A DNA stretch of 64,000 nucleotides from a virus. The translations under genes and the position numbers were made by a program. Shown here piece by piece: positions 1-64,000 of the stretch. Each line of letters opens with the position of its first letter. The stretch's first letter is position 1. The stretch covers positions 1 through 64,000 of IMG/VR virus record IMGVR_UViG_3300040801_001025; one strand, given 5' to 3'. The notes under the pieces are model-generated. The model was given only the letters and a program-made list of their open reading frames with translations. It did no database searches and had not been told where the DNA came from.

Positions 1-58
1 AATTCTATACTAGGACAAAAATCTTGGTACAAAATTATGAAAGTGACGTATTATAGCT

Positions 59-199
59 ATGTTAAGCCAAATGAAAGCCATCAGAATACATAAGAAAATA
101 TTTAAAAATGAGTTAGAACGTCGTATATTTGTAGCTGGTCGATCTTGGTCTAAGAGCTATTACTATATAAGACACCTGTTTCCTAATAATGAAAGCTAG
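59..199 (+). CDS. Small basic hypothetical protein (46 aa)
   Basis: Unrecognised short reading frame from ATG to TAG, rich in Lys, Arg and Tyr. It overlaps the next small frame by 11 bases, as is common in compact phage operons. No clear Shine-Dalgarno sequence precedes the ATG and no family is recognised. It may not be a real gene. The only support is the absence of anything else in this stretch and its overlap with its neighbour. Confidence 0.3.
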   Translation: MLSQMKAIRIHKKIFKNELERRIFVAGRSWSKSYYYIRHLFPNNES

Positions 200-329
200 A
201 CGACGAGTAAACAAACCCAGTCCGAAACATAAGCTCTATTGGCAAAGCTGGCAAGCTGCGCAAGAAGTTGCACAGTGGCCGAAATGGAAGCGCGATTTTG
301 CTAGGAAATGGATCGATGAGGGCTATTAG
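189..329 (+). CDS. Small Trp- and Lys/Arg-rich hypothetical protein (46 aa)
   Basis: Short ATG-to-TAG frame encoding a basic protein with six Trp residues and an N-terminal run of Lys/Arg. It overlaps the next frame by 14 bases (ATG at 316), suggesting translational coupling. The composition would suit a nucleic-acid-binding or membrane-interacting peptide, but no family is recognised. It is a plausible gene because the overlaps on both sides keep one continuous coding path. Confidence 0.45.
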   Translation: MKARRRVNKPSPKHKLYWQSWQAAQEVAQWPKWKRDFARKWIDEGY

Positions 330-561
330 TAAAAATAAAGCATTAACTATAACCATCTTGGAAGCTATTGAAGTAGCTATGGAAAATGGCCATACGTTAC
401 AGTCACTAATGCCCGTCGAACAGTTTGCTGAAGATATTGTATGGTACTATCCGGGGTTGGAGCATTATAGTATAGACTACATTATAGAGCATATAGAAAA
501 ATCTATAAATATTAGAAATATGGATTTCGAAAATGCTCAAAAAGGCTCCAACATATCGTAA
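316..561 (+). CDS. Hypothetical acidic protein (81 aa)
   Basis: Unrecognised. The frame is open further upstream, but the ATG at 316, inside the end of the previous small gene, is the better start: the residues before it look non-coding and it gives a coupled overlap. The product is mostly helical, with Glu/Asp-rich segments and repeated aromatic residues. Its end overlaps the DHFR-like gene by 29 bases if the latter starts at 533. Confidence 0.5.
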   Translation: MRAISKNKALTITILEAIEVAMENGHTLQSLMPVEQFAEDIVWYYPGLEHYSIDYIIEHIEKSINIRNMDFENAQKGSNIS

Positions 562-1069
562 ACCATTGTCGATGACGCTCACCACTGATATCAGTGGTGG
601 TATAAGAAAGTGTCATCGTGTCCCGTGGAACAGTAAAAATCATATGCTGTTTGTGTCGGGACTCTGTTCTAATAAAACTTGTGTTATGAGTTTACCTAGA
701 TATGTTGCATTGGTAGAAACTTATGGTCATAAAGTAACACAGCGTAGTATCAGTGGTCGGGAAGTGTTCGTATTGGCTGACAATACTTTGAGTTTACCTG
801 CCAGTACTGCAAAAACCGTATCTAGTTTGGATGAAGCTGTAGAAAAATCAACGCGTGAAAAGATAATTTGTATTGGAGGCAGTGATATCCATAAAATGGT
901 GTTTGACAAACTTGACTACATATATTATAATATGTTCCATGATGATTATGGATGTGATGAATTTGCAACGGAATTATTAGATAATATACATGCTAAGTTT
1001 GAGAAAGTAGAAACAGTATCACTTAGTGATGATCTAACACACTTTGTATTTAAGAGGGTAAGAAAATGA
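533..1069 (+). CDS. Divergent dihydrofolate reductase-like protein
   Basis: Probable NADPH-dependent reductase of the DHFR fold, making tetrahydrofolate for thymidylate synthesis. The sequence keeps the family order: a Val-Pro-Trp-Asn segment like the VPWN/MPWN substrate loop near residue 30, a 'VMSLPRYVALVE' stretch where family members have 'VMGRxTWES', 'GREVFVLADN' for the second strand, and 'IICIGGSDIHKMVFDKLDYIYY' for the glycine motif (I-G-G-x-x-[IVL]-[FY]) and following strand. It is 178 aa, close to the usual 160-180. The glycine motif is good, but the substrate-binding region is divergent, so activity is uncertain. The start may be 533 or the ATG at 572, which matches the DHFR N-terminus better. 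It overlaps the release factor gene by ATGA. A folate gene suits T4-type nucleotide metabolism. Confidence 0.6.
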   Translation: MLKKAPTYRKPLSMTLTTDISGGIRKCHRVPWNSKNHMLFVSGLCSNKTCVMSLPRYVALVETYGHKVTQRSISGREVFVLADNTLSLPASTAKTVSSLDEAVEKSTREKIICIGGSDIHKMVFDKLDYIYYNMFHDDYGCDEFATELLDNIHAKFEKVETVSLSDDLTHFVFKRVRK

Positions 1070-1752
1070 AAAGAACTATGCAAATAAAACCAGCCGAAGG
1101 CGGCGAAGACAGTAAATTATTCATGCACGATCTAGCGGACGCTTACGTTCGCCTTGCGAGTTCTTTTGGTTGAAAGGTAGAGGTCACTAAGAATGAGAGT
1201 AGCATTGACTTGGTATTTAGCGGACAGAGTTGCGAACTATTGGATGGAGAAAGCGGGCGTCACCAAATCCAAAGAGTACCACCTACTGAGAAGCGTGGTA
1301 GAACCCATACTTCTTCTATTACTGTTAGTGTCCTTGATCCATCCGGCATTGCCATAAATTCAAAATATGATCTAATTGATGATAAGTATTTCAAGATAGA
1401 ATGGTTTAGTGGCACTGGCAAGGGTGGCCAGCATCGAAATAAGAAGCAGAACAGTTGTAAGCTTACGCATATACCAACTGGAATATGTGAAGTGCGTCAA
1501 GGTAGAAGTAGAGAAATTAATTTTTCTGATGCAAAACAGTCCATTTTGCGAACTCTAGTTGAAGTAAAACAAAACCAGTTAAATGACAAAATTAGAAATA
1601 TAAAATGTGAACAAACTGGTATCGGTTCTAGAAGTGAGCAAAAAGTTAGAACTTACAGATTCCAAGACAATATTGCTATAGATCACATAACTAATAAGAA
1701 TGCTAAGCTTTCTAAAATCATGAAAGGTAAATTTCATCTATTATGGAAGTGA
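1066..1752 (+). CDS. RF1-like peptide chain release factor with an in-frame UGA
   Basis: Release factor of the RF1 type without domain 1. The GGQ peptidyl-hydrolysis motif is encoded at 1423-1431 in the context GKGGQHRNK. The codon-recognition loop reads V-P-P-T after 'HQIQR', matching the P-x-T tripeptide of RF1 (UAA/UAG) and not the S-P-F of RF2. The reading frame runs from the ATG at 1066 (coupled to the DHFR-like gene by ATGA) and is broken once, by TGA at 1171-1173. The residue before it is Gly and after it Lys-Val-Glu-Val; RF1 proteins have Gly-Trp-Lys-Val-Glu there, so the UGA replaces a Trp codon. With readthrough the protein is 228 aa. Without it only a 35-residue peptide is made, unless translation restarts near 1210 (TTG). 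Either a nonsense mutation or regulated readthrough fits. The 3' end overlaps the convergent HNH gene by 19 bases. Confidence 0.7.
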
Positions 1753-2267
1753 TGTTTAAATCCCCATTCCCATTCATCAAGTAATCCTTCATTAACTATT
1801 TGATGAATGGAAGGTATTAGTATTTCCCAAGCTTGATACGGTAAAGTTCTTCTGATAAAATTACATCGAGAGCAGCAAGGTTTAACGTTGTCTTTATTAT
1901 GTGGCAGGTTATGATCTATACGATCTATGCCTATTTTTATTTTGGCACTATTTTCAAAAGGCAATTTACAATAGGCACATCCAGTTGAAATAAGTTCATC
2001 AATTAATTCTATTGTAAGATCATTCTCTAGATTGTTTTTTTGATCAGCGTATTTTGAATCGTGATATACCCAATACGCTCGTAGTGCTGGATCATGCCGC
2101 TTTGCGTTTTGCTTCTTTCGTCTACGGTCATAGGCACCTGTTTCTTTTTTACGAAGATGCGTAGCTCTGTTCCTGCATTGCTTACATGTTTTCCTGTAAC
2201 TGTTTTTACTAGACTTTTCAAAGGCTTCTAGAGATTTTTCTTTATTACATTTATTACAGGTTTGCAT
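1734..2267 (-). CDS. HNH endonuclease with zinc ribbons, probably a homing endonuclease
   Basis: Double-strand DNA nuclease of the HNH superfamily. The N-terminal 35 residues carry a C-x2-C...C-x2-C zinc ribbon (CNKC, CKQC). A second C-x2-C pair (CAYC) is followed by 'GIDRIDHNLPHNKDNVKPCCSRCN', the HNH core: D-R-I-D-H then N, then C-x2-C. It is 177 aa, typical of free-standing phage endonucleases. It lies opposite to its neighbours, overlapping the end of the release factor gene, as expected for an inserted homing gene. An 'aaagga' ribosome binding site precedes the ATG. Confidence 0.8.
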   Translation of the reverse strand: MQTCNKCNKEKSLEAFEKSSKNSYRKTCKQCRNRATHLRKKETGAYDRRRKKQNAKRHDPALRAYWVYHDSKYADQKNNLENDLTIELIDELISTGCAYCKLPFENSAKIKIGIDRIDHNLPHNKDNVKPCCSRCNFIRRTLPYQAWEILIPSIHQIVNEGLLDEWEWGFKHHFHNR

Positions 2268-2269
2268 AT

Positions 2270-2298
2270 TGGTGGTCCTTTCGGTATAATGTCCACCA
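2270..2298 (+). promoter_or_regulatory. Promoter -10 box inside an inverted repeat
   Basis: TATAAT at 2285-2290 lies between the arms TGGTGG (2270-2275) and CCACCA (2293-2298). It sits between the divergent HNH gene and tRNA-Thr, so it could drive the tRNA. No good -35 box is visible. It shares the layout 'TATAATG within a dyad' with the sites at 34589 and 59641. Confidence 0.45.
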
Positions 2299-2322
2299 GT
2301 ATTTATTGCTGGCAGTGCAAAC

Positions 2323-2330
2323 TATAAATA
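2323..2330 (+). promoter_or_regulatory. T4-type late promoter box TATAAATA
   Basis: Exact TATAAATA, the late-promoter element read by the gp55-type sigma factor of T4-like phages. It lies 8 bases upstream of tRNA-Thr and about 100 bases upstream of the next protein gene. Confidence 0.6.
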
Positions 2331-2338
2331 GTTAACAG

Positions 2339-2413
2339 GCTCACATGGTTTAATAGGCAAAATACGACCTTGGTACGGTCGAGACCCCAGTTCGAATCTG
2401 GGTGGGAGCACCA
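2339..2413 (+). tRNA. tRNA-Thr (GGT)
   Basis: Cloverleaf folds by eye: acceptor arm with one A-G mismatch, anticodon stem CGACC/GGTCG with loop TTGGTAC (anticodon GGT), T stem CCCAG/CTGGG with TTCGAAT loop, and encoded CCA. The D stem is weak (A/U and G-U pairs). It reads ACC/ACU codons. The acceptor mismatch could be real or a sign of decay. Confidence 0.85.
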
Positions 2414-2426
2414 ATAGGAGATAGTT

Positions 2427-2687
2427 ATGAGCGATAGGCCAACAGGCTGTACCGCTTTTCTTGAAAGCATTCGTAGACGAGAAAACTTAAAGACTCTAAA
2501 CCGCATCGCTGCCCGTGCAAACGGCGGTGAAATTAAAATGCGCGATGCGCGAATCAAAGAGCTAGAAGAAACGCTTGAAAGAATTCATGCTCTTGCTGCT
2601 GTTAAATCGAATGGCAGTGAAGTTGGCAGGCTTGGTAAGATTCGTGAGATAGCTGCGTCGAAGCTTTGTCCCTTTCATTCTGAGTAA
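2427..2687 (+). CDS. Hypothetical basic/helical protein (86 aa)
   Basis: Unrecognised small protein with a good AGGAG ribosome binding site seven bases before the ATG. It has an Arg/Lys-rich first half and an amphipathic helix ('IKELEETLERIHALAAVK') around residues 43-60 that could form a coiled coil. Encoded directly after tRNA-Thr and probably cotranscribed with it. Confidence 0.7.
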   Translation: MSDRPTGCTAFLESIRRRENLKTLNRIAARANGGEIKMRDARIKELEETLERIHALAAVKSNGSEVGRLGKIREIAASKLCPFHSE

Positions 2688-2704
2688 CCATGTAGTATAC
2701 TCAG
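2680..2704 (+). promoter_or_regulatory. Inverted repeat around a possible -10 box
   Basis: Arms CTGAGT (2680-2685) and ACTCAG (2699-2704) enclose TAGTATAC. The left arm includes the stop codon of the preceding gene. A weak promoter for the downstream membrane-protein gene is possible; a -35 box is not evident. Confidence 0.3.
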
Positions 2705-2732
2705 CCCTCCATAAACATACGGAGGAATCATT

Positions 2733-3242
2733 ATGGATTTTATTTTAGGCATTTTGTTTGGATGGTGGATGTGGCCAATGCTGTTCATCGCAGCGTTGTT
2801 CGCAGAGTCGACCGATTCCCATACTTGGGCAGGTTTCCTTGCGTTCTTGACGATGATTGCATTCGCTGGTGCATTTAACCTGTGGTCGTTCTCTATTACT
2901 ACTCTTGGTCTATTCTTGATTGGTTATCTTGGTGTTGGTAGCGGTCACTCGGTTTTCCGGTGGTATCGTTATACTGATATCAAGACTGAAGAGTTCAACG
3001 ATCTTCTAAATCCCGGTGAATACGAGATTAAAGCGTATGTGAATGCTACAAACTACCGTGAACAGCTAGATCGCATCACGTACTGGATTCTTATGTGGCC
3101 TGTTAGCTCGCTGGCGCACTTCTTCCGCGATGCTCTTGATCTAGTCCGTAAAATGGTCGCGACGTGGTTCTCGAACGTGTTCGATAAGATCACCAATCGC
3201 GCTCGTGATAAGGCCAACGTAGACTTGAGCAAGTACGTCTGA
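2733..3242 (+). CDS. Multi-pass membrane protein (169 aa)
   Basis: Unrecognised integral membrane protein. Hydrophobic segments at about residues 3-25, 32-53 and 55-70 predict two to three inner-membrane helices, followed by a soluble tail of about 95 residues that contains one more aromatic-rich segment near 115-130. The ribosome binding site CGGAGG is strong. A role in superinfection exclusion or membrane remodelling would be a guess. Confidence 0.7.
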   Translation: MDFILGILFGWWMWPMLFIAALFAESTDSHTWAGFLAFLTMIAFAGAFNLWSFSITTLGLFLIGYLGVGSGHSVFRWYRYTDIKTEEFNDLLNPGEYEIKAYVNATNYREQLDRITYWILMWPVSSLAHFFRDALDLVRKMVATWFSNVFDKITNRARDKANVDLSKYV

Positions 3243-3269
3243 TATATACTTTTAACGGAGAATAAACCA

Positions 3270-3383
3270 ATGGTTAAAGAACTCTAGAAAGTTAAGAAAA
3301 TTGATGGCTGGTAGGTAGCCATTCGTGGTCCTCCTTGGACAATTGAAATTACGTTAAAACTGAAATCAATTGACCATTTATAG
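3270..3383 (+). pseudogene. Short gene interrupted by two in-frame amber codons
   Basis: A strong ribosome binding site (ACGGAG, nine bases before ATG) opens a frame that continues for 37 codons but contains TAG at 3285-3287 and 3312-3314, ending at a third TAG that merges into the next gene's AGGAG. The sense stretches (for example 'VAIRGPPWTIEITLKLKSI' after the second TAG) look like real protein. No suppressor tRNA is visible and TAG is used as a normal stop elsewhere, so a decayed small gene is the simplest reading. Readthrough cannot be excluded. Confidence 0.4.
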
Positions 3384-3394
3384 GAGAAAACACA

Positions 3395-3889
3395 ATGGCT
3401 ACTGAAAACTTGAAATTTGAAATCTTTACTTGCAAGCAGCACTACCTTTACTTTCGTCAGACTTGGAAAGACTTTATCAACTCTGGCAAAGCAAAGCCGA
3501 AGTATTACCCGAACCCTAACTATGAAAATGGAAAGGATATCAAGGGAGCAAGCGCACTGACGTTTTCGCATCATTTGCTCTTCGCTTTATTGACGGGTAA
3601 AGAGCTATCTAAAATCTACACGTACTCCCCACGTAAAGGTTTTGATAGTCTTACGGAAGCTGCATCTGAGATTGGTCGATGGGCACGAGTTGCTTCTAAG
3701 ATCATTCAGTGGGAAGAGACTAGTAAGAATCCATTTGGACAATGGACTAAGCCAGAGACTATGAAGGAACGGTTAGATGCGTACCTTGAGCCTCTTGGAA
3801 TTACCTATCAGATGCTTGTAAAGTTGAATGAACTTGTAGACGTGACTACGATTGCAAGTGAATTCAAAGTTCAACAGGAAGCGGCGTAA
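3395..3889 (+). CDS. Hypothetical protein (164 aa)
   Basis: Unrecognised soluble protein rich in aromatic and Lys residues, preceded by TAGGAG and a seven-base spacer. No motif, membrane segment or signal peptide is seen. Its stop codon lies in the loop of a terminator hairpin placed directly before tRNA-Val. Confidence 0.75.
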   Translation: MATENLKFEIFTCKQHYLYFRQTWKDFINSGKAKPKYYPNPNYENGKDIKGASALTFSHHLLFALLTGKELSKIYTYSPRKGFDSLTEAASEIGRWARVASKIIQWEETSKNPFGQWTKPETMKERLDAYLEPLGITYQMLVKLNELVDVTTIASEFKVQQEAA

Positions 3890-3904
3890 GCCGCTTTCCT
3901 TTTT
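3877..3904 (+). terminator. Intrinsic terminator
   Basis: Stem AAGCGGC/GCCGCTT (3879-3885 with 3890-3896), loop GTAA, followed by TCCTTTTT. The stop codon of the upstream gene is in the loop. The hairpin abuts the 5' end of tRNA-Val and could also mark an RNA processing site. Confidence 0.7.
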
Positions 3905-3981
3905 GCGCGAATAGCTCAGTTGGTTAGAGCACTGTCTTGACATGGCAGAGGTCGCTGGTTCGAATCCAGCTTCGCGTACCA
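3905..3981 (+). tRNA. tRNA-Val (GAC)
   Basis: Complete cloverleaf: acceptor GCGCGAA/TTCGCGT, D stem GCTC/GAGC, anticodon stem CTGTC/GGCAG with loop TTGACAT (anticodon GAC), T loop TTCGAATC and encoded CCA. It reads GUC/GUU codons. Confidence 0.95.
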
Positions 3982-3982
3982 A

Positions 3983-4498
3983 TCACAAATTTTTTATGAA
4001 TACTAATTCTTTTTTAGGCAAATAGCCTCGAAACATTCCAATGATCTTATCAGGGATATCATCCCACTGTAGATTGTGTACGTATGCATTTCTTCTTTCG
4101 CCATATTTTTGTATATGACGCTGTGTTTCTAGCTTTGAGCCGGATCGATATTGCACTGCAACTATCATTTGTCTTATATTTTGTTCTAATAATGAAGAAG
4201 CTCGATGACGCCCTTCATGACCCATGATTCTTGCAAATGAGGGCTTTTCATCAGACGGTTTCATTTTTTCTGAGCCCTTTAAACGTATGAAAGGCATTGC
4301 AAATCCTTTATTTTTGGCCATATCGTTATAAGTGCGTGTATCATGCGCAGTCGTTACTATATCATCTAGCCCATAATTATCATAGGTATTTAAATCCAGA
4401 AAAACCAATGGATCAATTTTTGCCAAAAAATGATAGTCTGAACTGATTGTAGCTAATTGAAGTGGTGTTATTTTAAGTTGAACTTCGTGTAGTTTCAT
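3983..4498 (-). CDS. Hypothetical protein with a ParB/sulfiredoxin-like GHEGRHR motif
   Basis: The ATG at 4498 is chosen because it follows GAGG and lies just downstream of a minus-strand late promoter box; upstream in-frame codons overlap that promoter. The 171-residue product contains 'RIMGHEGRHRASSLLEQN', similar to the nucleotide-binding loop of ParB/Srx-fold proteins (G-H-x-R), which occurs in many phage proteins of unknown role. Function is unknown. It is divergent from the next gene and shares a two-way promoter with it. The product begins MKLHE, like several head-associated proteins in this window. Confidence 0.65.
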   Translation of the reverse strand: MKLHEVQLKITPLQLATISSDYHFLAKIDPLVFLDLNTYDNYGLDDIVTTAHDTRTYNDMAKNKGFAMPFIRLKGSEKMKPSDEKPSFARIMGHEGRHRASSLLEQNIRQMIVAVQYRSGSKLETQRHIQKYGERRNAYVHNLQWDDIPDKIIGMFRGYLPKKELVFIKNL

Positions 4499-4515
4499 GG
4501 CAACCTCGTATACTT

Positions 4516-4523
4516 TATTTATA
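4516..4523 (-). promoter_or_regulatory. Late promoter box TATAAATA (minus strand)
   Basis: TATTTATA on the plus strand, i.e. an exact TATAAATA on the minus strand, 18 bases upstream of the minus-strand gene starting at 4498. It overlaps the plus-strand box by four bases. Confidence 0.7.
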
Positions 4524-4527
4524 AATA
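4520..4527 (+). promoter_or_regulatory. Late promoter box TATAAATA (plus strand)
   Basis: Exact TATAAATA, 19 bases upstream of the ATG at 4546. With the overlapping minus-strand box it forms a compact divergent late promoter. Confidence 0.75.
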
Positions 4528-4545
4528 TCCTCAAGTGAGGCGATA

Positions 4546-5460
4546 ATGAGACTTAAAAAATTATTGAGCGAAGCTCCCTTAAAAACATATAGTACCGTTG
4601 GAGATTTCAGTAAAGGTAAACAGAAAGGCCCCGAGCCCGATGATCCTACTGTAGTCAATCGATCTATGGTTTATAAACGTGATCGTAAAATGGTCACGAA
4701 CCCTAATTTTCAAAAAATAGTTGCTAAAAAGTTTGAAAATTTGTATATTGATGTTAATTTAATATTTGCTAATATTTTACCAGATAAACGACGAGGCTAT
4801 CGTCCTAATATTGTGGAAGTTGGTGCAGTAGATTATGATTGGGTAAGAGATAATCTAGGTGAAGAAGTTTTTGATAAAGTCGTTGAAGTTCGCGATGATG
4901 AAGAATTAACTGTAATATTTACAAACAATTTTGGAGCAGCTAAAGTACCGCTTACACCATGGATCATGGCACATAGAATCGGCCATGCTCTGGCTCGAAA
5001 GACAGATTCTAATAGATTTGGATATTATTCACACAAAGAAATTGATCGTGTAATTAGTGAAAATTTTAATTTGTATTTACAAGAAGTATATGGCTATAGA
5101 GCCTTTGAGTCGCCGTCATATAATCGATTGGGGCGGCTACGTAATTACGAACTTGCTAGAAGAAATGAACGTGTTTTCAAAAGTTTGGCACACGCACTAG
5201 GGACTTTTAAATCTGCAAGAGAACAAAATCTTAGAGAATGGTTTGAGTTTTACAATGAACTAATTGCTCAGTACATAATTACTGGTAAAGTAAAGCTCAA
5301 CGATTTGCCTAGAAGTTTTAAGCATGGACGCGGTATGTTAACAGTTAAAGACGAAGAAGCATACGAAGAGCTAAAAGATACTGGTTCTTTTGAAAGAACT
5401 CTTGAATATTATATTGGAAGTCTTATTGGTGAGGCAGCGCAACATATACTTGTAATGTGA
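4546..5460 (+). CDS. Probable internal head protein, 304 aa, with HRIGH motif
   Basis: Function unknown. The N-terminus (MRLKKLLSEA) looks like a T4-type capsid-targeting peptide ending in L-x-E, the cleavage signal of the gp21 prohead protease. The gene lies under a late promoter. In the middle (about residue 143) 'WIMAHRIGHALARK' resembles a degenerate metallopeptidase helix, with H-x3-H but no Glu. The rest is charged and mostly helical. Ribosome binding site GTGAGG. If the targeting peptide is real, the mature protein would be packaged with the DNA and delivered to the host. Confidence 0.6.
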   Translation: MRLKKLLSEAPLKTYSTVGDFSKGKQKGPEPDDPTVVNRSMVYKRDRKMVTNPNFQKIVAKKFENLYIDVNLIFANILPDKRRGYRPNIVEVGAVDYDWVRDNLGEEVFDKVVEVRDDEELTVIFTNNFGAAKVPLTPWIMAHRIGHALARKTDSNRFGYYSHKEIDRVISENFNLYLQEVYGYRAFESPSYNRLGRLRNYELARRNERVFKSLAHALGTFKSAREQNLREWFEFYNELIAQYIITGKVKLNDLPRSFKHGRGMLTVKDEEAYEELKDTGSFERTLEYYIGSLIGEAAQHILVM

Positions 5461-5522
5461 TGAGTTTTCAAACTTTGGATTTTTACTAAATAACTTCACG
5501 TTATTACAAAGGAGAAAAATGT

Positions 5523-5936
5523 ATGGCGTTCCTAGAAGATACACAAGTTTTAGGTGGTGGTATTGAAATGCCACTAATGCAATGTAAATGGACAATTAAA
5601 ACCGCTCTTAGAGAAGAGCAAAATAAAGCAATACATAAAAATGTAATTTCAGCAGATATTGATTTAGTTAACAATGAATTGATAATTGTAGTAGAACAAG
5701 CACTACGTGATAATCACACTTATTCAGCTATTAAAGCTATGAAGCTACGTGAAAACGTAATAACAGTACAGCATTTAGATGGCAATGCTAATGTTTGCGC
5801 AGAGCTAACAATCCTTGCCACGCTTGTTGACCATGATTTTAAGCTCGACTACAGTAAAGCTGAAGTTGCAAAACATAAACTAACATTTGAAATAGGAAAT
5901 TTTTACACACAAGATGATAATCTCTCGACCTCTTAA
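5523..5936 (+). CDS. Hypothetical protein, possibly structural (137 aa)
   Basis: Unrecognised. Starts after AAGGAG; a late-promoter variant (ACTAAATA) lies about 35 bases upstream. The composition suggests mixed alpha/beta structure without membrane segments. Overlaps the sulfotransferase gene by 23 bases. Confidence 0.65.
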   Translation: MAFLEDTQVLGGGIEMPLMQCKWTIKTALREEQNKAIHKNVISADIDLVNNELIIVVEQALRDNHTYSAIKAMKLRENVITVQHLDGNANVCAELTILATLVDHDFKLDYSKAEVAKHKLTFEIGNFYTQDDNLSTS

Positions 5937-6513
5937 ATACGTTTTTATATCAACACCGAAGACTGGATCACATTCATTCTTTAAGCTGTTGGTAGACGAA
6001 TTTCAGGGGGAGAGACTTGGCCCATCCTTTCATCGTGTAGAGATGCCAGCCAAAACAAATGGATACACGATATTTTCCACATGCCGCAACCCTTATGATA
6101 GGCTTGTGGCATTGTGGAACTCTCTTCTACATGCACCGGACGACCGTAACAACTATCGCCATGCGTGGATGAGTGTGATCAGAGCAGATGATTTTTTATC
6201 GTTCTGTAGGTTTGTAGCTAAGCATCACACGCGCATCGAACACATGGCCAGCGTTCGCACACCAACCTTGATGACTCCGCAGTATAGATGGTATCGCAAG
6301 CTCCCTGAAAATGTGATACCATTGCATCTGGAAAGCATACATGATGAATTTCACGCCTTGCCTTTTGTCGATCATGAGGTTACCATACCTCACAGACTCA
6401 AGCGTAAGCATGCTACTTGGGATGAACTCAAGAATGATGAAATCATTGAATGTGCTAACAAATGGGCAGGCGAAGACTTTGAAAAGTTTGGATATCAAAA
6501 GGAAGGTGTGTAA
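5914..6513 (+). CDS. Sulfotransferase family protein
   Basis: Transfers sulfate from PAPS to a carbohydrate or other acceptor. The 5'-phosphosulfate-binding loop is 'STPKTGSHSF' at residues 13-22, following the strand 'YVFI'. The 3'-phosphate-binding segment is 'CRNPYDRLVALWNS' near residue 57. At 199 aa it is short but complete for a minimal sulfotransferase domain of the type found in marine phages. The acceptor cannot be told from sequence; a virion or surface glycan is an inference, suggested by a glycosyltransferase gene 2 kb away. Confidence 0.8.
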   Translation: MIISRPLKYVFISTPKTGSHSFFKLLVDEFQGERLGPSFHRVEMPAKTNGYTIFSTCRNPYDRLVALWNSLLHAPDDRNNYRHAWMSVIRADDFLSFCRFVAKHHTRIEHMASVRTPTLMTPQYRWYRKLPENVIPLHLESIHDEFHALPFVDHEVTIPHRLKRKHATWDELKNDEIIECANKWAGEDFEKFGYQKEGV

Positions 6514-6545
6514 TAAATATTAAAAATCCGTTTAGAACAGGTCTT

Positions 6546-7028
6546 TTGCATGGGGCTATTTTTTCTATCATTGTTTTCTTTGGTGTCGTTGCCGCACAGA
6601 ACGCATTTGGTAGCGAGCTTCAAGATATCATTCCGGGGAGCGAAGAAGTCATTTCCATGGATGAACAGTTTAGTGTGCGGTTCATGCGTGTCAATGGCGG
6701 GGGCTTTCATTTCGATATCAACGTGGTTTCGTCTCGTAATTTCATGAATACCTATGACGATCACCAACTCATGCCCAACAGCGATGCATTTAATGCACCT
6801 ACGTATTGGTATACCGTGTATGAGACACATGATAGTTTGCATCCTGCTCTTAATCAGGTTTATCTTGGTGGCGTAACTCACGAGACTGTATTTCATTCAG
6901 TCGGAACTGAGTCTGATGAAGATTATGTTCGACATTGGAGTGAAGAGCACCATTGTGATGCTACTCGATGGCGTCAGCTACCCGGAGAATATTTGCTGAT
7001 GGGACGCGGTACTGATATGTGCCGATAG
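6546..7028 (+). CDS. Exported protein with signal peptide
   Basis: Unrecognised secreted protein. A hydrophobic stretch ('IFSIIVFFGVVAAQNAFG') at the N-terminus is a signal peptide. The TTG used here leaves no positive n-region. In-frame upstream codons from an ATT at 6519 would add K-N-P-F-R-T-G and put GGAAGG 12 bases before the start, so the true start may be that rare ATT. The mature part has two Cys near the C-terminus (H-H-C-D and D-M-C-R) that could form a disulfide in the periplasm. Confidence 0.6.
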   Translation: MHGAIFSIIVFFGVVAAQNAFGSELQDIIPGSEEVISMDEQFSVRFMRVNGGGFHFDINVVSSRNFMNTYDDHQLMPNSDAFNAPTYWYTVYETHDSLHPALNQVYLGGVTHETVFHSVGTESDEDYVRHWSEEHHCDATRWRQLPGEYLLMGRGTDMCR

Positions 7029-7122
7029 TGTGTATAAAAAACACGATAAATGGACTTCTCATTTTAAATGTTTTGCCCCATAATGTCTAAATATTATAGG
7101 ACAAAATAGGAGAGACGAGTCC

Positions 7123-7650
7123 ATGAAAAAAATTATCGTAACTACATTAGTAATGTTATCTTTATCAGCATTCGCTGCCCAAGATGGTCTTTTAGGCATA
7201 ACTTCTACTGGACAAATTGGGGTTCGAGTAGGGTTACCAAATCAAGTTCAAGTGACCCGCTTGGATGATATTGATTTTGGTACATATTCGGGTACAAATG
7301 ATTTGGTTGGAATTGAAGAATTCTGTGTATATGCTCGCGGTAGTAATCCGGGTGGGGTATATAATATAAATTTAATATCTCAAAATTCTTCAACACCGGG
7401 CATTTTCCATTTAAATAATGGAGTTGACGATCTAGAATATTCTGTTAATTTTGATGATACGGAACTATTAGCAAATCCACAACCAATGGTTTCAGGCCAG
7501 CAGATTACTGCTCAGCAGGGTTCTAACTCTCGAAGTTGCCAAGGTGGTAATAATGCGGCACTGGAGGTGCGAATTGTTCAGGGGGATTTGGATGCAGTAT
7601 CGTCAGGTACGTATACAGATATTCTGATTGTTGAAGTTTCTTCTATATAA
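7123..7650 (+). CDS. Secreted pilin-like protein (spore coat U / fimbrial type)
   Basis: Starts with a clear Sec signal peptide (MKKIIVTTLVMLSLSAFA, cleavage after A-F-A). The mature part resembles SCPU/fimbrial subunits: 'DIDFGTYSG' near the start, two Cys that could form the pilin disulfide, and the typical last strand 'SGTYTDILIVEVSS'. In bacteria such proteins are chaperone-usher pilus subunits. In a phage this could be a captured host gene that alters the cell surface. Ribosome binding site AGGAG (7107-7111), 11 bases before the ATG. A 7-bp dyad reaches the start codon (7050-7056 with 7118-7124). Confidence 0.6.
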   Translation: MKKIIVTTLVMLSLSAFAAQDGLLGITSTGQIGVRVGLPNQVQVTRLDDIDFGTYSGTNDLVGIEEFCVYARGSNPGGVYNINLISQNSSTPGIFHLNNGVDDLEYSVNFDDTELLANPQPMVSGQQITAQQGSNSRSCQGGNNAALEVRIVQGDLDAVSSGTYTDILIVEVSSI

Positions 7651-7655
7651 TATAC

Positions 7656-7693
7656 TTGACACAAGGGCTGAGTGTATAATATACTCGGCCCTT
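7656..7693 (+). promoter_or_regulatory. Sigma70-like promoter inside a hairpin, upstream of tRNA-Met
   Basis: TTGACA (7656-7661) and TATACT (7680-7685) are 18 bases apart. A second possible -10, TATAAT at 7675, is only 13 away. The -10 region lies between arms AAGGGCTGAGT (7663-7673) and ACTCGGCCCTT (7683-7693), an 11-bp inverted repeat with one G-U pair. It precedes tRNA-Met by five bases. Confidence 0.65.
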
Positions 7694-7697
7694 CCAT

Positions 7698-7774
7698 GGT
7701 GGGGAATGCAAACTGGCTGAGCAGTTCGCCTCATAAGCGAATGATTGCGGGTTCAAGTCCCGCCCCCACTACCA
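7698..7774 (+). tRNA. tRNA-Met (CAT), or Ile2
   Basis: Acceptor GGTGGGG/CCCCACT (first pair G-U), anticodon stem TTCGC/GCGAA with loop CTCATAA (anticodon CAT), T stem GCGGG/CCCGC and encoded CCA. The first pair is present, so it is not an obvious initiator. CAT tRNAs in phages can be elongator Met or lysidine-modified Ile (AUA); the sequence alone does not settle this. Confidence 0.9.
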
Positions 7775-7786
7775 AGGAATCATGCT

Positions 7787-8080
7787 ATGGACTCTGAATT
7801 TGTAGATCAGCGATTAGAAAATTGCTTGCAGATCGAAGAAGCATTTATGAATGCTAGTGATCTTGATGCAAGTGAAGATCAAATCATGCAACTTTTTGAA
7901 GAATATGATCGCTGCGTGGCTGATGGTTACCTTGAAGGAACTGCTGCTGGTACTTCTTCGCTTGAGGTTAGTATAACAGGGGTGAAGGTCGATGGTGATG
8001 CTTGGTTGATTGTCCTTGTCCTTGTAGCAGTTCCGGCAATTTATGCTTTTAAGAAATGGATTGACAAGAAATTTAGATAG
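7787..8080 (+). CDS. C-terminally anchored small membrane protein (97 aa)
   Basis: Unrecognised. The ATG at 7787 follows AAGGA and begins just after tRNA-Met. The first 70 residues are acidic; residues about 73-90 ('DAWLIVLVLVAVPAIYAF') form a single membrane helix, followed by a basic tail KKWIDKKFR that would stay in the cytoplasm. The stop codon overlaps the first two bases of tRNA-Ser. Confidence 0.7.
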   Translation: MDSEFVDQRLENCLQIEEAFMNASDLDASEDQIMQLFEEYDRCVADGYLEGTAAGTSSLEVSITGVKVDGDAWLIVLVLVAVPAIYAFKKWIDKKFR

Positions 8081-8167
8081 TAGGGTGGCAGAGCGGTCTA
8101 TTGCGCCACGCTGGAAACGTGGTGTCGCTAACGCGGCGCGTGGGTTCGAATCCCACCCCTACTGCCA
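8079..8167 (+). tRNA. tRNA-Ser (GGA)
   Basis: Class II tRNA with a long variable arm. Acceptor AGTAGGG/CCCTACT, anticodon stem CCACG/CGTGG with loop CTGGAAA (anticodon GGA), T stem GTGGG/CCCAC with TTCGAAT loop, discriminator G and encoded CCA. It reads UCC/UCU codons. Confidence 0.93.
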
Positions 8168-8182
8168 ATATGAGAAGTAATT

Positions 8183-8389
8183 ATGTCATTCACAGTTAAC
8201 AACGATATGACAATACAAGTAGCTGATCCTAAGATTGTTCATGAAAAGTACATCACGCTAAAACGTGGTGATCTTGAATATCATATCAAAGCTACTTTTG
8301 ACTTGAAAGACGTTCCTCCAGAGTTCCATCAAATGGCTCTAAGTTTAATTAAGAGTGGCGGTACAACATTACTACTTCCGATAAAATGA
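8183..8389 (+). CDS. Hypothetical protein (68 aa)
   Basis: Unrecognised small beta-rich protein encoded directly after tRNA-Ser. It ends with an ATGA overlap onto the glycosyltransferase gene, so the two are probably translated together. The ribosome binding site (GAGAAG) is moderate. Confidence 0.65.
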   Translation: MSFTVNNDMTIQVADPKIVHEKYITLKRGDLEYHIKATFDLKDVPPEFHQMALSLIKSGGTTLLLPIK

Positions 8390-9390
8390 ATCATATTTGT
8401 TTAGTAACGGATGCTTGGCATCCGCAAGTCAACGGTGTTGTAACAACCCTATCAACTCTTGTAACCGAAGCGGAAGAACGCGGATACTCTGTTGAGGTCA
8501 TCAGCCCGTGCTTCTTCAGCACATTCGGTCTTCCTACTTATAATGAAATTAAAGTACCTTGGAATTGGCGTAAAGCTTACAGAGTCATAGGTAATTCTAT
8601 TAAAGCCGCTAAGGCTGTACACATTGCAACCGAAGGCGCTCTTGGACTGTTGGCAAGAATCTATTGCCATCGCCACAACGTCCCATACTTGACAACCTAT
8701 CATACTAAATTCCCTGAATATGTAAAGGCTCGGTGGCCTTTCATTCCCCTTTCTTGGGGTTACAAAGTCATGCGCTGGATGCATAACAGAGCTACCACAA
8801 CGCTTGTAACTACAGCTTCAATGAAGGAAGAGCTTGACGCATGGGGAATTTCTAACACCGAGGTATGGAGTCGTGGCGTAGACACCGAGACATTTAGACC
8901 GTGGAATGATATTGAACGAGGTCCAGAGACGCTGATCGGCTACGTTGGAAGAGTATCAGTAGAAAAGAACATCGATGCTTTCTTAGATTTACCCGACAGT
9001 CTGGGCAAGAAAGTTGTAGTGGGTGATGGTCCCGATTTGAAACGATTAAAGAAAAAGTATCCTGATGTTGAGTTTGTTGGGTACAAGTTTGGTAGAGATT
9101 TAGTTGAGTGGTATAACAAACTAGATTGTATGGTTTTTCCGTCATGCACTGATACATTTGGTCTTGTAAATATCGAAGCAATGGCATGCGGTACGCCAGT
9201 TGCAGCGTATCCAGTTACAGGGCCGAAAGATATTATTATTGAGGGTCGTAATGGCGCAATGTCAGACGATTTAGATAATGCTGTAAAAAGAGCCTTGAAG
9301 TGTAATCGCGAAATATGTAGAATGCACACGGTTGAAACATTTTCATGGGAGAAATCCCTACAGCCATATTTGCTAGCACTTCTAGGATGA
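8386..9390 (+). CDS. Glycosyltransferase, GT-B fold, family 4-like
   Basis: Transfers a sugar from a nucleotide-sugar donor. The N-terminal domain opens with 'DAWHPQVNGVVTTLSTL', the acceptor-side loop of the GT4 mannosyl/sulfoquinovosyl-type enzymes. The C-terminal domain starts at 'GYVGRVSVEKNI', continues with 'VVGDGPDLKRLKKKYPDVEFVGY' and carries the donor-binding motif 'FPSCTDTFGLVNIEAMACGTPVAAY', which includes the E-x7-E-type pair. 334 aa is a little shorter than bacterial members but complete. The acceptor is unknown: cell-envelope glycan, virion glycan or modified DNA are all possible. It lies directly before the RNA ligase gene. Confidence 0.85.
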   Translation: MNHICLVTDAWHPQVNGVVTTLSTLVTEAEERGYSVEVISPCFFSTFGLPTYNEIKVPWNWRKAYRVIGNSIKAAKAVHIATEGALGLLARIYCHRHNVPYLTTYHTKFPEYVKARWPFIPLSWGYKVMRWMHNRATTTLVTTASMKEELDAWGISNTEVWSRGVDTETFRPWNDIERGPETLIGYVGRVSVEKNIDAFLDLPDSLGKKVVVGDGPDLKRLKKKYPDVEFVGYKFGRDLVEWYNKLDCMVFPSCTDTFGLVNIEAMACGTPVAAYPVTGPKDIIIEGRNGAMSDDLDNAVKRALKCNREICRMHTVETFSWEKSLQPYLLALLG

Positions 9391-9393
9391 ACG

Positions 9394-10005
9394 ATGAAGA
9401 CCTATCCCTCTATACCCAAGGCGTTTACCGCACCGCAACCTGTCTATGCATTTGACAAGCTAGATGGTTCTAATATTCGTGCGGAATGGCACAAGAAAAA
9501 AGGTATCGTGAAGTTTGGTACTCGTCGCCGTCTGCTTGATCCAAAAGAAGAACCGCTTGGCGAAGCTGTTGGGTTGATTCTAGATAAGTATGGTGAAGAG
9601 ATTGAACGTCGAACACCCAAGTTGCGTGCTGATCGCGTTACTTTCTTTTTTGAATTCTTTGGACCCAATTCGTTTGCAGGGTTTCATGAGAATGAAGAGC
9701 ATGATGTCGTTCTATTCGATGTTGACGTTTACAAGAAAGGCATCATGCCTCCCCGTGAATTCTTAAAATTCTCTGATGGTTTAGAAATTCCAGAGTTGAT
9801 CTATCAAGGCAATGTTAATCAAGATTTGGTAAATGCTGTATGGCATAGCACTCTTGATGGCATGACTCACGAAGGAATTGTATGTAAATGGAATCCTGAA
9901 AAGAAGCAAAGTATCAACATGCTGAAGCTCAAGTCTAAAGCATGGCTAGATCGTCTAAAGCAGAAATGTGGAGATGATGAAAAACTATTTGAGCAATTAG
10001 CTTAA
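9394..10005 (+). CDS. RNA ligase, Rnl2-like
   Basis: ATP-dependent RNA ligase that seals nicks. The nucleotidyl-transferase motifs are in order: motif I 'KLDGSN' with the AMP-accepting Lys22, an Arg-rich motif 'GTRRRLLD', motif IIIa 'FFFEFFG', motif IV 'EGIVCK' and motif V 'LKLKSKAW'. It is 203 aa, so it lacks the C-terminal domain of T4 Rnl2 (334 aa) and corresponds to a minimal catalytic core. It may act with the polynucleotide-kinase-like and HAD-phosphatase genes near 58.5-60.9 kb in RNA repair. Overlaps the convergent small gene by 9 bases. Confidence 0.85.
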   Translation: MKTYPSIPKAFTAPQPVYAFDKLDGSNIRAEWHKKKGIVKFGTRRRLLDPKEEPLGEAVGLILDKYGEEIERRTPKLRADRVTFFFEFFGPNSFAGFHENEEHDVVLFDVDVYKKGIMPPREFLKFSDGLEIPELIYQGNVNQDLVNAVWHSTLDGMTHEGIVCKWNPEKKQSINMLKLKSKAWLDRLKQKCGDDEKLFEQLA

Positions 10006-10230
10006 CTCTTCGATTTGAATATCAATCGTATACACTAGATTGATAACACTCACCCTCAATCTTTCAAGCTCACTGACCGGAGCTTTCTTATCTGTAAGCT
10101 TTCTGATGATACCTTCTACCTTGTTAATGTCGGCCTGAAGGTTCTGCTTTAATTCTTCTCTATCATCGATTTGTACATCGGGATTGATAGAGATATATCG
10201 CGCAATAATATCATCTGTAGTTGTAGTCAT
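9997..10230 (-). CDS. Small helical protein (77 aa), minus strand
   Basis: Unrecognised. A perfect AGGAG lies seven bases before the ATG, and the product is charged with two predicted helices ('REELKQNLQADINKVEGII' and a second from 'VSELERLRVSVINLV') that could make a coiled-coil hairpin. Its promoter must lie in the AT-rich gap upstream of the scaffold gene. Confidence 0.65.
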   Translation of the reverse strand: MTTTTDDIIARYISINPDVQIDDREELKQNLQADINKVEGIIRKLTDKKAPVSELERLRVSVINLVYTIDIQIEELS

Positions 10231-10469
10231 ACTAAACTCCTGATTCTTCTATAGTTTACCTCGTATTCCACTCTGGGTCAAGGTTCATTTGGGTGAACAC
10301 ATCGTGGAAAATTTTTCAAAATTTCCGATAATTTATTTTTCCTTTAAAATCAATAACTTACGAATTGTAAAACTAATAATTTATGAATTGAGTGTAACCC
10401 AAATAAATATCTTTGTAGATTTAGAATTAAACCTACTGCTATCTTAACTGATATTTAAAGGAGTCGAAG
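10231..10469. promoter_or_regulatory. AT-rich divergent control region upstream of the capsid genes
   Basis: This 239-base gap separates the minus-strand small gene from the scaffold/capsid genes. It holds an inverted repeat GTTCA-N6-TGAAC (10283-10298), an imperfect AT dyad (GGAAAATTTT with AAAATTTCC, 10306-10326), two copies of an ATGAATTG-like element (ACGAATTG and ATGAATTG, around 10360-10390) and a late-promoter variant AATAAATA (10402-10409). Confidence 0.5.
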
Positions 10470-11414
10470 ATGGAAGAGTTGCTTCAACGTTTGGTAGAGA
10501 ACGAGCTACTAGATGACGAGACACGTAAGGAACTTCTAGAAGCTTTCAATACGCAGAAAGACGAAGCTATTAAAGCTGCTGTCACAGAAGCGGTTAAGGA
10601 AGCAGAGGAAAACGTTCGTGTTGAATTGTCTGAGAAGTATGCTGAAGACAAAGCATTGATGGTTGAGGCCATTGATACACAGGTACAACAGCTTCTAGCT
10701 GAAGAGCTAGGTGAGCTAAAAGATGACATTGATAACTTCCGTGATTTGGAAGTTGAATATAACAAGAACTTAGTTGAAGCCCGTCAGGAGCTTTCTCAGG
10801 TTCTAAAGGGTGACATGGAAGAGCTTGTTGAAGCACTTGATGTTTTCCTTGATCAAGTTATCGAAGAACAATTTGAAGAATTGAAAGAAGATATCGCAGA
10901 CGTTCGCGAGATTCAATTCGGCGCAGAAGTTTTTGAAGCTTTTGCAGGCATGTTCTCCCGCCGTTTCATTAGTGAGAATGGCTTGCAGAACGAAATTGAC
11001 GAGCGCGAGCAGCGCCTAGCTGATCTTGAAGAACAGCTAGAGCAAACTGAGCGTAAATTGAACGAAACAACTCGTGATAAGAAGATGACAGAAATTCTAT
11101 CTTCTCTACACGGTAAGCATAAGGATGTAATGGAAGCATTGCTACGTACAACTCCTACTGAGAAGTTGGAAGAAGCATACGAGCGTTACATTCCAAAGAT
11201 TCTCCATGAAAGCGCAAGTGAAGTGGAGTCGGAGAAGGAAACCGCGAAAGCGCAAGTACTAGCCGAGGGTGCAGGTGATAAGAAAACTATCACCGAAGGT
11301 ACGGTAGTCGCTACTGGCGACACCAGTAAAAAGACCGAGGAAGTAATTTCCGAAGGTGCAGACACGGATAAGCTTCAGCAGACTCTTGAGAGAATGCGCG
11401 GACTTATTCGCTAA
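10470..11414 (+). CDS. 22: Prohead core scaffolding protein gp22
   Basis: Internal scaffold around which the T4-type prohead shell assembles; later degraded by the gp21 protease. The product is 314 aa, almost wholly helical and strongly acidic, with a long coiled coil (about residues 165-205). Its C-terminal third carries several L/I-x-E sites (ILHE, VLAE, VISE), the cleavage signature of the prohead protease. It is immediately upstream of the major capsid gene, the conserved T4 order 22-23. AAGGAG precedes the ATG. T4 gp22 is 269 aa. Confidence 0.88.
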   Translation: MEELLQRLVENELLDDETRKELLEAFNTQKDEAIKAAVTEAVKEAEENVRVELSEKYAEDKALMVEAIDTQVQQLLAEELGELKDDIDNFRDLEVEYNKNLVEARQELSQVLKGDMEELVEALDVFLDQVIEEQFEELKEDIADVREIQFGAEVFEAFAGMFSRRFISENGLQNEIDEREQRLADLEEQLEQTERKLNETTRDKKMTEILSSLHGKHKDVMEALLRTTPTEKLEEAYERYIPKILHESASEVESEKETAKAQVLAEGAGDKKTITEGTVVATGDTSKKTEEVISEGADTDKLQQTLERMRGLIR

Positions 11415-11448
11415 GCAAAAATATTCTGGTTAGTATTGGAGAAACAAA

Positions 11449-12861
11449 ATGGAACTAGAAATGTTAAATGAACACTGGGACCAGACCAAAGAGACCCTAC
11501 TTGACGGCTTGAAAGAGAGCAAGAAAGCGGTTGTTGGCAAGGTTCTAGAGAATACCCGTCAGCACATGCTGGCAGAAACTGCGGCAGCAGGTTCTACTCA
11601 GGCTCACGATATCGCGGGCTTCCGTAAGACCCTTCTTCCAATGATTCGTCGTATCATTCCGGGTACGATTGCAACTGAGCTTGTTGGTGTACAGCCTATG
11701 GCTGGTCCAGTTGGCCTAGTTTACACACTTCGTTATAAGTACGAAGAAGACATGACACACAACCCAGCTTCTTCTCAGTTCGGTGGTTTCGATATCTCCG
11801 CTGGTGATGAAGCATTCGGTAACGATGTACCTATCCGCCAGTTCTACGCAGGTAACACTGGTTCCGCTCAGACCGCTGGTGCTTCTGGCATCGACGCTCC
11901 GGGTGCTGATGGTACTTCTGCTCCATTTGATATTGACGCAGCAACCGCAGAGGGTGGCGCTTGGGAATCTTCTCAGGATGTTACCACATACGGTTCTGGT
12001 ACGTCTACCTTCAGCGGTTACTCTGTAAACGTTGGTGGTACAATGCTAGGTGGTTCTGGTTCCTTCGTTGAAGGTTCCGGTGGCCGTAAGATGACCCTAG
12101 AGGTTATCTCTCAGGCGGTCGAAGCCGGTAGCCGTAAGCTACAATCCGGTTGGACCATCGAGGCAATGCAGGACTTGAACAGCCAGCACGGCCTTGACCT
12201 AGAGTCTGAAATCACCAAGGCGCTTTCTGCTGAAATCGTTCTTGAAATCGACGCTGAAATCATCAACGACTTGCTAGCACTTGCTGGTACTGTTCGTACA
12301 TTTGACTTCGCTCAGACAGCGGGCACAACTTACGCTCCAGCGTTCGTTGGTGACAGATTTGCTAACTTGGGTGTTCGCATCCACGAAGTTGCAAACGTTA
12401 TCGCTCGTAAGACCCGTCGTGGTGCAGGCAACTACGTTGTAGTTTCCCCTATGATCGTGTCTGTTCTACAGAGCGCAGCAAAGGCAGTATTCGCTCCAGC
12501 AGTTGAGGGCGAATTCAAAGGTCCAAACAACACTGAGTTGGTTGGAACCATGAACGGCTCCATCAAGGTATACAGCTACCTATGGAACCAAGCAGCACCG
12601 GGTACGTCCGCGCCTAACGGCACAGACAAAATCTTGGTCGGATACAAAGGTGGTGACACAGAAGTCGACGCAGGTTACTTCTACGCGCCATACGTTCCTC
12701 TAATGTCTTCGGGCGTTATCGTGAACCCTGTAACCTTCCAGCCGGTTGTTTCCTTGATGACCCGTTACGGTAAAGTCGCATTGACTGATCCGACAACATC
12801 TCTTGGCAACTCCGCTGACTACTACGGACGTATCAACGTAGTTAACCTAGAGTTCCTATGA
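11449..12861 (+). CDS. 23: Major capsid protein gp23
   Basis: HK97-fold major head protein. Near residue 65 the sequence 'LPMIRRIIPGTIATELVGVQPMAGPVGLVYTLR' matches the T4 gp23 block 'RRIMP...LVG.QPMSGP.G'. The C-terminus has the expected 'MTRYGKVALTDP' region. An L-A-E site at residues 41-43 in the N-terminal segment (MLAE followed by T-A-A) is the likely gp21 maturation cleavage point; T4 gp23 is cleaved after Glu65. Codon choice is uniform and C-ending, unlike neighbouring genes, as expected for the most abundant protein. 470 aa against 521 in T4. A strong terminator follows. Confidence 0.95.
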   Translation: MELEMLNEHWDQTKETLLDGLKESKKAVVGKVLENTRQHMLAETAAAGSTQAHDIAGFRKTLLPMIRRIIPGTIATELVGVQPMAGPVGLVYTLRYKYEEDMTHNPASSQFGGFDISAGDEAFGNDVPIRQFYAGNTGSAQTAGASGIDAPGADGTSAPFDIDAATAEGGAWESSQDVTTYGSGTSTFSGYSVNVGGTMLGGSGSFVEGSGGRKMTLEVISQAVEAGSRKLQSGWTIEAMQDLNSQHGLDLESEITKALSAEIVLEIDAEIINDLLALAGTVRTFDFAQTAGTTYAPAFVGDRFANLGVRIHEVANVIARKTRRGAGNYVVVSPMIVSVLQSAAKAVFAPAVEGEFKGPNNTELVGTMNGSIKVYSYLWNQAAPGTSAPNGTDKILVGYKGGDTEVDAGYFYAPYVPLMSSGVIVNPVTFQPVVSLMTRYGKVALTDPTTSLGNSADYYGRINVVNLEFL

Positions 12862-12890
12862 TCGAAAGATCGGGACTCGACTCCTTGGAA

Positions 12891-12915
12891 AAACCCGGCA
12901 TCTGCCGGGTTTTTT
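12891..12915 (+). terminator. Intrinsic terminator after the capsid gene
   Basis: GC-rich stem AAACCCGGCA/TGCCGGGTTT with a two-base loop, followed by a T run. It ends the scaffold-capsid transcript. Confidence 0.9.
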
Positions 12916-12944
12916 CGTTTTAAAGACAGTGCTTTTGCACCATC

Positions 12945-12952
12945 TATAAATA
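12945..12952 (+). promoter_or_regulatory. Late promoter box TATAAATA
   Basis: Exact box, 22 bases upstream of the endolysin ATG, with TAGGAG between them. Confidence 0.8.
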
Positions 12953-12974
12953 CGTAAAACATAGGAGTTAGGCC

Positions 12975-13373
12975 ATGTATAAATTTGGTGAGCGTTCTAA
13001 AAATAATCTGGCAACCTGCCATCCCCTTCTACAAGAAATTCTTAATGAAGCTATTAAACATGTAGACTTTTCTGTTCTCCAAGGTCATCGTGGTGAAATA
13101 GAACAGAATGCATATTACTCTGCTGGTAAGAGTAAAGTCAAGTGGCCAAACAGTAAACATAACAAAAATCCCTCTCATGCAGTAGACGTGGCACCTTACC
13201 CAATTGATTGGGAAGACATTAAAAGGTTTGCCCATCTTATGGGGCTTCTACGAGGCATTGCAGTCGCTAAAGGTATCAAAGTTAGAATTGGTGCCGATTG
13301 GGATAATGATGGTGATATTACAGATCATAAATTCATGGATTGGCCACATATCGAACTAGTAATGGACGATTAA
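12975..13373 (+). CDS. Endolysin, peptidase M15 type
   Basis: Peptidoglycan endopeptidase (L-alanyl-D-glutamate or D-Ala-D-Ala type) that cuts cell-wall peptides at lysis. The zinc site is visible: 'SKHNKNPSHAVDVAPYP' around residues 60-75 (His62 or His68, Asp71) and 'WPHIEL' with His125. At 132 aa it matches single-domain phage enzymes such as the T5 endolysin (137 aa). It has no signal peptide, so it would need a holin. A late promoter directly upstream fits a lysis gene. The spanins are 34 kb away. Confidence 0.88.
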   Translation: MYKFGERSKNNLATCHPLLQEILNEAIKHVDFSVLQGHRGEIEQNAYYSAGKSKVKWPNSKHNKNPSHAVDVAPYPIDWEDIKRFAHLMGLLRGIAVAKGIKVRIGADWDNDGDITDHKFMDWPHIELVMDD

Positions 13374-13376
13374 TTG

Positions 13377-13718
13377 ATGTCGAAAATTGGATTTAAAGAG
13401 TTCTATGAAACCAAGTATATGAACTCAAAACAAAAATTACTAGCGGCGTGCGATGATACGCCACGGATGAGAAACGAATATAAGCTAACTAAGTACTGTA
13501 AGTTTCCGGTATATGAGAGTACTGACAGTGATGATAAAATTTATGTAGCGTTTCGCCCTAAAGACCGTATTCAGGTTTTATGGGAGCAAGTAAATGAGCA
13601 TGATGACTATCCAATTCCTAAATCGATCTACTTATATGGAGAAGAAAAGGAAGTCTTTCCATGTTGGAACAACAAAAAGTTTATGAAATGGATAGAGAAC
13701 AGCACAATCGAGTCGTGA
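13377..13718 (+). CDS. Hypothetical protein (113 aa)
   Basis: Unrecognised, basic and aromatic. The ATG at 13377 lies three bases after the endolysin stop, so expression is probably coupled. The end overlaps the next gene by 58 bases, which is long; the start of the next gene is therefore open. Confidence 0.6.
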   Translation: MSKIGFKEFYETKYMNSKQKLLAACDDTPRMRNEYKLTKYCKFPVYESTDSDDKIYVAFRPKDRIQVLWEQVNEHDDYPIPKSIYLYGEEKEVFPCWNNKKFMKWIENSTIES

Positions 13719-14041
13719 TTAACAGCAATATTAAAAAGTTAATTGACGAATGGCATATTTGTCCATTTTCTGATGACGCTGCCGGTCTTTTTCAATCTCT
13801 TCGCATATGCACTGAATCCTATGTCAATGGTAAAGGTCAATTGACAATGAGTGTAATTGCGAATATTGTTTGGGATTTGCGCGAAGTTTTAAACTCACAT
13901 TGCAATAAAAATTTGACCCACTTCACAGATTTGATTTGTGATTCTATTCTTTTAGAATATAAAGGAATCACTCCGGTCGACCTTCCAGATTTCAATAATT
14001 TAACTTTCGAATGTGAAGCATATTGTTATTCCAAATTTTAA
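13661..14041 (+). CDS. Hypothetical protein (126 aa)
   Basis: Unrecognised helical protein with five Cys. The ATG at 13661 follows AAGGAAG and is preferred; an alternative at 13688 would shorten the overlap with the preceding gene. No membrane segment or motif is recognised. Confidence 0.6.
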   Translation: MLEQQKVYEMDREQHNRVVINSNIKKLIDEWHICPFSDDAAGLFQSLRICTESYVNGKGQLTMSVIANIVWDLREVLNSHCNKNLTHFTDLICDSILLEYKGITPVDLPDFNNLTFECEAYCYSKF

Positions 14042-14086
14042 TATTTGTCCCACAGGAGTGCTAAATATTACTAGTTGGAGAATAAA

Positions 14087-14758
14087 ATGTTCAAAGAACT
14101 TCTACAAATAGTGGCTGACCACGGCCTGCTTAGTGCAGGCATAGTGAGCATTATTCTCATTATTATCAGATACGTTACTGCAATGAAAGATGTTTGGGAC
14201 CGACGCGATAGAGAGCGCCAAGAAGAAAGTGATGAAGTTCGTCGCGAAGAATTAAAAAATCATCCTTTCTTTACAAATGCATCTTTTAAGATTAATTCAG
14301 AAATACCCGTTATGACACTTGATAATGAACGTCCAGTGCGACAGCAGTTATTTAGAGATTTGATAAAGTATCATTTTATGGCAATAGAATCTTTTGCACA
14401 CGAACTTGTTGAGAAAGATGTAGATAAATTGTCACCACAAGCATGGGCATTTTTAGTAATTGACTATGTTACGAAAATGAATGCAGAGTTTCAGGCTGAT
14501 GCTATCACGGCTGGCGTTCCGGCTATTGCTATTCAAAAATATACGGTGTGGAATAAATCCACGATGGATACTATTGTAGGTTACGTAAATAATTTAGCAG
14601 TGTCTACAGTTTACACTACTAATACTGCTCGCATGAATACTTTCTTGTTTCTTCTCAATCTATTCTTGACGACAACCATGGGAGATGTGCATCAAGCATT
14701 TTCCGAAATGAATGGTGCTGTAAGTGGCCTTCAATACCAAAATGCCACGGTGGAATAA
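14087..14758 (+). CDS. Membrane-anchored protein with one N-terminal helix (223 aa)
   Basis: Unrecognised. Residues about 9-29 ('GLLSAGIVSIILIIIRYVTAM') form one membrane helix, followed by a very charged linker and a helical soluble domain of about 170 residues. The size and single N-terminal helix recall the T4 holin gpT, but no sequence match is evident and the charged segment after the helix suggests the domain is cytoplasmic. It follows TTGGAG and a late-promoter variant (GCTAAATA). Confidence 0.6.
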   Translation: MFKELLQIVADHGLLSAGIVSIILIIIRYVTAMKDVWDRRDRERQEESDEVRREELKNHPFFTNASFKINSEIPVMTLDNERPVRQQLFRDLIKYHFMAIESFAHELVEKDVDKLSPQAWAFLVIDYVTKMNAEFQADAITAGVPAIAIQKYTVWNKSTMDTIVGYVNNLAVSTVYTTNTARMNTFLFLLNLFLTTTMGDVHQAFSEMNGAVSGLQYQNATVE

Positions 14759-14761
14759 ATA
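14754..14761 (+). promoter_or_regulatory. Late promoter variant AATAAATA
   Basis: One mismatch from TATAAATA, 19 bases upstream of the large structural gene and overlapping the stop region of the preceding gene. Confidence 0.45.
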
Positions 14762-14780
14762 CATTTAAAGGGAATCATGA

Positions 14781-17700
14781 ATGGGTATCTACGATAAACA
14801 CGCCGATGCGCCTGAAAGACTGCGCAACGAAGGTCAAGAAATCACAGTAAAGTTTGCTCGTAACGGCGATGGTACTGGAACCATTTCATGGGACTTGCCA
14901 ACGATTGCTGGATGCAGCATTGATAATCTTATATATGACGGTATTGTAATTACGGTTAGTAATAGACCGGCAACACATCTTTCGACTTCTCCAGTGAACG
15001 GCGAGTATTATGAAGGTGATCCAACCTTTGATGCTACCGCCCATACTGGTGATCAAATTGGCGGTGCCCGTGTTGTAGGCGCGTTTTATCACGATAAATC
15101 CACAACATCAATGGTAGTTTCTGATGTTTTAGATAAAACTCCATACTATGTTTCAGCATATGCGGTCGATCAAGTTGGTAACTATTACCGTGAAGGAGTT
15201 CATGCTTACTCCCTAGAGACTGGATTTAATGAATCTAACAAGCGTTTAGGGGAGACTCCAGCTTATCATGACGTAGAAATTGATACGCCTGATGGCCTTC
15301 CTGTAAATGCTCGCACTGGACTGGACCGATCTAGAAAATATAAATTAAAGTTAACTGTTAATGACCAATGCATTCAACTTGATGATATTGATGGTGCAAA
15401 CCTACAAACGTATAAAGACATTGCCACAGAATTGAATAGATTGCTAGCTTTGGAGAGCAATCCTATTCTGGGGCCACATTATCCAAATGAAGGCAAGTAT
15501 TTCATAGACGTTGAGAATGAGCAAGTCTTTTTATGGGATGGTGCCTCAAATGTATTACAAGCAGATTCAATCTTTGCCGAGGATGATCCGGCTGTTCCAG
15601 TCGTTGGTATCTATTGGTATAAACCATCCACGAATGAGTTGCGTGTGCGCGGTGCAACGAGTTGGAGTCTGGTAACCGCAACGATTGATTTCCCAACAGA
15701 CCCATCTAATCCTAGCGATGGTACGCTGTGGTTTGATCAGATTTTTCAAAGCGACGGATCACTTGATACGTCCAATTCAAATGTCTGGGCATGGGAAGAT
15801 GGAACGTGGTGCAAACGTCCGCTACTAATTCAGACTCGCAACCCGCTACTACCACCTGTTCTAACTGTTAAAGATTATTGGTACAACACCGAGAGTGGCG
15901 TCACTTCTAAGCGTAACCCAGATTTGCGTAGATGGGAAGAGGTAGACCCGATTGTTTGGGATACCGACCCTAATACGATTGCGAATGGCAATTATTGGTA
16001 TAGCTTGACCGCCGAGAGAGCTTTCATCCGTGTATCTGGAGAATGGACTGAAGTAAACAATATTAGATATGAAGAGCGTAATGCATCTGGCGACCTAGAT
16101 AATCCAGTCGCGTTGCACTATTGGTTTATTCCGTCTGAACAGCTTCTGTTCCAAAGAAATGCTGCAAACACTGCATGGACTGAGATAAATGTTGTTATAG
16201 CTGCAAACGATCCTGCTGTTCGTGCTAGCTGTGATGTATGGTGGAATGTTACTACAAGTGTTGACACTTTGTTCGTTTGGGATGAAGTAAACAATGAATG
16301 GGATCAGGTTCGAAGTTTCACCGAGTCTGCAACTGATCCAGCATTGCCACCAACTTTAGAAAGTGGTACGATTTGGTACAATTCAGACACTGAAGTCATG
16401 CAACAGATCACTGGTCTGAATTGCACAGATGTGACCTTTATAGCCAGTTCCTTCGATCCCACTTCACTACCTGTAGGGGTTGTTTGGAGAAATACAGCCT
16501 CTGGCGGTTTTGCAATTTGGGATGGTACAGAATTCACAACGATCACTGCTTTAGTCAGTGAAAATGATCCATATGCCGTATCGGAAGGCACGTTCTGGTT
16601 CCGTACTGATCCAGAGCGACTATCTCAACGAGTGGCTGGGAATTGGGTTACTAGAGAGTTTAGTACGTCATCGTTGGCTCCCGCAATAGGTACATTATTC
16701 TTTGACACGATTGAAGATAAACTTCTAGAATGGGATGGTACAGCGTGGGTTGATGGCACGCCAATTGCTCGCGTTGACCTATTGTTCAATAGAGAAGTTT
16801 GCTTGGACGACACGCCAAACATTGATACAGATTTGTTCTCGCCATATAACGACCGTGATCGATTTGGCCGCGACTTATTTAGATTTAGTACAAGTCGAAC
16901 GGGTTGCGAAGCTAGAATTGAAGTAGACTTTAATCAACTTGGGAATATCTTTGTTGAGATTAATAGACCAATAGTTCGTTATACTCCAGCGACTGGTAGA
17001 AGCATCGATGAAGCCGGTCCAACTTACATGGAGATTGGCGTTGGTGATGACGGTACGCCAGATGAGCGTAGGAACCTTCAACAGCAGATTCGTATTGCTC
17101 TAGGTGGATCAAGTGTAACGGTCGAATTGACAAAATCTGATTTAGATGAATGTATTGATAATGCATTGCTACTTGTTAGAAGATACTCAAGCTATGCATA
17201 TCAAAGAGTGTTTTTCTTCCTTGATGTATTTCCGAACCAACAAAGATATCGTTTGATTAACAAATGCGTTGGGTTCAACAAGATTGTATCTGTTAACGAA
17301 ATTATGCGAATGCGTACAGGTTTCTTAGGAGCATCGCAGGGTACATTTGGCGGCTACGATATCTACGGTTACGCCGCATTACAGCAACTTTATCAATTAG
17401 GCTCATTTGATATGCTATCGTATCATTTGGTTGCTAGTTATGTTGAAGACCTTCAATATCTGTTTGCAGATCAATTAGTTTACACATGGTACGAAGATAC
17501 AAGAACACTTAGCTTTACTCAAATATTCTATAACAATGAGAGAGTTATGCTTGACGCTACTGTAGAAATACCCGAGCAAAAGTTAATGGTTAATAGGCAG
17601 TTAGCTTACTGGATTAAGAAGTGGGCAATAGCTGAAGCTAAGATGAAACTCTCACAAGTTCGAGGTAAGTTTACAGCCTTACCGGGACCAAATGGCAGCA

Positions 17701-17831
17701 CGACATTGAATAGTCAGGAATTAATCACTCAGGCAGAGAACGAAAAAGCTGCATTGATGGAAGAAATTAAGACTGACAGATCGTATCAGGACGAGAACGT
17801 TGGCGTCAAGTCACAGTTCTTGATTGGTTAA
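14781..17831 (+). CDS. Large structural protein with Fn3-like domain and Trp-rich repeats (1016 aa)
   Basis: Probable virion protein (neck, fibre or baseplate). Residues about 20-145 look like a fibronectin-type beta sandwich ('GTISWDLP', later 'YYVSAYAVDQVGNYY'). From about 235 to 665 there are roughly nine tandem repeats of 40-50 residues of the form D-P-x3-P-x2-G-x-[FY]-W-[FY]...W-x-x-V, for example 'EGTFWFRTDPERLSQRVAGNW' shortened to its Trp positions. The last 340 residues are a separate domain ('DLDECIDNALLLVRRYSSYA') resembling structural proteins of marine T4-like phages. The start has AAAGGG upstream. It ends with an ATGA-type overlap onto the next structural gene. Confidence 0.7.
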   Translation: MGIYDKHADAPERLRNEGQEITVKFARNGDGTGTISWDLPTIAGCSIDNLIYDGIVITVSNRPATHLSTSPVNGEYYEGDPTFDATAHTGDQIGGARVVGAFYHDKSTTSMVVSDVLDKTPYYVSAYAVDQVGNYYREGVHAYSLETGFNESNKRLGETPAYHDVEIDTPDGLPVNARTGLDRSRKYKLKLTVNDQCIQLDDIDGANLQTYKDIATELNRLLALESNPILGPHYPNEGKYFIDVENEQVFLWDGASNVLQADSIFAEDDPAVPVVGIYWYKPSTNELRVRGATSWSLVTATIDFPTDPSNPSDGTLWFDQIFQSDGSLDTSNSNVWAWEDGTWCKRPLLIQTRNPLLPPVLTVKDYWYNTESGVTSKRNPDLRRWEEVDPIVWDTDPNTIANGNYWYSLTAERAFIRVSGEWTEVNNIRYEERNASGDLDNPVALHYWFIPSEQLLFQRNAANTAWTEINVVIAANDPAVRASCDVWWNVTTSVDTLFVWDEVNNEWDQVRSFTESATDPALPPTLESGTIWYNSDTEVMQQITGLNCTDVTFIASSFDPTSLPVGVVWRNTASGGFAIWDGTEFTTITALVSENDPYAVSEGTFWFRTDPERLSQRVAGNWVTREFSTSSLAPAIGTLFFDTIEDKLLEWDGTAWVDGTPIARVDLLFNREVCLDDTPNIDTDLFSPYNDRDRFGRDLFRFSTSRTGCEARIEVDFNQLGNIFVEINRPIVRYTPATGRSIDEAGPTYMEIGVGDDGTPDERRNLQQQIRIALGGSSVTVELTKSDLDECIDNALLLVRRYSSYAYQRVFFFLDVFPNQQRYRLINKCVGFNKIVSVNEIMRMRTGFLGASQGTFGGYDIYGYAALQQLYQLGSFDMLSYHLVASYVEDLQYLFADQLVYTWYEDTRTLSFTQIFYNNERVMLDATVEIPEQKLMVNRQLAYWIKKWAIAEAKMKLSQVRGKFTALPGPNGSTTLNSQELITQAENEKAALMEEIKTDRSYQDENVGVKSQFLIG

Positions 17832-19525
17832 TGAGTAGTATTACTGACGCACTAGACGCATTGCTTGATCCGGGTAACTGCCCGGTTGATGGCGACGGAA
17901 ATTTAATTCCGCCCCCAGCGGACGATGAGGTCGTGCGTCTGTGTCAGTCATTAAATCCCGGTATAGAATCGCCTGTTAACCAGCCTGATCCTGCATTTGA
18001 CTTAACGGCAAATGCAAATGATAGTGCCGTTATTGATAATTTTGTTTCAGAAACGCTTCAAGTTGGCGCAGCACCTATCAACGTTTACAAACTGCTAGGT
18101 GTGCATGAACAAGGCAGGTTACAGGATTTAACTGGAAATGGCACTGCTCTTTCTGGCGGTGATCATCCAAACTTTCCAAAAGAGAATGCGTTTGATAATT
18201 TCATTACACAATGGCGTTCTTCGCAAACTGGCACGGCTGTAATTGGTCAATCTTTTATTGGTTATGACTTTGGCGAGATTATTCTTGACAACGGTCGTTT
18301 GCGATACGGTACAGAGACATTCTTGAAGAATGATGTAGCATCTATTAGAATTCGTCAAGGATGCCGTAAAGAGAATCGCGCTACCAAAGCTCGTGTAGAA
18401 CGTTCTAGTGACGGTGTAAAGTGGTATGGTGTCGAGGTTATCGACCTCCCTGATTGTGAAGGAACAGTGACTGTGGGCTTTAGACGCAGTGTTCCGTCTC
18501 GTTTTTGGAGACTTCGCCCTGTGACTTTCAATGGTGGGCCTGAAGATGCATGGGAAATTCAAGTATTACAACTCATGGACTATGAAGCCACTCGTGTTTC
18601 TAATATTCAGGATAGAATCTTTTTAGAAAACCGAGACCGTGATTACGATGAGAATCCTATTCGAATGAAAGGTTCTTATCAGCCACAGGATATACAGGCA
18701 TTTATGAGTAAGCACGGCTTTGGCGGTCCAAACTCCCCGGACACATGGATCATTGAGGTTAGTTTTACAAATACTATTGGTCTATTGGGTAGACCTTTTG
18801 TTATTGGCGATATCTTGCAATTACCTAGTGAAACACAGTATACTGTCGATCTTGATCCTGTATTACGATATGTTGAAGTTCGAGATGTGGCATGGTCTAC
18901 AAACAGTTATACTCCGGGTTGGATTCCAACCATGCAAAGACTTATTGCTCGTCCTGTGATGGCATCTGTTGAAACTCAAGACATTCTTGGAAAGCTTACA
19001 GAAGATAGAGACGATCTTGGAACAGTTGATATTAATGACGGTAATCGTAATAAAGCATATAAAGATATCTTTGCGGAGTCGCAAACTATCGAAGCAGATG
19101 CTAACACCCGTGTTCCAGTTCGTGGTGAAGACTATGCTGATATTGGTAAAGTTCCAGAAGCATTTTATGAATTTGCGGAACAGGAAGGCAGCATTGAGGT
19201 AGCGCGTAGGATTGATAGAACCCGTGAGCATTTTGGTATCGATGCTATGCCACCAAACGGTGAACCATATACAGAGGGCGATACTTTCCCATCAAATCCG
19301 CGCGATGGTGACTATCATCGTTTAACATACACTAATATCAGAACGGGTATTCCGGCAAGACTCCATCGCTATTCAGAAGCTAAGGAAACATGGATATACT
19401 TGGAAAAAGATCGCCGTGCCGAATTTAGAAATACTAAACCGCAGTTTCAAGAACTTCTTGATCCTGACACATCAACAGTTACAAAGCCGCATGATAAGGA
19501 TGCATTCCTAGATGACGAAACGTAA
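17831..19525 (+). CDS. Structural protein with discoidin-like domain (564 aa)
   Basis: Probable virion protein, translationally coupled to the Trp-repeat protein (shared base at 17831). Residues about 85-245 resemble an F5/8-type (discoidin) carbohydrate-binding sandwich: 'FPKENAFDNFITQWRSS' at its start, 'IGYDFG', and 'RFWRLRPVTFNGGPEDAWEIQVLQL' at its end. The second half has 'RDGDYHRLTYT...RLHRYSEAKETWIYLEKDRR', which is like one Trp-repeat unit of the preceding protein. It overlaps the PLA2-like gene by 14 bases. Confidence 0.65.
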   Translation: MSSITDALDALLDPGNCPVDGDGNLIPPPADDEVVRLCQSLNPGIESPVNQPDPAFDLTANANDSAVIDNFVSETLQVGAAPINVYKLLGVHEQGRLQDLTGNGTALSGGDHPNFPKENAFDNFITQWRSSQTGTAVIGQSFIGYDFGEIILDNGRLRYGTETFLKNDVASIRIRQGCRKENRATKARVERSSDGVKWYGVEVIDLPDCEGTVTVGFRRSVPSRFWRLRPVTFNGGPEDAWEIQVLQLMDYEATRVSNIQDRIFLENRDRDYDENPIRMKGSYQPQDIQAFMSKHGFGGPNSPDTWIIEVSFTNTIGLLGRPFVIGDILQLPSETQYTVDLDPVLRYVEVRDVAWSTNSYTPGWIPTMQRLIARPVMASVETQDILGKLTEDRDDLGTVDINDGNRNKAYKDIFAESQTIEADANTRVPVRGEDYADIGKVPEAFYEFAEQEGSIEVARRIDRTREHFGIDAMPPNGEPYTEGDTFPSNPRDGDYHRLTYTNIRTGIPARLHRYSEAKETWIYLEKDRRAEFRNTKPQFQELLDPDTSTVTKPHDKDAFLDDET

Positions 19526-19817
19526 GCCCACTGCGATGGAAGTTGTAAAGTGCATCCCTGATTTTATTACGGATGGATGTACAATGTCACCCGACTTAGA
19601 ATTCTCTGAGTTATGTAACCAGCATGATATTGATTATATTTCTGGACTTACAACTAGAGAAAAAGCTGATCGAAAACTACGAAAGGGAATCAAAAGAGCG
19701 GGATATCCCAGATTATCATGGGTATACTGGGCCGGTGTTCGCATTTTTGGCTGGATTCCTTATTACTTCGGAAAGTCATATGTTATTAGGAAGAAGAATC
19801 TAGAACGAAGGTCTTGA
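19512..19817 (+). CDS. Phospholipase A2-like small protein
   Basis: Candidate lipase. The core is 'DGCTMSPD' followed by 'CNQHDIDYISG' and then 'KADRKLRKG', which reproduces the catalytic helix of parvovirus/phage-type PLA2 (C/A-x2-H-D-x2-Y with a downstream A-D-x2-L). His38 and Asp39 would be the catalytic pair. The C-terminal 40 residues are Trp/Tyr-rich and hydrophobic and could bind membranes. At 101 aa it is the size of a minimal PLA2 domain. It overlaps the upstream structural gene, so it may be a virion or lysis protein. The calcium loop is not convincing. Confidence 0.5.
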   Translation: MTKRKPTAMEVVKCIPDFITDGCTMSPDLEFSELCNQHDIDYISGLTTREKADRKLRKGIKRAGYPRLSWVYWAGVRIFGWIPYYFGKSYVIRKKNLERRS

Positions 19818-19864
19818 TGCGACATACATAACCTGTTAGACTATACTGCCGATCAGGAGAACAA

Positions 19865-21367
19865 ATGTCAACAGCCAATTCTAAAAAACAACGATTACTA
19901 ATTCAAGACCTAATATCTAACCCTCTAATTTACACCCGATGCGCAAGTATTCTCGAACCTTCTTATTTCGATCAAGAGTATGAAGCAGTCGTTGCCTACG
20001 TTCATAAGTATTATGAAAAATACAAAGCTCTTCCTACTGTTGACCAGATTGATGCCGAGCTTGATATCGAACTTGAAGAAACGAAGAAAATGTCTGCTGA
20101 TCGCATTGAATCGACATGCGATGAGATTGAGAAATTTTGTAAAGAAACTGCCGTCAAAGATGCTGTGTATGCATCACTAGAAGACTTAGATGAAGGTCAA
20201 TATAGCAAGGTTCTGGATCGTGTGTCAAAGGCCGTCTCAGTGTCTCTACAGCGAGACATGGGTGTTAACGTGTGGGATGACCCGGAGAAGCGTCTACGAA
20301 GCCTTGTAGAGCACTACACGCCTATTCCTACAGGCATTGCAGGCTTGGACAAGCCTCTGGGCGGTGGTCTCATGCGCCAGCAGTTTACACTCTTCTCTGC
20401 GAATTCCGGTGGCGGTAAGTCTATCATGCTTTCTAACCTTGGCGCAAACTTTGCGCTAAGAAATTACAATGTTCTATATATCTCACTCGAACTTCCACCT
20501 GAGATGATCTTCCTACGTTTGGCTTCTATTATTACTGGACACGATGCATCTACATGGAAGGAAAATATTCCTACTATTGCAGCAGATATGAGTCTAAGAC
20601 ATAGTAATGGTGTTGGCTCGTACATGATTAAACGTTTACCTCAGCAGTCAACTCCGGCCGATGTTCGCTCATATCTTACTTACTATGGTATGGAATATGG
20701 GTATGCCCCTGATATACTGCTTCTAGACTACCTTGATTTGATGAGTCCCAATGGCGGTACTCGCAATATTGGAGTATTTGAGCAGGATAAATTCAAAGCT
20801 GAGCAGTGCTCAGAAATTCTAGTAGACTATGATTGCATTGGTGCATCTGCATCACAGCAGAACCGCGAAGGTCTAAGAATGGCTAGTCCCGACCAAGGCG
20901 TAATTGCTGGTGGTATCTCCAAGGTCAATACAGTCGACAACTACATTTCGTTGAACATGACGGATGAAATGCGTTTGCAAGGGGAAATGAATGCGTTCTT
21001 CCTTAAAACTCGTTCAAGTAGTGGTGTTGGCAAAGCGTCTATGTTACACTTCAACACAAATAACCTCCGCATCAGCGATCATGAAAAAGGTACACAAACT
21101 TCGGTCATGCCTACAGGTCGCAAAGAAGTTCCTGATTCTGTCAAGGAAATCATGGCAGCGGCGGCTGACCCCGATATTAAGGGGCTTCCGGGTGAAGAAC
21201 CGTTGGAACCTGAAACTGTCAAACATGATCCATTTACAGGGTTCTATGACGATGAACCGGAAGAAGTACAAGAAGATACTTTCAAAGAAGCAGAGCCAAT
21301 TCTACCAGTAGATACTTCACGAGGCGAAGCTTTGCTTAGACTGATGGATGAATTAAAAGGAGATTAA
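19865..21367 (+). CDS. 41: Replicative DNA helicase, DnaB/gp41 family
   Basis: Hexameric 5'-3' helicase at the fork. The N-terminal 130 residues are helical, as in DnaB. The RecA-like domain has Walker A 'SANSGGGKS' at about 178-187, a 'YISLELPPEMIFLRL' segment (motif 1a, conserved SxE), Walker B 'DILLLDYLDLM' near 285-295, and a glutamine finger region 'GASASQQNREGL'. Total 500 aa against 475 in T4. The last 90 residues are acidic and low in complexity. A possible promoter lies between the preceding gene and the ATG (TATACT at 19842); the ribosome binding site is AGGAG. Confidence 0.93.
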   Translation: MSTANSKKQRLLIQDLISNPLIYTRCASILEPSYFDQEYEAVVAYVHKYYEKYKALPTVDQIDAELDIELEETKKMSADRIESTCDEIEKFCKETAVKDAVYASLEDLDEGQYSKVLDRVSKAVSVSLQRDMGVNVWDDPEKRLRSLVEHYTPIPTGIAGLDKPLGGGLMRQQFTLFSANSGGGKSIMLSNLGANFALRNYNVLYISLELPPEMIFLRLASIITGHDASTWKENIPTIAADMSLRHSNGVGSYMIKRLPQQSTPADVRSYLTYYGMEYGYAPDILLLDYLDLMSPNGGTRNIGVFEQDKFKAEQCSEILVDYDCIGASASQQNREGLRMASPDQGVIAGGISKVNTVDNYISLNMTDEMRLQGEMNAFFLKTRSSSGVGKASMLHFNTNNLRISDHEKGTQTSVMPTGRKEVPDSVKEIMAAAADPDIKGLPGEEPLEPETVKHDPFTGFYDDEPEEVQEDTFKEAEPILPVDTSRGEALLRLMDELKGD

Positions 21368-21368
21368 C

Positions 21369-21665
21369 ATGGAATTAGAGTTACTGTTTTCGCCAACAGA
21401 AACCGTTACGATTACTATCGATGGTGAGAACTATGTAGTTTCAATTGATGAAGTTCGTAGAGATAACCCCGAGCTATATCAGACAGTTATGTACTATGAT
21501 AATGCTCGCAAAGAAGCAGCACGTCTACAGTACGAAAGCCGAAAGCTTACCGCAGCATTGACTTCCCTTAAAAATCAAGTCATGATGGGAACTAATGCTT
21601 ATGTCGTTGAAAAATATAAGCTTTCTAAAGAAGAATCATCTGAACAAGGAGAATCTGATGAGTGA
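21369..21665 (+). CDS. Hypothetical protein (98 aa)
   Basis: Unrecognised. It begins two bases after the helicase stop (AAAGGAG at the end of the helicase gene is its ribosome binding site) and overlaps the next gene by eight bases. It has an N-terminal beta hairpin and a helical C-terminal half. Confidence 0.7.
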   Translation: MELELLFSPTETVTITIDGENYVVSIDEVRRDNPELYQTVMYYDNARKEAARLQYESRKLTAALTSLKNQVMMGTNAYVVEKYKLSKEESSEQGESDE

Positions 21666-21948
21666 AGTATTGGATAACATCCTACCGCAACTTGATGAAA
21701 CTGAATATCGCGACATCGATGGTAGTGTGATTAGTGATTATTTTGAGGATGATCGTAGGGAATATGCTGAATATGTAGCACAAGCAGTTAGTCGGCTTTT
21801 TAGTTTTCAAGACTGGTATGAACAGACATATTCTAAACGACTCGATGAAGAACAACTTAAACTTTTTCTTGGCGAAGATTGCATGGATTTACTCGACACT
21901 GTTTATGATGGCGTTGAAACCGTGCTTCAGCAGAACAATCAGGCATAA
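21658..21948 (+). CDS. Hypothetical acidic protein (96 aa)
   Basis: Unrecognised acidic helical protein rich in Asp, Glu and Tyr. The ATG at 21658 is chosen because of AAGGAG at the right distance and an ATGA overlap with the preceding gene; upstream in-frame codons are shadow sequence. Confidence 0.7.
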   Translation: MSEVLDNILPQLDETEYRDIDGSVISDYFEDDRREYAEYVAQAVSRLFSFQDWYEQTYSKRLDEEQLKLFLGEDCMDLLDTVYDGVETVLQQNNQA

Positions 21949-21968
21949 ATAGTAATAATGAGGTAACT

Positions 21969-22430
21969 ATGTCTGATAAGAAAGTCATTAAGAAAATTGA
22001 ACATCCTCTCGAAGACTTCTTTGAGGTTGAGAAAGGTTCAACTGAAATAGAAGTCTACGAACGCAATACTGAAGTTGCCGAAGTGGAATCATACGATGAA
22101 AAAGATAAAGAAATTGAAGAGCAATTTCAAGAAGTCTATGATGCTGCTATGGATGTTCATGATAATCTGGCTGAAGAGATTCAGACGGTAGAAGGTAAGT
22201 ACAAAGCTCGTATTGGCGAAGTAGCTATCCAAAGCTTGAGTGCCGCACTGAACGCGGCCAAAGAGAAAGCCCGCCTCAAAGAGCACAAGGATAAGCTTGA
22301 AGTTAGTCCATCAGGCGACGCTTCTTCGGTTAATCCTAAGAACCAAACCATGGTAATTACTGACCGTAGTGCCTTTCTTGAGCAGCTTCGTAACATGAAA
22401 AAAGAGGGTGATACGAATGAGTCTACTTGA
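21969..22430 (+). CDS. Hypothetical coiled-coil protein (153 aa)
   Basis: Unrecognised, very charged (Lys/Glu) and helical through about residues 30-110. Follows a CATAAATA late-promoter variant (21943-21950) and TGAGG. It overlaps the next gene by 14 bases. A head-associated or adaptor role is possible given the terminase gene downstream, but this is only context. Confidence 0.65.
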   Translation: MSDKKVIKKIEHPLEDFFEVEKGSTEIEVYERNTEVAEVESYDEKDKEIEEQFQEVYDAAMDVHDNLAEEIQTVEGKYKARIGEVAIQSLSAALNAAKEKARLKEHKDKLEVSPSGDASSVNPKNQTMVITDRSAFLEQLRNMKKEGDTNEST

Positions 22431-23481
22431 AGAAATGACAAGCAACGAATACAACTCCGTATTCGATGAAGTAGCAGTTGTAGTGGTGGCTTATTGTTTA
22501 GCATCAGCATTTCTTGTAAAAAATAGGCAGTATCAAATATTGCCATCCCATTTCCTGCAAATGCTTAACTACATGGACCGTGATAGTGTTACTTTCACCA
22601 ACATGGAGACTGCTTCTAATACTTTCGATCTTATTACAGTCAATGTTGATGTTTCTGATGAAGCTCGACGTTTTATTATTGCAAATCTAACAGATCGAAA
22701 CGGTCCTCACTTCGCGCTCGTTCGCAACATTCTCAAGTATATCAATGAAGATCGTATTGTCAACGGTCTTGTATCTCAAATAACTAACAATGGTGTTCAA
22801 AATACCATAACAATCGACTCTGATTATATTGGTGGTGCTGGTCAAGGCACCGCTATTATGATCGACAATGAGTTAATCAATCTTAGCACAAGTATTGTGC
22901 CAATGATTAACCGACCAACACCATGCGTTGGCATTGGCCAAAATGATTTGGCTACTGATTATGGTTTTGAAGCTCAGCGTAATTTCATCCGTAGCAATTT
23001 TGACATTGACATTGGTTCTGATTCTTCGCTATACTATCAGCGTTGCCATAATAATGGCAGTCCTACATGCGATAGCATCGAAGATGCAACACGTTGTTTG
23101 TATGACGACGTATGTAAGCGAATCAATCAAGGCTATGCAGGTGCATTGGATACTTCTCCAATGGACAGTTATAAATCAAACGCACTAGCATGTGCTATGC
23201 GACAGTGCTACGGTGTAGAGCCAGATTGTGAGACAAACTGCGTTAGAATGAGTAGTCGCACAAGGGGATTCGACAGCTTTAATCCTTCTCACATGTCAGA
23301 AGAGCTTTACGATATGCCGATACAAGCAACATCAGCACCGATGGGCAATCCATCTATTGTGCTATCTAATAAAAACACAGGTCAGCAGTTATTCAAGACT
23401 CGCTTTAAAAAGGAGTCATACCCAAAGAACCTGACTGGTTATCGATACAAAATGTATTTTGAACCAGCAAGTCGAAAATAA
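22417..23481 (+). CDS. Hypothetical protein with Cys-rich centre (354 aa)
   Basis: Unrecognised. The ATG at 22417 lies in the end of the previous gene, eight bases after AGAGGG. N-terminal hydrophobic stretch at about residues 16-30 ('VAVVVVAYCLASAFLV') could be a buried or membrane helix. The centre has many Cys ('CHNNGSPTC', 'CLYDDVCKR', 'CAMRQCYGVEPDCETNC') that may bind metal or form disulfides. No family is recognised. Confidence 0.65.
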   Translation: MSLLEEMTSNEYNSVFDEVAVVVVAYCLASAFLVKNRQYQILPSHFLQMLNYMDRDSVTFTNMETASNTFDLITVNVDVSDEARRFIIANLTDRNGPHFALVRNILKYINEDRIVNGLVSQITNNGVQNTITIDSDYIGGAGQGTAIMIDNELINLSTSIVPMINRPTPCVGIGQNDLATDYGFEAQRNFIRSNFDIDIGSDSSLYYQRCHNNGSPTCDSIEDATRCLYDDVCKRINQGYAGALDTSPMDSYKSNALACAMRQCYGVEPDCETNCVRMSSRTRGFDSFNPSHMSEELYDMPIQATSAPMGNPSIVLSNKNTGQQLFKTRFKKESYPKNLTGYRYKMYFEPASRK

Positions 23482-23499
23482 AAACAATAAGGGACGCTT

Positions 23500-25200
23500 A
23501 TGCACAATAAAGACAATGAAACATTCATAGCACAATATAGAGCGGCCCTTGCCGCAAAACTTTCCCGTCAAGAGTTTGCGGAATACCTTGGCATTCTACC
23601 TGAAAGCGTTTTACGCAGACGACTAAGTATCAAAACTTCCACTGGCCTTGACCTCGCATTCCTTCCACATGAAGATAATTATTCCGGTGTTGATCTTGAT
23701 AAGATCACCGTCTTTGAAGAAAAATTCAAAGAACTTATTGAAAAGAATGCTGGTCCTAAGACTATCAAGAATAACGACAGACAAGGTGTGTACGTGTTCG
23801 TAGCTGCACAGAATGCAACGCCGGTACATGAAGGTTTCTGGGCGACTCTTTTACAGTATATTGAATGTCGTCACGGTGAACTCAACGTCATTCCGTATCG
23901 CTATAAAAACCCTACTTCCATTTACACAGAACACAGCAAAGAACTAGATTACTGGTGGCCGTGTCTTGAACCATATTTACTAGATCATAAGCTAAAGCTG
24001 TGCAAAGGTCTACAAATTCTTGGTCAGATCAAAATGCAGCCAACCGCGACCAATCCGTTGTCTGGATTCGATGGATTTACTGGCGAAGACTCTGCAATTC
24101 TTGGTCATCCGAAAGTTCAACTTCGTACCGTTGCAACGCCAAGTAAGAGACTTCCAAAAATTCTAGCAACGACAGGTGCATGTACTGTACCGAATTATAC
24201 TGATTCTAAGGCTGGACACAAGGGTAGGTTCCACCACAATCTCAGCGCATTAGTTGTTGAAGTTGATAATGACAAGTTCCATATTCGTCATATACATGGC
24301 GAGGACGATGGGTCGTTCTATGACCTTGATTACTATTATACGTCTACAGGTCGAACCAAATACGGTCGAACAGCCGGATTGGTTCCGGGTGATATCCATG
24401 CCGAGTTCTTGGATGAAAAAGTAGATCAGGCAACATTCCGTGGTTCCGATTCTATTATGGAAGTATTGAATCCAGAAGTTCTGGTAATACATGACGGCGA
24501 AGACTTTTATCGTCGTAACCATCATCACAAAAATAATGACATCCTCGCTTACGGTAAGCATCACTATGGGCGCAACAACGTAGAAGAAGGATTACAAATT
24601 ACGGCTGATTTCTTTGATAGGGTTTCACGTCCTGACACATTAACCTTGGCAGTTCGTGCAAATCATGACGAAGCTTTTGATCGTTGGCTACGTGATGCTG
24701 ATCCAAAGATTGATCCCGAAAACGCTAAATTCTATTACTATATGAAGTATCATCAGCTTGACAATGTTCAGAGAACTGCAACTGGTTTCAAAACTATCAA
24801 TGCTTTTGAATTCTGGGCAAAGAATCCGATGGATCAGCGTGGTATTACATCTGAGACTGTCAAGTTTTTGAAGCGTGATGAAAGCTTTGTGGTTGGTGGT
24901 ATCGAGATTGGTTTCCATGGCGACATTGGCAACAACGGTGGCCATGGTAGCTTGAAATCTTACACCAAGATTGGTCCAAAGGTAGTTATCGGCCACGGCC
25001 ATTCTCCGGGTATTGAAGATGGTGCATATCAGGTTGGTGTATCAGCTAGATTAGATTTAGAGTATGCCGTAGGACCGTCAGGATGGCTCCATACGCACTG
25101 TGTAATATACCCTAATGGCTCGCGTACCCTTCTCAATGTAATCAACGGAGAGTGGCGTGCAAGCTTCTATGACAGGGAAGATGAGCTTCTAGCTGCGTGA
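23500..25200 (+). CDS. Metallophosphoesterase with N-terminal HTH, T5 A1-like
   Basis: Predicted calcineurin-type phosphoesterase acting on nucleic acid. The metal motifs are in order: G-D-I-H (297-300), a H-D-G-E-D-F variant of the GD motif (331-336), R-A-N-H-D-E for GNH[DE] (386-391), F-H-G-D (472-475) and G-H-G-H (498-501). Residues 20-40 ('LSRQEFAEYLGILPESVLRR') look like a helix-turn-helix. The size (566 aa) and layout recall the phage T5 A1 protein, which is needed for host DNA degradation; that link is from memory and needs a search. Located directly upstream of the large terminase gene. Confidence 0.7.
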   Translation: MHNKDNETFIAQYRAALAAKLSRQEFAEYLGILPESVLRRRLSIKTSTGLDLAFLPHEDNYSGVDLDKITVFEEKFKELIEKNAGPKTIKNNDRQGVYVFVAAQNATPVHEGFWATLLQYIECRHGELNVIPYRYKNPTSIYTEHSKELDYWWPCLEPYLLDHKLKLCKGLQILGQIKMQPTATNPLSGFDGFTGEDSAILGHPKVQLRTVATPSKRLPKILATTGACTVPNYTDSKAGHKGRFHHNLSALVVEVDNDKFHIRHIHGEDDGSFYDLDYYYTSTGRTKYGRTAGLVPGDIHAEFLDEKVDQATFRGSDSIMEVLNPEVLVIHDGEDFYRRNHHHKNNDILAYGKHHYGRNNVEEGLQITADFFDRVSRPDTLTLAVRANHDEAFDRWLRDADPKIDPENAKFYYYMKYHQLDNVQRTATGFKTINAFEFWAKNPMDQRGITSETVKFLKRDESFVVGGIEIGFHGDIGNNGGHGSLKSYTKIGPKVVIGHGHSPGIEDGAYQVGVSARLDLEYAVGPSGWLHTHCVIYPNGSRTLLNVINGEWRASFYDREDELLAA

Positions 25201-25244
25201 CACATTTAAAATAAAGGGCTAAATAGCCATAGGGAGAAATTTCT

Positions 25245-26843
25245 ATGGCTAGTAACTCTAAAGTAAAGACAGTTAAGAATAATCCGAATCTTAAAAGTGC
25301 GAATCAGGAAATTGAACTGACGTATGAACAGATTCAGGAATATGCGAAGTGTATGGATGACCCGATATACTTCATTAAAAAATATGTGTACATTACGCAC
25401 CCTGTACAGGGTCAGATCAAGTTTGATCTTTACGATTATCAAGAAGAGCTAGTCAAGAATTACCAGAATGAGAGAAACAATATTGTACTCTCGGCTCGAC
25501 AGACTGGTAAGACTGAAACATCCTCGGCCTATATGCTTTGGTTCTTATTATTCCAGAAGAAGAAAACAGTTCTTGTTGTTTCTAAGGATTTGGAGAGTGC
25601 CAAGGAAATTGTTAAGAAGGTTAAGGACGGATACGAACTCCTTCCACTTTGGCTAAAGCCGGGTATCGATCCAGACAACTGGAACAAAGAAGCAATTGAA
25701 TTCGACAATGGTTCTCGTCTAGTTGCTAGAACAACTTCTGATGGTTCTGGTCGTGGTTTGGCTATTTCTCTATTGTACTGTGACGAGCTTGCATTCGTTC
25801 GCCCGCATATTCAGGATCAATTCTGGGATGGTGTTTACCCTACATTGTCTACTGGTGGTTCATGTATTATCACTAGTACGCCAAACGGCGATACTAACTT
25901 GTTTGCTAAGCTTTGGAGGTCTGCTGAACTTAGTACTAAGCTAAAGGCAACAGAAACACCGGGCACCGAAGATTTGATGCCGTTCCATGCGACTCGTATT
26001 TATTGGGATCAGCCACCGGGCCGCGATGAAGCATTTAAGAAAGAGAAGATTGCTGTTCTTGGAGAGCGTAAGTGGCTTCAGGAATATGAATGCGAATTCA
26101 TCAGTAGTGACAATTCGCTATTTGACACTCGTGTTATTCAGGTTGAACAGCGTCGAGTAGAGAATATGAAGCCTGCTTTTGTTATCAACGGTGAGCAGGA
26201 ATTCTATAAGCCTATTTCACAGGGCATGACTTACATTGTTGGAGTTGACCCTGCAACTGGAACAGGTGAGGACTATTCTGTAATAGAAGTATTCGAATTC
26301 CCATCGCTAATTCAAGTAATGGAATATAGGGCTAACACTGTAAGTGAACATGTGTTATACTCGTATCTCAAGAAAGTACTTGGCTTCTTAGAACAATATG
26401 CAGAAGAGATTTATTTCAGTGTAGAGAATAACGGTGTTGGTCGTGCTATGTGTGCATTGTATATGCAGGACGAGCGGCCACCTCAATTCTCTCATTTCAT
26501 GTGTGAACGTGGTAAAAATAAGCTAGGTTATACAACTACGAATGCCACTAAGCGTGAAGCTGCCATAAGATTCAAGAACTTTTTTGAACGTCGCGAAATG
26601 ACAATTCTATCACCTATTCTATTCAAAGAAATGAAAAGCTATATTAGGAAAGGTGATGGATTTGAAGCGCAAACTGGTGCAACTGATGATTGCATATCCG
26701 CAGTATTCATCATAATGCGAATGCTAGACGACATTGCGATGTACAACCCCCGTGCTTATGACAAGCTTTATAAGTTTGGAGAACAGTCTCGTGGTGACGA
26801 ATGGTATACCAATGATGACTTTATTCCGGGTGGAATGCTATAA
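25245..26843 (+). CDS. 17: Large terminase subunit gp17
   Basis: DNA-packaging motor: ATPase plus headful nuclease. The ATPase domain has Walker A 'SARQTGKTET' (83-92) and Walker B with catalytic Glu 'LLYCDELAF' (176-184). The RNase H-like nuclease domain starts at 'YIVGVDPATGTGEDYSVI' (about 330-347, first catalytic Asp), followed by 'FSVENNGVGRAM' (about 390) and the last acidic motif 'TDDCISAVFI' (about 490). 532 aa against 610 in T4. No small terminase is obvious next to it. Confidence 0.95.
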   Translation: MASNSKVKTVKNNPNLKSANQEIELTYEQIQEYAKCMDDPIYFIKKYVYITHPVQGQIKFDLYDYQEELVKNYQNERNNIVLSARQTGKTETSSAYMLWFLLFQKKKTVLVVSKDLESAKEIVKKVKDGYELLPLWLKPGIDPDNWNKEAIEFDNGSRLVARTTSDGSGRGLAISLLYCDELAFVRPHIQDQFWDGVYPTLSTGGSCIITSTPNGDTNLFAKLWRSAELSTKLKATETPGTEDLMPFHATRIYWDQPPGRDEAFKKEKIAVLGERKWLQEYECEFISSDNSLFDTRVIQVEQRRVENMKPAFVINGEQEFYKPISQGMTYIVGVDPATGTGEDYSVIEVFEFPSLIQVMEYRANTVSEHVLYSYLKKVLGFLEQYAEEIYFSVENNGVGRAMCALYMQDERPPQFSHFMCERGKNKLGYTTTNATKREAAIRFKNFFERREMTILSPILFKEMKSYIRKGDGFEAQTGATDDCISAVFIIMRMLDDIAMYNPRAYDKLYKFGEQSRGDEWYTNDDFIPGGML

Positions 26844-26846
26844 ATA
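26839..26846 (+). promoter_or_regulatory. Late promoter box TATAAATA very close to a start codon
   Basis: Exact box overlapping the terminase stop. Its end is only five bases from the ATG at 26852, so a transcript from it would start at or next to that ATG. Confidence 0.6.
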
Positions 26847-26851
26847 CAAGT

Positions 26852-27385
26852 ATGACTAAATCAGTGTTGTTACCAGCGCGTATTTTACTAGAAACTTCTT
26901 ATAATACGCTATATACTAATACTACTCAGAACTTTAAGACGCCTCGCGATCAAAGTTCTGAGCGTGTTCAGGTGTTGAATAAAAGATTCATGCCTGCTCC
27001 TAGAAATCAAATTCTCGGAGTATTGGCAACAACACGAACGGACATTGAGAGATACAACACCAAGATGTATTTTCTCGGTGTTAATTATCTGGAACTAGAA
27101 GAGGATACTGATGGGTATTCTTTTACTGCTCCGGGTGGTCAAGACTACACAATTGAGCGTATCAACGAGAATTCGAATGATGTGCGAGTAGCGTGTACTT
27201 GTCTTGACTTTTACTATCGCTTTGCTCCTTGGAACTATAGCGATGGCAGTTTGCACGGTAATCCACCGCCGCCTTATGTTAAGACGACGGATAGAGAACC
27301 ATATAATCCAGATAAAATTCCGGGTTTGTGCAAGCATATGATTTCGCTGGCTAGTGAATTACGTGCCGATGGCATGTTTGAGTAA
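26852..27385 (+). CDS. Hypothetical protein with SWIM-like CxC...CxH motif (177 aa)
   Basis: Unrecognised. 'ACTCLDFYYRF' (about residues 113-123) and 'GLCKHMISLASEL' (about 156-168) give the order C-x-C ... C-x-H seen in SWIM zinc-binding modules, with an insert of about 38 residues. The N-terminal half is beta-rich. Late promoter immediately upstream. A virion-associated role is likely from position, but function is unknown. Confidence 0.6.
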   Translation: MTKSVLLPARILLETSYNTLYTNTTQNFKTPRDQSSERVQVLNKRFMPAPRNQILGVLATTRTDIERYNTKMYFLGVNYLELEEDTDGYSFTAPGGQDYTIERINENSNDVRVACTCLDFYYRFAPWNYSDGSLHGNPPPPYVKTTDREPYNPDKIPGLCKHMISLASELRADGMFE

Positions 27386-27514
27386 ATAGCCGGTTGTAAA
27401 TTATACCGAGTGTTGCATAATAAGCCTCACTTGGACGCAAGACTAAGATGTAATAAGAAATGCAGAAATGCAAGAAAAGCTAAGACTATAATAAGAAAAT
27501 AGGAGAATTATAAG
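27386..27514 (+). promoter_or_regulatory. Purine-rich leader and -10 box of the gp32-like gene
   Basis: This 129-base gap contains TATAAT at 27487-27492 without a good -35, and two related A/G-rich segments (27440-27460 and 27480-27500). A long, unstructured A-rich leader is what T4 gp32 uses for translational self-control; the same may apply here. TAGGAG lies 13 bases before the ATG. Confidence 0.4.
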
Positions 27515-28471
27515 ATGGCTAGAGCAAGTTTGAAAGACCTTAAGGCGAAGTTGAAGAAAGAAAAAGAAGCTACTAAGAAAACCAGTGGTGGTGGCTTTTG
27601 GTATCCTCTCTGGGACTTGCCGCACGAAGGTAAAACCTCCATCCGTATCCTCGAAGACCCGAACGAAGATAACGATCTGTACTACTACTTGCAGTATCTT
27701 GAGCATAATATCGAGATTGACGGCAAGTGGGAACGCATCCCGTGTCCTAAGACGTGGGGCCAACATAACGAATGCCCAATCTGCGAATTGTCTGCTAAGA
27801 TGTATGCAGCCAAGAAGCCAGAAATCGGCAAGTACTACTACCGCAATCTCTACACCATTGTCCGTGGTTTGATCACCAAAGACGGTCTAGTGTACGAAGA
27901 TGAAAGCGATGATGCAACTGGTACGGTTCGTCCGTTCAAGTTCTCCTATCAGCTTTCTCAGAAGCTCAAGAATGATGCAGACCAATTCATTGAAGAAAGT
28001 GATGAAGACGATGCTCCGTTCTATGATCTAGATGCAGGTATTGATTTCGTTATCAAGAAGATCGTTACTTCTGATGGTAAGAAAGAGTTTCCGAAGTACG
28101 ACATTGGTAGTGGATTCGCATTGAAGCCGAAGAAGATTCCTGATGCATTGCAGAAGAAAATTGGTGAACTCGAACCACTCGCTGCATTGCTGCCGCCTCA
28201 GCCAACCTATGATGAAGTTCATGCAAAGCTTGAAGCTCATCAGAACGTTGTTGGTAGTGATGAAGATGATGACGATGACGTAGCCTCTGATGAAGACATT
28301 GAGGCAATGATCAACCGTCAGCGTAATACTGTCGATGACGATGACGACGATAATGAAGTCGAGTCGTTGACTGAAGATGATGACGACGTTGATGTATCCG
28401 CACTGTTGGATGACGACGACGATGATGACGATGGTCTAGATGCACTAGCTAAGTTAGCAGCAGAAGACTGA
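27515..28471 (+). CDS. 32: Single-stranded DNA-binding protein gp32
   Basis: Coats ssDNA during replication and recombination. The basic N-terminus (about 1-22, Lys-rich) corresponds to the cooperativity domain. The OB-fold core has the zinc site 'CPKTWGQHNECPIC' (Cys77, His84, Cys87, Cys90). The C-terminal 70 residues are almost pure Asp/Glu with short neutral breaks, the protein-interaction tail. 318 aa against 301 in T4. A terminator follows. Confidence 0.93.
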   Translation: MARASLKDLKAKLKKEKEATKKTSGGGFWYPLWDLPHEGKTSIRILEDPNEDNDLYYYLQYLEHNIEIDGKWERIPCPKTWGQHNECPICELSAKMYAAKKPEIGKYYYRNLYTIVRGLITKDGLVYEDESDDATGTVRPFKFSYQLSQKLKNDADQFIEESDEDDAPFYDLDAGIDFVIKKIVTSDGKKEFPKYDIGSGFALKPKKIPDALQKKIGELEPLAALLPPQPTYDEVHAKLEAHQNVVGSDEDDDDDVASDEDIEAMINRQRNTVDDDDDDNEVESLTEDDDDVDVSALLDDDDDDDDGLDALAKLAAED

Positions 28472-28478
28472 TCACTTC

Positions 28479-28508
28479 GGGGGAGGGCAACCTCCCCCAT
28501 CTTTTCTT
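28479..28508 (+). terminator. Intrinsic terminator after the gp32 gene
   Basis: Stem GGGGGAGG/CCTCCCCC with a GCAA tetraloop, then ATCTTTTCTTT. It separates the abundant gp32 message from the UvsX operon. Confidence 0.9.
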
Positions 28509-28520
28509 TGAGGAACAAAT

Positions 28521-29678
28521 ATGTCATTTATGAAGAAGTATCTCAAGACTCTTGAGAAGAACGATGATGTTGTCATCGGTCTAAAACCCCCTTCGTATTA
28601 TCTTGATACGGGGAACTACGCTCTCAATATGCTCATGTCAGGCAGAATTGAGGGTGGATCAGCACAGGGTCGTGTAATCGGTCTAGCTGGTCACTCTAGC
28701 TCTGGTAAGAGCTTAGTCGCGGGCAGCTTTGCTGCTCAAGTTGTTCGAGACGGTGGTATGGCACTTGTTATTGACTCTGAAGGTTCGCTTGATGAAAATT
28801 TCATGGCAAACCTCGGGGTTGACGTTGAAAGTGAGAATTACGAGCGTGTCGGTGTAACAACTATTCCTACTGCTGCACAGGTTGTCAACGGATTTGTTAA
28901 GATGTACCGTGAGAACAGTATAGATCAACGAGCGTTGATTGTGGTTGATTCTCTTGATAACCCGATGACTGAAAGTGAAGAAGAAGCACTAAACAGCAAG
29001 TTAACCCTTGGCGGTGACCAAGGTCAACATGCTAAACAACTAAAGCGTATGGGCAGACCGTGGGGTAACTCTATTACGAATTTGCCAATCACTATTGTCT
29101 GTACAAAGCAGGTTTACAAAAACCAAGACCCAGTTACTTATAAAGGCCAACCTTGGATCGTAACTGACGCTATGCAATATATCTGTTCGCAGATTATTTT
29201 GTTCGAGAAGTTGAACTTTAAGGACAAATCAACCAATCAGCATATGGGCTTCACCTTGAAAGCTAGTAGCTTCAAGAACCGTATTGCTCGTGAGAAGAAC
29301 AATGTAAAAATTGAGATTCCTTACGATCATGGTATTGAACCTTATAGTGGTCTACTTGATCTTGCACAGTCATTTGATGTTGTGCAAAAGAATGGTGGAT
29401 GGTATACTATGGGTGATAAGAAGTTCCAAGAGAAAGCGGCTCGTAACGATAAAGAACTCATGCAGAGTATCATTGAAGCAATTGCAGTTGCAAACGAAGA
29501 AGTTGATCCTGAGACTGGACGACCGAAGGTTCGTAAATTGGACGTTGATATGGACGGCATGGTAACTGAATTAGATAACCCGACTGAAGTAAAAAAGACT
29601 CGCAAGCAGAAACTAATCGAAGCGCGTGAGCATAAAGTTGGATTGGATGACGAAGATGACGAAGACCTTACTGGATAA
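28521..29678 (+). CDS. uvsX: UvsX recombinase (RecA family)
   Basis: Strand-exchange protein for recombination-dependent replication. Walker A 'GHSSSGKS' at 57-64, Walker B-like 'RALIVVDSLD' near 137-146, and the linker 'GDQGQHAKQLKR' of the UvsX family. 385 aa, close to T4 UvsX (391). The acidic C-terminus resembles that of other recombinases. Ribosome binding site TTGAGG. The end overlaps the next gene by 23 bases or more. Confidence 0.95.
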   Translation: MSFMKKYLKTLEKNDDVVIGLKPPSYYLDTGNYALNMLMSGRIEGGSAQGRVIGLAGHSSSGKSLVAGSFAAQVVRDGGMALVIDSEGSLDENFMANLGVDVESENYERVGVTTIPTAAQVVNGFVKMYRENSIDQRALIVVDSLDNPMTESEEEALNSKLTLGGDQGQHAKQLKRMGRPWGNSITNLPITIVCTKQVYKNQDPVTYKGQPWIVTDAMQYICSQIILFEKLNFKDKSTNQHMGFTLKASSFKNRIAREKNNVKIEIPYDHGIEPYSGLLDLAQSFDVVQKNGGWYTMGDKKFQEKAARNDKELMQSIIEAIAVANEEVDPETGRPKVRKLDVDMDGMVTELDNPTEVKKTRKQKLIEAREHKVGLDDEDDEDLTG

Positions 29679-30255
29679 GCTTAACACACTGGACCGAATT
29701 CATAATAAGATTATTTCTCAGTATGCTGAGAAGATGAATCGAGTATTTCAGATTGTTTATGAAATCGATACAGAGGTTGAGTGGAGTAATGTATATAAAT
29801 GTTACCCTACCAGTAACTTTGGCTTCATCAAAGGTGTTTGCCGTGTCAATAAAGGTGACACGATGAAAAACCCAATGGGTGAAACCGTTATCTTAGACAG
29901 CCCTATGGTACTTACCGTAGGGTTTGTCCTTCCACTTGGCCATGTTGATAAGCTAACCCCATATGAAATTGCTGAGTATATTCAGCGAATGAAAATGCTG
30001 GAGAAAGTGTGTGATCTTGAAGAGTTTACTGATCTTCTTCGTAGCGAAGACTTTGATATTGATGATATTGAACCGCTACTTCCCGTTGGTATCGTTCGCG
30101 AACCACCTGATGAAGAAGATGATGATGACATTGAAGAATTGGCGAGACCTGTTGAAGTAGATGGTTTTGACACATCTTCACTTACCGATGAGCAACTTAG
30201 AAGTCTAATAACAAACACAGTAGTAGGGACAAATGGCGCAAAACAAAAGCAATGA
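29656..30255 (+). CDS. Hypothetical protein between UvsX and UvsW (199 aa)
   Basis: Unrecognised. The start may be the ATG at 29656 or 29647; both lie inside the end of uvsX. The protein has a central beta-rich region and a C-terminal acidic, Glu/Asp-rich segment (about 145-165). Overlaps the next gene by 23 bases, so the whole run uvsX-uvsW is a tight operon of recombination functions. Confidence 0.7.
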   Translation: MTKTLLDKLNTLDRIHNKIISQYAEKMNRVFQIVYEIDTEVEWSNVYKCYPTSNFGFIKGVCRVNKGDTMKNPMGETVILDSPMVLTVGFVLPLGHVDKLTPYEIAEYIQRMKMLEKVCDLEEFTDLLRSEDFDIDDIEPLLPVGIVREPPDEEDDDDIEELARPVEVDGFDTSSLTDEQLRSLITNTVVGTNGAKQKQ

Positions 30256-30745
30256 TGAAATACTAGATATTCTCAAACGCCAGCGTCTCAAGACATTCTA
30301 CGACTTAAAAGAAGATACCTCAAACTTAAAGGACATTCTTGAACCATATCAAGACATGCTTCCTATTGCCCGAAAGCTAGTATCAGTTCGTGGTAAATAC
30401 GTCGAAGAAGTTTTGACAACGCACGGATCAGAATATCAGTTCTTTGATGAATGCAGATGGAGCATCAAGATGCTCTTGGATTATTTCACTGAACTGCTAA
30501 AGCATGAACGTGGCTTAGAATATCAGAAGATTCTAAACTCCAGTGCGAAAGTGATTAATGACAGTGCAATCAAATCTCTGATTGACGCAAAGCCTAACAT
30601 CTTACAGCGTACTCATCAACTCTTGATGATTCGCGATCTATACCAAAGATATAATGGCATTCTTGAGAGCTATCAACAAAGAGCATACCAACTTAACAAT
30701 TACACGAGGCATACCGAATACGGTACACTTAGAACAATCTTATGA
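30233..30745 (+). CDS. Helical protein in the recombination operon, possible UvsY analogue
   Basis: All-helical, charged protein of 170 aa. Its position between uvsX and uvsW and its composition would fit a recombination mediator such as T4 UvsY (137 aa), but there is no sequence motif that proves this. It ends with ATGA overlapping uvsW. The UvsY suggestion is inference from context only. Confidence 0.65.
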   Translation: MAQNKSNDEILDILKRQRLKTFYDLKEDTSNLKDILEPYQDMLPIARKLVSVRGKYVEEVLTTHGSEYQFFDECRWSIKMLLDYFTELLKHERGLEYQKILNSSAKVINDSAIKSLIDAKPNILQRTHQLLMIRDLYQRYNGILESYQQRAYQLNNYTRHTEYGTLRTIL

Positions 30746-32223
30746 GCGCACGAATTACTATACTTGACGAAGTTAATGTTTCAGTTACTGGACTAGAGCC
30801 AAGAGACATTAATTTCTTGTATGACAAATTTAGCATCTATGCTAAAGGTTTTCGCCACCAAGTAAAATTTAAACTTGGTCGATGGGATGGCAAGATACAA
30901 CACTTTTCTAAGCAAGGTAAGACTTACGTCAAGCTTTTGCCAGAAATCATCAAGTATTTGCGTGCCAGAGAATACAGTATCAAGCTTGTCGATAACCGTC
31001 AACAGCGTGATCTGAGCATTCCGCCTATTGACGAGAACTACTTGATTGATCGTGGATACGAAGACATCAAGTTGGGTGCTCATCAAGTTCGTGGCATCAA
31101 TGCGCTTACAAAAGCTGGTGGTGAAATATTTGAGGGCGGTACTGGTGCAGGCAAAACACTTATGACTGCCGTGTTAGCTCAGCTTTATGAAGAACATCAT
31201 AACTTCAGAACAATTGTCATTGTACCCACGAAAGACTTGATCACGCAGACTCGTAATGAAATGGTTGAGTTTGGTGTTGATGCGGGTTTGTATGGTGCCG
31301 AAAAAGACTTAGATCATACTCATATCGTGAGTACTTGGCAAACTCTACAGAAGAATCCCGCATTCATGGGTCAGTTCCAAGCTGTAATAGTTGATGAGTG
31401 CCATGGGGTCACGGGCGACGTACTTCGCAGCATATTAAATGATGCTGGTGCAAAGTGCGCTGTTCGTATAGGTTTGACTGGCACCTTACCAGAAGAAGAA
31501 ATTGATCAGATGGCTGTTCGTATTACACTTGGTAATGTAATCGAAAAAGTCGAAGCATCAGAATTGATTGCATGTGGTTGGCTTGCTGAGTTGAAACTTT
31601 ATAGCTATGAGCTTGTCGAAGACCTACGTCAAGAGTTTGCTGAGTTCATTGAGAAGAATCCGAAGTATGCCAATATTACATATAAGCAATACAAGAGTGG
31701 TAAACATTCGTTCCCTGATTACACCGCAGAGAAAAAGTATCTTCAAAAGAAAGAAGAGCGTTTAGATTTCTTGTCGAAGTTGATAGCAACTACAGGAAAG
31801 CAGAACACTTTGATTCTTGTGCCTAATGTTGAATTTGGTAGAAAGCTTGCACGTTCTATTGAAGGCGCAACATTCTTTTCGGGCAAAGACACTAGCAAAA
31901 TAAGACAGCAATTGTACTCGTCTTTTAATGAAGAAAATGGTATAATAGCTATTACAACCTATGCGCTTGCCTCCACTGGTCTTAATATCAAGAGAATTTT
32001 CAATCTATTCTTGATTGATGCTGGCAAAAGTTATGTTCAGGTTATTCAGAGCATTGGACGTGGATTGCGCCGTGCTCCTGACAAAGACAAGGTGTGGGTT
32101 TACGATGTGTATAGTGATACTCGTTTCTCGAAAACTCATGGTGGCAAGCGTAAGACACATTACAAGAAAAAGAATTATAAGTTCACTCATAAGAAAGTGG
32201 ACTACATAAACTTACTTATATAA
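30742..32223 (+). CDS. uvsW: UvsW-type DNA/RNA helicase
   Basis: Superfamily 2 helicase that unwinds branched DNA and R-loops and shifts the phage from origin- to recombination-dependent replication. N-terminal about 100 residues form the UvsW substrate-binding domain ('KLGRWDGKIQHFSKQGK'). Motif I 'GGTGAGKT' (132-139), motif II 'DECHG' (218-222), motif III 'GLTGT', motif VI 'QSIGRGLRRAPDK' (about 434). 493 aa, near T4 (503). Confidence 0.94.
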   Translation: MSARITILDEVNVSVTGLEPRDINFLYDKFSIYAKGFRHQVKFKLGRWDGKIQHFSKQGKTYVKLLPEIIKYLRAREYSIKLVDNRQQRDLSIPPIDENYLIDRGYEDIKLGAHQVRGINALTKAGGEIFEGGTGAGKTLMTAVLAQLYEEHHNFRTIVIVPTKDLITQTRNEMVEFGVDAGLYGAEKDLDHTHIVSTWQTLQKNPAFMGQFQAVIVDECHGVTGDVLRSILNDAGAKCAVRIGLTGTLPEEEIDQMAVRITLGNVIEKVEASELIACGWLAELKLYSYELVEDLRQEFAEFIEKNPKYANITYKQYKSGKHSFPDYTAEKKYLQKKEERLDFLSKLIATTGKQNTLILVPNVEFGRKLARSIEGATFFSGKDTSKIRQQLYSSFNEENGIIAITTYALASTGLNIKRIFNLFLIDAGKSYVQVIQSIGRGLRRAPDKDKVWVYDVYSDTRFSKTHGGKRKTHYKKKNYKFTHKKVDYINLLI

Positions 32224-32232
32224 GGACCACTA

Positions 32233-32724
32233 ATGATAATTTCTGATGAAACCTCATACCCAGTATTGATTGATAGTGTCGACACGCCAACAATTAATGA
32301 TTACTTCTGGGTACTAGAGTTATCTTATCTTGATTTCATGTTAAACAAACTTAAAATGTTCGAAGAACATACCACACCAACTCTAGAAATTCTAGTAGAT
32401 GATTATTGGATGGAGATTCCTACTAACTGGAATATTCTCGTTTACTCAGAAGAGACTGCACAGCTTGATGTAGCGGAGATATCTGATCTAACTAGAGCAC
32501 GGTTTACCGCAGTATTGTACAAACATAAGACTGGTAGAATTGTACCAGCACCTGTTAAAGTAATTGATTATCATCATGAAGCTCAAGTTAAATTTCCTAG
32601 CCTAAATAAACATACAATGTTATGTCACCATGCAGGTCCAGATTCTTGGGTCTGTGTGGCACCGACTGATAACTATAATAAGTATCTCAAGAATAAGCTC
32701 GTTGGCGACTTGATGACTGATTAA
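32233..32724 (+). CDS. Hypothetical protein (163 aa)
   Basis: Unrecognised. Follows uvsW by nine bases with AAGGACC upstream. The C-terminal half contains 'HTMLCHHAGPDSWVCVAP', with two Cys and several His that could bind metal. No membrane segments. Confidence 0.65.
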   Translation: MIISDETSYPVLIDSVDTPTINDYFWVLELSYLDFMLNKLKMFEEHTTPTLEILVDDYWMEIPTNWNILVYSEETAQLDVAEISDLTRARFTAVLYKHKTGRIVPAPVKVIDYHHEAQVKFPSLNKHTMLCHHAGPDSWVCVAPTDNYNKYLKNKLVGDLMTD

Positions 32725-32735
32725 CGGAGAAATAA

Positions 32736-33233
32736 ATGGCTAGAAAGAAAAAGGCTGAACCCGTAAGCATAGATGAATTGAAATCTTATGTGAAAGGTGC
32801 GATTGAGTTGAATGATGATGGCTGGCATCCTGATGCAAAGCAATGGAACAAGATTGTTGATATGATCATGAATGTCAAGGAGCCTGAACCGGCTCCTGCG
32901 GCACCAGCACCACACTATGGGCCACCAGCACAGCAAGGGACAGCTATGCAACCTGCTGGTAATTTGGGAGGTATGCCGCCGCAACCTCAGCCGGGTCAGG
33001 GGCTACCCACCGGAATGGGAGGAGCAGTGCCTAAGAATCCATATGAAATGGATGATCCAAATGTAGACCGTCCCGCTCCAATGAAGTTGCCAAGTGATGG
33101 TGCTCCTGTTCCAAAGTTTCTTAGAACAGGTGTTGAACAACGCGATGAAAATGGTAACATATCATCTGGTATCACAGTAAAAACTCCAAATATTGATACA
33201 TCGCAAAAACAGTATAAATCAGGATATGAATAA
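32736..33233 (+). CDS. Pro/Gly-rich hypothetical protein (165 aa)
   Basis: Residues 1-50 are a small helical domain with a Lys-rich start; residues about 50-105 are disordered, rich in Pro, Ala, Gly and Gln; the last 50 are polar. Function unknown. Overlaps the next gene by eight bases. ACGGAG precedes the ATG. Confidence 0.7.
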   Translation: MARKKKAEPVSIDELKSYVKGAIELNDDGWHPDAKQWNKIVDMIMNVKEPEPAPAAPAPHYGPPAQQGTAMQPAGNLGGMPPQPQPGQGLPTGMGGAVPKNPYEMDDPNVDRPAPMKLPSDGAPVPKFLRTGVEQRDENGNISSGITVKTPNIDTSQKQYKSGYE

Positions 33234-33768
33234 ACTCAACGGACGAACACTATATCCCGATGGGGATTCTATTGTCAGTAAAGAGTATTTGTATGAACAC
33301 GTACTCGATGGTGGCAGTGTAGCAGATGTTTGTTTAGATGAAGAAGATTATAACTCTGAAGAAATTAAAACCTATAATAGAAAATATCCATTAGACAGAG
33401 CACGTATCAAGACTTCGGTAAAGCCATTGTCCACAGAATGGAACATACCAGAAGAATATAAAAATCTGAATATAAAACAACATGTTATGAAATGTTTGGA
33501 ACGGGAATTGAAGGAACGCCCACTATCCACTGAGAAGATTAAGAAGCGTATCTATCGAACTAAGATGGAACTTCGTATCTGGAAAGAACGTGGTCTAGAT
33601 GATTTGCTCAGAACGCTCGTATACATAGTAAGTACCTTTGAAGAGAATGATATAGTTTGGGGGACAGGCAGGGGAAGCTCCTGTGCTAGCTATGTCTTGT
33701 ACTTAATTGGTATACATCAAGTAGATAGTGTACGGTACGGGCTGGATGTGGGCGAGTTCTTCCGCTAA
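33226..33768 (+). CDS. N-terminal half of a split C-family (DnaE-like) DNA polymerase
   Basis: Residues 146-180 carry 'GTGRGSSCAS', then 'LYLIGIHQVDSVRYGLDVGEFF', which is the start of the DnaE palm: G-x-G-R-G-S-x-x-x-S followed by [LY]-x-L-[GK]-I-x-x-[IV]-D-[PS]-[LV]-R-[YF]-x-L-x-F-E-R-F. The 70 residues before it are helical and match the region that precedes the palm in DnaE ('LERELKER...MELRIWKERGLDDLL'). No PHP domain is present. The protein ends at 180 aa, exactly where DnaE continues to the catalytic P-D-x-D-x-D-F motif. That motif opens the gene at 37962. The dNTP-binding Gly-Arg-Gly-Ser is intact. Located between uvsW and the clamp loader. Confidence 0.75.
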   Translation: MNKLNGRTLYPDGDSIVSKEYLYEHVLDGGSVADVCLDEEDYNSEEIKTYNRKYPLDRARIKTSVKPLSTEWNIPEEYKNLNIKQHVMKCLERELKERPLSTEKIKKRIYRTKMELRIWKERGLDDLLRTLVYIVSTFEENDIVWGTGRGSSCASYVLYLIGIHQVDSVRYGLDVGEFFR

Positions 33769-33776
33769 AGGTTCTG

Positions 33777-33784
33777 TATAAATA
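33777..33784 (+). promoter_or_regulatory. Late promoter box TATAAATA
   Basis: Exact box, 30 bases upstream of the ATG at 33815 with GAGAGG between. Confidence 0.75.
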
Positions 33785-33814
33785 CTCCTACTGTACCTAA
33801 ACGAGAGGAACCAT

Positions 33815-34207
33815 ATGTCTAGAGTAAGAAGCATAAAAGGTGAAATCGTAGACTTCGATTTCATGCGTACTAAGAAAAAAATGGAAGACCGTTCTAAATC
33901 CAAAGAAGTTGAAATGCGTGAGAACTATGTGGATATCAAACGTCGTCGTCGTAATCCTTATAGAAATGTTGCTGAACTTGTAGAAGAGCAGCGAAAGAAT
34001 GAAGATGATGTACGTTCTCGATTAAGAGCACAAAAAGCTCAGAAGGAAGCGGATGGTGAAGGTATTGAAAGTACACCAGAACCTACTACTACAGCCACAC
34101 CTACCGCAACTAGTCGTCGCACTTCAAAAACTGTGGTTAAGCGTAAGCAACCTACGCCAACCAGCACACCGGATGAAGACGATACACTTGAAGAAGATGA
34201 AGATTAA
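33815..34207 (+). CDS. Basic protein with Thr/Pro-rich tail (130 aa)
   Basis: Unrecognised. The first 75 residues are strongly basic and helical (K-R-R-R-R-N in the centre); the tail is Thr, Pro and Ser-rich with a final acidic run. A late promoter suggests a virion-associated or DNA-binding protein. No family is recognised. Confidence 0.65.
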   Translation: MSRVRSIKGEIVDFDFMRTKKKMEDRSKSKEVEMRENYVDIKRRRRNPYRNVAELVEEQRKNEDDVRSRLRAQKAQKEADGEGIESTPEPTTTATPTATSRRTSKTVVKRKQPTPTSTPDEDDTLEEDED

Positions 34208-34216
34208 GGATAATAT

Positions 34217-34561
34217 ATGTCAGAACAAGAACTACAGGCCATCGATGATCACATTCTATTTGAATTCGTAGAAGATGTGGGAGGCGGTGGCTTCTTGCAG
34301 AAAAGTGGAAGCGGTGTAGTCATCGCAGAAGGGCACGAGAAACAACTTGATACTTGTAGATGGATTAGAGCATTATCCATTGGCCCTGATGTAAATGAGG
34401 AATTCAAGGTAGGAGACGTTCTCCTAATTGAAAATCTTCAATGGACAACTATGTTCATGGTCAAAGATAAAGGTCAAAAGTATTGGCAGACTAAGGCTGA
34501 GCATGTTCTAGCTACTATTGACCCTGATAACCCACCGGAAGAAATCAAGAACTTCCTATGA
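34217..34561 (+). CDS. GroES-like co-chaperonin (gp31 analogue)
   Basis: Probable partner of the host GroEL for folding the capsid protein. The 114-residue product has the cpn10 layout: N-terminal strand 'AIDDHILFEF', a mobile-loop region around residues 18-30 ('GGGGFLQKSGSGVVIAE'), a central 'IGPDVNEEFKVGDVLLIENLQW' and a C-terminal strand 'YWQTKAEHVLATI'. The pattern [IV]-G-P-x(5)-F-x-V-G-D-x-V-L matches GroES/gp31. The identity of the loop residues is too divergent to be certain. Confidence 0.7.
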   Translation: MSEQELQAIDDHILFEFVEDVGGGGFLQKSGSGVVIAEGHEKQLDTCRWIRALSIGPDVNEEFKVGDVLLIENLQWTTMFMVKDKGQKYWQTKAEHVLATIDPDNPPEEIKNFL

Positions 34562-34569
34562 TCTGATAC

Positions 34570-34622
34570 TTGATATATGGGGAGTTCTGGAGTATAATGC
34601 TCCTAAAAAGGACTCCCCATAT
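34570..34622 (+). promoter_or_regulatory. Sigma70-like promoter and operator-like dyads before the gp44 gene
   Basis: TTGATA (34570-34575), 17 bases, TATAAT (34593-34598). The -10 sits in the loop of GGAG/CTCC (34589-34592 with 34600-34603). An outer perfect 11-bp repeat ATATGGGGAGT (34575-34585) and ACTCCCCATAT (34612-34622) flanks everything, and its right arm covers the start codon of the clamp-loader gene. Confidence 0.75.
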
Positions 34623-35547
34623 GCTACAAAAATTATGGGTCGAGAAGTATCGGCCTACTTCCTTAGATGAATACATCTTTCAAAATAGCAGTCACGATGA
34701 GGCATTTCGTCAGTACATCAAAGACGGTACAATTCCTAATTTATTACTAGCTGGCCATCCCGGCACAGGTAAAACGGCACTTGCAAATATACTCAAGCAT
34801 GAGTTAGATATTGCAGATGCTGATTTCAAAGTCATGAATGCGTCTGACGATAACTCAGTAGAAACAGTTCGTAGAGAAATCAAAGCATTTATTCGTACAC
34901 TTCCATTAGGTGATTTTAAAGTCGTCTTCTTAGACGAGGCTGATTACCTTACGCCAAACGCTCAAGCTGCACTTCGCGGTATCATGGAAGAAAATAGCGA
35001 TAGTGTTAGATTCATTCTAACATGTAATGCTCCGCAAAAACTGCACAAAGCTATCAAGTCTCGTTGTCAGGAATATGCATTTGAGAGTCTGGACAAGAAG
35101 ACTATGATGCGTGCTGCTGCTAAAATTCTAGTGGCTGAAAAAATTAAAGCTAAAGGTACTAAAATTCTAGCAGAATATGTAGACTTGGCATATCCTGATA
35201 TGCGCAAACTGATACAGATGCTTGAGCAGGGCTCTCGTACTGGCGAACTTCTTCCTCCCGAAGAACCTACTGATTCTCTTATGACAATGGTCGAAATTGC
35301 CGATGTACTTGAGAATGATGGATGGTTAGAAGCAAGGAACAGACTGGCCGGTAAGCTCAATGAAGATGACTTTGTGCCAGCTTATCGATTCCTTTACGAA
35401 CATCTGCATGAGCTTGGTAAATTCGAAGACCCTGACAAATGGGTAGAAGGCCAGCTTATTATCACAAACTATTTAAGAGACGACGCGATAATTGCTGATC
35501 GTGAAATGAATTTTTCAGCATGCCTATTAAGATTGGAGAAAGTATAA
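34621..35547 (+). CDS. 44: Sliding clamp loader large subunit gp44
   Basis: AAA+ ATPase that opens the gp45 clamp. Begins 'MLQKLWVEKYRPTSLDEYI', the standard RFC/gp44 start. Walker A 'GHPGTGKT' (45-52), Walker B 'VVFLDEADYL' (about 101-110), sensor 1 'RFILTCNAP' and the arginine-finger 'SRCQ' segment are all present. 308 aa, near T4 gp44 (319). The start at 34621 is set by homology; the frame stays open upstream through the promoter region. The start codon is in the arm of an inverted repeat and has only a weak ribosome binding site (AAGGAC). Confidence 0.95.
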   Translation: MLQKLWVEKYRPTSLDEYIFQNSSHDEAFRQYIKDGTIPNLLLAGHPGTGKTALANILKHELDIADADFKVMNASDDNSVETVRREIKAFIRTLPLGDFKVVFLDEADYLTPNAQAALRGIMEENSDSVRFILTCNAPQKLHKAIKSRCQEYAFESLDKKTMMRAAAKILVAEKIKAKGTKILAEYVDLAYPDMRKLIQMLEQGSRTGELLPPEEPTDSLMTMVEIADVLENDGWLEARNRLAGKLNEDDFVPAYRFLYEHLHELGKFEDPDKWVEGQLIITNYLRDDAIIADREMNFSACLLRLEKV

Positions 35548-35548
35548 A

Positions 35549-35872
35549 ATGCGTTCATTCATAACTGAAGAACAAAAGAAAACAATAAAGCAGGAAGAAG
35601 AGCTAGATGCGGTTGCTTCATTTCCTGATAAGAATCAGAAACTAGCGTGGAAGCGTAAGCGGAAACGCATTGTAGAGTTGATTGGTAGAATTGAACCATA
35701 CGAAGAACAGATTCGAGATTTGATTCTGAAGAAGCAGCCAATCATGGATCAGATTGATGAGGTACGTGCAGCTATGGTGAAGGACTGTATTCATCCTCGC
35801 GAAGAGCTTGTTCATAAGGGCACACACATTGAATGTAAATTCTGTCAGAGGAAACTAAAACCAGTTGGCTGA
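35549..35872 (+). CDS. Helical protein with C-terminal zinc-ribbon-like Cys (107 aa)
   Basis: Unrecognised. Mostly helical and charged, with 'CIHPREEL' and then 'HIECKFCQRKL' at the C-terminus, i.e. C-x-H ... C-x2-C, a possible zinc-binding knuckle. It lies between the two clamp-loader subunit genes, two bases after the first and overlapping the second. Confidence 0.65.
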   Translation: MRSFITEEQKKTIKQEEELDAVASFPDKNQKLAWKRKRKRIVELIGRIEPYEEQIRDLILKKQPIMDQIDEVRAAMVKDCIHPREELVHKGTHIECKFCQRKLKPVG

Positions 35873-36317
35873 GCGATTAGACATACATGAAGTATTGCGA
35901 AAAGTGGATGCGTTTGATCGTGATTACTTTCGCAATCTTAGCGATGAAGAACAGAAAGGTCTATCACCTTACATCATGATGCGATGGCTAGGAGGTTGTA
36001 AATCACCTCTTCAGATTCAGCTTGTGAACAAATTCATGAACAGTGCAGTGTTTGAGCTTGGGGATCATCCCAAGCTCCTGTATAATCTTGCGTTGTGCTC
36101 TACTGATCGTCGTCCTAAGAAGTACAGCTTTATAAAGACTGCAAAGGATAAGAGTCTGGGCAAAGTTGCTGAGGTCGTGAAACGATATTACAAGTGCAGC
36201 GGTAGAGTTGCAGTTCAATACTTGGAAGTATTGGACGATGCTGATATTTTACAAATGGCCGAAGAGCTTGGCATGCAAGATGATGAAATAAAGAAACTTA
36301 AACTGGAGTTGAAGTGA
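35865..36317 (+). CDS. 62: Clamp loader small subunit gp62
   Basis: Non-ATPase subunit of the gp44/62 loader. Features shared with gp62 of T4-like phages: 'DYFRNLSDEEQKGLSPYIMMRWL' near residues 19-41 and 'LVNKFMNSAVFELGDHPKLLYNLALC' near 54-79. 150 aa against 187 in T4. The start appears to be TTG at 35865, overlapping the previous stop, with AGAGGA about 12 bases upstream; no ATG fits. GTGA overlap with the next gene. Confidence 0.8.
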   Translation: MAERLDIHEVLRKVDAFDRDYFRNLSDEEQKGLSPYIMMRWLGGCKSPLQIQLVNKFMNSAVFELGDHPKLLYNLALCSTDRRPKKYSFIKTAKDKSLGKVAEVVKRYYKCSGRVAVQYLEVLDDADILQMAEELGMQDDEIKKLKLELK

Positions 36318-36991
36318 AAAATTATTTCGAATGCAAATACTGCTTTAAGAAGTACACCAGTGAAAAGCTATTCAACAAGCATGAATGTAAAGAAATGCGA
36401 ATTGAAAAGCTAATGCGTAGTAATACTGGCATGGCGGCATATGAGATTCATTGCGAGTGGAGACGTGCAAGAGGTATGGCACCGCTATCTAAAGAACGTT
36501 TTAGCGAATCCCGAGCATTGACTTCCATGGTCAAGTTTGTAAAATTCTCCAAGCGTGTTGCTCTACCTGCGCGTTCAAAGTTTATCAAATACATGTCTGA
36601 GCTTGGCATTCATGCTAAGGACTGGTGTAACAATAAAGTCTATGAGCATTACATCTCTAAGTTTGATGAATTAGTAACGCCAGAAGAACAAGCTGATGTG
36701 ACGTTAGAAACGATTAATCAACTTGCGAAAATCTATCGGTGTGAAACAGGTGATGTGTTAGCTCACATGCTACCAGACACTGCGATAAAGCTCATGCAAG
36801 CTCGTAAATTCTCACCATGGGTGATGCTACTATCTACTAAGTTTCACAGCTTCATGATGTATGGAATGTCACCGGAGCAACGTGCCCTACTTGAAGTCTA
36901 CGTTGATCCTAAGATTTGGAATGACAGACTTAAAGAGAATCCTGAGTTCACAAACCGAATGAAAAAGATTGTAAAATCTTTAGGGCTTTAA
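36314..36991 (+). CDS. C2H2 zinc-finger protein (225 aa)
   Basis: Begins with GTG in a GTGA overlap with gp62. Residues about 7-25 '[19 protein letters not shown]' form a single C2H2/C2HC zinc finger, followed by a basic helical region and a helical C-terminal domain. Similar proteins occur beside clamp-loader genes in marine T4-like phages, with no known role. Its end overlaps the convergent tail-fibre gene by four bases. Confidence 0.7.
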
Positions 36992-37917
36992 TATCTGACA
37001 GCTATAAATCTATATGACCATTGACCAGTAGTTACAGCCACACCTTGGTTATTGCTACCACCGCCATTTTTTGGACATATGTAAGGGCCTTGCGTGATAG
37101 AATATGTCGTATTTGTCCATTTAAAATAAAGATTAGTAGCATTGCAATATATGACAAATCTGTTTTGGTTAACAGGAATACCGCCACCAACGTTCACCTG
37201 TAAAGTTTCAACTGCACCACCGCCGACTGGAATTCTCTCACCAACTACATAACCGTTATTTGCGGATGTGCATTCTAAATATACCATATAAATGTCTGGA
37301 ACGCCACCAAGACCGTGTGATTCAGTAATGGTAGCTGTGGTAAGTGATCGTAAGCCTGACCTAAACACTGTTCCGGCAACGTCACCCGCTGGTCCCTGCG
37401 GACCTTGTGGACCTGTTGGACCGGCTGGGCCTGTTGGACCGGCTGGACCGGCTGGACCTGTAGCACCTGTCGCACCTGTTGGACCGGCTGGACCGACTGG
37501 TCCCGGTGGACCCGGTGTCAATGAAATAGTATCAACTTCATCTTTTAATTCTTGAATAGCATCTTGTACATTATTTGAACCTATGCTATTATACGGTGTG
37601 AAACTAACATCATTTGCATTAATTGTACTACCTAATGTCGCCCATGTTGAACCATTGAAAACATAAAGCTGCTCATCGGTTTGGTTCCACCATGTTTGAC
37701 CTTCAAGTGGATTATTGATTACGCTAGAAGGCGGTGTACCCGGAGTTGGACCTTCAGGTGATGAAAAGTTTGCAGCAAGTTGTACAAGGTTTTGCTGTCG
37801 AGCAGCACCATAATCAAGACGGCGTTTACCAGTGAAGGTCACACCATGATTGAATACAACCTCTGTGTCTAAAACTGAAAAACTACTCCCATCGGGAAGA
37901 TTAATAGTATAGGCCAT
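36988..37917 (-). CDS. Tail fibre protein with collagen-like repeat
   Basis: Probable receptor-binding or fibre component. The ATG at 37917 follows GCGGAG and a minus-strand late promoter. Residues 1-130 contain a typical fibre module ('[24 protein letters not shown]', one Trp-repeat unit like those in the 14.8 kb protein). Residues 136-179 are about 14 Gly-x-y collagen triplets (GPxGPx/GATGAT) and would form a trimeric triple helix. The C-terminal 125 residues are a beta-rich tip. 309 aa in all. Confidence 0.85.
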
Positions 37918-37937
37918 TATATAACTCCGCTTTACTA

Positions 37938-37945
37938 TATTTATA
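37938..37945 (-). promoter_or_regulatory. Late promoter box TATAAATA (minus strand)
   Basis: TATTTATA on the plus strand, 21 bases upstream of the collagen-like fibre gene. On the plus strand the overlapping TATAAAGG may serve the divergent polymerase-half gene. Confidence 0.75.
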
Positions 37946-37961
37946 AAGGGGTCCATAACAC

Positions 37962-38549
37962 ATGGATATTGACATAGATATCGCACCTGAAGTTGATGTA
38001 GAGGAATTATTCCCTAATGTCATTCGCAGTTCGCGAATTGAGAATGACGAACTCAAGAAACACAATGTCGGGTATCATTTTCAAAACATAGCGGTTGATC
38101 CTATAACTGGTTTTGCTGCAATTCCAGCAAAACCAGATAAACCTGTCGATCAGCTTAAAGAACATGGATATATTAAAATTGATATGATTACTGTAAATCT
38201 ACTTAAGCATTTTAAATCTAAAGAAGAAATGCGAGAATTGCAAGAAAAGGAGCCTGATTGGTCACTACTTGAAGATGAAGAAGTTGTTTCTAAACTTTTT
38301 CACTTAGCAAAGCATTTTGATGTTATTTCTAGAGTTAAACCAAGGTCCATTGTGGCACTTGCTGATGTATTTGCTTTGATTCGTCCGAACAAACTTAAAA
38401 TGTTAGATAAATACCTTAGTAACCCGGAGCAGTATCGGGAAGAGCTTTTTACTAAACGCGATCCATCTGATATGAGACGCGCACACGCTCTTCCTTACGC
38501 TCTGCTTATTGTGCTACAATTACATTTGATAAAAGAAGGTAGAATATGA
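37962..38549 (+). CDS. C-terminal half of a split C-family (DnaE-like) DNA polymerase
   Basis: The protein opens M-D-I-D-I-D-I, the catalytic P-D-x-D-x-D-F motif of DnaE (Asp2 and Asp4 for E. coli Asp401 and Asp403). Further matches in order: 'KKHNVGYHF' (His-Ala-Ala-Gly-Val-like), '[21 protein letters not shown]' (residues 61-81; third catalytic Asp at Asp74, E. coli Asp555 in K-F-D-F-L-G-L), '[23 protein letters not shown]' (120-142; the fingers motif R-L-x-P-x-x-F-x-D-L-x-A-L-x-A-L-x-R-P-G) and '[20 protein letters not shown]' (172-191; F-x-K-S-H-A-x-A-Y-A-x-x-x-Y). The protein is 195 aa, far smaller than the corresponding region of DnaE. It pairs with the gene ending at 33768. ATGA overlap with the next gene. 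Confidence 0.75.
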
Positions 38550-39034
38550 AATTAAGTGACATTAAACCCATAAGGCCAATTCTAGAACAAGGTCCAATGG
38601 ATATGGATATGGATATGGATGATATGGGTATGGATGATATGGGTATGGACGATGGTCCACAGCCACAGCAAGGCTCTGCTGATACTGCCGCAGATGAAGA
38701 AATTGGTCCGTTCGTGGGTGAGTTGAATGCAACTCAGCTTGGAATTGTTCTGAGTATGAAATTGGCCGGTTCTCCAGAACTTGCACATGCCGAGCTTTCA
38801 GATACTCGTAACGTAGTATCCGGCCGTAACTTCTTAGAAGATAACGGATACATTGAAATTAATGATGACGTTGATCCGCCAACTGCTGAACTTACAGATA
38901 AAGCAGAAGATGTTATTAACAAGAACGCATTAACTGGCGGTGACGGCCCAGACGGTGCCGGTCTCAGTGATAAAGGCAAAAAACTATTGAAACGTTATAA
39001 TGAAATGAAAGAAAGTTGGAAGACTGTCGAATAA
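38546..39034 (+). CDS. Hypothetical protein with Met-Asp repeats and head-targeting-like start (162 aa)
   Basis: N-terminus [14 protein letters not shown] ends in I-x-E, like a prohead protease site. Residues about 19-36 are an MD/MDD/GMDD repeat, encoded by repeated 'atggat' units. The rest has the look of a winged-helix domain ('TQLGIVLSMKLAGSPELAHAEL') followed by a polar tail. Function unknown. It is coupled to the polymerase-half gene by ATGA. Confidence 0.6.
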   Translation: MKLSDIKPIRPILEQGPMDMDMDMDDMGMDDMGMDDGPQPQQGSADTAADEEIGPFVGELNATQLGIVLSMKLAGSPELAHAELSDTRNVVSGRNFLEDNGYIEINDDVDPPTAELTDKAEDVINKNALTGGDGPDGAGLSDKGKKLLKRYNEMKESWKTVE

Positions 39035-39475
39035 TTACAGTGTGCCAGAAGTGAGGGGTTTGTAAACAATCTCAATACCCTCTGGTACTTCCTTTCTCTT
39101 ACGCTTTCTGACCTTGTTAGGACCATTCATGTTGAACTGTGGCAGTGGGCCAATTACTCTAGTTACATAGTCAATAGGAAAGGCCCTGAATATAGAAGAT
39201 GCTTCTTCTACTAAGTTTCTCTTAGAAAATTCTACAGAAATAGGATAGCGATCCCCATTCGAATCGTACCATTCATAAGCAATACGAATCAAATCCTCTT
39301 CGCTGAAGTTTTCTGGTCCACATAAGTCTATAACATAGCTGTAGATATATTTCTTGCTAATGTTATCAATGATATTCAAAAAGCTTTCATCGTTAAATCG
39401 GATTAATGTAATGAATTCATACCCATCGTAATCTTCGGGATGTGGTTCTACAACTAATGGAAATTTTTTATTCAT
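39035..39475 (-). CDS. Hypothetical protein (146 aa), minus strand
   Basis: Unrecognised. The ATG at 39475 follows AAGGAA in the minus strand and a late-promoter variant CATAAATA (39496-39503). Acidic and aromatic first half, basic tail (KVRKRKRKE). It lies between the fibre cluster and the polymerase-half operon and ends one base after it. Confidence 0.65.
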   Translation of the reverse strand: MNKKFPLVVEPHPEDYDGYEFITLIRFNDESFLNIIDNISKKYIYSYVIDLCGPENFSEEDLIRIAYEWYDSNGDRYPISVEFSKRNLVEEASSIFRAFPIDYVTRVIGPLPQFNMNGPNKVRKRKRKEVPEGIEIVYKPLTSGTL

Positions 39476-39539
39476 GGCAATTCCTTGTATCTTTATATTT
39501 ATGAACAAGATACGATGATGTTAAGATGGCTATATTAAC

Positions 39540-39854
39540 TTATATGGTTTCTATAACACCGCACGAGTCGCCTTGCTTGTAAACCACAAAGTTAATATAT
39601 CCAGCTTGAGCAGATGTTAAAATAATTCTAAACTGATTAGAATTATCAATAATGATTTGATCTGGAAGTATCTGCTCATCATTAACAAATACTTGCAATC
39701 CAATATTCGTAGAATCATTGTTATGCTTTACTACCCATTCTGTAGATGGCGTATCTTGAAAGAAAGTATACGGACACAAAGTGAACGCGTCACTTAGCAT
39801 CAAATAGAATTCGCCCGTATCTTTACTTCTGTGTATTTGTCTTAATGTACTCAT
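39540..39854 (-). CDS. Fibre-attachment-domain protein (104 aa)
   Basis: Probable small virion/fibre-associated protein. Residues about 40-95 match the N-terminal domain of the adjacent long fibre: W-x-[IV]-x-H ... V-[YF]-[IV]-N-[DN]-x(3)-P-D-x-[IF], then G-x-[IV]-x-F. This suggests a duplicated virion-attachment domain standing alone. It is the last gene of the minus-strand fibre group. Confidence 0.6.
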   Translation of the reverse strand: MSTLRQIHRSKDTGEFYLMLSDAFTLCPYTFFQDTPSTEWVVKHNNDSTNIGLQVFVNDEQILPDQIIIDNSNQFRIILTSAQAGYINFVVYKQGDSCGVIETI

Positions 39855-39869
39855 TTTATTATATTCCCG

Positions 39870-42800
39870 TTATGATGTACTTTGTGCCGCTACAGAGTTC
39901 AATACGTTTCCGCTCGAAGCGATGTCACCAACATCAGTACTTGTTGTGAATGGCGCAGCAAATGGGAATCTATCAATTCTATTAGATAACGTGTCGCCAG
40001 CGTGATAACCATCACTTGCTGATCGCAATGCCCTACCTAGACGTTTTGGTACAGCTAGATCGCCTACATCGGTGGCCGTAACAAAAGGTGTTGAGAATGG
40101 GAACCTATCGACTTGTGCAGTCCCTGCGCCACCGGGGAAATTAAGATCACCTGCAACAAAGTAACCATCACTATCAGATTGTGTTCCACCAGTTCTCCAG
40201 CGTTCTGTAATTAGATCACCAACGTCAGTTGATGTTACAAAAGGTGAGGACAATGGGAAGCTCTCAATAGTATTAAGCAAAATAGGTGCAGGGTTATTCG
40301 GGTTTCTACCACCCGAAACATAGCCATCTGTATCAGATTCGTGTCCAGAGCCATTAACGCTGGCTTGTGTCATATCACCAATGGCGCTTGAAGTTGTAAA
40401 CGGAGCACTGAATGGGAATGAACGAATACTACTTCTGACAGCCGGACTTAATGTTGGTTCAAATCCACCAATTGTAAATCCTTGAGAACTTGATAGATCA
40501 CTCACGCCTGAAGCATTAGCAATAGGAGCTATCAAATCGCCTACATCGGTAGCCGTTACAAATGGTGATGATGCTGGTATTCTATCAACAGACGCATAGA
40601 TAATTGGAACACCACTATCGAAGCCGCCTGCTACAAATAAATCAGTACTTCCACTATGACCTGTGGCAACTGATCGATTAGAATTCAAACTACCTATGTC
40701 TGTAGCTATGGTAAAAGGTGATGATAGTGGGAACGATCTAACGTCATTGTACACAATACTCGGTGAACTACTGTAACCACCTGAAATATATCCATCATTA
40801 TAACTTAATGCCCCTGCTGATGGCGTTGGTGTAACTGTAGGTGTCGGTGTGGCAGTCGGAGTTAATGTAGGTGTAACTGTCACAGTTGGTGTCGGTGTTG
40901 GCGTTGGCGCAAATCCCGTGCCATCTTCTAAGCCAGAAGAACCTCGTGCGATACCACCTCCGATATCACCTACATCAGTGCTATTTGTAAATGGCGAACT
41001 GAATGGGAATCTTGTAATAGAGAATAAGGTTACGGGTGCTAATCCACCACCGATGAATCCATCTGTGTTGCTTGAGTGACCAGAGGCTTGATATCTGCCA
41101 GTAGGTCCAATATCTCCAACATCTGTTGCCGTTACAAATGGAGCCGAGAATGGGAATCGATCAACCGTTCTAACTGAGCCCGGTGCTGTACCTCCAGCCC
41201 TATATCCGTCAGTGTCAGAATTATGTCCCGTACTCAAGTTGATAGTTTCAGTTAGATTACCAACATCTGTGGCTGTAGTAAAGCTTGTAGTAAACGGATA
41301 GCGTTCAATCGTATTTACAAACGGTGTGACAGGTGTTCTACCGCCCATAGTATAACCATGGGTGTCTGATTGTGTTCCAGCAAAACGATTTGTAGCTACA
41401 TTCAAATCACCTATATCAGTTGCAGTTATAAATGGTGCTGCAAACGGATATTCTTGAATTACGTTGGTAACGCCCCCGGCGCTATCACCGCCAGCAACGT
41501 AACCACTGTTACCATCACTTGAAGCACTCAAGTTGAACAGTCCGGTTGTTAAGTTTCCAACGTCGGTTGTGGTTGTAAATGGCGACGTGAAAGGGAAACT
41601 CTCAACACTATCACTTCTTCCAAATGGACCCGTGCCAGTAGCGCCACCCATCACATATCCATCAGAACCTGAAGCTGCACCTTCGCCTACAAAAATTGCC
41701 ACTTGTAGACTTCCAATATTAGTCGCATTTGTAAATGGTGAACTGAACGGGAATGATCGTATTTCAGAAGTTGATACATTAGCTGGAGTAGTGTAACCAC
41801 CTGCTGTATAACCTGTAAACAATCCTTCTAGCTCTGATAACGGTGTTGGAGATGGTGTAGGAGTAATCGTTACCGATACTGTAACGGTTGGCGTCACTGT
41901 AGGCGTTGGCGATACTGGCACTCCTGAAGATGATGGCGTAACTGTTGGTGTCAACGTTGCGGTCAACGTTGGTGTCAACGTTGGTGTCAACGTAGTAGTC
42001 GGAGTTACACTAGCAGTATTAGTTGGCGTCACAGTTGGCGTCACAGTTGGCGTAATCGAAGCTGTTGGTGTTACACTAGCAGTTACGGTAGGTGTATTAG
42101 TTGGCGTTGCTGTTAGTGTCGGCGTCACAGTTGGCGTAATTGAAGCTGTTGGCGTTACACTAGCAGTATTAGTTGGTGTAATCGTTGGCGTTGCTGTTAG
42201 TGTCGGCGTAATCGAAGCTGTCGGAGTTGGTGTCACGGATGCACCCGGCGTACCTGCTGGTGTTCCAGTAGGTGTCAATGTTGGCGTAGTGCTTTGAGTA
42301 ACAGTAACTGTTGGAGTCACTGTCGCTGATGGTGTTACGGTAGCAGTTACTGTAGGTGTAACAGTATTTGCTGGTGTTACACTTGGTGTAGTAGTTGGCG
42401 TGATTGTAACTGTGGCCGTTAGCGTCGGCGTAATCGAAGCTGTCGGAGTTGGTGTCACGGATACGCCCGGTGTACCTGCTGGTGTTCCAGTAGGCGTTAA
42501 TGTTGGTGTCACTGTAGCCGTTGGTGTTACACTAGCAGTATTAGTTGGTGTAATCGTTGGCGTTACAGTCGCACTCGCGGTTATTGTAGGCGATAATGTT
42601 GGTGTCGGAGTAACGGTAGCCGTATTAGTTGGTGTAAGAATTACTGTTGCTGTTGGAGTTGCTGTAACAGTTAATGTTGGTGTCAGCGTTGGTGTCAACG
42701 AAATCGTTGGCGTAGCTGATGGCGTAATAGTTACCGTGGCGCTCATTGTTGGCGTCAACGTTGGTGTTAGTGAAATAGTCGGCGTCACAGTTGGCGTCAC

Positions 42801-44240
42801 AGTAGCTGTTGCTGTGTTTGTTGGTGTAAGTGTTGGAGTCAACGAAATAGTTGGAGTCACCGAAGGTGTTACCGAAGGTGTCAATGAAATCGTTGGTGTC
42901 AACGTTGGTGTAACTCGCGGGGTAAATGATGGCGTCACCGTAACCGCAGGTGTTTGTGTTGGCGTAACACTTGGTGTAGTAGTTGGCGTCACCGTATTTG
43001 TTGGTGTTAGACTAATTGTCGGCGTGTTAGTTGGCGTCAACGAAACTGTTGGTGTAACAGATGGTGTTACAGTATTTGACGGTGTAATAACTGGTGTAAA
43101 CGATGGCGTCACTGTCACTGGCGGTGTTACAGTTGGTGTTACAGTTGGTGTCACGCTCGTCGTAGGCGTCACGCTCGTTGTTGGATTCGGCGTAAATGCC
43201 GGTGTCTGAGTAACCGAAGGTGTTACCGTTGGTGTAATTGTTGGCGTATTTGTAGCAGACGGTGTTACCGTTGGCGTAATAGTATTCGTAGGCGTCACCG
43301 ATGGCGTTACCGTTGGCGTAATAGTATTCGTTGGTGTCGGTGTCGGCGTTGACGACAAAGTAATGAATGGTGTAAACGGTGGCGTATTCGTTGGCGTCAA
43401 TGTTGGTGTTAACGAAATTGTTGCTGTTAATGTTGGTGTCAACGAAATAGTTGGTGTCAGCGTTGGAGTCAACGAAATAGTTGGCGTCAATGTCGGTGTT
43501 AACGAAATTGTTGGTGTCAACGTTGGCGTAACTGTTGGTGTTACAGTAGCAGTGACTGTGCTAGTTGGTGTTACAGTAGCAGTGACTGTGCTAGTCGGTG
43601 TTACAGTAGCTGTTGGAGTAATACTTGGCGTTGGAGATACGGTTACAGATGGCGTAACCGTAGCAGTCACTGTGGCTGTTGGCGTCAACGTCGGCGTAAC
43701 CGTAGGAGTAGCAGTACTTGTTGGCGTCAATGTCGGCGTAACCGTAGGTGTGTTTGTCGCTGTCTGTGTCGGCGCAGGAGTTTGTGTTGGTGTAACGGTA
43801 GCTGTAGGTGTTACAGCCGCTGTAGCAGTTGCGGTAGGCGTTACAGCCGCCGTTTGCGACGGTGTTTGTGATGGCGTCTGAGACGGAGTAACAGTAACAG
43901 TTGGTGTAACCGTAGCAACCGGAGTTGGTGTAGGTGTAGGGAAGAACGTATCCACACCATAGAAAAAGAAATGCACGATGCCAGTTGTCGGTTCTGAGAA
44001 TTCAAACAGGACTGTATTACCATCGACAATACGGAATTTATCAGGAGTTACTTCTTGATTATTTATATAAACTTTTGCAATAACGCCACGAGTGTTCTGA
44101 CCGTGATCGATGGTCCAAACACTTTGAGCAGTTTCAATAGAAACAACAAAGGCAAGAAGCCCTTCAGCCACTTCAGTATTCCTGATGACATATTTACCTG
44201 TCGCCAAGTCCAGATAAAGTGGCACAATTCTACTTGTCAT
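39870..44240 (-). CDS. Long fibre with Thr/Pro stalk and two six-repeat propeller-like heads (1456 aa)
   Basis: Probable receptor-binding fibre. Residues 1-100 are a beta domain shared with the neighbouring 104-aa protein. Residues 101-800 are almost only Thr, Pro, Val, Ser, Ala and Leu in T-P-T-[VLIA] units, an extended rigid stalk that could be O-glycosylated. Residues about 806-1105 hold six repeats of some 50 residues with D-G-Y-x-x-G-G ... F-P-F-[ST]-[SA]-P-F-x-[TN]-x-T-D-[VI]-G-[DN]-[LI]. A second short Thr/Pro linker (about 1109-1143) precedes six more such repeats to the end. Six repeats each would fit two kelch-like six-bladed propellers. A minus-strand CATAAATA (44263-44270) lies upstream. 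Confidence 0.75.
41841..43940 (-). repeat. Degenerate 12-base coding repeat of the fibre stalk
   Basis: About 2.1 kb made of ACN-CCN-ACN-GTN-type units coding for Thr-Pro-Thr-x. Many units repeat exactly at the DNA level over tens of bases (for example runs of GGTGTCAACGTT on the plus strand), so the tract should be prone to length change by recombination. Confidence 0.85.
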
Positions 44241-44281
44241 TTACAAACTCCACGGTTAATCATATTTATGCTAGCTACCCC

Positions 44282-44289
44282 TATAAATA
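44282..44289 (+). promoter_or_regulatory. Late promoter box TATAAATA
   Basis: Exact box, 21 bases before the ATG at 44311 with GGAGAGG between. It diverges from the long fibre gene. Confidence 0.8.
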
Positions 44290-44310
44290 CAATACACGGA
44301 GAGGTTATAA

Positions 44311-45114
44311 ATGAGAGACCGCAGAAGAAAATATATTCCTAATCCATTTTTTGATGATCAAAAAGATTTGATTAGTGATGTTGACGAACTTTTAGCTGAC
44401 TATGGTATGGATGATATCGTTCGTGGTAGAGGTCCGCGTCAAGGTTTAGATAAGATGGCACGTTCCATGACTGGTAGTCGTGATGGTGTAATAGGTAGCC
44501 AGTTCCGTCGTGTACTTCGACCAGATAGAACTGAATTACCTTCTGTTGGCCAATTCACCGACGATGATTATGAGCCGAGAAATGCTCGTGGTTCATTAGT
44601 TTATAAAGACCCTGACTATTATAGAAACGAATATAATAGTTTTGACGATTTAGAAGACTTTGATATTGATGCTGAGTTCATTTATAATCTAGAGAATCCT
44701 GAAGAAGATGAGCTTGAAGGCCGTAAATTCGATTTCGATGACGATATGGACGATGAAGAGTTGGATTTCGGTGACGATAATGATACACTAGATGACTCTG
44801 ACGAAGAGGACATGAATGAAGAAGAATCGTCCGATGAGGAAGAAGACCTTGGTCCAAAATACGAGGGTGTTGTCCGAGCGGTCAAGGGTGCGTACTTGGT
44901 ATCACGCAAAGAACAAGCAGATGAAACCTTCACTGAAGTCTGGATTTACAACGTAGGTAAAGACTTCGACTGTGAATCTAATGTTCGCAAAGCTATTTTG
45001 GCTGGAACTGACATTGATCCTACTAAGAATGTATCGGAAGACAAGTCTCAGGAAGCAGTTCTTAAAACTGTTGGTAACGTTCAATTCCTTACAATTACAG
45101 GGTTGCAGAGCTAA
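44311..45114 (+). CDS. Acidic hypothetical protein, probably virion-associated (267 aa)
   Basis: Unrecognised. Basic first 15 residues, then a polar segment, a strongly acidic Asp/Glu-rich stretch (about 110-185) and a C-terminal beta-rich domain ('YEGVVRAVKGAYLVSRK...WIYNVG'). The late promoter suggests a structural or head-maturation role. Confidence 0.65.
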   Translation: MRDRRRKYIPNPFFDDQKDLISDVDELLADYGMDDIVRGRGPRQGLDKMARSMTGSRDGVIGSQFRRVLRPDRTELPSVGQFTDDDYEPRNARGSLVYKDPDYYRNEYNSFDDLEDFDIDAEFIYNLENPEEDELEGRKFDFDDDMDDEELDFGDDNDTLDDSDEEDMNEEESSDEEEDLGPKYEGVVRAVKGAYLVSRKEQADETFTEVWIYNVGKDFDCESNVRKAILAGTDIDPTKNVSEDKSQEAVLKTVGNVQFLTITGLQS

Positions 45115-45154
45115 GATAATATATGGTACAATCCACTGATTAGGAGAGTACCAT
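45103..45154 (+). promoter_or_regulatory. Possible promoter and start-codon dyad
   Basis: TTGCAG (45103-45108), 18 bases, TACAAT (45127-45132). A 7-bp inverted repeat ATGGTAC/GTACCAT (45123-45129 with 45148-45154) spans the -10 and the start codon of the next gene, the same layout as before the gp44 gene. Confidence 0.45.
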
Positions 45155-45566
45155 GGATGACAAAAAAGTCGTTTTTGACGGCATCAAAGAAAACCCCAAT
45201 CAATCTGAACACCAAAAAGAGCTAGAACACTACGTGGCACTATTCCGTGTGGCAGTTCGTGCTCAAATGGCCCTCGCCAAAGAATACATGGCGTATCGCA
45301 GTAATGTACTTGAAGCCAAAACGGCACCCAAGAAAGAACTTTACGAGAAGAAGTGTGCTAAAGTCAAGGCTGAGTTTGATGAAGTCAGTGAAAAAGCAAT
45401 GGCATTGGCTGATCTACTTGCGTCGAAAGGTATCGATGTGGACTCCATTGTCGATAAAATGATTACAGAGCATGCCCAAGATCAAGAACAATCTGCAAAG
45501 GACGAAGAATTGGTTGGTGAAATCGCTGAAGTACAAGTAGATGAAATTCCGAAGGATACTGAATGA
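45153..45566 (+). CDS. Helical hypothetical protein (137 aa)
   Basis: Unrecognised. Entirely helical and charged, with long amphipathic stretches that should form a coiled coil (about 20-90) and an acidic tail. Ribosome binding site TAGGAG. First gene of a tightly overlapping operon that runs to 48142. Confidence 0.7.
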   Translation: MDDKKVVFDGIKENPNQSEHQKELEHYVALFRVAVRAQMALAKEYMAYRSNVLEAKTAPKKELYEKKCAKVKAEFDEVSEKAMALADLLASKGIDVDSIVDKMITEHAQDQEQSAKDEELVGEIAEVQVDEIPKDTE

Positions 45567-46147
45567 AATTAGTTGGAATATCTGGTGCCCAAGGACAGGG
45601 CAAAAGCACTACTATAAATGAACTAGCAAAGCAAGAAGGCTTTATTAGAAGTGAAGTGCAAACTGCCAGAAGTATTTTAACAGGATGGCAGTTGACACTA
45701 AACGAAGTTAACAAATATCCACCGTTGAAAGTCAGGTTTCAAGAGGAATTGCTTAGACGCCATGAACAAGCAATCACACTTAATCCTGTGACCAAAACAC
45801 TAGAGCATGGAATTGTTCTTATAGAACGAACATTTGCGGATATTTTTGTATATGCAATGGTTTCACTAGGAGCATATAACGACTATAGTGATTGGCTAGA
45901 AGATTACTACAGACGTTGTGCTAAAGCACAAGAAGAACATTTTGAGCATGTTTTTTATCTGACTGGTCGGCAAAACTATACACCGGAAGAAGATGGCGTT
46001 CGCTCAACAAACAAATTCTTTGCATCTATGGTTGATCACCAGATTGCATATCATAGTATTAAGATGGGTAATTGCCACTATGTCGATACACCAGATTTAA
46101 ATGAAAGAGTTCAAAGGATTATAGACGTATGTACAAACCTAAAGTAA
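45563..46147 (+). CDS. P-loop kinase, AAA_28/NadR-kinase-like
   Basis: Predicted nucleoside or nucleotide kinase. Walker A 'GAQGQGKST' at residues 8-16 after a first beta strand; 'IVLIERTFADIFVYAMVSLG' (about 89-108) corresponds to the D-R-x-x-x-D-x-x-x-Y substrate-binding segment of the AAA_28 (NadR C-terminal, ribosylnicotinamide kinase) and deoxynucleoside-kinase families. 194 aa. The NadR resemblance raises the possibility of a third NAD-salvage step, but a dNMP-type kinase is equally possible. ATGA overlap with the preceding gene. Confidence 0.65.
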   Translation: MKLVGISGAQGQGKSTTINELAKQEGFIRSEVQTARSILTGWQLTLNEVNKYPPLKVRFQEELLRRHEQAITLNPVTKTLEHGIVLIERTFADIFVYAMVSLGAYNDYSDWLEDYYRRCAKAQEEHFEHVFYLTGRQNYTPEEDGVRSTNKFFASMVDHQIAYHSIKMGNCHYVDTPDLNERVQRIIDVCTNLK

Positions 46148-46743
46148 TATTTTGTGCTGACTGTGAAACAAGTGGTCTCAATTGGGGCTATGAAGAAGCT
46201 TGTAGTAATATCAAAGTTTGTCAGGATTATCAGTCCGTTCAATGGGGATTTGTAGCAGTTGATGCTACAACCTTAGAAACACTTGGTGAGAAAAAGATCA
46301 ACATCAAATGGAACGGTGTTGCCAAGTGGACACAAGGTGCTGAGAAGATTCATGGTCTTAGTAAAGAATGGCTAGAAGAAAATGGTGTAACTGAAGAAGA
46401 GGCCATTGTTGAAATGGTAGAATTCTGGTCGGAATACGTAGACTTATCGAATCCTATTTTCTTCATGGGTCACCATTGGCGCTCATTTGATCATTTCTTC
46501 TTGGAAGATTTGTTTATCAGACACGAAGTAGAGGGTGTGAAGTTTAGTCATAAAGTGCTAGACACATACTCATTGGCCATGGGAACTCTTGGACTGTCGA
46601 GTTCCGATGATATTTTCAAAGCGGTTGGGCTAAATAATAGAACAACCCATGATGCTTTGGAAGATGCACAAATGACAGTCGAAGCATTTAAAAGGATACG
46701 CAGAATATGGAAAAAGCTATTACAGAACTATCAAGAAAAGTAG
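46129..46743 (+). CDS. DnaQ-like 3'-5' exonuclease (DEDDh)
   Basis: Proofreading-type exonuclease. Exo I 'FCADCETSGLN' (Asp11, Glu13), then 'IHGLSKEW', Exo II 'GHHWRSFDHFFL' (Asp near residue 123) and Exo III 'THDALEDAQMTVEAF' (His-x4-Asp). 204 aa, the size of the DnaQ epsilon catalytic domain or of T4 DexA-type enzymes (227 aa). Could proofread for the split DnaE-like polymerase encoded in this window; that link is an inference. It overlaps the kinase gene by 19 bases. Confidence 0.85.
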   Translation: MYKPKVIFCADCETSGLNWGYEEACSNIKVCQDYQSVQWGFVAVDATTLETLGEKKINIKWNGVAKWTQGAEKIHGLSKEWLEENGVTEEEAIVEMVEFWSEYVDLSNPIFFMGHHWRSFDHFFLEDLFIRHEVEGVKFSHKVLDTYSLAMGTLGLSSSDDIFKAVGLNNRTTHDALEDAQMTVEAFKRIRRIWKKLLQNYQEK

Positions 46744-46883
46744 ATAGATTGATCCACAGAGTTGATTCTCTTGAAAAAGAGAATGCTTCTCTCAAGAGAA
46801 TGATAGCTAACAATAAGCATCGTATGAACAAAACTACAAAGCGTTTGCGTTCCGCACGTACACGTCTGGATAATATGGCATAA
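46707..46883 (+). CDS. Small coiled-coil basic protein (58 aa)
   Basis: ATG inside the end of the exonuclease gene, stop merged with the next start (TAATG). The first 35 residues show a heptad pattern of Leu/Ile/Val (leucine-zipper-like, 'VDRLIHRVDSLEKENASLK'), followed by a Lys/Arg-rich tail. Possibly a small DNA-binding or structural peptide; no family recognised. Supported by continuous overlap on both sides. Confidence 0.6.
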   Translation: MEKAITELSRKVDRLIHRVDSLEKENASLKRMIANNKHRMNKTTKRLRSARTRLDNMA

Positions 46884-47275
46884 TGTTAGCTGTTCTTGGA
46901 TTATTAGGTAGGAGCCCCGCATTTACCGGGGTTCTTATTATGGCGCTAGTTGGAGCCCTTGCATGGGGAGGTATCCAAACTTGGCGTATTGGTACTTTGG
47001 AAAATGAAGTACGAGAAGCTGAAAATAAACAAGAACGTGCTGAACAGCAAACACAAGCATGTCGCGACCAAATGTCAGTTCAAAATGAGAGAATTCAAGA
47101 CTTATCTGATGACAGAAAGTTTCGTGACGGGATGATCGATATGCTTAGAGAAAACATCGATACAGAACGTGAAAGAACTCAACGTACAATCACATCTTTG
47201 ATAGATGCCCCAGTTCCAGAAAATTGTGAGGCTGCAATTCAATTCTTACGTGATGGCTTAGGAGACTTCAAATGA
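46883..47275 (+). CDS. i-spanin (Rz-like)
   Basis: Inner-membrane subunit of the two-component spanin that joins inner and outer membrane at lysis. One N-terminal membrane helix at about residues 12-32, then a long periplasmic coiled coil (35-105), ending 'ENCEAAIQFLRDGLGDF' as in many Rz proteins. 130 aa. It overlaps the o-spanin gene by four bases, the classic Rz/Rz1 order. Confidence 0.82.
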   Translation: MLAVLGLLGRSPAFTGVLIMALVGALAWGGIQTWRIGTLENEVREAENKQERAEQQTQACRDQMSVQNERIQDLSDDRKFRDGMIDMLRENIDTERERTQRTITSLIDAPVPENCEAAIQFLRDGLGDFK

Positions 47276-47808
47276 GAGTACTAGTTATCCTAATTGCCGT
47301 ATTGATGCTATCTGGCTGTGATTGGCTTACTAAACCATCTCCCGAGATTGTTTATCAAGAGAAATATGTTCCAGTATCGAATGTACCTAAGCCTCCAGAA
47401 ATTAATTGCCCTCGTCCGTTATTAGAGACCACGCCGACAAATGCATCGGAAGGTGAAATAGCGAAAGCTTACCGTATTTCAGCATTACAGTATAGAGATT
47501 GTTTGTTGCTATATAGAAAGGTAACAGACGTATATGATAGATTAGCAGAGGAAGATAATGCTCGCATTGAAAGGTTTAACGATAATCAAACGCAAAGTCC
47601 GACTGGACCTTTCTCCGCAGGCTCGCCACGGTCTAACCCATCAACTACAGATGGCACTTCCTTTGACGAAGAAGCATTGCGGAGAGAACTTGGTATTGAT
47701 CCAAGTTCAACCGGACCAGTGTCTACCCCAAGAACCGCTAGCGATCCATTCGCCAGTGTGCGGGAAGATATAAACGAAGTAGCAGAGAAAGACTATGAAA
47801 TTAACTGA
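47272..47808 (+). CDS. o-spanin lipoprotein (Rz1-like)
   Basis: Outer-membrane lipoprotein partner of the i-spanin. Signal peptide with lipobox L-S-G-C (Cys16). Pro-rich segments after the lipid anchor ('VPKPPEINCPRP') are usual for Rz1. At 178 aa it is longer than most; the C-terminal half is low-complexity, Ser/Thr/Pro-rich and acidic. Overlaps the next gene by 14 bases. Confidence 0.8.
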   Translation: MRVLVILIAVLMLSGCDWLTKPSPEIVYQEKYVPVSNVPKPPEINCPRPLLETTPTNASEGEIAKAYRISALQYRDCLLLYRKVTDVYDRLAEEDNARIERFNDNQTQSPTGPFSAGSPRSNPSTTDGTSFDEEALRRELGIDPSSTGPVSTPRTASDPFASVREDINEVAEKDYEIN

Positions 47809-48142
47809 TGTGTTAACAGAGAATGCCAAGAAGGATGAGCACAAGCCAGTTTTTAAAGAGACTGATCCTGAAGCTCCATTCCCCAATGATACTATAAAGG
47901 CTCTCGAAAGAGAAATCAACAAGAAAGCGAAGGATTTAGAACGCGATTGGGATTGTGCCATCAGTGTCGTAGACTCATGTTTTAAAGATTTAAAAGTCCC
48001 AAAACCCTCTCCCTTAGTAACTAAAAGATGGGAACAATATGAAGATTTAATTGCTGATGCAGTTAAACAACTTTACGATGCTCGTGGATTAGCTGGTTCA
48101 TGGCGTCAAAGTGGAAACATCTTTAAACAATTCAATAAATAA
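47795..48142 (+). CDS. Hypothetical protein with head-targeting-like N-terminus (115 aa)
   Basis: Starts MKLTDVLTEN, which looks like a T4 capsid-targeting peptide with an L-x-E site. The remaining 105 residues are helical and charged. Function unknown; if the peptide is real, the mature protein is inside the head. Confidence 0.6.
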   Translation: MKLTDVLTENAKKDEHKPVFKETDPEAPFPNDTIKALEREINKKAKDLERDWDCAISVVDSCFKDLKVPKPSPLVTKRWEQYEDLIADAVKQLYDARGLAGSWRQSGNIFKQFNK

Positions 48143-48162
48143 GGGAAAGAGGGATATTTCTC

Positions 48163-49941
48163 ATGAACAAAAGTCTTTACAGAATGCGCGTTTTGACAGG
48201 ACAGGCTCAAGATAGCAGCCTTGTCAATGATCTTTACGAAAACTATGGCATCGATGAGGTCGAAGGCCACGGTAACATTACTGACAAAGAAGGTCCATTC
48301 CTTATGCCGAATGGCCGCACAGTATACTACAGCTTGACCGAGAAGAAATTCTACGATCCAGTTGTTAAACAACCACTGAATGAATCCGAAGCGCGCGATC
48401 TATATAGCTCTGATCGCTATGACGCTGGTGTCATTCTACATGCCTATAAAGATGGAGAAGAAACTCCAATCCGACTAGAATCCGCTGAAGCAATTCCGCA
48501 AATGGCAGACACCATGCTTGCTAACGGTTTCTCACAGTTTTCTGTGAGCATGGACGATGTAATTCGTGCTCCATATGCCCCAGATAGAGAAACTGTTGAA
48601 GAGGCATGCTGGAAGGGTTACACGCAGAAAGGATATAAGAAGAAAGGCGGTAAGCGTGTTCCTAATTGCGTAAAGGAAGGCAAGCTAACTGCTGGCGAAG
48701 CCAACAAGCTTGATAAACTCAAGAAAGAGTACGAAGATGGCTCCATGTACAAGAACATGATTCAGCAGTATGGTGAAGAAGAAGGCAAACAGGTTTTCTA
48801 TGCCACACTAACCAACATGGCTAAAGAAGCAGTTGAAGACGTAGCTGTTCTTGAAAGCAAGAATCATCCTGATGGTGATATGGCTATGCGTCAAGTTCAA
48901 ACGATGCAGAAGAATGTAAAGCGTCTTATGTCCATGCTTTCTGACAGTGCGGACTATCCAGCATGGTGGCAGTCTAAGTTAACGAAGGCTGAAGATTACC
49001 TTGATGTTGTAACAGATTATCTTGCAAGTGAACCAGTCACAGAAGGTGCAGTTGTCCCAACAGAAGTTGCTAAAAAATATAAAGACATTATTCCGAATGG
49101 TGCTTTGAAAAATCTTGGTATGGCTGAAATTGAAGAATTCTATCGCACGATGGCTGATGGAAATATTACAGATGAAGCTGGTGTTAGAGAATTAGTTTCA
49201 AAGTTAGAACAACAGCAGAAAGGTGCAATGAAAGGTGCTGAAGCTGTATCTAGGGGTCGTATGTCTGAATCTGCTCAGCTTGATGAAGCAGCCAAGTATG
49301 CTAAAAAGGCAAGTAAGTCCGGTAAAGAAGTAGGTAGCGACACACCTGATTCCAAGCGTGATCGAAAGAAAGCTGAAAAAGATGAGGCTGATAAAAAAGC
49401 TCCAAATGAAAGCCCATTTGTAAAAGGCGATAAAGTCAAGCATGGAAGCAAAGAAAAAGTTGTGGTTGTACCAAATGGTCCAGCTAACCTAGTAGGTGTA
49501 GCTGACTCCATGGATGGTAAAGTCTCTATGGTAAAAATTGGTTCATTGACTCGTTTGGATGAAGCCGTAGATGCAACTGTTTTTGGTAACACTGGATTCT
49601 ACCACGCTGTTGATGATGCTGAACAGAAGGGTGAGCGTACTGGTAAAGATTACCTTGGTACATCTGTTAAGACGCCTCGTGAAGTTATCGAAGCTATTGA
49701 CAAGCGTATCAAAGAAGTACAAGAGTCTATTGACCGCTATGACCGTAAAGGGTACAATGAGAAGAGTATCAAGGTCAATGTCATTGAGGCTCTAGAGCAG
49801 ATCAAGAAGAACCTTCAGCAAGGTGACTTGGAAGGTATCAAAGAAGCTCAGATTTACTTTGGCACATTGATGAGCCCAATCTGGGATTTCTTCCCGGCTC
49901 AGCTTGTTAACTACATTGCAAAAGGTCCAAGCTCTGAGTAA
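48163..49941 (+). CDS. Large hypothetical virion-associated protein (592 aa)
   Basis: Unrecognised as a defined gp. It contains 'EACWKGYTQKGYKKKGGKRVPNCV' (about residues 147-170), a motif repeated in many marine T4-like phage proteins, and 'ADYPAWWQSKLTKAEDYLDVVTDYL' (about 265-290), also typical of them. Residues 370-425 are Lys/Ser/Glu-rich and disordered. A strong terminator follows. Virion location is an inference from those shared motifs. Confidence 0.6.
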   Translation: MNKSLYRMRVLTGQAQDSSLVNDLYENYGIDEVEGHGNITDKEGPFLMPNGRTVYYSLTEKKFYDPVVKQPLNESEARDLYSSDRYDAGVILHAYKDGEETPIRLESAEAIPQMADTMLANGFSQFSVSMDDVIRAPYAPDRETVEEACWKGYTQKGYKKKGGKRVPNCVKEGKLTAGEANKLDKLKKEYEDGSMYKNMIQQYGEEEGKQVFYATLTNMAKEAVEDVAVLESKNHPDGDMAMRQVQTMQKNVKRLMSMLSDSADYPAWWQSKLTKAEDYLDVVTDYLASEPVTEGAVVPTEVAKKYKDIIPNGALKNLGMAEIEEFYRTMADGNITDEAGVRELVSKLEQQQKGAMKGAEAVSRGRMSESAQLDEAAKYAKKASKSGKEVGSDTPDSKRDRKKAEKDEADKKAPNESPFVKGDKVKHGSKEKVVVVPNGPANLVGVADSMDGKVSMVKIGSLTRLDEAVDATVFGNTGFYHAVDDAEQKGERTGKDYLGTSVKTPREVIEAIDKRIKEVQESIDRYDRKGYNEKSIKVNVIEALEQIKKNLQQGDLEGIKEAQIYFGTLMSPIWDFFPAQLVNYIAKGPSSE

Positions 49942-49969
49942 TCTCCTGACTCCACGATAGTGAGTGTTG

Positions 49970-49997
49970 AAAAAGGGAGCTTTATGCTCCCTTTTTG
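49970..49997 (+). terminator. Intrinsic terminator
   Basis: Stem AAAAAGGGAGC/GCTCCCTTTTT with a five-base loop, T-rich on both sides, so it could work in both directions. Confidence 0.88.
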
Positions 49998-50005
49998 TTT
50001 GCCTT

Positions 50006-50032
50006 GATAAATACAAATGAGAATGATTATTA
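50006..50032 (+). promoter_or_regulatory. Late-promoter variant followed by a near-consensus Fur box
   Basis: GATAAATA (50006-50013) is one base from the late box. TGAGAATGATTATTA (50018-50032) matches the 7-1-7 Fur consensus TGATAAT-N-ATTATCA at 12 of 14 positions, and lies at the expected transcription start of the ferredoxin gene. Confidence 0.5.
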
Positions 50033-50046
50033 CTATGGAAGACGAT

Positions 50047-50274
50047 ATGTACATTTGTTTATGTTCTGATCTTCGTCAGAGTCAGATTGAAGAAGCTATA
50101 CAGGAAGGTGCTAGGACACTTGAAGAAGTGCAGGAGTCTACGACGGCGTGTACGGGTTGCGAGTCATGCCGTGAGGAAATTGAAGATATGCTTAATCGTC
50201 TTTCTTTTTCTTCGCTGAATGAATCACTTCACGAATCTTCTTGCGACGATTTCGTTGCTCATTTGTCTTCCTGA
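50047..50274 (+). CDS. Bfd-like [2Fe-2S] ferredoxin
   Basis: Bacterioferritin-associated ferredoxin type protein. The Cys spacing is exact: C-x-C at residues 4 and 6 and C-x2-C at 38 and 41, with the helix-turn-helix fold between them ('QSQIEEAIQEGARTLEEV'). In bacteria Bfd reduces and releases iron from bacterioferritin when iron is scarce. The ATG at 50047 is chosen because it gives the usual M-Y-x-C-L-C start and follows GGAAG. The last 25 residues are extra compared with Bfd and overlap the convergent gene by 83 bases. Confidence 0.75.
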   Translation: MYICLCSDLRQSQIEEAIQEGARTLEEVQESTTACTGCESCREEIEDMLNRLSFSSLNESLHESSCDDFVAHLSS

Positions 50275-50938
50275 TTTCAGCAACACTTTCAAAGAATGAG
50301 CCTGTAGTGATTGGTTCAGTAGGCTCTGGCGTGGCTGTAGCTGTTGTTTGAATCTTATGAGTTGGTGTAGCAGTTTTACTTAGACCAGCTAGAATTTCAC
50401 GAACTTGCTTACTCTTATCGCTAGATACGCTACTTTCATTCAATGCCTTCTTAGCTTCTTTTAACGTAGTAGTTGGTGTTACTTCCGGCGTTGGTGTAGG
50501 CTTAGTTGCAGTAACCTTCTTGGTTACTTTCGGCGTAGCTTCCGGTGTGGCAGTAGGTTCCGGCGTAGCGGTTGTTTTCTTCGCGGTTTTATTAGTTAGG
50601 CGTTGTGCAAGTGAAGTCTTTGTAGGAACATCCGTATCCTTCTTCATCTTAACATCAAATGCTTTCTTATCTAGTAAATTAAAAGAGCCACGGTCTGCTT
50701 CAAATCTAGCATTACCGTAATACACACAAAGCTTATAGTCAAGTGTTTTGTTTACAAGATGTGATACTGCGTCAGTAATTGTAAAGATGAACTTGGTATC
50801 ATTTACATTCTTAGCAGGGAAAGCATATCTAACATCATTTTGAAGTACGCAAAACTCAACATCTGTTTCATGCATAGGAATGCCAGTGGACGTAATTTCC
50901 ACTTCATAGGGCACGCCCACAGCAACGATTAAACTCAT
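50192..50938 (-). CDS. Virion protein with Thr/Pro-rich region (248 aa)
   Basis: Unrecognised. The first 95 residues are a beta-rich domain ('VAVGVPYEVEITSTGIPM'). Residues about 125-165 and 200-220 are Thr/Pro-rich repeats similar in style to the fibre stalk. The C-terminus is basic. The ATG at 50938 follows GGAAGAA. Part of a three-gene minus-strand virion operon. Confidence 0.65.
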   Translation of the reverse strand: MSLIVAVGVPYEVEITSTGIPMHETDVEFCVLQNDVRYAFPAKNVNDTKFIFTITDAVSHLVNKTLDYKLCVYYGNARFEADRGSFNLLDKKAFDVKMKKDTDVPTKTSLAQRLTNKTAKKTTATPEPTATPEATPKVTKKVTATKPTPTPEVTPTTTLKEAKKALNESSVSSDKSKQVREILAGLSKTATPTHKIQTTATATPEPTEPITTGSFFESVAEIRKTNEQRNRRKKIREVIHSAKKKKDD

Positions 50939-51381
50939 TTCTTCCATTTGACTTTAAACTTTTCTCGTAATTGATCGTACTTCACGACAAAGCCATCTTT
51001 GATATCATTATACTTGACCATGAAGTTTTCGTTAAAGGTATTTATCCTCCCTATCCTGTTTACCACAATGTTTGCCCAACTTCTCTTCATAATAAAATTC
51101 AATATCTTAGGTTTGTCCATGAATGGCCAACGTACCGTAATTGTAACTTCTACATTATCAGGATTGGGTCTCTCGTAATCAGGTCTATCGTGTACAGGGG
51201 GTGGACCTACTGGAATCATGCCACCGCCACCACCAGTTCCACCGGGTCTCACGTCGTCAACTTCTACTTCGATTTGATGATAGAAAAATCCGACAATAAT
51301 TCGTTTACCATCTCCTGCCATACCTTTCAGTATAACATTTCCAGCACATCCAAAGCATGGTCCAGAACAATTCGTCGCCAT
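50935..51381 (-). CDS. Hypothetical virion protein with Cys-rich start and Gly/Pro hinge (148 aa)
   Basis: Starts with 'MATNCSGPCFGCAGN', three closely spaced Cys that may bind metal. A Gly-rich then Pro-rich hinge ('GGTGGGGG', 'PVGPPPVHDRP') separates two small beta-rich parts. Overlaps both neighbours by a few bases. Function unknown. Confidence 0.6.
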   Translation of the reverse strand: MATNCSGPCFGCAGNVILKGMAGDGKRIIVGFFYHQIEVEVDDVRPGGTGGGGGMIPVGPPPVHDRPDYERPNPDNVEVTITVRWPFMDKPKILNFIMKRSWANIVVNRIGRINTFNENFMVKYNDIKDGFVVKYDQLREKFKVKWKK

Positions 51382-51935
51382 TACTGTGGCTCTCTCTCGT
51401 AGATACACGTAGATGATGGATTACCATTTTCATCTTTAAGATTAAACACTTGAAGAACTGTAGTGCCATCATCATCATAGATTGTAAGAGTATTAGCAGA
51501 TGGATCAACGCGAGTTCTATTTGATTCGTATTTAAGAAGGATATCAAGAACACTAAGAGCAGCGGTTACATCAATTCTAAGTGCTGTTGTATCAGTTGCA
51601 ATATCATTTACTTTGTCGCCAAAGGTATTCAACGTTGTATATTCGGCAGAGTCTGCATTCCAAACTTCGCTTGCAGAATTTCTATTACTTGCTTTTTGAT
51701 AGCGTTCAAAGATAGGTAATGAAGCTCCACCATCAGAACGGAATAAATATTCGCTAGAAGGATCATAGGTTGTGAATTCATATTTGTAAAAACCATCACC
51801 GACTTCAGTCATTGGAGCGTCAGTGACTACTAGCGTACTGGAAAGACCAGTCACTTCCCAAATACGGATCGTCGGTGACAGTCCTGTAGCTGGTGAACCA
51901 CTATTGGTGAAGAACGACGCAATAAGTTTACTCAT
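51381..51935 (-). CDS. Virion/baseplate-associated protein (184 aa)
   Basis: The first 70 residues ('GSPATGLSPTIRIWEV ... VGDGFYKYEFTTYDPSSEY') are a module common in tail and baseplate proteins of marine T4-like phages. The rest contains a helical coiled-coil segment and a C-terminal beta hairpin ('NTLTIYDDDGTTVLQVFNL'). Role is inferred from that resemblance and from the neighbouring genes. First gene of the minus-strand operon. Confidence 0.65.
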   Translation of the reverse strand: MSKLIASFFTNSGSPATGLSPTIRIWEVTGLSSTLVVTDAPMTEVGDGFYKYEFTTYDPSSEYLFRSDGGASLPIFERYQKASNRNSASEVWNADSAEYTTLNTFGDKVNDIATDTTALRIDVTAALSVLDILLKYESNRTRVDPSANTLTIYDDDGTTVLQVFNLKDENGNPSSTCIYEREPQ

Positions 51936-52009
51936 AATGATCCCGTATGTCTAAATATTCGATATAGGTATTTAGAGATAAAGCCCAATCATGTACTAGA
52001 GGATTTTTA

Positions 52010-52378
52010 ATGGATGGCATAATCCTGACAACTGGAGTAGGAGGCGGCGGTAGCAGTTCTTCTACTGTTACTCAAGCTACAATTCTTCCTAGCGATATCG
52101 AATCTCTTGATATTTACGAAGCAGACCCTTGTCCATCCATAAAATGGCTAGTTTCTATTCATGATACAGTGACAAACGATACCACCTCATTTGAAATACA
52201 TGCTGTTCATGACTTCAATGGGACCGTCTGTTTTAATGAAGCATCCATTATATTAACTAATGCACAGCTAAATTATGATGTGACTGCTACGGCTGGTCCC
52301 GGCTCTAATGAAATTCTATTGGCTGTTGAAAATCTAGGATTAAATACTATAAATGTTTGTGCAACTAGAATTGTTTAA
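52010..52378 (+). CDS. Beta-rich virion protein (122 aa), paralogue of the next protein's C-terminal domain
   Basis: Probable decoration or fibre protein. After a Gly/Ser-rich linker, residues about 40-122 align with the last 95 residues of the 415-aa protein encoded next: K-W-x-V-x(4)-D-x-x-T-x(4)-S-x-E-I-x-A-x-H-D, then a stretch ending T-x-x-[VI]-x-x-T-R-I-x-V. Preceded by weak ribosome binding sequence. Confidence 0.65.
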   Translation: MDGIILTTGVGGGGSSSSTVTQATILPSDIESLDIYEADPCPSIKWLVSIHDTVTNDTTSFEIHAVHDFNGTVCFNEASIILTNAQLNYDVTATAGPGSNEILLAVENLGLNTINVCATRIV

Positions 52379-52438
52379 GAAATTTGTGAGCAACATAAAT
52401 AAAGGTAAGCCTTTCAAAAAAGTATAAAGGAGATTGAC

Positions 52439-53686
52439 ATGGCATTAGATTTATATAGAGCAGCCGTAGGCTTCTCAATTGATGAAGAAGATGGTACTAG
52501 AGCAGCTAGTGTCCTTTCAGGTTCCGGGGCACCGGGCGGTGACACAAGTTTCCAAGATGATGCACCAATTGGTTCTATCTATTTAAGAACTGATGCAAGC
52601 TCAAGTATTTCTGCTGTCTATCAGAAAATTGCTGATACAAATGCAACTTCCGACTGGGTTCAATCTGCTTCTAAGGATTACGTACAGAGCGTAGTTAATG
52701 GTATGTCATGGCGTGAGCCAGTACTCGTCCTAGACGAAACTACATACGCTGATATCACAGCAGCAGAAACCGCAGCAAACGTTGCTGACACGGTAGACGG
52801 TGTTACGATTGCGGCTAATGATCGTATTCTTTTCACTGACTTGACAACAGGTAACGAAAACGTGTACATTGTGTCTGGTTCATCCGGCAACTGGACATTT
52901 ACTGAAGACCCAGACAATGCCGCAACAGATGGCGATGCGTTGCTTGTACAAGATGGTACATATGCAGAATCTCAGTGGGTTTATGATGGTACACAGTGGA
53001 CACAGATTGCATCTACTACAAACAACGCTGAACTTGCATTCATCCGCGCATTTATCGGTAAAGATGCAGCCGGTTCTGAAACACCAACTTACTCTTCCGC
53101 AGTAGTTGTTACTCAGAACGGTACGCTAGAAGCTGCAATTGGCGAGCTTGATGCTGCAATTGGTGACCGTCTGTACACAAACGATAACGTTCTAACTGAT
53201 GGCCAAACAATCACGGCATCGCTTGATGCGATTGATACTGCAATCGGTAACCGTACTTACACAGAACAGAACTTTGTTACTAATGGCGAAACGCTAACAG
53301 CGTCTATCGATGCTCTTGATATTGCTGTTGCAGATGCTGCACCAAAGACCGCAGTTGCTACAGGTGTTACAACCGCAACAACTGTTGACACAGTTCTTGT
53401 TGATGAAGTACAAACTGTTAAATGGTTTGTTACAGTATTTGATGAAGCTGATACCGATCAGAAAGAGTCTGTTGAAATCTATGCAACTCATGATGGTACA
53501 GCAACTTCTGATGCAACATTTGCTGACTACAATATCAGTTCCAAGCTTCGCTTGAATGGCAACATCGCGGGTCTCGATTTCGATATTGTATTATCTGGTA
53601 CTGGTGCTGCACAGACTATGGGTCTACAGATCACTTCTACTGACACAGTAACAGTGAACTCAACACGTATCGATGTTGAAATCTAA
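52439..53686 (+). CDS. Head-fibre or decoration protein (415 aa)
   Basis: Probable abundant surface protein of the virion. Codon use is as biased as in the major capsid gene. The N-terminal 100 residues and the middle contain fibre-like repeats; residues about 225-305 are three repeats of 'D-A-A-I-G-[DN]-R-x-Y-T-x-x-N-x-[VL]-T-x-G-x-T-[IL]-T-A-S'. The last 95 residues are a beta sandwich shared with the preceding gene. AAGGAG lies eight bases before the ATG, with a CATAAATA variant further up. A strong terminator follows. Confidence 0.72.
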   Translation: MALDLYRAAVGFSIDEEDGTRAASVLSGSGAPGGDTSFQDDAPIGSIYLRTDASSSISAVYQKIADTNATSDWVQSASKDYVQSVVNGMSWREPVLVLDETTYADITAAETAANVADTVDGVTIAANDRILFTDLTTGNENVYIVSGSSGNWTFTEDPDNAATDGDALLVQDGTYAESQWVYDGTQWTQIASTTNNAELAFIRAFIGKDAAGSETPTYSSAVVVTQNGTLEAAIGELDAAIGDRLYTNDNVLTDGQTITASLDAIDTAIGNRTYTEQNFVTNGETLTASIDALDIAVADAAPKTAVATGVTTATTVDTVLVDEVQTVKWFVTVFDEADTDQKESVEIYATHDGTATSDATFADYNISSKLRLNGNIAGLDFDIVLSGTGAAQTMGLQITSTDTVTVNSTRIDVEI

Positions 53687-53715
53687 GATCAGCTAGGTTA
53701 AACTAGCATTCTGAG

Positions 53716-53740
53716 AAGGGGCCAACTGGCCCCTTTTCTG
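53716..53740 (+). terminator. Intrinsic terminator
   Basis: Stem AAGGGGCCA/TGGCCCCTT with a two-base loop, followed by TTTTCTGTTT. Confidence 0.9.
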
Positions 53741-53749
53741 TTTCAGGGG

Positions 53750-53778
53750 TTGACAACTCCTATAAATACACGTAAGAT
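53750..53778 (+). promoter_or_regulatory. Overlapping sigma70-like and late promoters of the NAD-salvage genes
   Basis: TTGACA (53750-53755), 17 bases, TAAGAT (53773-53778) form a good host-type promoter. An exact late box TATAAATA (53761-53768) lies in its spacer. The gene could therefore be read both early and late. Confidence 0.7.
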
Positions 53779-53847
53779 ACACATAAAGCTGATGAGCGGA
53801 GTGCTCGACATACAGCTAGTGTTCGACTACAATCAGAACTATCCGAA

Positions 53848-53869
53848 GCACATAGGAGATATGGCAATG
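53848..53869 (+). repeat. 22-base translation-start repeat, copy 1
   Basis: Identical over 22 bases to 55766-55787. It contains CACATAGGAGAT, the ATG and the next two codons of the NadM-Nudix gene. Confidence 0.9.
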
Positions 53870-54955
53870 GATCAAGCATACGATTTTATCGTCTACATTG
53901 GGCGATTCCAACCGTTTCACGACGGTCACCTCGAAACTCTCAAACTTGCCGCAGAAACTGGTAAAGAAGTTATTGTTGTCATTGGCTCTGCTAATTCTGC
54001 ACCGACTCCTAAGAATCCGTGGACGGCTATTCAGCGCCAAGAAATGATTGTTGAAGCAGCATTCGCTGCTGGTTTTGATGTTTCCAAACTCTCTTTCATT
54101 CATGTTGAAGACCGTCGATACAAAGAATCCAAGTGGATTAGCTATGTACAAGGCACTGTTATGGACATTGTGCGTGCCAAGACTCGCAAACCTAATCCGT
54201 CTATTGCGTTAATCGGGCACGAGAAAGATTCATCTAGTTATTACCTTCGTCAGAATTTCCCTACGTGGAAATTTGTAGAGACAGGTCCGTATGTCAAAGA
54301 GAAAGGTGTTGGCAAAGTGGTTAGCTCTACAAAAATTCGTGAGCTTATGTTTGAGAACCACTTGGGTTATACCGAGAGTAATCTTCCGCCTGCTGTTTAC
54401 GAATGGCTGGACAAGTATACGCTGTCTGATGATTTTACTCGTCTGCAAGATGAATACCACTACATTCTTCAAGAAGAAAAGATTTATGAAGCTCTTCCGT
54501 ATGGGATTACTTTTCAGACTGTAGATAGCGTTGTAGCACAGTCTGGTCATGTTCTTCTCGTCCAGCGTGGTAATCCATTGGGTTACGGGCTATGGGCGCT
54601 ACCGGGTGTTCACCTTGCGCCGAATGAAACTTTGGAGCAGGCATCCATGCGTGCCGTGCTAACTGAAACAAATCTTGACGTGCCGCCAAAGGCTTTCAAA
54701 GGCTCTCTGGTGAGTAAAAAAGAATTTGATCACCCTAACCGCTCTTTGCGTGCAAGATTGACTACAGATCGAAATAGGACGCTTACGACGGCGTTCTACT
54801 ACAAACTTGACTCTTCTCATCCACTTCCGGTAAAGGGCCTTAAAGCTGGTGAGGGAATCTTGAAGGCATGGTGGTTCCCGTTCTCTGAAGTGTGGAGAAT
54901 GCGTGACCAACTCTTTGAGGACCATGCTGATATCCTTGACTACTTCATCGGATAA
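53861..54955 (+). CDS. nadM: Bifunctional NMN adenylyltransferase / Nudix protein (NadM-Nudix, NatV-like)
   Basis: Makes NAD+ from NMN and ATP. The adenylyltransferase domain has 'GRFQPFHDGH' (14-23, the [HT]-x-G-H motif) and 'SSTKIRE' (155-161, the ISSTxxR motif). The second domain (about 220-364) is Nudix-like, as in Synechocystis slr0787 and KVP40 NatV, but its box at 249-271 reads G-V-H ... N-E ... R-A-V-L-T-E-T. The catalytic R-E-x-x-E-E is thus R-A-x-x-T-E, so ADP-ribose hydrolysis is probably lost. The start at 53861 is set by AGGAG and by the repeat shared with nadV. Works with NadV downstream. Confidence 0.92.
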   Translation: MAMDQAYDFIVYIGRFQPFHDGHLETLKLAAETGKEVIVVIGSANSAPTPKNPWTAIQRQEMIVEAAFAAGFDVSKLSFIHVEDRRYKESKWISYVQGTVMDIVRAKTRKPNPSIALIGHEKDSSSYYLRQNFPTWKFVETGPYVKEKGVGKVVSSTKIRELMFENHLGYTESNLPPAVYEWLDKYTLSDDFTRLQDEYHYILQEEKIYEALPYGITFQTVDSVVAQSGHVLLVQRGNPLGYGLWALPGVHLAPNETLEQASMRAVLTETNLDVPPKAFKGSLVSKKEFDHPNRSLRARLTTDRNRTLTTAFYYKLDSSHPLPVKGLKAGEGILKAWWFPFSEVWRMRDQLFEDHADILDYFIG

Positions 54956-54972
54956 ATTTTAATGCAGATACT

Positions 54973-54980
54973 TATAAATA
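54973..54980 (+). promoter_or_regulatory. Late promoter box TATAAATA
   Basis: Exact box, 21 bases before the homing endonuclease ATG, with GAAGGAG between. The inserted gene has its own late signal. Confidence 0.75.
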
Positions 54981-55001
54981 GCAGTAGAAGGAGCTATTGC
55001 T

Positions 55002-55739
55002 ATGAATTATCACAAAGTATACGGAAATATTGTACAAAAAGCAATTGACGAAGATCGAAAATGGCGTAAAGGAACTTACTATGAGCGCCATCACATATTA
55101 CCAAAGAGTTTGGGAGGAACTGATAAACAGACAAACATAGTTTTACTTACGGCACGAGAGCATTATATTTGCCATCTGTTGCTAGTAAAAATGTATGAAG
55201 CATATGAAGAATCTCATATAAAGATGCTTAGAGCGTTGAATATGATGAAGGTGAAACACGATAAACATGAACGTGATTTTAAATTTTCTTCTAAGCTTTA
55301 TGAGAGTATGAAAGCTAGATTATACGGTGAAAATGGTTTATTGGTAGGTGAAAACAATCCTAACTACGGTGTCAAACAAAGTAAGGAAACACGAAAGAAA
55401 AAATCAGATGCTGCTAAGCGTCGATGCGCTGATCCAAAAGAACGAGAGCGTTTGAGGCAAATGGCACTGAACAGGACACCAGAACATGCAGAGAAAATTA
55501 GACAAGGTAATTTAGGACTTAAACGATCAGATGAAACTAAAAAGAAATTAAGAAAATCTTTGAATGAGTGGTACTCCAAGGGGAACAAACCAGCAAATTC
55601 AAAGAAAGTAATGGCAGATGGTGTGGTATATGATACGTTGCACGACGCGGGAAACGAATTAGACTTGACACCTTCTGGGGTGTTGTATAGAATACGTTCA
55701 AGTAGTAAGAAATTCAAAGATTATTATTACTTGGATTGA
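55002..55739 (+). CDS. HNH homing endonuclease with NUMOD repeats
   Basis: Free-standing homing endonuclease. The nuclease part is 'YERHHILPKSLGGTDKQTNIVLLTAREHYICHLLL' (HNH of the T4/SPO1 homing type) in the first 70 residues. It is followed by NUMOD3-type DNA-binding segments ('NPNYGVKQSKETRKKKSDAAKRR' region and 'GNLGLKRSDETKKKLRKSL' region) and a C-terminal NUMOD1/IENR1-like helix-turn-helix ('TLHDAGNELDLTPSGVLYRI'). 245 aa. It sits between nadM and nadV and splits an otherwise compact pathway. Confidence 0.88.
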   Translation: MNYHKVYGNIVQKAIDEDRKWRKGTYYERHHILPKSLGGTDKQTNIVLLTAREHYICHLLLVKMYEAYEESHIKMLRALNMMKVKHDKHERDFKFSSKLYESMKARLYGENGLLVGENNPNYGVKQSKETRKKKSDAAKRRCADPKERERLRQMALNRTPEHAEKIRQGNLGLKRSDETKKKLRKSLNEWYSKGNKPANSKKVMADGVVYDTLHDAGNELDLTPSGVLYRIRSSSKKFKDYYYLD

Positions 55740-55757
55740 GGGCGGAATCCCTATAAT
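55729..55757 (+). promoter_or_regulatory. Possible promoter of nadV
   Basis: TATAAT (55752-55757) with ACTTGG 17 bases upstream (55729-55734). A small dyad GGATT/AATCC lies between. Placed 21 bases before the nadV ATG. Confidence 0.5.
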
Positions 55758-55765
55758 CTAAACTT

Positions 55766-55787
55766 GCACATAGGAGATATGGCAATG
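55766..55787 (+). repeat. 22-base translation-start repeat, copy 2
   Basis: Identical to 53848-53869. It supplies the ribosome binding site, ATG and first codons (Met-Ala-Met) of nadV. Confidence 0.9.
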
Positions 55788-57236
55788 AATAATGAAATTA
55801 AAATTACTGATAATGTTATCTTGAACTGTGACACGTATAAAGTTTCACACTGGATGTTCATGGAAGAAGGCACGACCTTTTCTCAATCCTACGTCGAACC
55901 CCGCGTGGGTGCCAAATACGACGAGATTGTATTCTTCGGTCTCCAAGGCATTCTCATGGATGAATTCATGAAGCCGGTCACCATGGAAATGGTTGATCAG
56001 GCAGAGGAATTCCTTGCCAAACACCTTGGTTCTACTGAAGCGTTTAACCGACGCGGCTGGGAAATCATTGTAAACGAATACGGTGGCTACCTCCCGATTC
56101 GCATTCGTGCTGTGAAAGAAGGCACCGTGCTTCCGGTTGGTAATGCCGTCATCATCGTAGAATCTACGGACCCTCGTTTCAATACGGTGTGGTGCTCGTC
56201 CTACGTTGAAACGAAAATCATGCGTTCGTGGTATGGCTCGACCGTTGCAACGCACTCTCGCGAGATTACGAAGGCTATCCGTGAGGCTCTGAATCGCACT
56301 GGCACCCCTGATCTTGCTAGCATGAAGCTGGTGGATTTTGGTAGCCGTGGTGTGAGCACGAAGCAGGAATCTATGGTCGGTGGCGCTGCTCACCTCGTGA
56401 CTGGCACCAGCACCGATAACCTTCTTGGTATTGGATACGTCGAGGACGTTTACGGTTCCGAGAATGGTATGGCTGGTTTCTCTATTCCTGCAACGGAACA
56501 CAGCATCACGACTTCTTGGGGTGAACTTCGAGAGTTTGAATTCTTCAAGAACATTGTTACGAACATTCTGCCGAAAACCGGCATTGCATCTGTAGTTTGC
56601 GATACCTACAATCTCATGGCTGCAATCGAAATGTTCGGTGAACTTCGCGAAGACATTGAAAAAAATGGTGTCATTGTTATTCGCCCTGATTCTGGTGATC
56701 CTGTTGAAATGACGGAAGCTGTGGTCCAGAAGCTTGACTCGCTTTTCGGCAGCACGGTCAATGATAAAGGCTTCAAGGTTTTGAACGATTGTGTACGTAT
56801 CATTCAGGGCGACGGTATTGATCTGGAAATGACCAAGGCTATTCTTGATAACTTTGAGCGTCTTGGCTACAGTGCAGATAATATCACCTTTGGTAGCGGT
56901 GGCGGCTTGCTTCGTAAGGTAACTCGTGATACTATGCGCTTCGCAATGAAAGCTTGCCATGTCATTGTCGACGGTGAAGCTCGTGACATTCGTAAAGTTC
57001 CATTGACTGATCCGAGTAAAGCGTCGAAAGCTGGTCGTTTGACGCTGGTGCAAGACACTGTGACTGGCAAGTACAGAACTGTCAATCAGCACGATACTAT
57101 TCGCGCTACCGAGGTTGACGCAATGGATACTGTCTTTGAGAATGGAAGACTACTCCGTATGCAAACTTTTGATGACATTCGTGAACGCGCTGCTATCAAG
57201 GACTGTCCCCGGCGACTTGATAATGTAGCAGCCTAA
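55779..57236 (+). CDS. nadV: Nicotinamide phosphoribosyltransferase NadV
   Basis: Makes NMN from nicotinamide and PRPP. The 485-residue product has the NAMPT landmarks: N-terminal 'NCDTYKVSHWMFMEEGT', 'FGLQG', the 'DFGSRGVSTKQESMVGGAAHLV' region (near residue 190), 'ATEHSITTSWG', 'VIRPDSGDP' (PRPP-binding D-S-G-D, near 308) and 'FGSGGGLLRKVTRDTMRFAMK'. Start at 55779 set by TAGGAGAT. With NadM it forms the two-step nicotinamide-to-NAD+ route known from phage KVP40 and from the anti-defence pathway NARP2. Base composition is more GC-rich than the surroundings. Confidence 0.95.
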   Translation: MAMNNEIKITDNVILNCDTYKVSHWMFMEEGTTFSQSYVEPRVGAKYDEIVFFGLQGILMDEFMKPVTMEMVDQAEEFLAKHLGSTEAFNRRGWEIIVNEYGGYLPIRIRAVKEGTVLPVGNAVIIVESTDPRFNTVWCSSYVETKIMRSWYGSTVATHSREITKAIREALNRTGTPDLASMKLVDFGSRGVSTKQESMVGGAAHLVTGTSTDNLLGIGYVEDVYGSENGMAGFSIPATEHSITTSWGELREFEFFKNIVTNILPKTGIASVVCDTYNLMAAIEMFGELREDIEKNGVIVIRPDSGDPVEMTEAVVQKLDSLFGSTVNDKGFKVLNDCVRIIQGDGIDLEMTKAILDNFERLGYSADNITFGSGGGLLRKVTRDTMRFAMKACHVIVDGEARDIRKVPLTDPSKASKAGRLTLVQDTVTGKYRTVNQHDTIRATEVDAMDTVFENGRLLRMQTFDDIRERAAIKDCPRRLDNVAA

Positions 57237-57267
57237 TGTGCTAAAATTGATCCATTAATGGGTCGTA

Positions 57268-57312
57268 AAGGGGGTTAGTGACTCATTTATGAGACACTGC
57301 CCCCTTCTTTTT
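57268..57312 (+). terminator. Intrinsic terminator after nadV
   Basis: Long hairpin: AAGGGGG/CCCCCTT at the base, AGTG/CACT and CTCAT/ATGAG above it, then CTTTTT. Confidence 0.88.
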
Positions 57313-57323
57313 GGAGACTTAAA

Positions 57324-57581
57324 ATGAACCTCAAAGCAAAGACTATTACTGAAATTGAACTTGGTGTAGAAGATATCTATGAACTGATTCGTGTTGGACT
57401 GGAAGCAAATTTTCCAAATATGAAAGGGCAGTTTGCGGACATTCGGTTTGAATATGGTACGCATCCCGATGATCTTGAGCAGGATTGCCTGAACCCCCGT
57501 ACTATCTTGACTGGTGCTAAGGTCAAGCATGAAGTTGTGCAGAAACCCGAACCGCAAGTTCTTCTTCGTGGGAGTACTTAA
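57324..57581 (+). CDS. Small hypothetical protein (85 aa), first of three related genes
   Basis: Unrecognised. TTGGAG precedes the ATG. It has a beta strand, then 'ELGVEDIYELIRVGLEANF', a pattern shared with the next protein ('TEEDIYQMIIAHTKKHV'). It overlaps the next start by one base. Confidence 0.7.
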   Translation: MNLKAKTITEIELGVEDIYELIRVGLEANFPNMKGQFADIRFEYGTHPDDLEQDCLNPRTILTGAKVKHEVVQKPEPQVLLRGST

Positions 57582-57784
57582 TGATGAGCCTTAAAATTCA
57601 GAAGAAAAAAGTAGTAGTCTACACTGAAGAAGACATTTACCAGATGATTATTGCGCATACCAAGAAGCATGTAGATAGCAGTCTTGGTTGCTATGTTGAA
57701 GGCATTAATGCAAGCTGGTTCACTGATCAGGATGGAACCAAGAAACTTATGGTCAGTTGGCCCGATGGGGGAAGAGAACGATGA
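57581..57784 (+). CDS. Small hypothetical protein (67 aa), second of three
   Basis: Unrecognised. Two adjacent ATG codons (57581 and 57584) are possible starts. It shares the strand plus [EV]-[ED]-D-I-Y-x-[LM]-I helix with the preceding protein. Overlaps the next gene by four bases (ATGA). Confidence 0.7.
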   Translation: MMSLKIQKKKVVVYTEEDIYQMIIAHTKKHVDSSLGCYVEGINASWFTDQDGTKKLMVSWPDGGRER

Positions 57785-57978
57785 ATAAAACAAAAAGAAC
57801 TGTAACCGTAACGTCTGAAGAGGTTGAATACGTTATATCTTATGATGAGCTTGCTCAGATTCTTCGTAGAGAACTTAACGAAACTGGTCGTGTAAGTTGC
57901 GGAGGTTATCAATCACCTACTATTAGGGGTGTAATTTTTAAAGTAAGTAGAGAGATAGAAAGTGCAAGTTCTGTCTAG
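57781..57978 (+). CDS. Small hypothetical protein (65 aa), third of three
   Basis: Unrecognised. Coupled by ATGA to the preceding gene. Layout again strand ('RTVTVTSEEVEYVISY') plus helix ('DELAQILRREL') plus short strands. Probably a diverged member of the same small family. Confidence 0.65.
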   Translation: MNKTKRTVTVTSEEVEYVISYDELAQILRRELNETGRVSCGGYQSPTIRGVIFKVSREIESASSV

Positions 57979-57994
57979 GAAAATACTTTAGATT

Positions 57995-58462
57995 ATGAAA
58001 ATAATTAATGATTCAAAATGGCAGGACCGATTCATTAAGCTGGCGAGAATGGTGGCTAGTTGGTCTAAGGATAGATCAACTCAAGTCGGTGCTGTTATTG
58101 TTACAGGTGATGGACACCCTCGCTCTTTTGGGTTCAACGGAATGCCACAAGGCGTAAATGATGATATTGATGAGCGGCATGAGCGTCCAGAAAAGTATTT
58201 TTGGTTTGAACATGCTGAAAGGAATGCGATATACTTGGCAGATGGTGATCTAAAAGATTGCGTTATGTTTGTAACACATATGCCGTGTGCTGATTGTGCT
58301 CGTGCCATTATTCAAACAGGAATTGCGCACGTTGTGGTTGACGCGCAGGGGAAATTGAGTCATGGTACTCAACTATCAGATTCATGTACGGCAGCGCGAG
58401 AAATGTTTTTTGAGACTGGCGTTTATTTGATTGAAAGATATGTAAGGGATGATGCAAAATGA
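57995..58462 (+). CDS. dCMP deaminase
   Basis: Zinc enzyme converting dCMP to dUMP for dTTP synthesis. The zinc site is His73-Ala-Glu75 ('FEHAERNA') and P-C-x-x-C at 97-101 ('MPCADC'). Substrate-binding 'GFNGMP' (46-51) matches dCMP deaminases. 155 aa, slightly shorter than T4 Cd (193 aa). Ribosome binding site is weak. ATGA overlap with the following kinase gene. Confidence 0.92.
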   Translation: MKIINDSKWQDRFIKLARMVASWSKDRSTQVGAVIVTGDGHPRSFGFNGMPQGVNDDIDERHERPEKYFWFEHAERNAIYLADGDLKDCVMFVTHMPCADCARAIIQTGIAHVVVDAQGKLSHGTQLSDSCTAAREMFFETGVYLIERYVRDDAK

Positions 58463-58974
58463 ACATTAAGCTGCACACTGAGCGTCCGAATCTTATCGTG
58501 TTGGTTGGAGTACCGGCATCCGGTAAGTCTACTTGGCGTGATAATTTTATCGCTAAGATGGAAACGGCTGTAGACGATGACTTTGTAATTATCTCGTCCG
58601 ACGATGAGATTGAGGCATTGTGTGAAGCTGAAGGAATCACGTATACTGAGGGCTTCTCGAAGTTTGTAGGTAAGGCTACGGCAATCGTGAAGCAAAAGGT
58701 TCGCGACGCAGTAAATAATGGTAGGAACATCATTTGGGATCAGACTAATGTCAATGTGAAGAAGCGTAAGACCATCTTTCGTGACACTGGACAGAATTAC
58801 TACCGTATTGCGGTTGCATTCGAACTGGATGATGATGCAGAATTGAAGCGTAGGCTACAACACCGTGAGGAAACTACGGGCAAAAGCATTCCGCCACATG
58901 TTATCGACAGCATGCTGAAAAGCTATGTGCGACCGACGACGCAGGAGGGATTTGACAAAGTACATTTGGCATAG
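58459..58974 (+). CDS. Polynucleotide-kinase-like P-loop kinase
   Basis: Kinase domain like the 5'-kinase half of T4 Pnk. Walker A 'GVPASGKST' (17-25), then 'IISSDDEIEAL' (the S/R-D-D substrate site near residue 49), 'IIWDQTNVN' (D-x-T-N, near 91) and an Arg-rich lid 'LKRRLQHREETTGKSIP'. 171 aa. T4 Pnk fuses this to a phosphatase; here an independent HAD phosphatase is encoded at 60316. A role in tRNA repair with the RNA ligase is likely but inferred. Confidence 0.78.
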   Translation: MNIKLHTERPNLIVLVGVPASGKSTWRDNFIAKMETAVDDDFVIISSDDEIEALCEAEGITYTEGFSKFVGKATAIVKQKVRDAVNNGRNIIWDQTNVNVKKRKTIFRDTGQNYYRIAVAFELDDDAELKRRLQHREETTGKSIPPHVIDSMLKSYVRPTTQEGFDKVHLA

Positions 58975-58985
58975 GAGCTAGGACA

Positions 58986-59615
58986 ATGATGGAGCAAGAA
59001 ATTATCGTCGGTCAACCGACGTTGCCGCAGATACTGGCGTTGAACAAGGGTGGCGAACCGCTACACTGGATCAACTTCAAGGAGTGTCTGTTCTACGAAG
59101 CAAAGGGTAAGATTGCATGGACCGATGGTCGTATCAAGATTGCATTGCGTGGTGGAACGAACGCCAAGACTGGTGAACGTACAATCGTAGAGATTGATAC
59201 CATTGTGGCTGTCGACAGCAACATTTCTCCGACTAAGTATCGTCAGGATACTCCGTCGTTGACTAACGCGGCATTGTTCTCTCGTGATATGAACATATGC
59301 GCTTACTGTGGAGAACGTTTCTCAGATAAGCATTTGACTCGTGATCACGTAGTTCCAACGTCGAAAGGTGGTCCTAACAACTGGATGAACGTGGTGGCAT
59401 CTTGCCGTCAATGTAATCAGAAGAAGGACGACCGTACACCGGAGCAGGCTCATATGCCACTGCGCTATGTACCTTACATTCCGTCGTTTAACGAGGCTTT
59501 GATTCTAAAGAATCACCGAATCCTTGGTTGCCAGATGGAATGGTTGCTAGGTGGTGTATCAAAGGATAGTCGTATCCGACAAGCTTACGAGAATGGCACC
59601 TATCCGGTGCAATAG
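58986..59615 (+). CDS. HNH endonuclease of the cellular type
   Basis: Contains a full HNH/zinc core in the second half: 'CAYCGERFSDKHLTRDHVVPTSKGGPNNWMNVVASCRQCN' region, shown by C-x2-C, D-H-V-x-P, N-x2-N and C-x2-C. The rest matches the 200-residue HNH proteins common in bacteria rather than phage homing enzymes. It begins with two ATGs (58986, 58989) after AGGAGC. The codon use is more GC-rich than in neighbouring genes, which suggests transfer from a host. Confidence 0.85.
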   Translation: MMEQEIIVGQPTLPQILALNKGGEPLHWINFKECLFYEAKGKIAWTDGRIKIALRGGTNAKTGERTIVEIDTIVAVDSNISPTKYRQDTPSLTNAALFSRDMNICAYCGERFSDKHLTRDHVVPTSKGGPNNWMNVVASCRQCNQKKDDRTPEQAHMPLRYVPYIPSFNEALILKNHRILGCQMEWLLGGVSKDSRIRQAYENGTYPVQ

Positions 59616-59627
59616 CTCTAAGCTATC

Positions 59628-59672
59628 TTGAAGTTCGATAAAAGGGTGTGCTATAATGGCGCACCCTTTTTT
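59628..59672 (+). promoter_or_regulatory. Promoter nested in a terminator hairpin
   Basis: TTGAAG (59628-59633), 18 bases, TATAAT (59652-59657). The -10 forms the loop (TATAATG) of an 11-bp stem 59641-59651 with 59659-59669 (AAAGGGTGTGC with GCGCACCCTTT), followed by a T run. It can end the HNH message and start the MazG-like message at one site. Confidence 0.75.
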
Positions 59673-59692
59673 CGTTATGGAGACAGAAAAAT

Positions 59693-60313
59693 ATGGATAG
59701 AAAAGATTTTCAATTACTTGCAGTACGCACAGAGTCTGTCAAGGATGTTTTAACTCTCAGAGCAGTTGATAGAGAGATATTCTTTACCTCTCTTCAAATT
59801 CTAGATTTTATTGTGGAGATTTTGGATCGGTATAAGAAACACATCTTTTACGGACGTGAATTGCCATATGTTGATGATATGAGTTCATTAGCTACTTCTA
59901 CTACTCGTCTGAGTAATGAATTAGGCTATCTTATTGCGGCAGCATCGCGTTCTAGCGAAACAGAGACTGAAGAACTTGTAATCAATCCGAGAGTATTTCA
60001 TGCTTTGCTTGGAACTATTACAGAACATGGTGAGCTTGCTGCTGCACTTCTCAAGGGATTGCAGCGTGAAGAAGGTCTTGATTACATCAACGTCCTCGAA
60101 GAACTTGGTGATTCTGACTGGTACAAGGCTTTGTTCTACGAAGCAACTGGTGTAGACTGGGAAACTGTACAAGCAGCTATCATCAAAAAGCTAGAGATTC
60201 GCTTCGAAGATGTAATCTTTGGCGAAGATGGTGCAAATGATCGTGATCTTGAAGCTGAACGTGCGGAGCTAGAGAGACTGCTACAGTCTCAACTTGACCT
60301 ATTTGAAGGATAA
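59693..60313 (+). CDS. MazG-like nucleotide pyrophosphohydrolase
   Basis: All-alpha NTP pyrophosphatase fold. The metal-binding pattern E-x2-E then E-x2-D is visible in 'ITEHGELAAALLKG' (about 111-124) and 'VLEELGDSDWY' (about 140-150). It is followed by 'WETVQAAIIKKLEIRF', typical of MazG C-terminal helices. 206 aa. Substrate not known: dUTP, dNTPs or ppGpp-related nucleotides are all possible. A strong nested promoter precedes it. Confidence 0.8.
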   Translation: MDRKDFQLLAVRTESVKDVLTLRAVDREIFFTSLQILDFIVEILDRYKKHIFYGRELPYVDDMSSLATSTTRLSNELGYLIAAASRSSETETEELVINPRVFHALLGTITEHGELAAALLKGLQREEGLDYINVLEELGDSDWYKALFYEATGVDWETVQAAIIKKLEIRFEDVIFGEDGANDRDLEAERAELERLLQSQLDLFEG

Positions 60314-60315
60314 GT

Positions 60316-60891
60316 ATGAGTAACGTTGCTGTTTTTGATCTGGATGATACACTTCTGAATCTTAAAGAAGAGCTAATGGAAATCGTTAGCTTGGAATTAG
60401 GAAAAAAAGTTGACCATTGGTGTCTCTGGAATGGCCACCATGACTTTCATCAGCGAGCAGGTATTGACGGTGACCAACTGAAAGAGATTTGTCAGAAGCA
60501 TAAAGTCTTCAGAACAGTCAGACCTCATCTATTTGCCCCGTATCTGCTCCGTGACTTGCGTCTAAGGGGTTTTAAGGTTGTCATCGTAACAGCACGAGAA
60601 GGATTCGTACCAAACGCTAGAGCGGAAACTGAGGTGTATCTGGGCCTACATGATCTTGAGTATGATGAACTTGTAATCACGGGTCATGGTCAAAACAAGA
60701 TGGATTATCTAGAGCACCACGATCACATTGCTGTTGCAGTAGATGATCAAGTTGGAAATTGTGAAGATTTTCATGAAAGTGGCAAAGTTGATCATACATT
60801 GTTGGTTGCGCTACCGGGTAACAAAAATTGTACATTGTTCCCTCGTATACATAATCTGTATCAGGTGTACAACCATCTGAATTTGGAATAG
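60316..60891 (+). CDS. HAD-family phosphatase
   Basis: Haloacid-dehalogenase phosphohydrolase. Motif I 'FDLDDTLLNL' (Asp8 nucleophile, Asp10), motif II 'VVIVTARE' (Thr), a Lys in 'GQNKMDYL' and motif IV 'VAVDDQVGN'. 191 aa, like 5'(3')-deoxyribonucleotidases and the 3'-phosphatase part of Pnk. It may complement the kinase-only protein encoded at 58459, or act on dNMPs beside the MazG-like enzyme. The stop codon merges with the next AGGAG. Confidence 0.82.
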   Translation: MSNVAVFDLDDTLLNLKEELMEIVSLELGKKVDHWCLWNGHHDFHQRAGIDGDQLKEICQKHKVFRTVRPHLFAPYLLRDLRLRGFKVVIVTAREGFVPNARAETEVYLGLHDLEYDELVITGHGQNKMDYLEHHDHIAVAVDDQVGNCEDFHESGKVDHTLLVALPGNKNCTLFPRIHNLYQVYNHLNLE

Positions 60892-60901
60892 GAGAAGTGA
60901 T

Positions 60902-61180
60902 ATGCGCTCTATTAATCGTGAAAGACTTCAAACGCTACGAGGTGCAACCCTCATTGCGGATATGAGAAGTCCAGAATATTTTCGCGGTGGCAGTTTGCCT
61001 GAAGCAAAGAATTTGCCATTACGAAACTTGCTAAATGAGCTTCACCGAACTGACAAGAAGTCTAACATTGTAATTGTTGGTAATTCTGTTGATGAAAGTG
61101 ACATGCAAATGGCATGCACATATGCTGAGCAGCTTGGTTTTACCAAGATTTACAAGTCTGAAATCACAAAACTGTTGTAA
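60902..61180 (+). CDS. Rhodanese-like domain protein without the catalytic Cys
   Basis: Single rhodanese fold of 92 aa: 'LIADMRSPEYFRGGSLPEAKNLPL' (about 17-40) is the D-[VM]-R-x-P-x-E-[FY]-x-x-G-[HS]-[IL]-x-x-A-x-[NH]-[LI]-P motif. After 'NIVIVGNS' the active-site loop C-x-x-G-x-R is absent, so it probably binds rather than transfers sulfur. TAGGAG is merged with the previous stop. Confidence 0.7.
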   Translation: MRSINRERLQTLRGATLIADMRSPEYFRGGSLPEAKNLPLRNLLNELHRTDKKSNIVIVGNSVDESDMQMACTYAEQLGFTKIYKSEITKLL

Positions 61181-61183
61181 GAG

Positions 61184-61206
61184 AAAGCCCCCGTAGGGGC
61201 TTTTTC
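61184..61206. terminator. Bidirectional terminator
   Basis: AAAGCCCC-CGTA-GGGGCTTT with T runs on both sides, between convergent genes. Confidence 0.9.
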
Positions 61207-61207
61207 T

Positions 61208-61987
61208 TTAAACGGCTTCTTCTAGAGCGCAAATCCAAGATTTTACAAACTCGCTTCTAAGAATGTCGGCCTTAGTGAAGACAACTTCGTCAAGGTCAGG
61301 CATTCTACTAGCGACTTTCAAGAACTTTTGCATTCCAGATTGATCGTTATGTGATTTATATAGGTCGGTTTGAATTTGGTCACCGATCAGAATGATGCTA
61401 GAATCCACACCCACACGGGTCATAACAGTATTGACTTCATGGAAGGTTAGATTCTGAAGCTCATCTACTAGGATAACAGCATCATCCCAGTTCAAACCAC
61501 GCAGATGCGAGGTAGGCATAAATTCAATGATACCGGCAGCTTTCATATCGTCATATGCATTGTAATTTCCCACTAAGAAACTAACTATGTCTCGATATGG
61601 AGCTTCGTAGGGAGCAAGTTTTTCATCAACTGTGCCGGGTAAGTGACCAATTTCGCGACTGGCGACGGCGCTTCGCACGATTATGATTCTTTTTTGAGGT
61701 GCATCTTTGGACAATACATCAGTTAGGGCTAGATACATTCCTGCTAATGTTTTACCAGTTCCTGCGGAGCCATTAGCTATGATGTTATTTCCTGAGAAGT
61801 AAGATTCAAACATTTGACGTTGTGGTTCGTTAAGAGGTTTGATAGCGCGTAAATCATGGATCGTCCATGACTTTTTCTTTCGGTCTTCTGCCATTGCAAT
61901 TCCATTTTTATATAATGCTTCTGTTAGCACTTCGATCTGTTCTTTTTTAGCACATTGTGCTTTCTTTCTGCTGCGTCTGTTAGACAT
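61208..61987 (-). CDS. phoH: PhoH-like ATPase
   Basis: P-loop ATPase of the PhoH family, common in marine phages; role unsettled, with RNA helicase/nuclease-type functions proposed. Walker A 'GSAGTGKT' (73-80), 'GHLPGTVDEKLAPYEAPYRD' region (the family's substrate loop) and Walker B 'AVILVDELQNL' (about 168-178), then 'ILIGDQIQTDL'. 259 aa, the usual size. Ribosome binding site GGGGG in the minus strand. Confidence 0.92.
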   Translation of the reverse strand: MSNRRSRKKAQCAKKEQIEVLTEALYKNGIAMAEDRKKKSWTIHDLRAIKPLNEPQRQMFESYFSGNNIIANGSAGTGKTLAGMYLALTDVLSKDAPQKRIIIVRSAVASREIGHLPGTVDEKLAPYEAPYRDIVSFLVGNYNAYDDMKAAGIIEFMPTSHLRGLNWDDAVILVDELQNLTFHEVNTVMTRVGVDSSIILIGDQIQTDLYKSHNDQSGMQKFLKVASRMPDLDEVVFTKADILRSEFVKSWICALEEAV

Positions 61988-62058
61988 TGTGTGTCCCCCT
62001 ACATGGTTAGTGTTTTTGCAGTCTCATACTTGATTTGTTACTGTCTATCACCTCCCAT

Positions 62059-62087
62059 GTATAACGGACTAATTTTAAAATAGTCAA
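62059..62087 (-). promoter_or_regulatory. Sigma70-like promoter of phoH
   Basis: On the minus strand TTGACT, 17 bases, TTATAC (or 18 bases, TATACA). It lies about 75 bases before the phoH ATG. Confidence 0.65.
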
Positions 62088-62112
62088 GCTGGAGAACTAG
62101 GCTAATCTAACG

Positions 62113-62141
62113 TTGACAATTATCATAGTCGATAGTAGAAT
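62113..62141 (+). promoter_or_regulatory. Sigma70-like promoter
   Basis: TTGACA, 17 bases, TAGAAT on the plus strand. It diverges from the phoH promoter. A late variant AATAAATA (62185-62192) follows before the next gene. Confidence 0.65.
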
Positions 62142-62214
62142 CGCCGCTGTGTCTCGTCCTTGCCTGACGTGCAAATCGTACTGGAATAAATATCTCACAG
62201 ACGATGTACAATTG

Positions 62215-62222
62215 TATTTATA
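62215..62222 (-). promoter_or_regulatory. Late promoter box TATAAATA (minus strand)
   Basis: TATTTATA on the plus strand. It points towards phoH, about 230 bases away, so its target is uncertain. Confidence 0.4.
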
Positions 62223-62241
62223 AGTTTTCTGGGAAGATTTT

Positions 62242-62532
62242 ATGGAAGATGACCAAACCCTTGATATGTCAAAGCGTTACTATTATGACGGCAGTGAATA
62301 TTATCTCACTGGGCGAGTGGCTGAAAGGATTGTAAAACAGGAGCCTAGACGCTCTCGTAGACGCCGAAAAGATGAAGATGATGTAGTGAATGAACATGTT
62401 GAGGTAATGGTCGAGATAGCTCCTGTGGGCGCTATGAAACTACCCGGTGCAACGGAAGGCAACCTATGGGTAAAAACTACAGATTTGTTTACGATTCATG
62501 ACAGAATCAATGATGATTTAGAAGAAGGCTAA
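62242..62532 (+). CDS. Hypothetical protein with Arg-rich patch (96 aa)
   Basis: Unrecognised. Contains 'PRRSRRRRKDEDD' near residue 35 (basic patch followed by acidic), with beta-rich ends. Followed by a late-promoter-like CTAAATA before the Acb1-like gene. No clear family. Confidence 0.65.
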   Translation: MEDDQTLDMSKRYYYDGSEYYLTGRVAERIVKQEPRRSRRRRKDEDDVVNEHVEVMVEIAPVGAMKLPGATEGNLWVKTTDLFTIHDRINDDLEEG

Positions 62533-62555
62533 ATACTAAAAAAGGGACATGTCTA

Positions 62556-63056
62556 GTGAAATTAATTGAAGTTGCATTGCTTGAGAAAGAAACACAGAAA
62601 CCGGGAACGTTTGTAGGAGCACGACCATCCAAAGAATCAATGAATATGATTCAGGATCAAATTAAAAAGCTTGATGTTCCTAACCCCATCGACAAAGGCA
62701 AGATGCACATCACTGTCATTTACTCTCGCAAACACTTACCAGATTTTAAAGCACGGGGTAAACTAGATAAACCTATTATCGCAAAACCGGATAAACTTCA
62801 CATATTCCCTGCACGAGACAGTAAGAATGCTCTCGTTCTAAAAATCAAATGTCCAGAGCTAACAAAACGTCATGAAGAAATCATGGACGAACATGAAGCA
62901 ACCTATGACTTTGACGAATACCGTCCGCATGTGACACTATCCTATGATGCGGGTGATTATGACCTATCCAAGTATAATGCTGATGACTTTAGTGATATTG
63001 AAATCACTGAAGAGTATGATACTCCACTTAAAACTGATTGGCTAGTTAAAAAATGA
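62556..63056 (+). CDS. acb1: Acb1-like anti-CBASS 2H phosphodiesterase
   Basis: Cleaves cyclic di- and trinucleotide signals of bacterial CBASS defence (known for T4 gene 57B product and its homologues). The two H-x-T motifs are His51-Ile-Thr53 in 'KMHITVIYSRK' and His125-Val-Thr127 in 'YRPHVTLSYD'; the flanking 'VPNP' and 'CPELTKRHEEIMDEHEATYDF' blocks match Acb1. Start is GTG after AAAGGGAC. The N-terminus MKLIEVALLEK looks like a capsid-targeting peptide ending in L-x-E. 166 aa. TGA overlaps the next ATG. Confidence 0.85.
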   Translation: MKLIEVALLEKETQKPGTFVGARPSKESMNMIQDQIKKLDVPNPIDKGKMHITVIYSRKHLPDFKARGKLDKPIIAKPDKLHIFPARDSKNALVLKIKCPELTKRHEEIMDEHEATYDFDEYRPHVTLSYDAGDYDLSKYNADDFSDIEITEEYDTPLKTDWLVKK

Positions 63057-63865
63057 AAAACTTCTCGACTATTTTTATATCTGATACTCACCTTGGTAGT
63101 CGTGGTGCATCCGCAGATGAACTCTTAGAATTCTTAAAAGAAATTGAGCATACAGACTTTGATCGTCTAGTTCTCAATGGTGATATTATCGATGGGTGGC
63201 GGCTATCTTCCAAATGGTATTTCCCTCAAGAACACTTAAATGTTATTAGAAAAATTCTTTCACTTGCTAAATCCGGCAAAGAAATTATCTATGTTGCAGG
63301 CAATCATGACGAATTCTTGAGAAAGTTCCATGCTTTTGATTTAAGTATGGGAAATGTAAAAATTGTAAACAAATACGAACATACCAGCATAAATGGTGAT
63401 AAATACCTAGTAGTCCACGGCGATGGTTTTGATCAAGTTATGAAGTATCACAAGTGGGTTGCGAAGATTGGTGATATCGGCTACAATCTTCTACTTGAAT
63501 TGAACAGTACAGTTAATCGCATTCGTAAATGGCTTAGAAAGCCATATTGGTCTCTCTCAAAGGCGATCAAAGGGAAAGTGAAGGAAGCGGCTAACTACAT
63601 ATTTGCGTTCGAGGAAACGGCTGTCAAAGCAGCACATGGCCGATACAAAGGTGTTATCTGTGGCCACATCCACGAGCCCGCATTGCGTTTTTATGATGTG
63701 AAGCTTGGGGAAGAAGTTGTCTGGTATATGAACTCTGGAGATTGGGTTGAATCGTGTTCTTGGTTAGCTGAAACAAAAGATGGTCACTTTGAAACGTGGC
63801 TGTGGAATGACGCAAATCCACTGAATATTAATTCTACCGAAAACCCATCATTTAGAGGCGAATAA
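63053..63865 (+). CDS. Metallophosphoesterase, UDP-2,3-diacylglucosamine hydrolase-like
   Basis: Calcineurin-like phosphoesterase of the LpxH-related family. Motifs in order: 'SDTHLGSRG' (10-18), 'LNGDIIDGW' (42-50), 'AGNHDEFL' (81-88), 'VVHGDGFD' (near 120) and 'VICGHIHEP' (near 200). 270 aa, between LpxH (240) and the LpxG/YbbF-like group. In hosts such enzymes act in lipid A synthesis or on related pyrophosphates, so the phage may alter lipopolysaccharide; substrate is not proved. Confidence 0.85.
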   Translation: MKNFSTIFISDTHLGSRGASADELLEFLKEIEHTDFDRLVLNGDIIDGWRLSSKWYFPQEHLNVIRKILSLAKSGKEIIYVAGNHDEFLRKFHAFDLSMGNVKIVNKYEHTSINGDKYLVVHGDGFDQVMKYHKWVAKIGDIGYNLLLELNSTVNRIRKWLRKPYWSLSKAIKGKVKEAANYIFAFEETAVKAAHGRYKGVICGHIHEPALRFYDVKLGEEVVWYMNSGDWVESCSWLAETKDGHFETWLWNDANPLNINSTENPSFRGE

Positions 63866-64000
63866 TGTTAAGAAAATTTATTAAAGACTTAGATAACACA
63901 AGACGTGAAATTCGAATGCTGGAGACAGAGAAAAGTTTGTCAACAGACGAGAATGAGCAAGTCCGAATTCAAAAAAGAATTGACGACCTCCAACATAAGG
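63865..64000 (+). CDS. Coiled-coil protein, cut by the window end
   Basis: Starts with TAATG overlap on the preceding stop and stays open to the window edge (45 codons visible). The product is charged and helical ('KDLDNTRREIRMLETEK'), consistent with a coiled coil. Cannot be identified from this part. Confidence 0.55.
   Translation, partial: MLRKFIKDLDNTRREIRMLETEKSLSTDENEQVRIQKRIDDLQHK

What the first reader, a model, noticed from the sequence alone, without database searches (positions are those of the whole stretch)
33226..38549. A minimal C-family (DnaE-type) DNA polymerase split into two genes on either side of the clamp loader
Seen: the 180-aa product of 33226-33768 ends with G-x-G-R-G-S-S-x-x-S and the following DnaE palm segment, stopping just before the catalytic motif. 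The 195-aa product of 37962-38549 begins M-D-I-D-I-D-I, equal to that next DnaE motif (P-D-x-D-x-D-F), and then has K-I-D (third catalytic Asp), a R-x-K-P-x(4)-x-L-x-x-[VL]-x-A-L-[IF]-R-P fingers motif and a H-A-x-x-Y-A-x-x-x-x-x-Q-x-x-[LY]-[IL]-K segment. Known: these are the dNTP-binding and catalytic elements of bacterial Pol III alpha. Inferred: together they form a PHP-less polymerase, or polymerase-derived factor, of about 375 residues. Between them lie the gp31-, gp44- and gp62-like genes. T4-like phages normally rely on a B-family gp43, so a reduced C-family catalytic core kept in pieces would be new to me.
Basis: partly seen in the sequence, partly recalled or inferred. Interest (0 to 1): 0.92.

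Follow-up and report, generated by a model that had tools for sequence, protein, structure and literature searches.

The report
Two-piece minimal DNA polymerase of phages
This large-phage genome carries a stripped-down relative of the main bacterial DNA-copying enzyme, cut into two separate genes at its active site; it is real and conserved in hundreds of phage sequences, but it was already described in 2021 and nobody has yet tested what it does.

Summary
The 180-aa (33226-33768) and 195-aa (37962-38549) products are the two halves of one DnaE-type palm. The N-half matches E. coli Pol III alpha 285-396 and carries the GxGRGS loop. The C-half opens with the DxDxD strand and carries K-I-D, the R-P fingers motif and the H-A-x-x-Y-A helix. 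All these residues are invariant in 72 non-redundant C-halves and 94 N-halves. The break falls at one homologous point in essentially all of them, and no fused ORF turned up. PHP, the thumb (about 78 aa), about 87 aa of fingers and everything C-terminal are missing. The two genes flank a conserved gp44-gp62 clamp-loader block. All 21 related genomes searched carry both halves; 20 of 21 also have a B-family polymerase and 20 of 21 a DnaG/gp61-type primase. So this is an extra enzyme, neither a gp43 substitute nor the only primase. It is not new: Iyer et al. 2021 (PMC7824862) described exactly this split minimal Pol III alpha in group 2.2 jumbo phages. The window is a new member, in which the halves lie only 4.2 kb apart. 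Most likely it is an active two-chain nucleotidyltransferase/polymerase for gap filling, repair or recombination-linked synthesis. Joint assembly and activity are inferred, not shown.

The parts
33226..33768 (+). N-half of split minimal Pol III alpha (180 aa): helical region plus GTGRGSSCAS dNTP-binding loop; ends ...YGLDVGEFFR, the point equivalent to E. coli DnaE ...ERFLN
   Evidence: hhalign to E. coli DnaE 285-396, E 1e-8; AF2 pLDDT 92.9
37962..38549 (+). C-half (195 aa): DxDxD strand at residues 2-6 (= E. coli D401/D403/D405), H34xxG37 (= H511), K72-I-D74 (= K553/D555), R141-P142 (= R639-P640), H175 (= H760)
   Evidence: AF2 pLDDT 94.5; Shine-Dalgarno-like AAAGGGG at 37945-37951
33815..34207 (+). 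small gene following the N-half, conserved in position in many relatives
34217..34561 (+). GroES/gp31-like co-chaperonin
   Evidence: phrog_931 1.6e-7, phrog_3188 5.4e-4; conserved in position
34570..35547 (+). gp44-like clamp-loader ATPase (start codon uncertain)
   Evidence: phrog_168 1.2e-69; Gp44_lid
35865..36317 (+). gp62-like clamp-loader small subunit
   Evidence: phrog_225 1.1e-7
36314..36991 (+). zinc-finger-like protein of unknown function, gene between gp62 and the C-half in most relatives
   Evidence: phrog_11058 7.2e-39; synteny
27515..28471 (+). gp32-like single-strand DNA-binding protein, start of the conserved block
   Evidence: phrog_1192 1e-21
28521..29678 (+). UvsX-like recombinase
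   Evidence: phrog_97 1.3e-48
30742..32223 (+). UvsW-like helicase
   Evidence: UvsW_N 3.7e-8, ResIII 8.7e-21
46129..46743 (+). DnaQ/epsilon-like 3'-5' exonuclease; possible proofreading partner (association only)
   Evidence: phrog_192 3.1e-18; RNase_T 2.9e-8; phrog_192 found in 18 of 21 genomes

Best explanation
The two genes encode the two chains of one minimal C-family (DnaE-like, Pol-beta-fold) nucleotidyltransferase active site. The N-chain supplies the helices and the GxGRGS loop that binds the dNTP phosphates. The C-chain supplies the palm strands with the three catalytic carboxylates (D2, D4, D74), the adjacent lysine (K72) and a shortened fingers element. The chains are predicted to associate without an intein or covalent joining, giving a ~375-aa enzyme without PHP, thumb or beta/tau-binding domains. 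Relatives of this phage also carry a B-family polymerase, so this is most likely a second polymerase. Embedded among gp32, UvsX, UvsW and the gp44/62 clamp loader, it most likely makes short DNA tracts during recombination-dependent replication, gap filling or lesion bypass. Shown: homology, split point, invariance of active-site residues, co-occurrence, synteny. Inferred: association of the chains, catalysis, pathway.
For: Profile and fold matches: the leading Foldseek/PDB hits of each half are all Pol III alpha (top 13 for the C-half, top 12 for the N-half followed by PolC entries; probability about 0.8-1.0, though raw E only 1e-3 to 0.3). Invariant residues: D2, D4, D6, H34, G37, K72, D74, W100, P127, R141, P142, H175 in 72/72 C-halves; R122 and E126 (ORF numbering) and GxGRGS in 94/94 N-halves. 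One homologous split point: 88/94 N-halves end 2-4 residues after the E-F anchor; 35/72 C-halves have the start codon directly before DxDxD. No ORF holds both halves; both halves present in 21/21 genomes. Conserved N - GroES - gp44 - gp62 - Znf - C order. PolB in 20/21, DnaG/gp61-type primase in 20/21, DnaQ-like exonuclease in 18/21.
Against: No complex was modelled, so assembly of a single palm is by homology only. Loss of the thumb and of ~87 fingers residues, including the region of E. coli R709/R710, could preclude normal primer-template extension; the activity might be short-patch or non-templated. The C-half is so diverged that Pfam's finger model stays below its cut-off. Operon neighbourhood is weak evidence for pathway.
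Confidence: 0.65

Rival explanations
1. The halves assemble but are not a DNA polymerase: the palm acts as another nucleotidyltransferase (for example a non-templated end-adding enzyme or a primer-synthesis helper) in recombination or repair.
For: No thumb and much-reduced fingers; PolB present for replication; catalytic residues still invariant.
Against: A DnaG/gp61-type primase is found in 20 of 21 genomes, including this phage at G000:67951-68952, so priming is already covered. The dNTP-binding and R-P fingers motifs of DnaE are kept.
Confidence: 0.2
2. Catalytically dead, polymerase-derived scaffold or clamp-loader accessory factor.
For: Extreme truncation and genes flanking the clamp loader.
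Against: All metal-binding and dNTP-binding residues are invariant over 72 and 94 non-redundant sequences while the rest drifts to about 35% identity; a dead scaffold would be expected to lose some.
Confidence: 0.1
3. The two proteins work separately and do not form one enzyme.
For: Separate genes, up to tens of kb apart in other phages; no physical evidence of association.
Against: Neither half alone has a complete active site; both occur in 21/21 genomes; the split lies between two adjacent elements of one fold.
Confidence: 0.05
4. Sequencing or assembly artefact, decayed gene, or intein-split DnaE.
For: Only that the pieces together resemble a broken DnaE.
Against: The same break occurs in cultured and metagenomic phages from many hosts; the halves end within a few residues of the homologous point, leaving no room for intein pieces.
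Confidence: 0.01

Closest known systems
Split minimal Pol III alpha of group 2.2 jumbo phages (Iyer et al. 2021, Viruses 13:63, PMC7824862)
   Same: [quoted passage not shown] Atu_ph07, which the paper places in group 2.2, encodes homologues of both window proteins.
   Different: That paper describes the genes as distantly located; here, and in 38 other held loci that carry both halves, they are on one strand, mostly 4-7 kb apart (15 kb in XacN1), around the clamp-loader block.
Xanthomonas phage XacN1 ORF245 and ORF228
   Same: 43% (N) and 56% (C) identity, same gene order, same dNMP kinase and DnaQ-like exonuclease pair downstream
   Different: Halves about 15 kb apart in XacN1; only the N-half is annotated as polymerase there
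Bacterial DnaE (E. coli Pol III alpha)
   Same: Palm motifs and partial fingers
   Different: Phage version lacks PHP, thumb, ~87 aa of fingers, HhH, OB and clamp/tau-binding regions, and is two chains
Tenacibaculum phage Larrie two-gene DnaE (L188)
   Same: DnaE broken between ERFLN and PDIDSDF, the same loop
   Different: Full-length DnaE with PHP, fingers and HhH, genes adjacent; groups with single-chain DnaEs, so an independent split

Membership tests
Split minimal Pol III alpha of jumbo phages (Iyer et al. [quoted passage not shown]
Split minimal Pol III alpha of jumbo phages (Iyer et al. 2021) | No PHP or other DnaE accessory domains | tested here: met
   lengths 180 and 195 aa; Pfam finds no PHP, HhH or OB domain; landmark spacing
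Split minimal Pol III alpha of jumbo phages (Iyer et al. 2021) | Same phage also encodes a B-family polymerase | tested here: inconclusive
   Absent from the 84.5-kb fragment, present in all 20 other genomes searched, including XacN1
Split minimal Pol III alpha of jumbo phages (Iyer et al. 2021) | Genes located far apart in the genome (reported by the paper; an incidental rather than a defining property) | tested here: not met
   4.2 kb between the genes here, mostly 4-7 kb start to start in the other loci holding both
C-family DNA polymerase | GxGRGS loop, DxD and third Asp of the Pol-beta-fold palm | tested here: met
   Invariant in 94/94 and 72/72
C-family DNA polymerase | Thumb, full fingers, PHP, clamp-binding region | tested here: not met
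C-family DNA polymerase | Template-directed DNA synthesis | not testable with these tools
   needs biochemistry
Intein-split DnaE (cyanobacterial type) | Split-intein pieces at the junction | tested here: not met
   88/94 N-halves end 2-4 aa after the anchor; 35/72 C-halves start at DxDxD

The most novel reading that the evidence does not exclude
A thumb-less, PHP-less heterodimeric C-family polymerase is a working second replicase or repair polymerase of these phages, run off the phage's own gp44/62 clamp loader beside a B-family replicase: an enzyme architecture not yet seen biochemically.
Probability: 0.4. Interest if true: 0.7.

Novelty: new member of a known kind. Interest (0 to 1): 0.4.

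Why it matters
Hundreds of large phages keep a polymerase active site built from two tiny proteins next to a complete T4-like replisome. If it works, it is among the smallest C-family polymerase cores known and shows which parts of DnaE are dispensable. If not, it shows a polymerase palm turned to another job. The close, conserved gene arrangement around the clamp loader makes the family easy to co-express and test. A second phage lineage (Larrie) that broke full-length DnaE at the same loop shows that this break can arise by splitting a full-length enzyme, which weakens the inference that a two-piece state must be ancestral.

Tried and rejected
Intein or trans-splicing: rejected, no room at the junction. 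Fused versions: none among 90 C-half and 118 N-half ORFs of the best-matching loci; weaker relatives beyond the 80-locus limit were not read. Replacement of gp43: rejected for the group by PolB hits in 20/21. Sole primase: rejected by DnaG/gp61-type primase hits in 20/21. A third fragment holding the missing fingers: Pfam scans of ten neighbouring genes gave no further Pol III alpha domain. The Foldseek E-values for single halves are weak (1e-3 to 1e-2 for the best), so the argument rests on hit specificity and sequence profiles. The rooting of the family (ancestral versus reduced) was not resolved: a 289-column tree joins the split clade to DnaE by one long branch (2.2 substitutions per site, support 100).

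Full report
What is there. The window belongs to an 84,498-base virus record with T4-like genes: gp41-like helicase, large terminase, gp32, UvsX, UvsW, gp44 and gp62, plus a DnaG/gp61-type primase just outside the window at 67951-68952. The two products named in the finding are encoded exactly as stated.

What they match. The N-half hits Pfam DNA_pol3_alpha (1.1e-10), NCBIfam DnaE models and PHROG polymerase families. The C-half hits phrog_11778 'DNA polymerase' (1e-59) and, weakly, phrog_405 and the Pfam finger domain (0.021, below cut-off). As family profiles, all nine PDB hits of the C-half and the nine best of the N-half are Pol III alpha chains. Profile alignment to E. coli DnaE places the N-half on 285-396 and the C-half on 541-641. 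Motif landmarks give the remaining equivalences: DIDIDI2 with PDFDVDF400, HNVG34 with HAGGVVI511, KID72-74 with KFD553-555, RPNKL141 with RPGPL639, HALPYAL175 with HSAAYAL760. Spacing then shows about 78 residues missing at the position of the thumb (domain position recalled from the published E. coli structure) and about 87 missing from the fingers, with no PHP and nothing after about residue 775.

Structure. AlphaFold models of the separate halves are confident (mean pLDDT 94.5 for C, 92.9 for N). Their leading Foldseek/PDB hits (13 for the C-half, 12 for the N-half, followed by PolC entries) are all Pol III alpha, although E-values for such partial folds are modest. In the C-half model the DxDxD segment and D74 lie on strands 3-7 and 73-77; the GxGRGS loop is on the other chain. 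A complete active site therefore needs both chains. No complex model was made.

Conservation. Across 72 non-redundant C-halves D2, D4, D6, H34, G37, K72, D74, W100, P127, R141, P142 and H175 never vary. Across 94 N-halves GxGRGS and two further residues (R122, E126 in ORF numbering) never vary, although members are only 32-63% identical to the window proteins. The break is at one homologous point: 88 of 94 N-halves stop 2-4 residues after the E-F anchor and 35 of 72 C-halves begin with the start codon right before DxDxD. No ORF contained both halves. A tree separates the split clade from single-chain DnaEs with full support.

Context. In 40 held loci, counting the window and XacN1, both halves lie in the order N then C on one strand, mostly 4-7 kb apart (15 kb in XacN1), with GroES-like, gp44, gp62 and a zinc-finger-like gene between them in nearly all; upstream come gp32, UvsX and UvsW where the locus reaches that far. 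In 121Q, PA5oct and others the two genes are tens of kb apart. All 21 genomes searched have both halves. Twenty have a B-family polymerase, the exception being the window's own fragment. Twenty have a DnaG/gp61-type primase, 18 a DnaQ-like exonuclease, which the window carries at 46129-46743, and 7 a recognisable gp45 clamp.

What is known. [quoted passage not shown] they suggested cooperation in synthesis or repair and an ancestral state. Searches of the held literature found no later or experimental study. The finding is therefore a new member of a described family, in a phage where the genes are close together.

Mechanism. The invariance of every catalytic residue argues for an active enzyme. 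PolB and primase in the same genomes argue that it is neither the main replicase nor the only primer maker. The gp32-UvsX-UvsW-clamp loader setting suggests short-tract synthesis in recombination-dependent replication or repair. Association of the chains, catalysis and pathway remain inferences.

Independent split. Tenacibaculum phage Larrie has a full-length PHP-bearing DnaE broken in the same loop into adjacent genes and groups with single-chain enzymes. Breaking DnaE here has thus happened more than once, which weakens the argument that the two-piece state must be ancestral.

Noticed in passing
L188:3397-4944 and 4947-6977 (Tenacibaculum phage Larrie): Full-length DnaE split in the same palm loop; the N-piece carries an extra ~53-aa tail and the C-piece an extra ~18-aa head of unknown nature (possibly a very small split Hint/intein-like element; Pfam found nothing in them).
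   Followed up: partly
G007:246837-249098, G009:54942-56630, G013:236315-239392, W03:3529-5033: In several related genomes the B-family polymerase itself matches in two different open frames, suggesting that gp43 is split there as well.
   Followed up: no
36988-37986 (-): Collagen-like Gly-X-Y repeat protein on the opposite strand, inserted between the zinc-finger-like gene and the C-half; its likely start at 37917 leaves the C-half its own upstream region with a Shine-Dalgarno-like site.
   Followed up: partly
39870-44240 (-): 1456-aa protein with a very long Thr-Pro-Thr-Val repeat region followed by GGY/FPF-type repeats; fibre- or adhesin-like.
   Followed up: no
36314-36991: Zinc-finger-like gene of unknown function (phrog_11058) lies between gp62 and the C-half in most relatives; possible additional partner of the split enzyme.
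   Followed up: partly
45563-46743: Nucleotide-kinase-like gene (phrog thymidylate kinase) overlapping a DnaQ-like exonuclease gene; the same pair follows the C-half in XacN1 (L002:20263-21461).
   Followed up: partly

Follow-up and report, generated by a model that had tools for sequence, protein, structure and literature searches.

The window, a 64,000-nucleotide stretch of an IMG/VR metagenomic contig whose full record spans 84.5 kb, raises the question of what a Nudix domain fused to an NMN adenylyltransferase (NMNAT) may do once residues of its active site have been replaced. The record is probably a genome fragment, and its source is a probable giant bacterial virus. Its plus strand carries nadM, a homing endonuclease gene and nadV, in this order (Table 1). 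The pair of NadV and NadM-Nudix that an earlier, sequence-only reading had placed at 53861-57236 is borne out by Pfam, NCBIfam and PHROG matches.

NadV comprises the Pfam domains NAMPT_N and NAPRTase and matches NF006629 with 511.6 bits (cut-off 405) and phrog_448 with E=2e-144. It carries GSGGGLLRKVTRD, a Nampt-like signature unlike the selectivity-clamp motif of Namat, GSX-phi-X-phi-X-phi-TRD with aromatic residues (PMC12774641); on the basis of this motif a NARP1/Namat identity of NadV is rejected. The Adps-like N-terminal domain PF13793 had no match in the 84.5-kb record, probably a fragment. The pairing of a Nampt-type NadV with an NMNAT, characteristic of the NARP2 type, is present, and sequence comparison supports a NARP2-like salvage operon leading from nicotinamide to NAD+. 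NadV would combine nicotinamide with PRPP to give NMN, which the N-terminal half of NadM, being intact, would then adenylate to NAD+. Other phage NadV-NadM pairs (NadM group phrog_395; NARP2; natV/nadV of KVP40) likewise have nadM followed by nadV and use the NMN route.

Table 1. Features of the NAD+ salvage locus (positions in the window).
Feature	Position	Strand	Details
Translation leader ACATAGGAGATATGGCAATG of nadM	53850..53869	+	Exact repeat ahead of nadV
nadM	53861..54955	+	NMN adenylyltransferase residues 1-185, putative pseudo-Nudix ~213-364; PF01467, PF00293, 2qjo E=4e-69
Nucleotidyltransferase signature IGRFQPFHDGH	53897..53929	+	Intact; alignment
Degenerate Nudix box PGVHLAPNETLEQASMRAVLTET	54602..54670	+	G250V, E265A, E268T; E256, R264, E269 kept
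Retained loop FDHPNRSLRAR, 3' of the Nudix box	54725..54757	+	Putative ADP-ribose-contacting loop
AGEGI, replacing a conserved G-x-D-D-A loop	54845..54859	+	D331E, D332G
Homing endonuclease	55002..55739	+	HNH, NUMOD3, I-TevI DNA-binding domain (Pfam); PHROG 655
Translation leader of nadV, identical to that of nadM (ACATAGGAGATATGGCAATG)	55768..55787	+	Exact match
nadV, nicotinamide phosphoribosyltransferase, Nampt type	55779..57236	+	NF006629, phrog_448, GSGGGLLRKVTRD

NadM consists of 364 amino acids, with matches to CTP_transf_like (PF01467) and NUDIX (PF00293, 44.8 bits versus a cut-off of 21.1). Its N-terminal HIGH nucleotidyltransferase has all of the motifs GRFQPFHxGH, KD and SSTxIR, and none of the 15 columns conserved at ≥95% deviates, indicating that the NMNAT half is unaffected. 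The whole protein scores 286.9 bits, below the cut-off of 397 for bifunctional NadM (NF003786), which is weak evidence, since the score is that of the query alone. The same two-domain architecture with intact NMNAT motifs is found in slr0787 of Synechocystis (2qjo) and NadM of Francisella tularensis (2qjt/2r5w), both deposited as ADP-ribose pyrophosphatases.

In the Nudix half, 4 of 17 conserved columns deviate, and all four belong to the active site. The intact box of ADP-ribose pyrophosphatases, GX5EX7REUXEE, is not preserved: NadM reads PGV...E...RAVLTE where its relatives read PGG...E...RExxEE. The R-A-x-x-T-E sequence with Val for the first Gly was seen correctly in the sequence-only reading; its statement that the catalytic glutamates are lost holds for E265 and E268, two of the four box glutamates, while E256 and E269 remain, as do G249 and R264. 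In NUDT9, another Nudix hydrolase, the first Glu of RExxEE coordinates Mg. The substitutions D332G and D331E, absent from that reading along with the homing endonuclease, lie in the conserved G-x-D-D-A loop, D332 being a further active-site Asp. In alignment, slr0787 and the Francisella enzyme, the active homologues in which the altered residues were sought, both retain PGG, RExxEE and the G/A-x-D-D-A loop, at which the query has V, A, T and G.

Two comparison sets were used. The broad one contained 142 non-redundant relatives; among the 139 other NadM proteins with a resolved box, mostly from phages, G250 and E265 are present in 139/139 and E268 in 138/139, and the near-invariant D332 is Asp in 97.8% of the other NadM proteins. 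The narrower set comprised 22 sampled phage NadM (of 445 in the collection), slr0787 and FtNadM, phi-Grn1 (genus Schizotequatrovirus) being aligned in place of KVP40 NatV. The Nudix active site is kept in all 22 sampled phage homologues, unlike in the query and its closest relatives.

Relatives were gathered through NadV and through three alignments: one that was biased because its sole pattern demanded PGG, one of the pair, and one of the NMNAT domain only, which was unbiased regarding the Nudix box. Searching IMG/VR for exact peptides of the complete NadM gave no match. Two IMG/VR contigs from other metagenomes encode altered proteins: L026, which is truncated, has PGV, RALIEE and AGKG, and L130 has PGV, RAIYDE and AGNG. 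The query and these two, the only three members found, form a single clade (support 98/98 with the catalytic columns excluded from the tree), nested inside a supported group that contains intact relatives; L041 and L123 are close relatives of the intact kind. V250, A265 and G332 are common to all three members, whereas position 268 (T, E or D) and position 331 (E, K or N) are now free to vary. The same substitutions in L026 and L130 refute a sequencing error, and the comparison indicates that the loss of Nudix residues is specific to this lineage, which probably consists of jumbo phages.

The altered domain is under purifying selection and is not decaying freely. Between the query and L130 its identity is 62%, equal to that of the NMNAT half, with pN of 0.27 and pS of 0.91; dN/dS ratios are left out because synonymous sites are saturated. 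Relative to active relatives the Nudix half is relaxed: Nudix minus NMNAT identity is -0.014, compared with a mean of +0.136 (sd 0.063) for intact pairs, so that the selection signal could partly be slow decay, checked only by folding needs. Tajima relative-rate tests of the query versus L026, with L041 as the outgroup, showed no significant rate difference in the Nudix domain (21 vs 13, chi2 1.88) and were flat for NadV (38 vs 38). An intact Nudix fold is predicted by the AF2 model of NadM (pLDDT 94.9), for which the best Foldseek match is 2qjo (TM 0.86); the structural matches also include NrtR-ADPR (3gz8). The query shows the pattern of non-catalytic Nudix sensors, in which box glutamates are lost and the fold is conserved.

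With the Gly that opens the box, the leading Glu of RExxEE and the G-x-D-D-A Asp all replaced, ADP-ribose hydrolysis would be abolished or would fall to no more than about 1%; pyrophosphatase activity is very probably gone or impaired at least about 100-fold. The earlier expectation that this activity is probably gone agrees with a TRPM2 Nudix domain in which a double mutation involving the equivalent first Glu cuts kcat to ~1% while KM changes by no more than twofold (PMC6461439), and with human TRPM2 itself (RILRQE), which is inactive in hydrolysis and retains the response to ADP-ribose (PMC6461439; PMC4974056). We infer loss of activity, a non-catalytic role and, as one form of it, ligand binding. 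The domain, being folded and selected, most likely serves without catalysis, and we consider it probable that in this lineage of NARP2-like operons Val, Ala and Gly replacements turned the C-terminal Nudix half into a folded, selected pseudo-enzyme. It would act either as a structural part of NadM or by binding ADP-ribose or a related NAD metabolite uncut.

The structural role, in which a dispensable catalysis was lost and the domain persists for folding or oligomerisation of NadM with no ligand-dependent function, is possible and is put forward tentatively. The relaxation of the Nudix half and the variability at positions 268 and 331 are in line with it, as is the reported difference in dimerisation between NADM_SYNY3 and E. 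coli ADPRase (PMC5389931). However, the putative ligand loop FDHPxRSLRARL, common to intact relatives and all three clade members, and the strand residue R236 are unchanged in 3/3 members. The single-domain NadM of Acinetobacter likewise is an NMNAT for which no ADP-ribose hydrolase activity is expected, but it has no Nudix half at all, whereas the query keeps one devoid of catalytic residues; the NMNAT half is therefore independent of Nudix in principle, which speaks against a structural need.

A sensor or sponge that binds ADP-ribose or cyclic ADP-ribose released by NADase defences, tuning the NMNAT or soaking up the signal, is a rather doubtful alternative for which the fold, the retained putative loop, purifying selection and the precedents of TRPM2 and NrtR are compatible. 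The NUDT9-H domain of vertebrate TRPM2 is also a Nudix domain fused to another function with its fold kept; the first and second Glu of RExxEE are lost in both (RILRQE versus RAVLTE), and in both one clade is degenerate and its ancestors canonical. TRPM2 is, however, an ion channel of animals, its homology is to NUDT9 and not to NadM, and its ADP-ribose binding is demonstrated, that of the query being putative. NrtR is another dead Nudix domain tied to NAD metabolism, with a measured loss of activity and ADP-ribose sensing kept (PMC6800001); unlike NadM, it is a transcription factor of host genes whose fusion partner is a DNA-binding domain and not an NMNAT. Macro-domain genes in the records of the query and L026 would fit such a role. 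Loss of G250 and D332 could, on the other hand, also disturb the pocket. The two halves of NadM are not known to be linked allosterically. That the clade's domain is a non-cutting sensor or sponge turning NAD+ synthesis on, or capturing the alarm, upon host NADase defence seems unlikely.

Residual or altered hydrolysis is possible because E256, R264 and E269 persist and Nudix enzymes differ in their catalytic bases; GDP-mannose mannosyl hydrolases have lost Nudix-box residues and remain active. There are Nudix enzymes with lost motif residues that work by a different mechanism (PMC5389931), and L130 has an Asp at position 268. An enzyme with an altered metal site or a different substrate is nevertheless improbable: small non-polar residues stand at positions 250, 265 and 332 in 3/3 members, instead of the box Gly, the first Glu and the Asp of the loop, with no new acidic residue fixed in the clade. 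An artefact or pseudogene, conceivable for a metagenomic contig, has a negligible chance given the intact reading frame, the identical three substitutions in contigs of two other metagenomes and synonymous sites saturated while the protein is conserved.

The suggestion that a phage rebuilding NAD+ gains by sparing ADP-ribose is weak because NadV uses PRPP, NadM uses NMN and ADP-ribose is no input to their pathway; its hydrolysis yields ribose-5-phosphate, which could even feed PRPP. A phage clade with a conserved but disabled domain amounts to a natural experiment on the role of Nudix in NadM, for which L041 and L123 are the intact close-relative controls. If the domain binds ADP-ribose, it would directly link the rebuilding of NAD+ to sensing of NADase defence. 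Such proteins are currently annotated as 'ADP-ribose pyrophosphatase', and in a 2022 survey of the NAD+/ADP-ribose systems of viruses (PMC9503650) the Nudix domain of NadM is presented as a hydrolase that is active.

No further Nudix gene that could substitute for the lost activity was found in the 84.5-kb query record, probably a fragment; a second one is present in the 317-kb record of L041. The homing endonuclease between nadM and nadV is absent from L026, L041 and L130, and a homologue (46% identical) occupies the equivalent position in L123. The leader ACATAGGAGATATGGCAATG has two matches in the window, both exact, versus 0.01 expected, and a second ATG of nadM at 53867 has better Shine-Dalgarno spacing than the start at 53861. 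The sequence ACATAGGAG is retained 5' of nadV in L026 and L041.

The Nudix half of the bifunctional NadM appears to have lost its active site. In an alignment with slr0787 (2qjo), its Francisella counterpart (2qjt) and 22 phage NadM sampled along a ranking of 445 homologous phage records, with Schizotequatrovirus phi-Grn1 standing in for KVP40 NatV, the motifs PGV and RAVLTE occur only in the NadM of the window. This alignment bears out the three changes named in the sequence-only reading, G250V, E265A and E268T (numbered as in this protein), and reveals an overlooked fourth: AGEGI replaces the loop G-x-D-D-A, with Gly in place of D332. The glutamates E256 and E269 are retained in the box, as is R264. 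Among 142 other non-redundant NadM, mostly from phages, including two solved enzymes and drawn in part from a scan whose pattern demanded PGG, every resolved box has G250 and E265, 138 of the 139 resolved boxes keep E268, and D332 is Asp in 97.8%. A second scan used the NMN adenylyltransferase (NMNAT) half alone, and is thus free of box bias; its 77 resolved boxes comprise one further member of the query clade, one with E268Q, and others that all carry GEEE at four positions.

Two relatives share the loss. The NadM of L026 (IMGVR_UViG_3300009788_000144) reads PGVH, RALIEE and AGKGI, its NadV shares 60% identity with that of the window, and the genes downstream correspond; that of L130 (IMGVR_UViG_3300023049_000222) reads PGVH, RAIYDE and AGNGV, with NadV immediately 3'. 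V250, A265 and G332 are common to all three, and positions 268 (T/E/D) and 331 (E/K/N) vary. When the tree of the C-terminal part is computed with the catalytic columns omitted, these three members, one truncated and their genomes probably incomplete, join at 98/98, nested in an 11-row group (97/94) with the intact NadM of L041, L047, L054, L090 and L135 and three isolated phages. A previous tree that lacked L130 agrees, placing the window's NadM and L026 together (91) inside a 7-row group (99) that includes L123. The loss is derived, a single event on this lineage. Elsewhere Nudix activity seems to have been lost by other routes, as evidenced by the independently degenerate boxes of two bacterial NadM, from Fluviispira multicolorata (L221; PEA, RGLKEE) and a Methylobacter MAG (L235; RKLKAE), and by the Acinetobacter NadM, from which the whole Nudix half is missing, whereas the phage protein keeps this half with its catalytic residues lost.

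The Nudix half evidently remains under selection, though less strictly than in intact NadM. Identity between the window's NadM and that of L130 is 62% in each half, nonsynonymous divergence stands at 0.27, and synonymous divergence is saturated at 0.84-0.91; a domain drifting freely at such synonymous distance would be past recognition. In intact pairs the Nudix half exceeds the NMNAT half in conservation by a mean of 13.6 points (sd 6.3), whereas here this advantage is gone (-1.4), as would be expected if the catalytic constraint was lost but other constraint was in part kept. D222, R236, G249, R264, E269, R294, W338, D354, H355 and the motif FDHPxRSLRARL are unchanged in all three members. 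The fold predicted by AlphaFold2 is confident (pLDDT 94.9, pTM 0.91), and its best structural match is 2qjo (TM 0.86); weaker matches include the ADP-ribose-bound NrtR Nudix domain (3gz8) and a TRPM2 chanzyme.

The NMNAT half contains every NMN adenylyltransferase motif, with no deviation at any of its 15 columns of at least 95% conservation. NadV exceeds the curated cut-off of NCBIfam NF006629, a model named nicotinate phosphoribosyltransferase; the best PHROG of NadV (phrog_448) and its NAMPT_N domain mark it as the nicotinamide enzyme. It carries GSGGGLLRKVTRD, the Nampt form, whereas the Namat of NARP1 is described with the consensus GSX-phi-X-phi-X-phi-TRD and aromatic residues (PMC12774641). 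No N-terminal PRPP-synthetase domain was found anywhere in the 84,498-base record, which is probably one piece of the genome of a large tailed phage, given the major head protein, terminase, DnaB-type helicase and UvsX-like recombinase at 11-32 kb. The intact NMNAT half, the Nampt-form NadV and the lack of that domain in the record indicate a NadV/NadM (NARP2-like) pathway using PRPP and NMN, not ADP-ribose.

The sequence-only reading had proposed that losing ADP-ribose degradation might aid NAD+ rebuilding. This does not follow, since ADP-ribose is not a substrate of the NadV/NadM pathway and its hydrolysis yields ribose-5-phosphate, a PRPP precursor.

In NUDT9, the first Glu of RExxEE is described as binding magnesium; RILGEE mutants of NUDT9 are inactive, as is human TRPM2 with RILRQE (RAVLTE in this NadM), and the sea-anemone TRPM2 Nudix domain keeps about 1% of its kcat when given the corresponding double mutation, its KM changing by no more than twofold (PMC6461439; PMC4974056). 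NrtR with RQUXEKXDU is reported as an inactive Nudix protein that responds to ADP-ribose (PMC6800001). By analogy with the NUDT9 mutants, TRPM2 and NrtR, the Nudix half has probably become a pseudo-hydrolase, which could nonetheless bind ADP-ribose. On present evidence a role as scaffold is slightly more likely than the sensor role also suggested earlier. No account of a NadM with a catalytically dead Nudix domain turned up in the open-access papers searched. With Macro-domain genes in the records of the window, L026 and L123, ADP-ribose chemistry may be of importance for these phages in further ways.

Features of the nadM/nadV region and of the surrounding viral record
Feature	Position	Strand	Remark
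Collagen-like repeat	within 36988-37986	-	
1456-aa ORF	39870-44240	-	G+C of stretch higher (0.47)
Leader ACATAGGAGATATGGCAATG, before nadM	53850-53869	+	20 bases; identical copies
nadM	53861-54955	+	
Homing endonuclease	55002-55739	+	between nadM and nadV; HNH, NUMOD3, I-TevI-type DNA-binding domain
Leader ACATAGGAGATATGGCAATG, before nadV	55768-55787	+	20 bases; identical copies
nadV	55779-57236	+	
PhoH-like ATPase, calcineurin-like phosphoesterase, dCMP deaminase, AAA_33/zeta-toxin-like kinase, HNH protein, MazG-like, HAD-like and rhodanese-like genes	61208-61987; 63053-63865; 57995-61180	-; +; +	
Macro-domain protein	78057-78380 of the record (locus L025, 1429-1923)	-	same record, beyond the window

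Within the window the leader occurs only before nadM and nadV; its Shine-Dalgarno spacing suits the second ATG better than the first, and ACATAGGAG before nadV is kept in L026 and L041. The nadM-nadV spacer of L123 encodes a homologue of the homing endonuclease (46% identical), which is absent from this spacer in L026, L041 and L130. The 1456-aa ORF has no Pfam match at E 0.001. The genes 3' of nadV for the AAA kinase, HNH protein and MazG-like protein follow the same order in L041, a 317-kb IMG/VR contig, and the wider cluster of nucleotide and RNA metabolism genes is partly common to L026 and L041.
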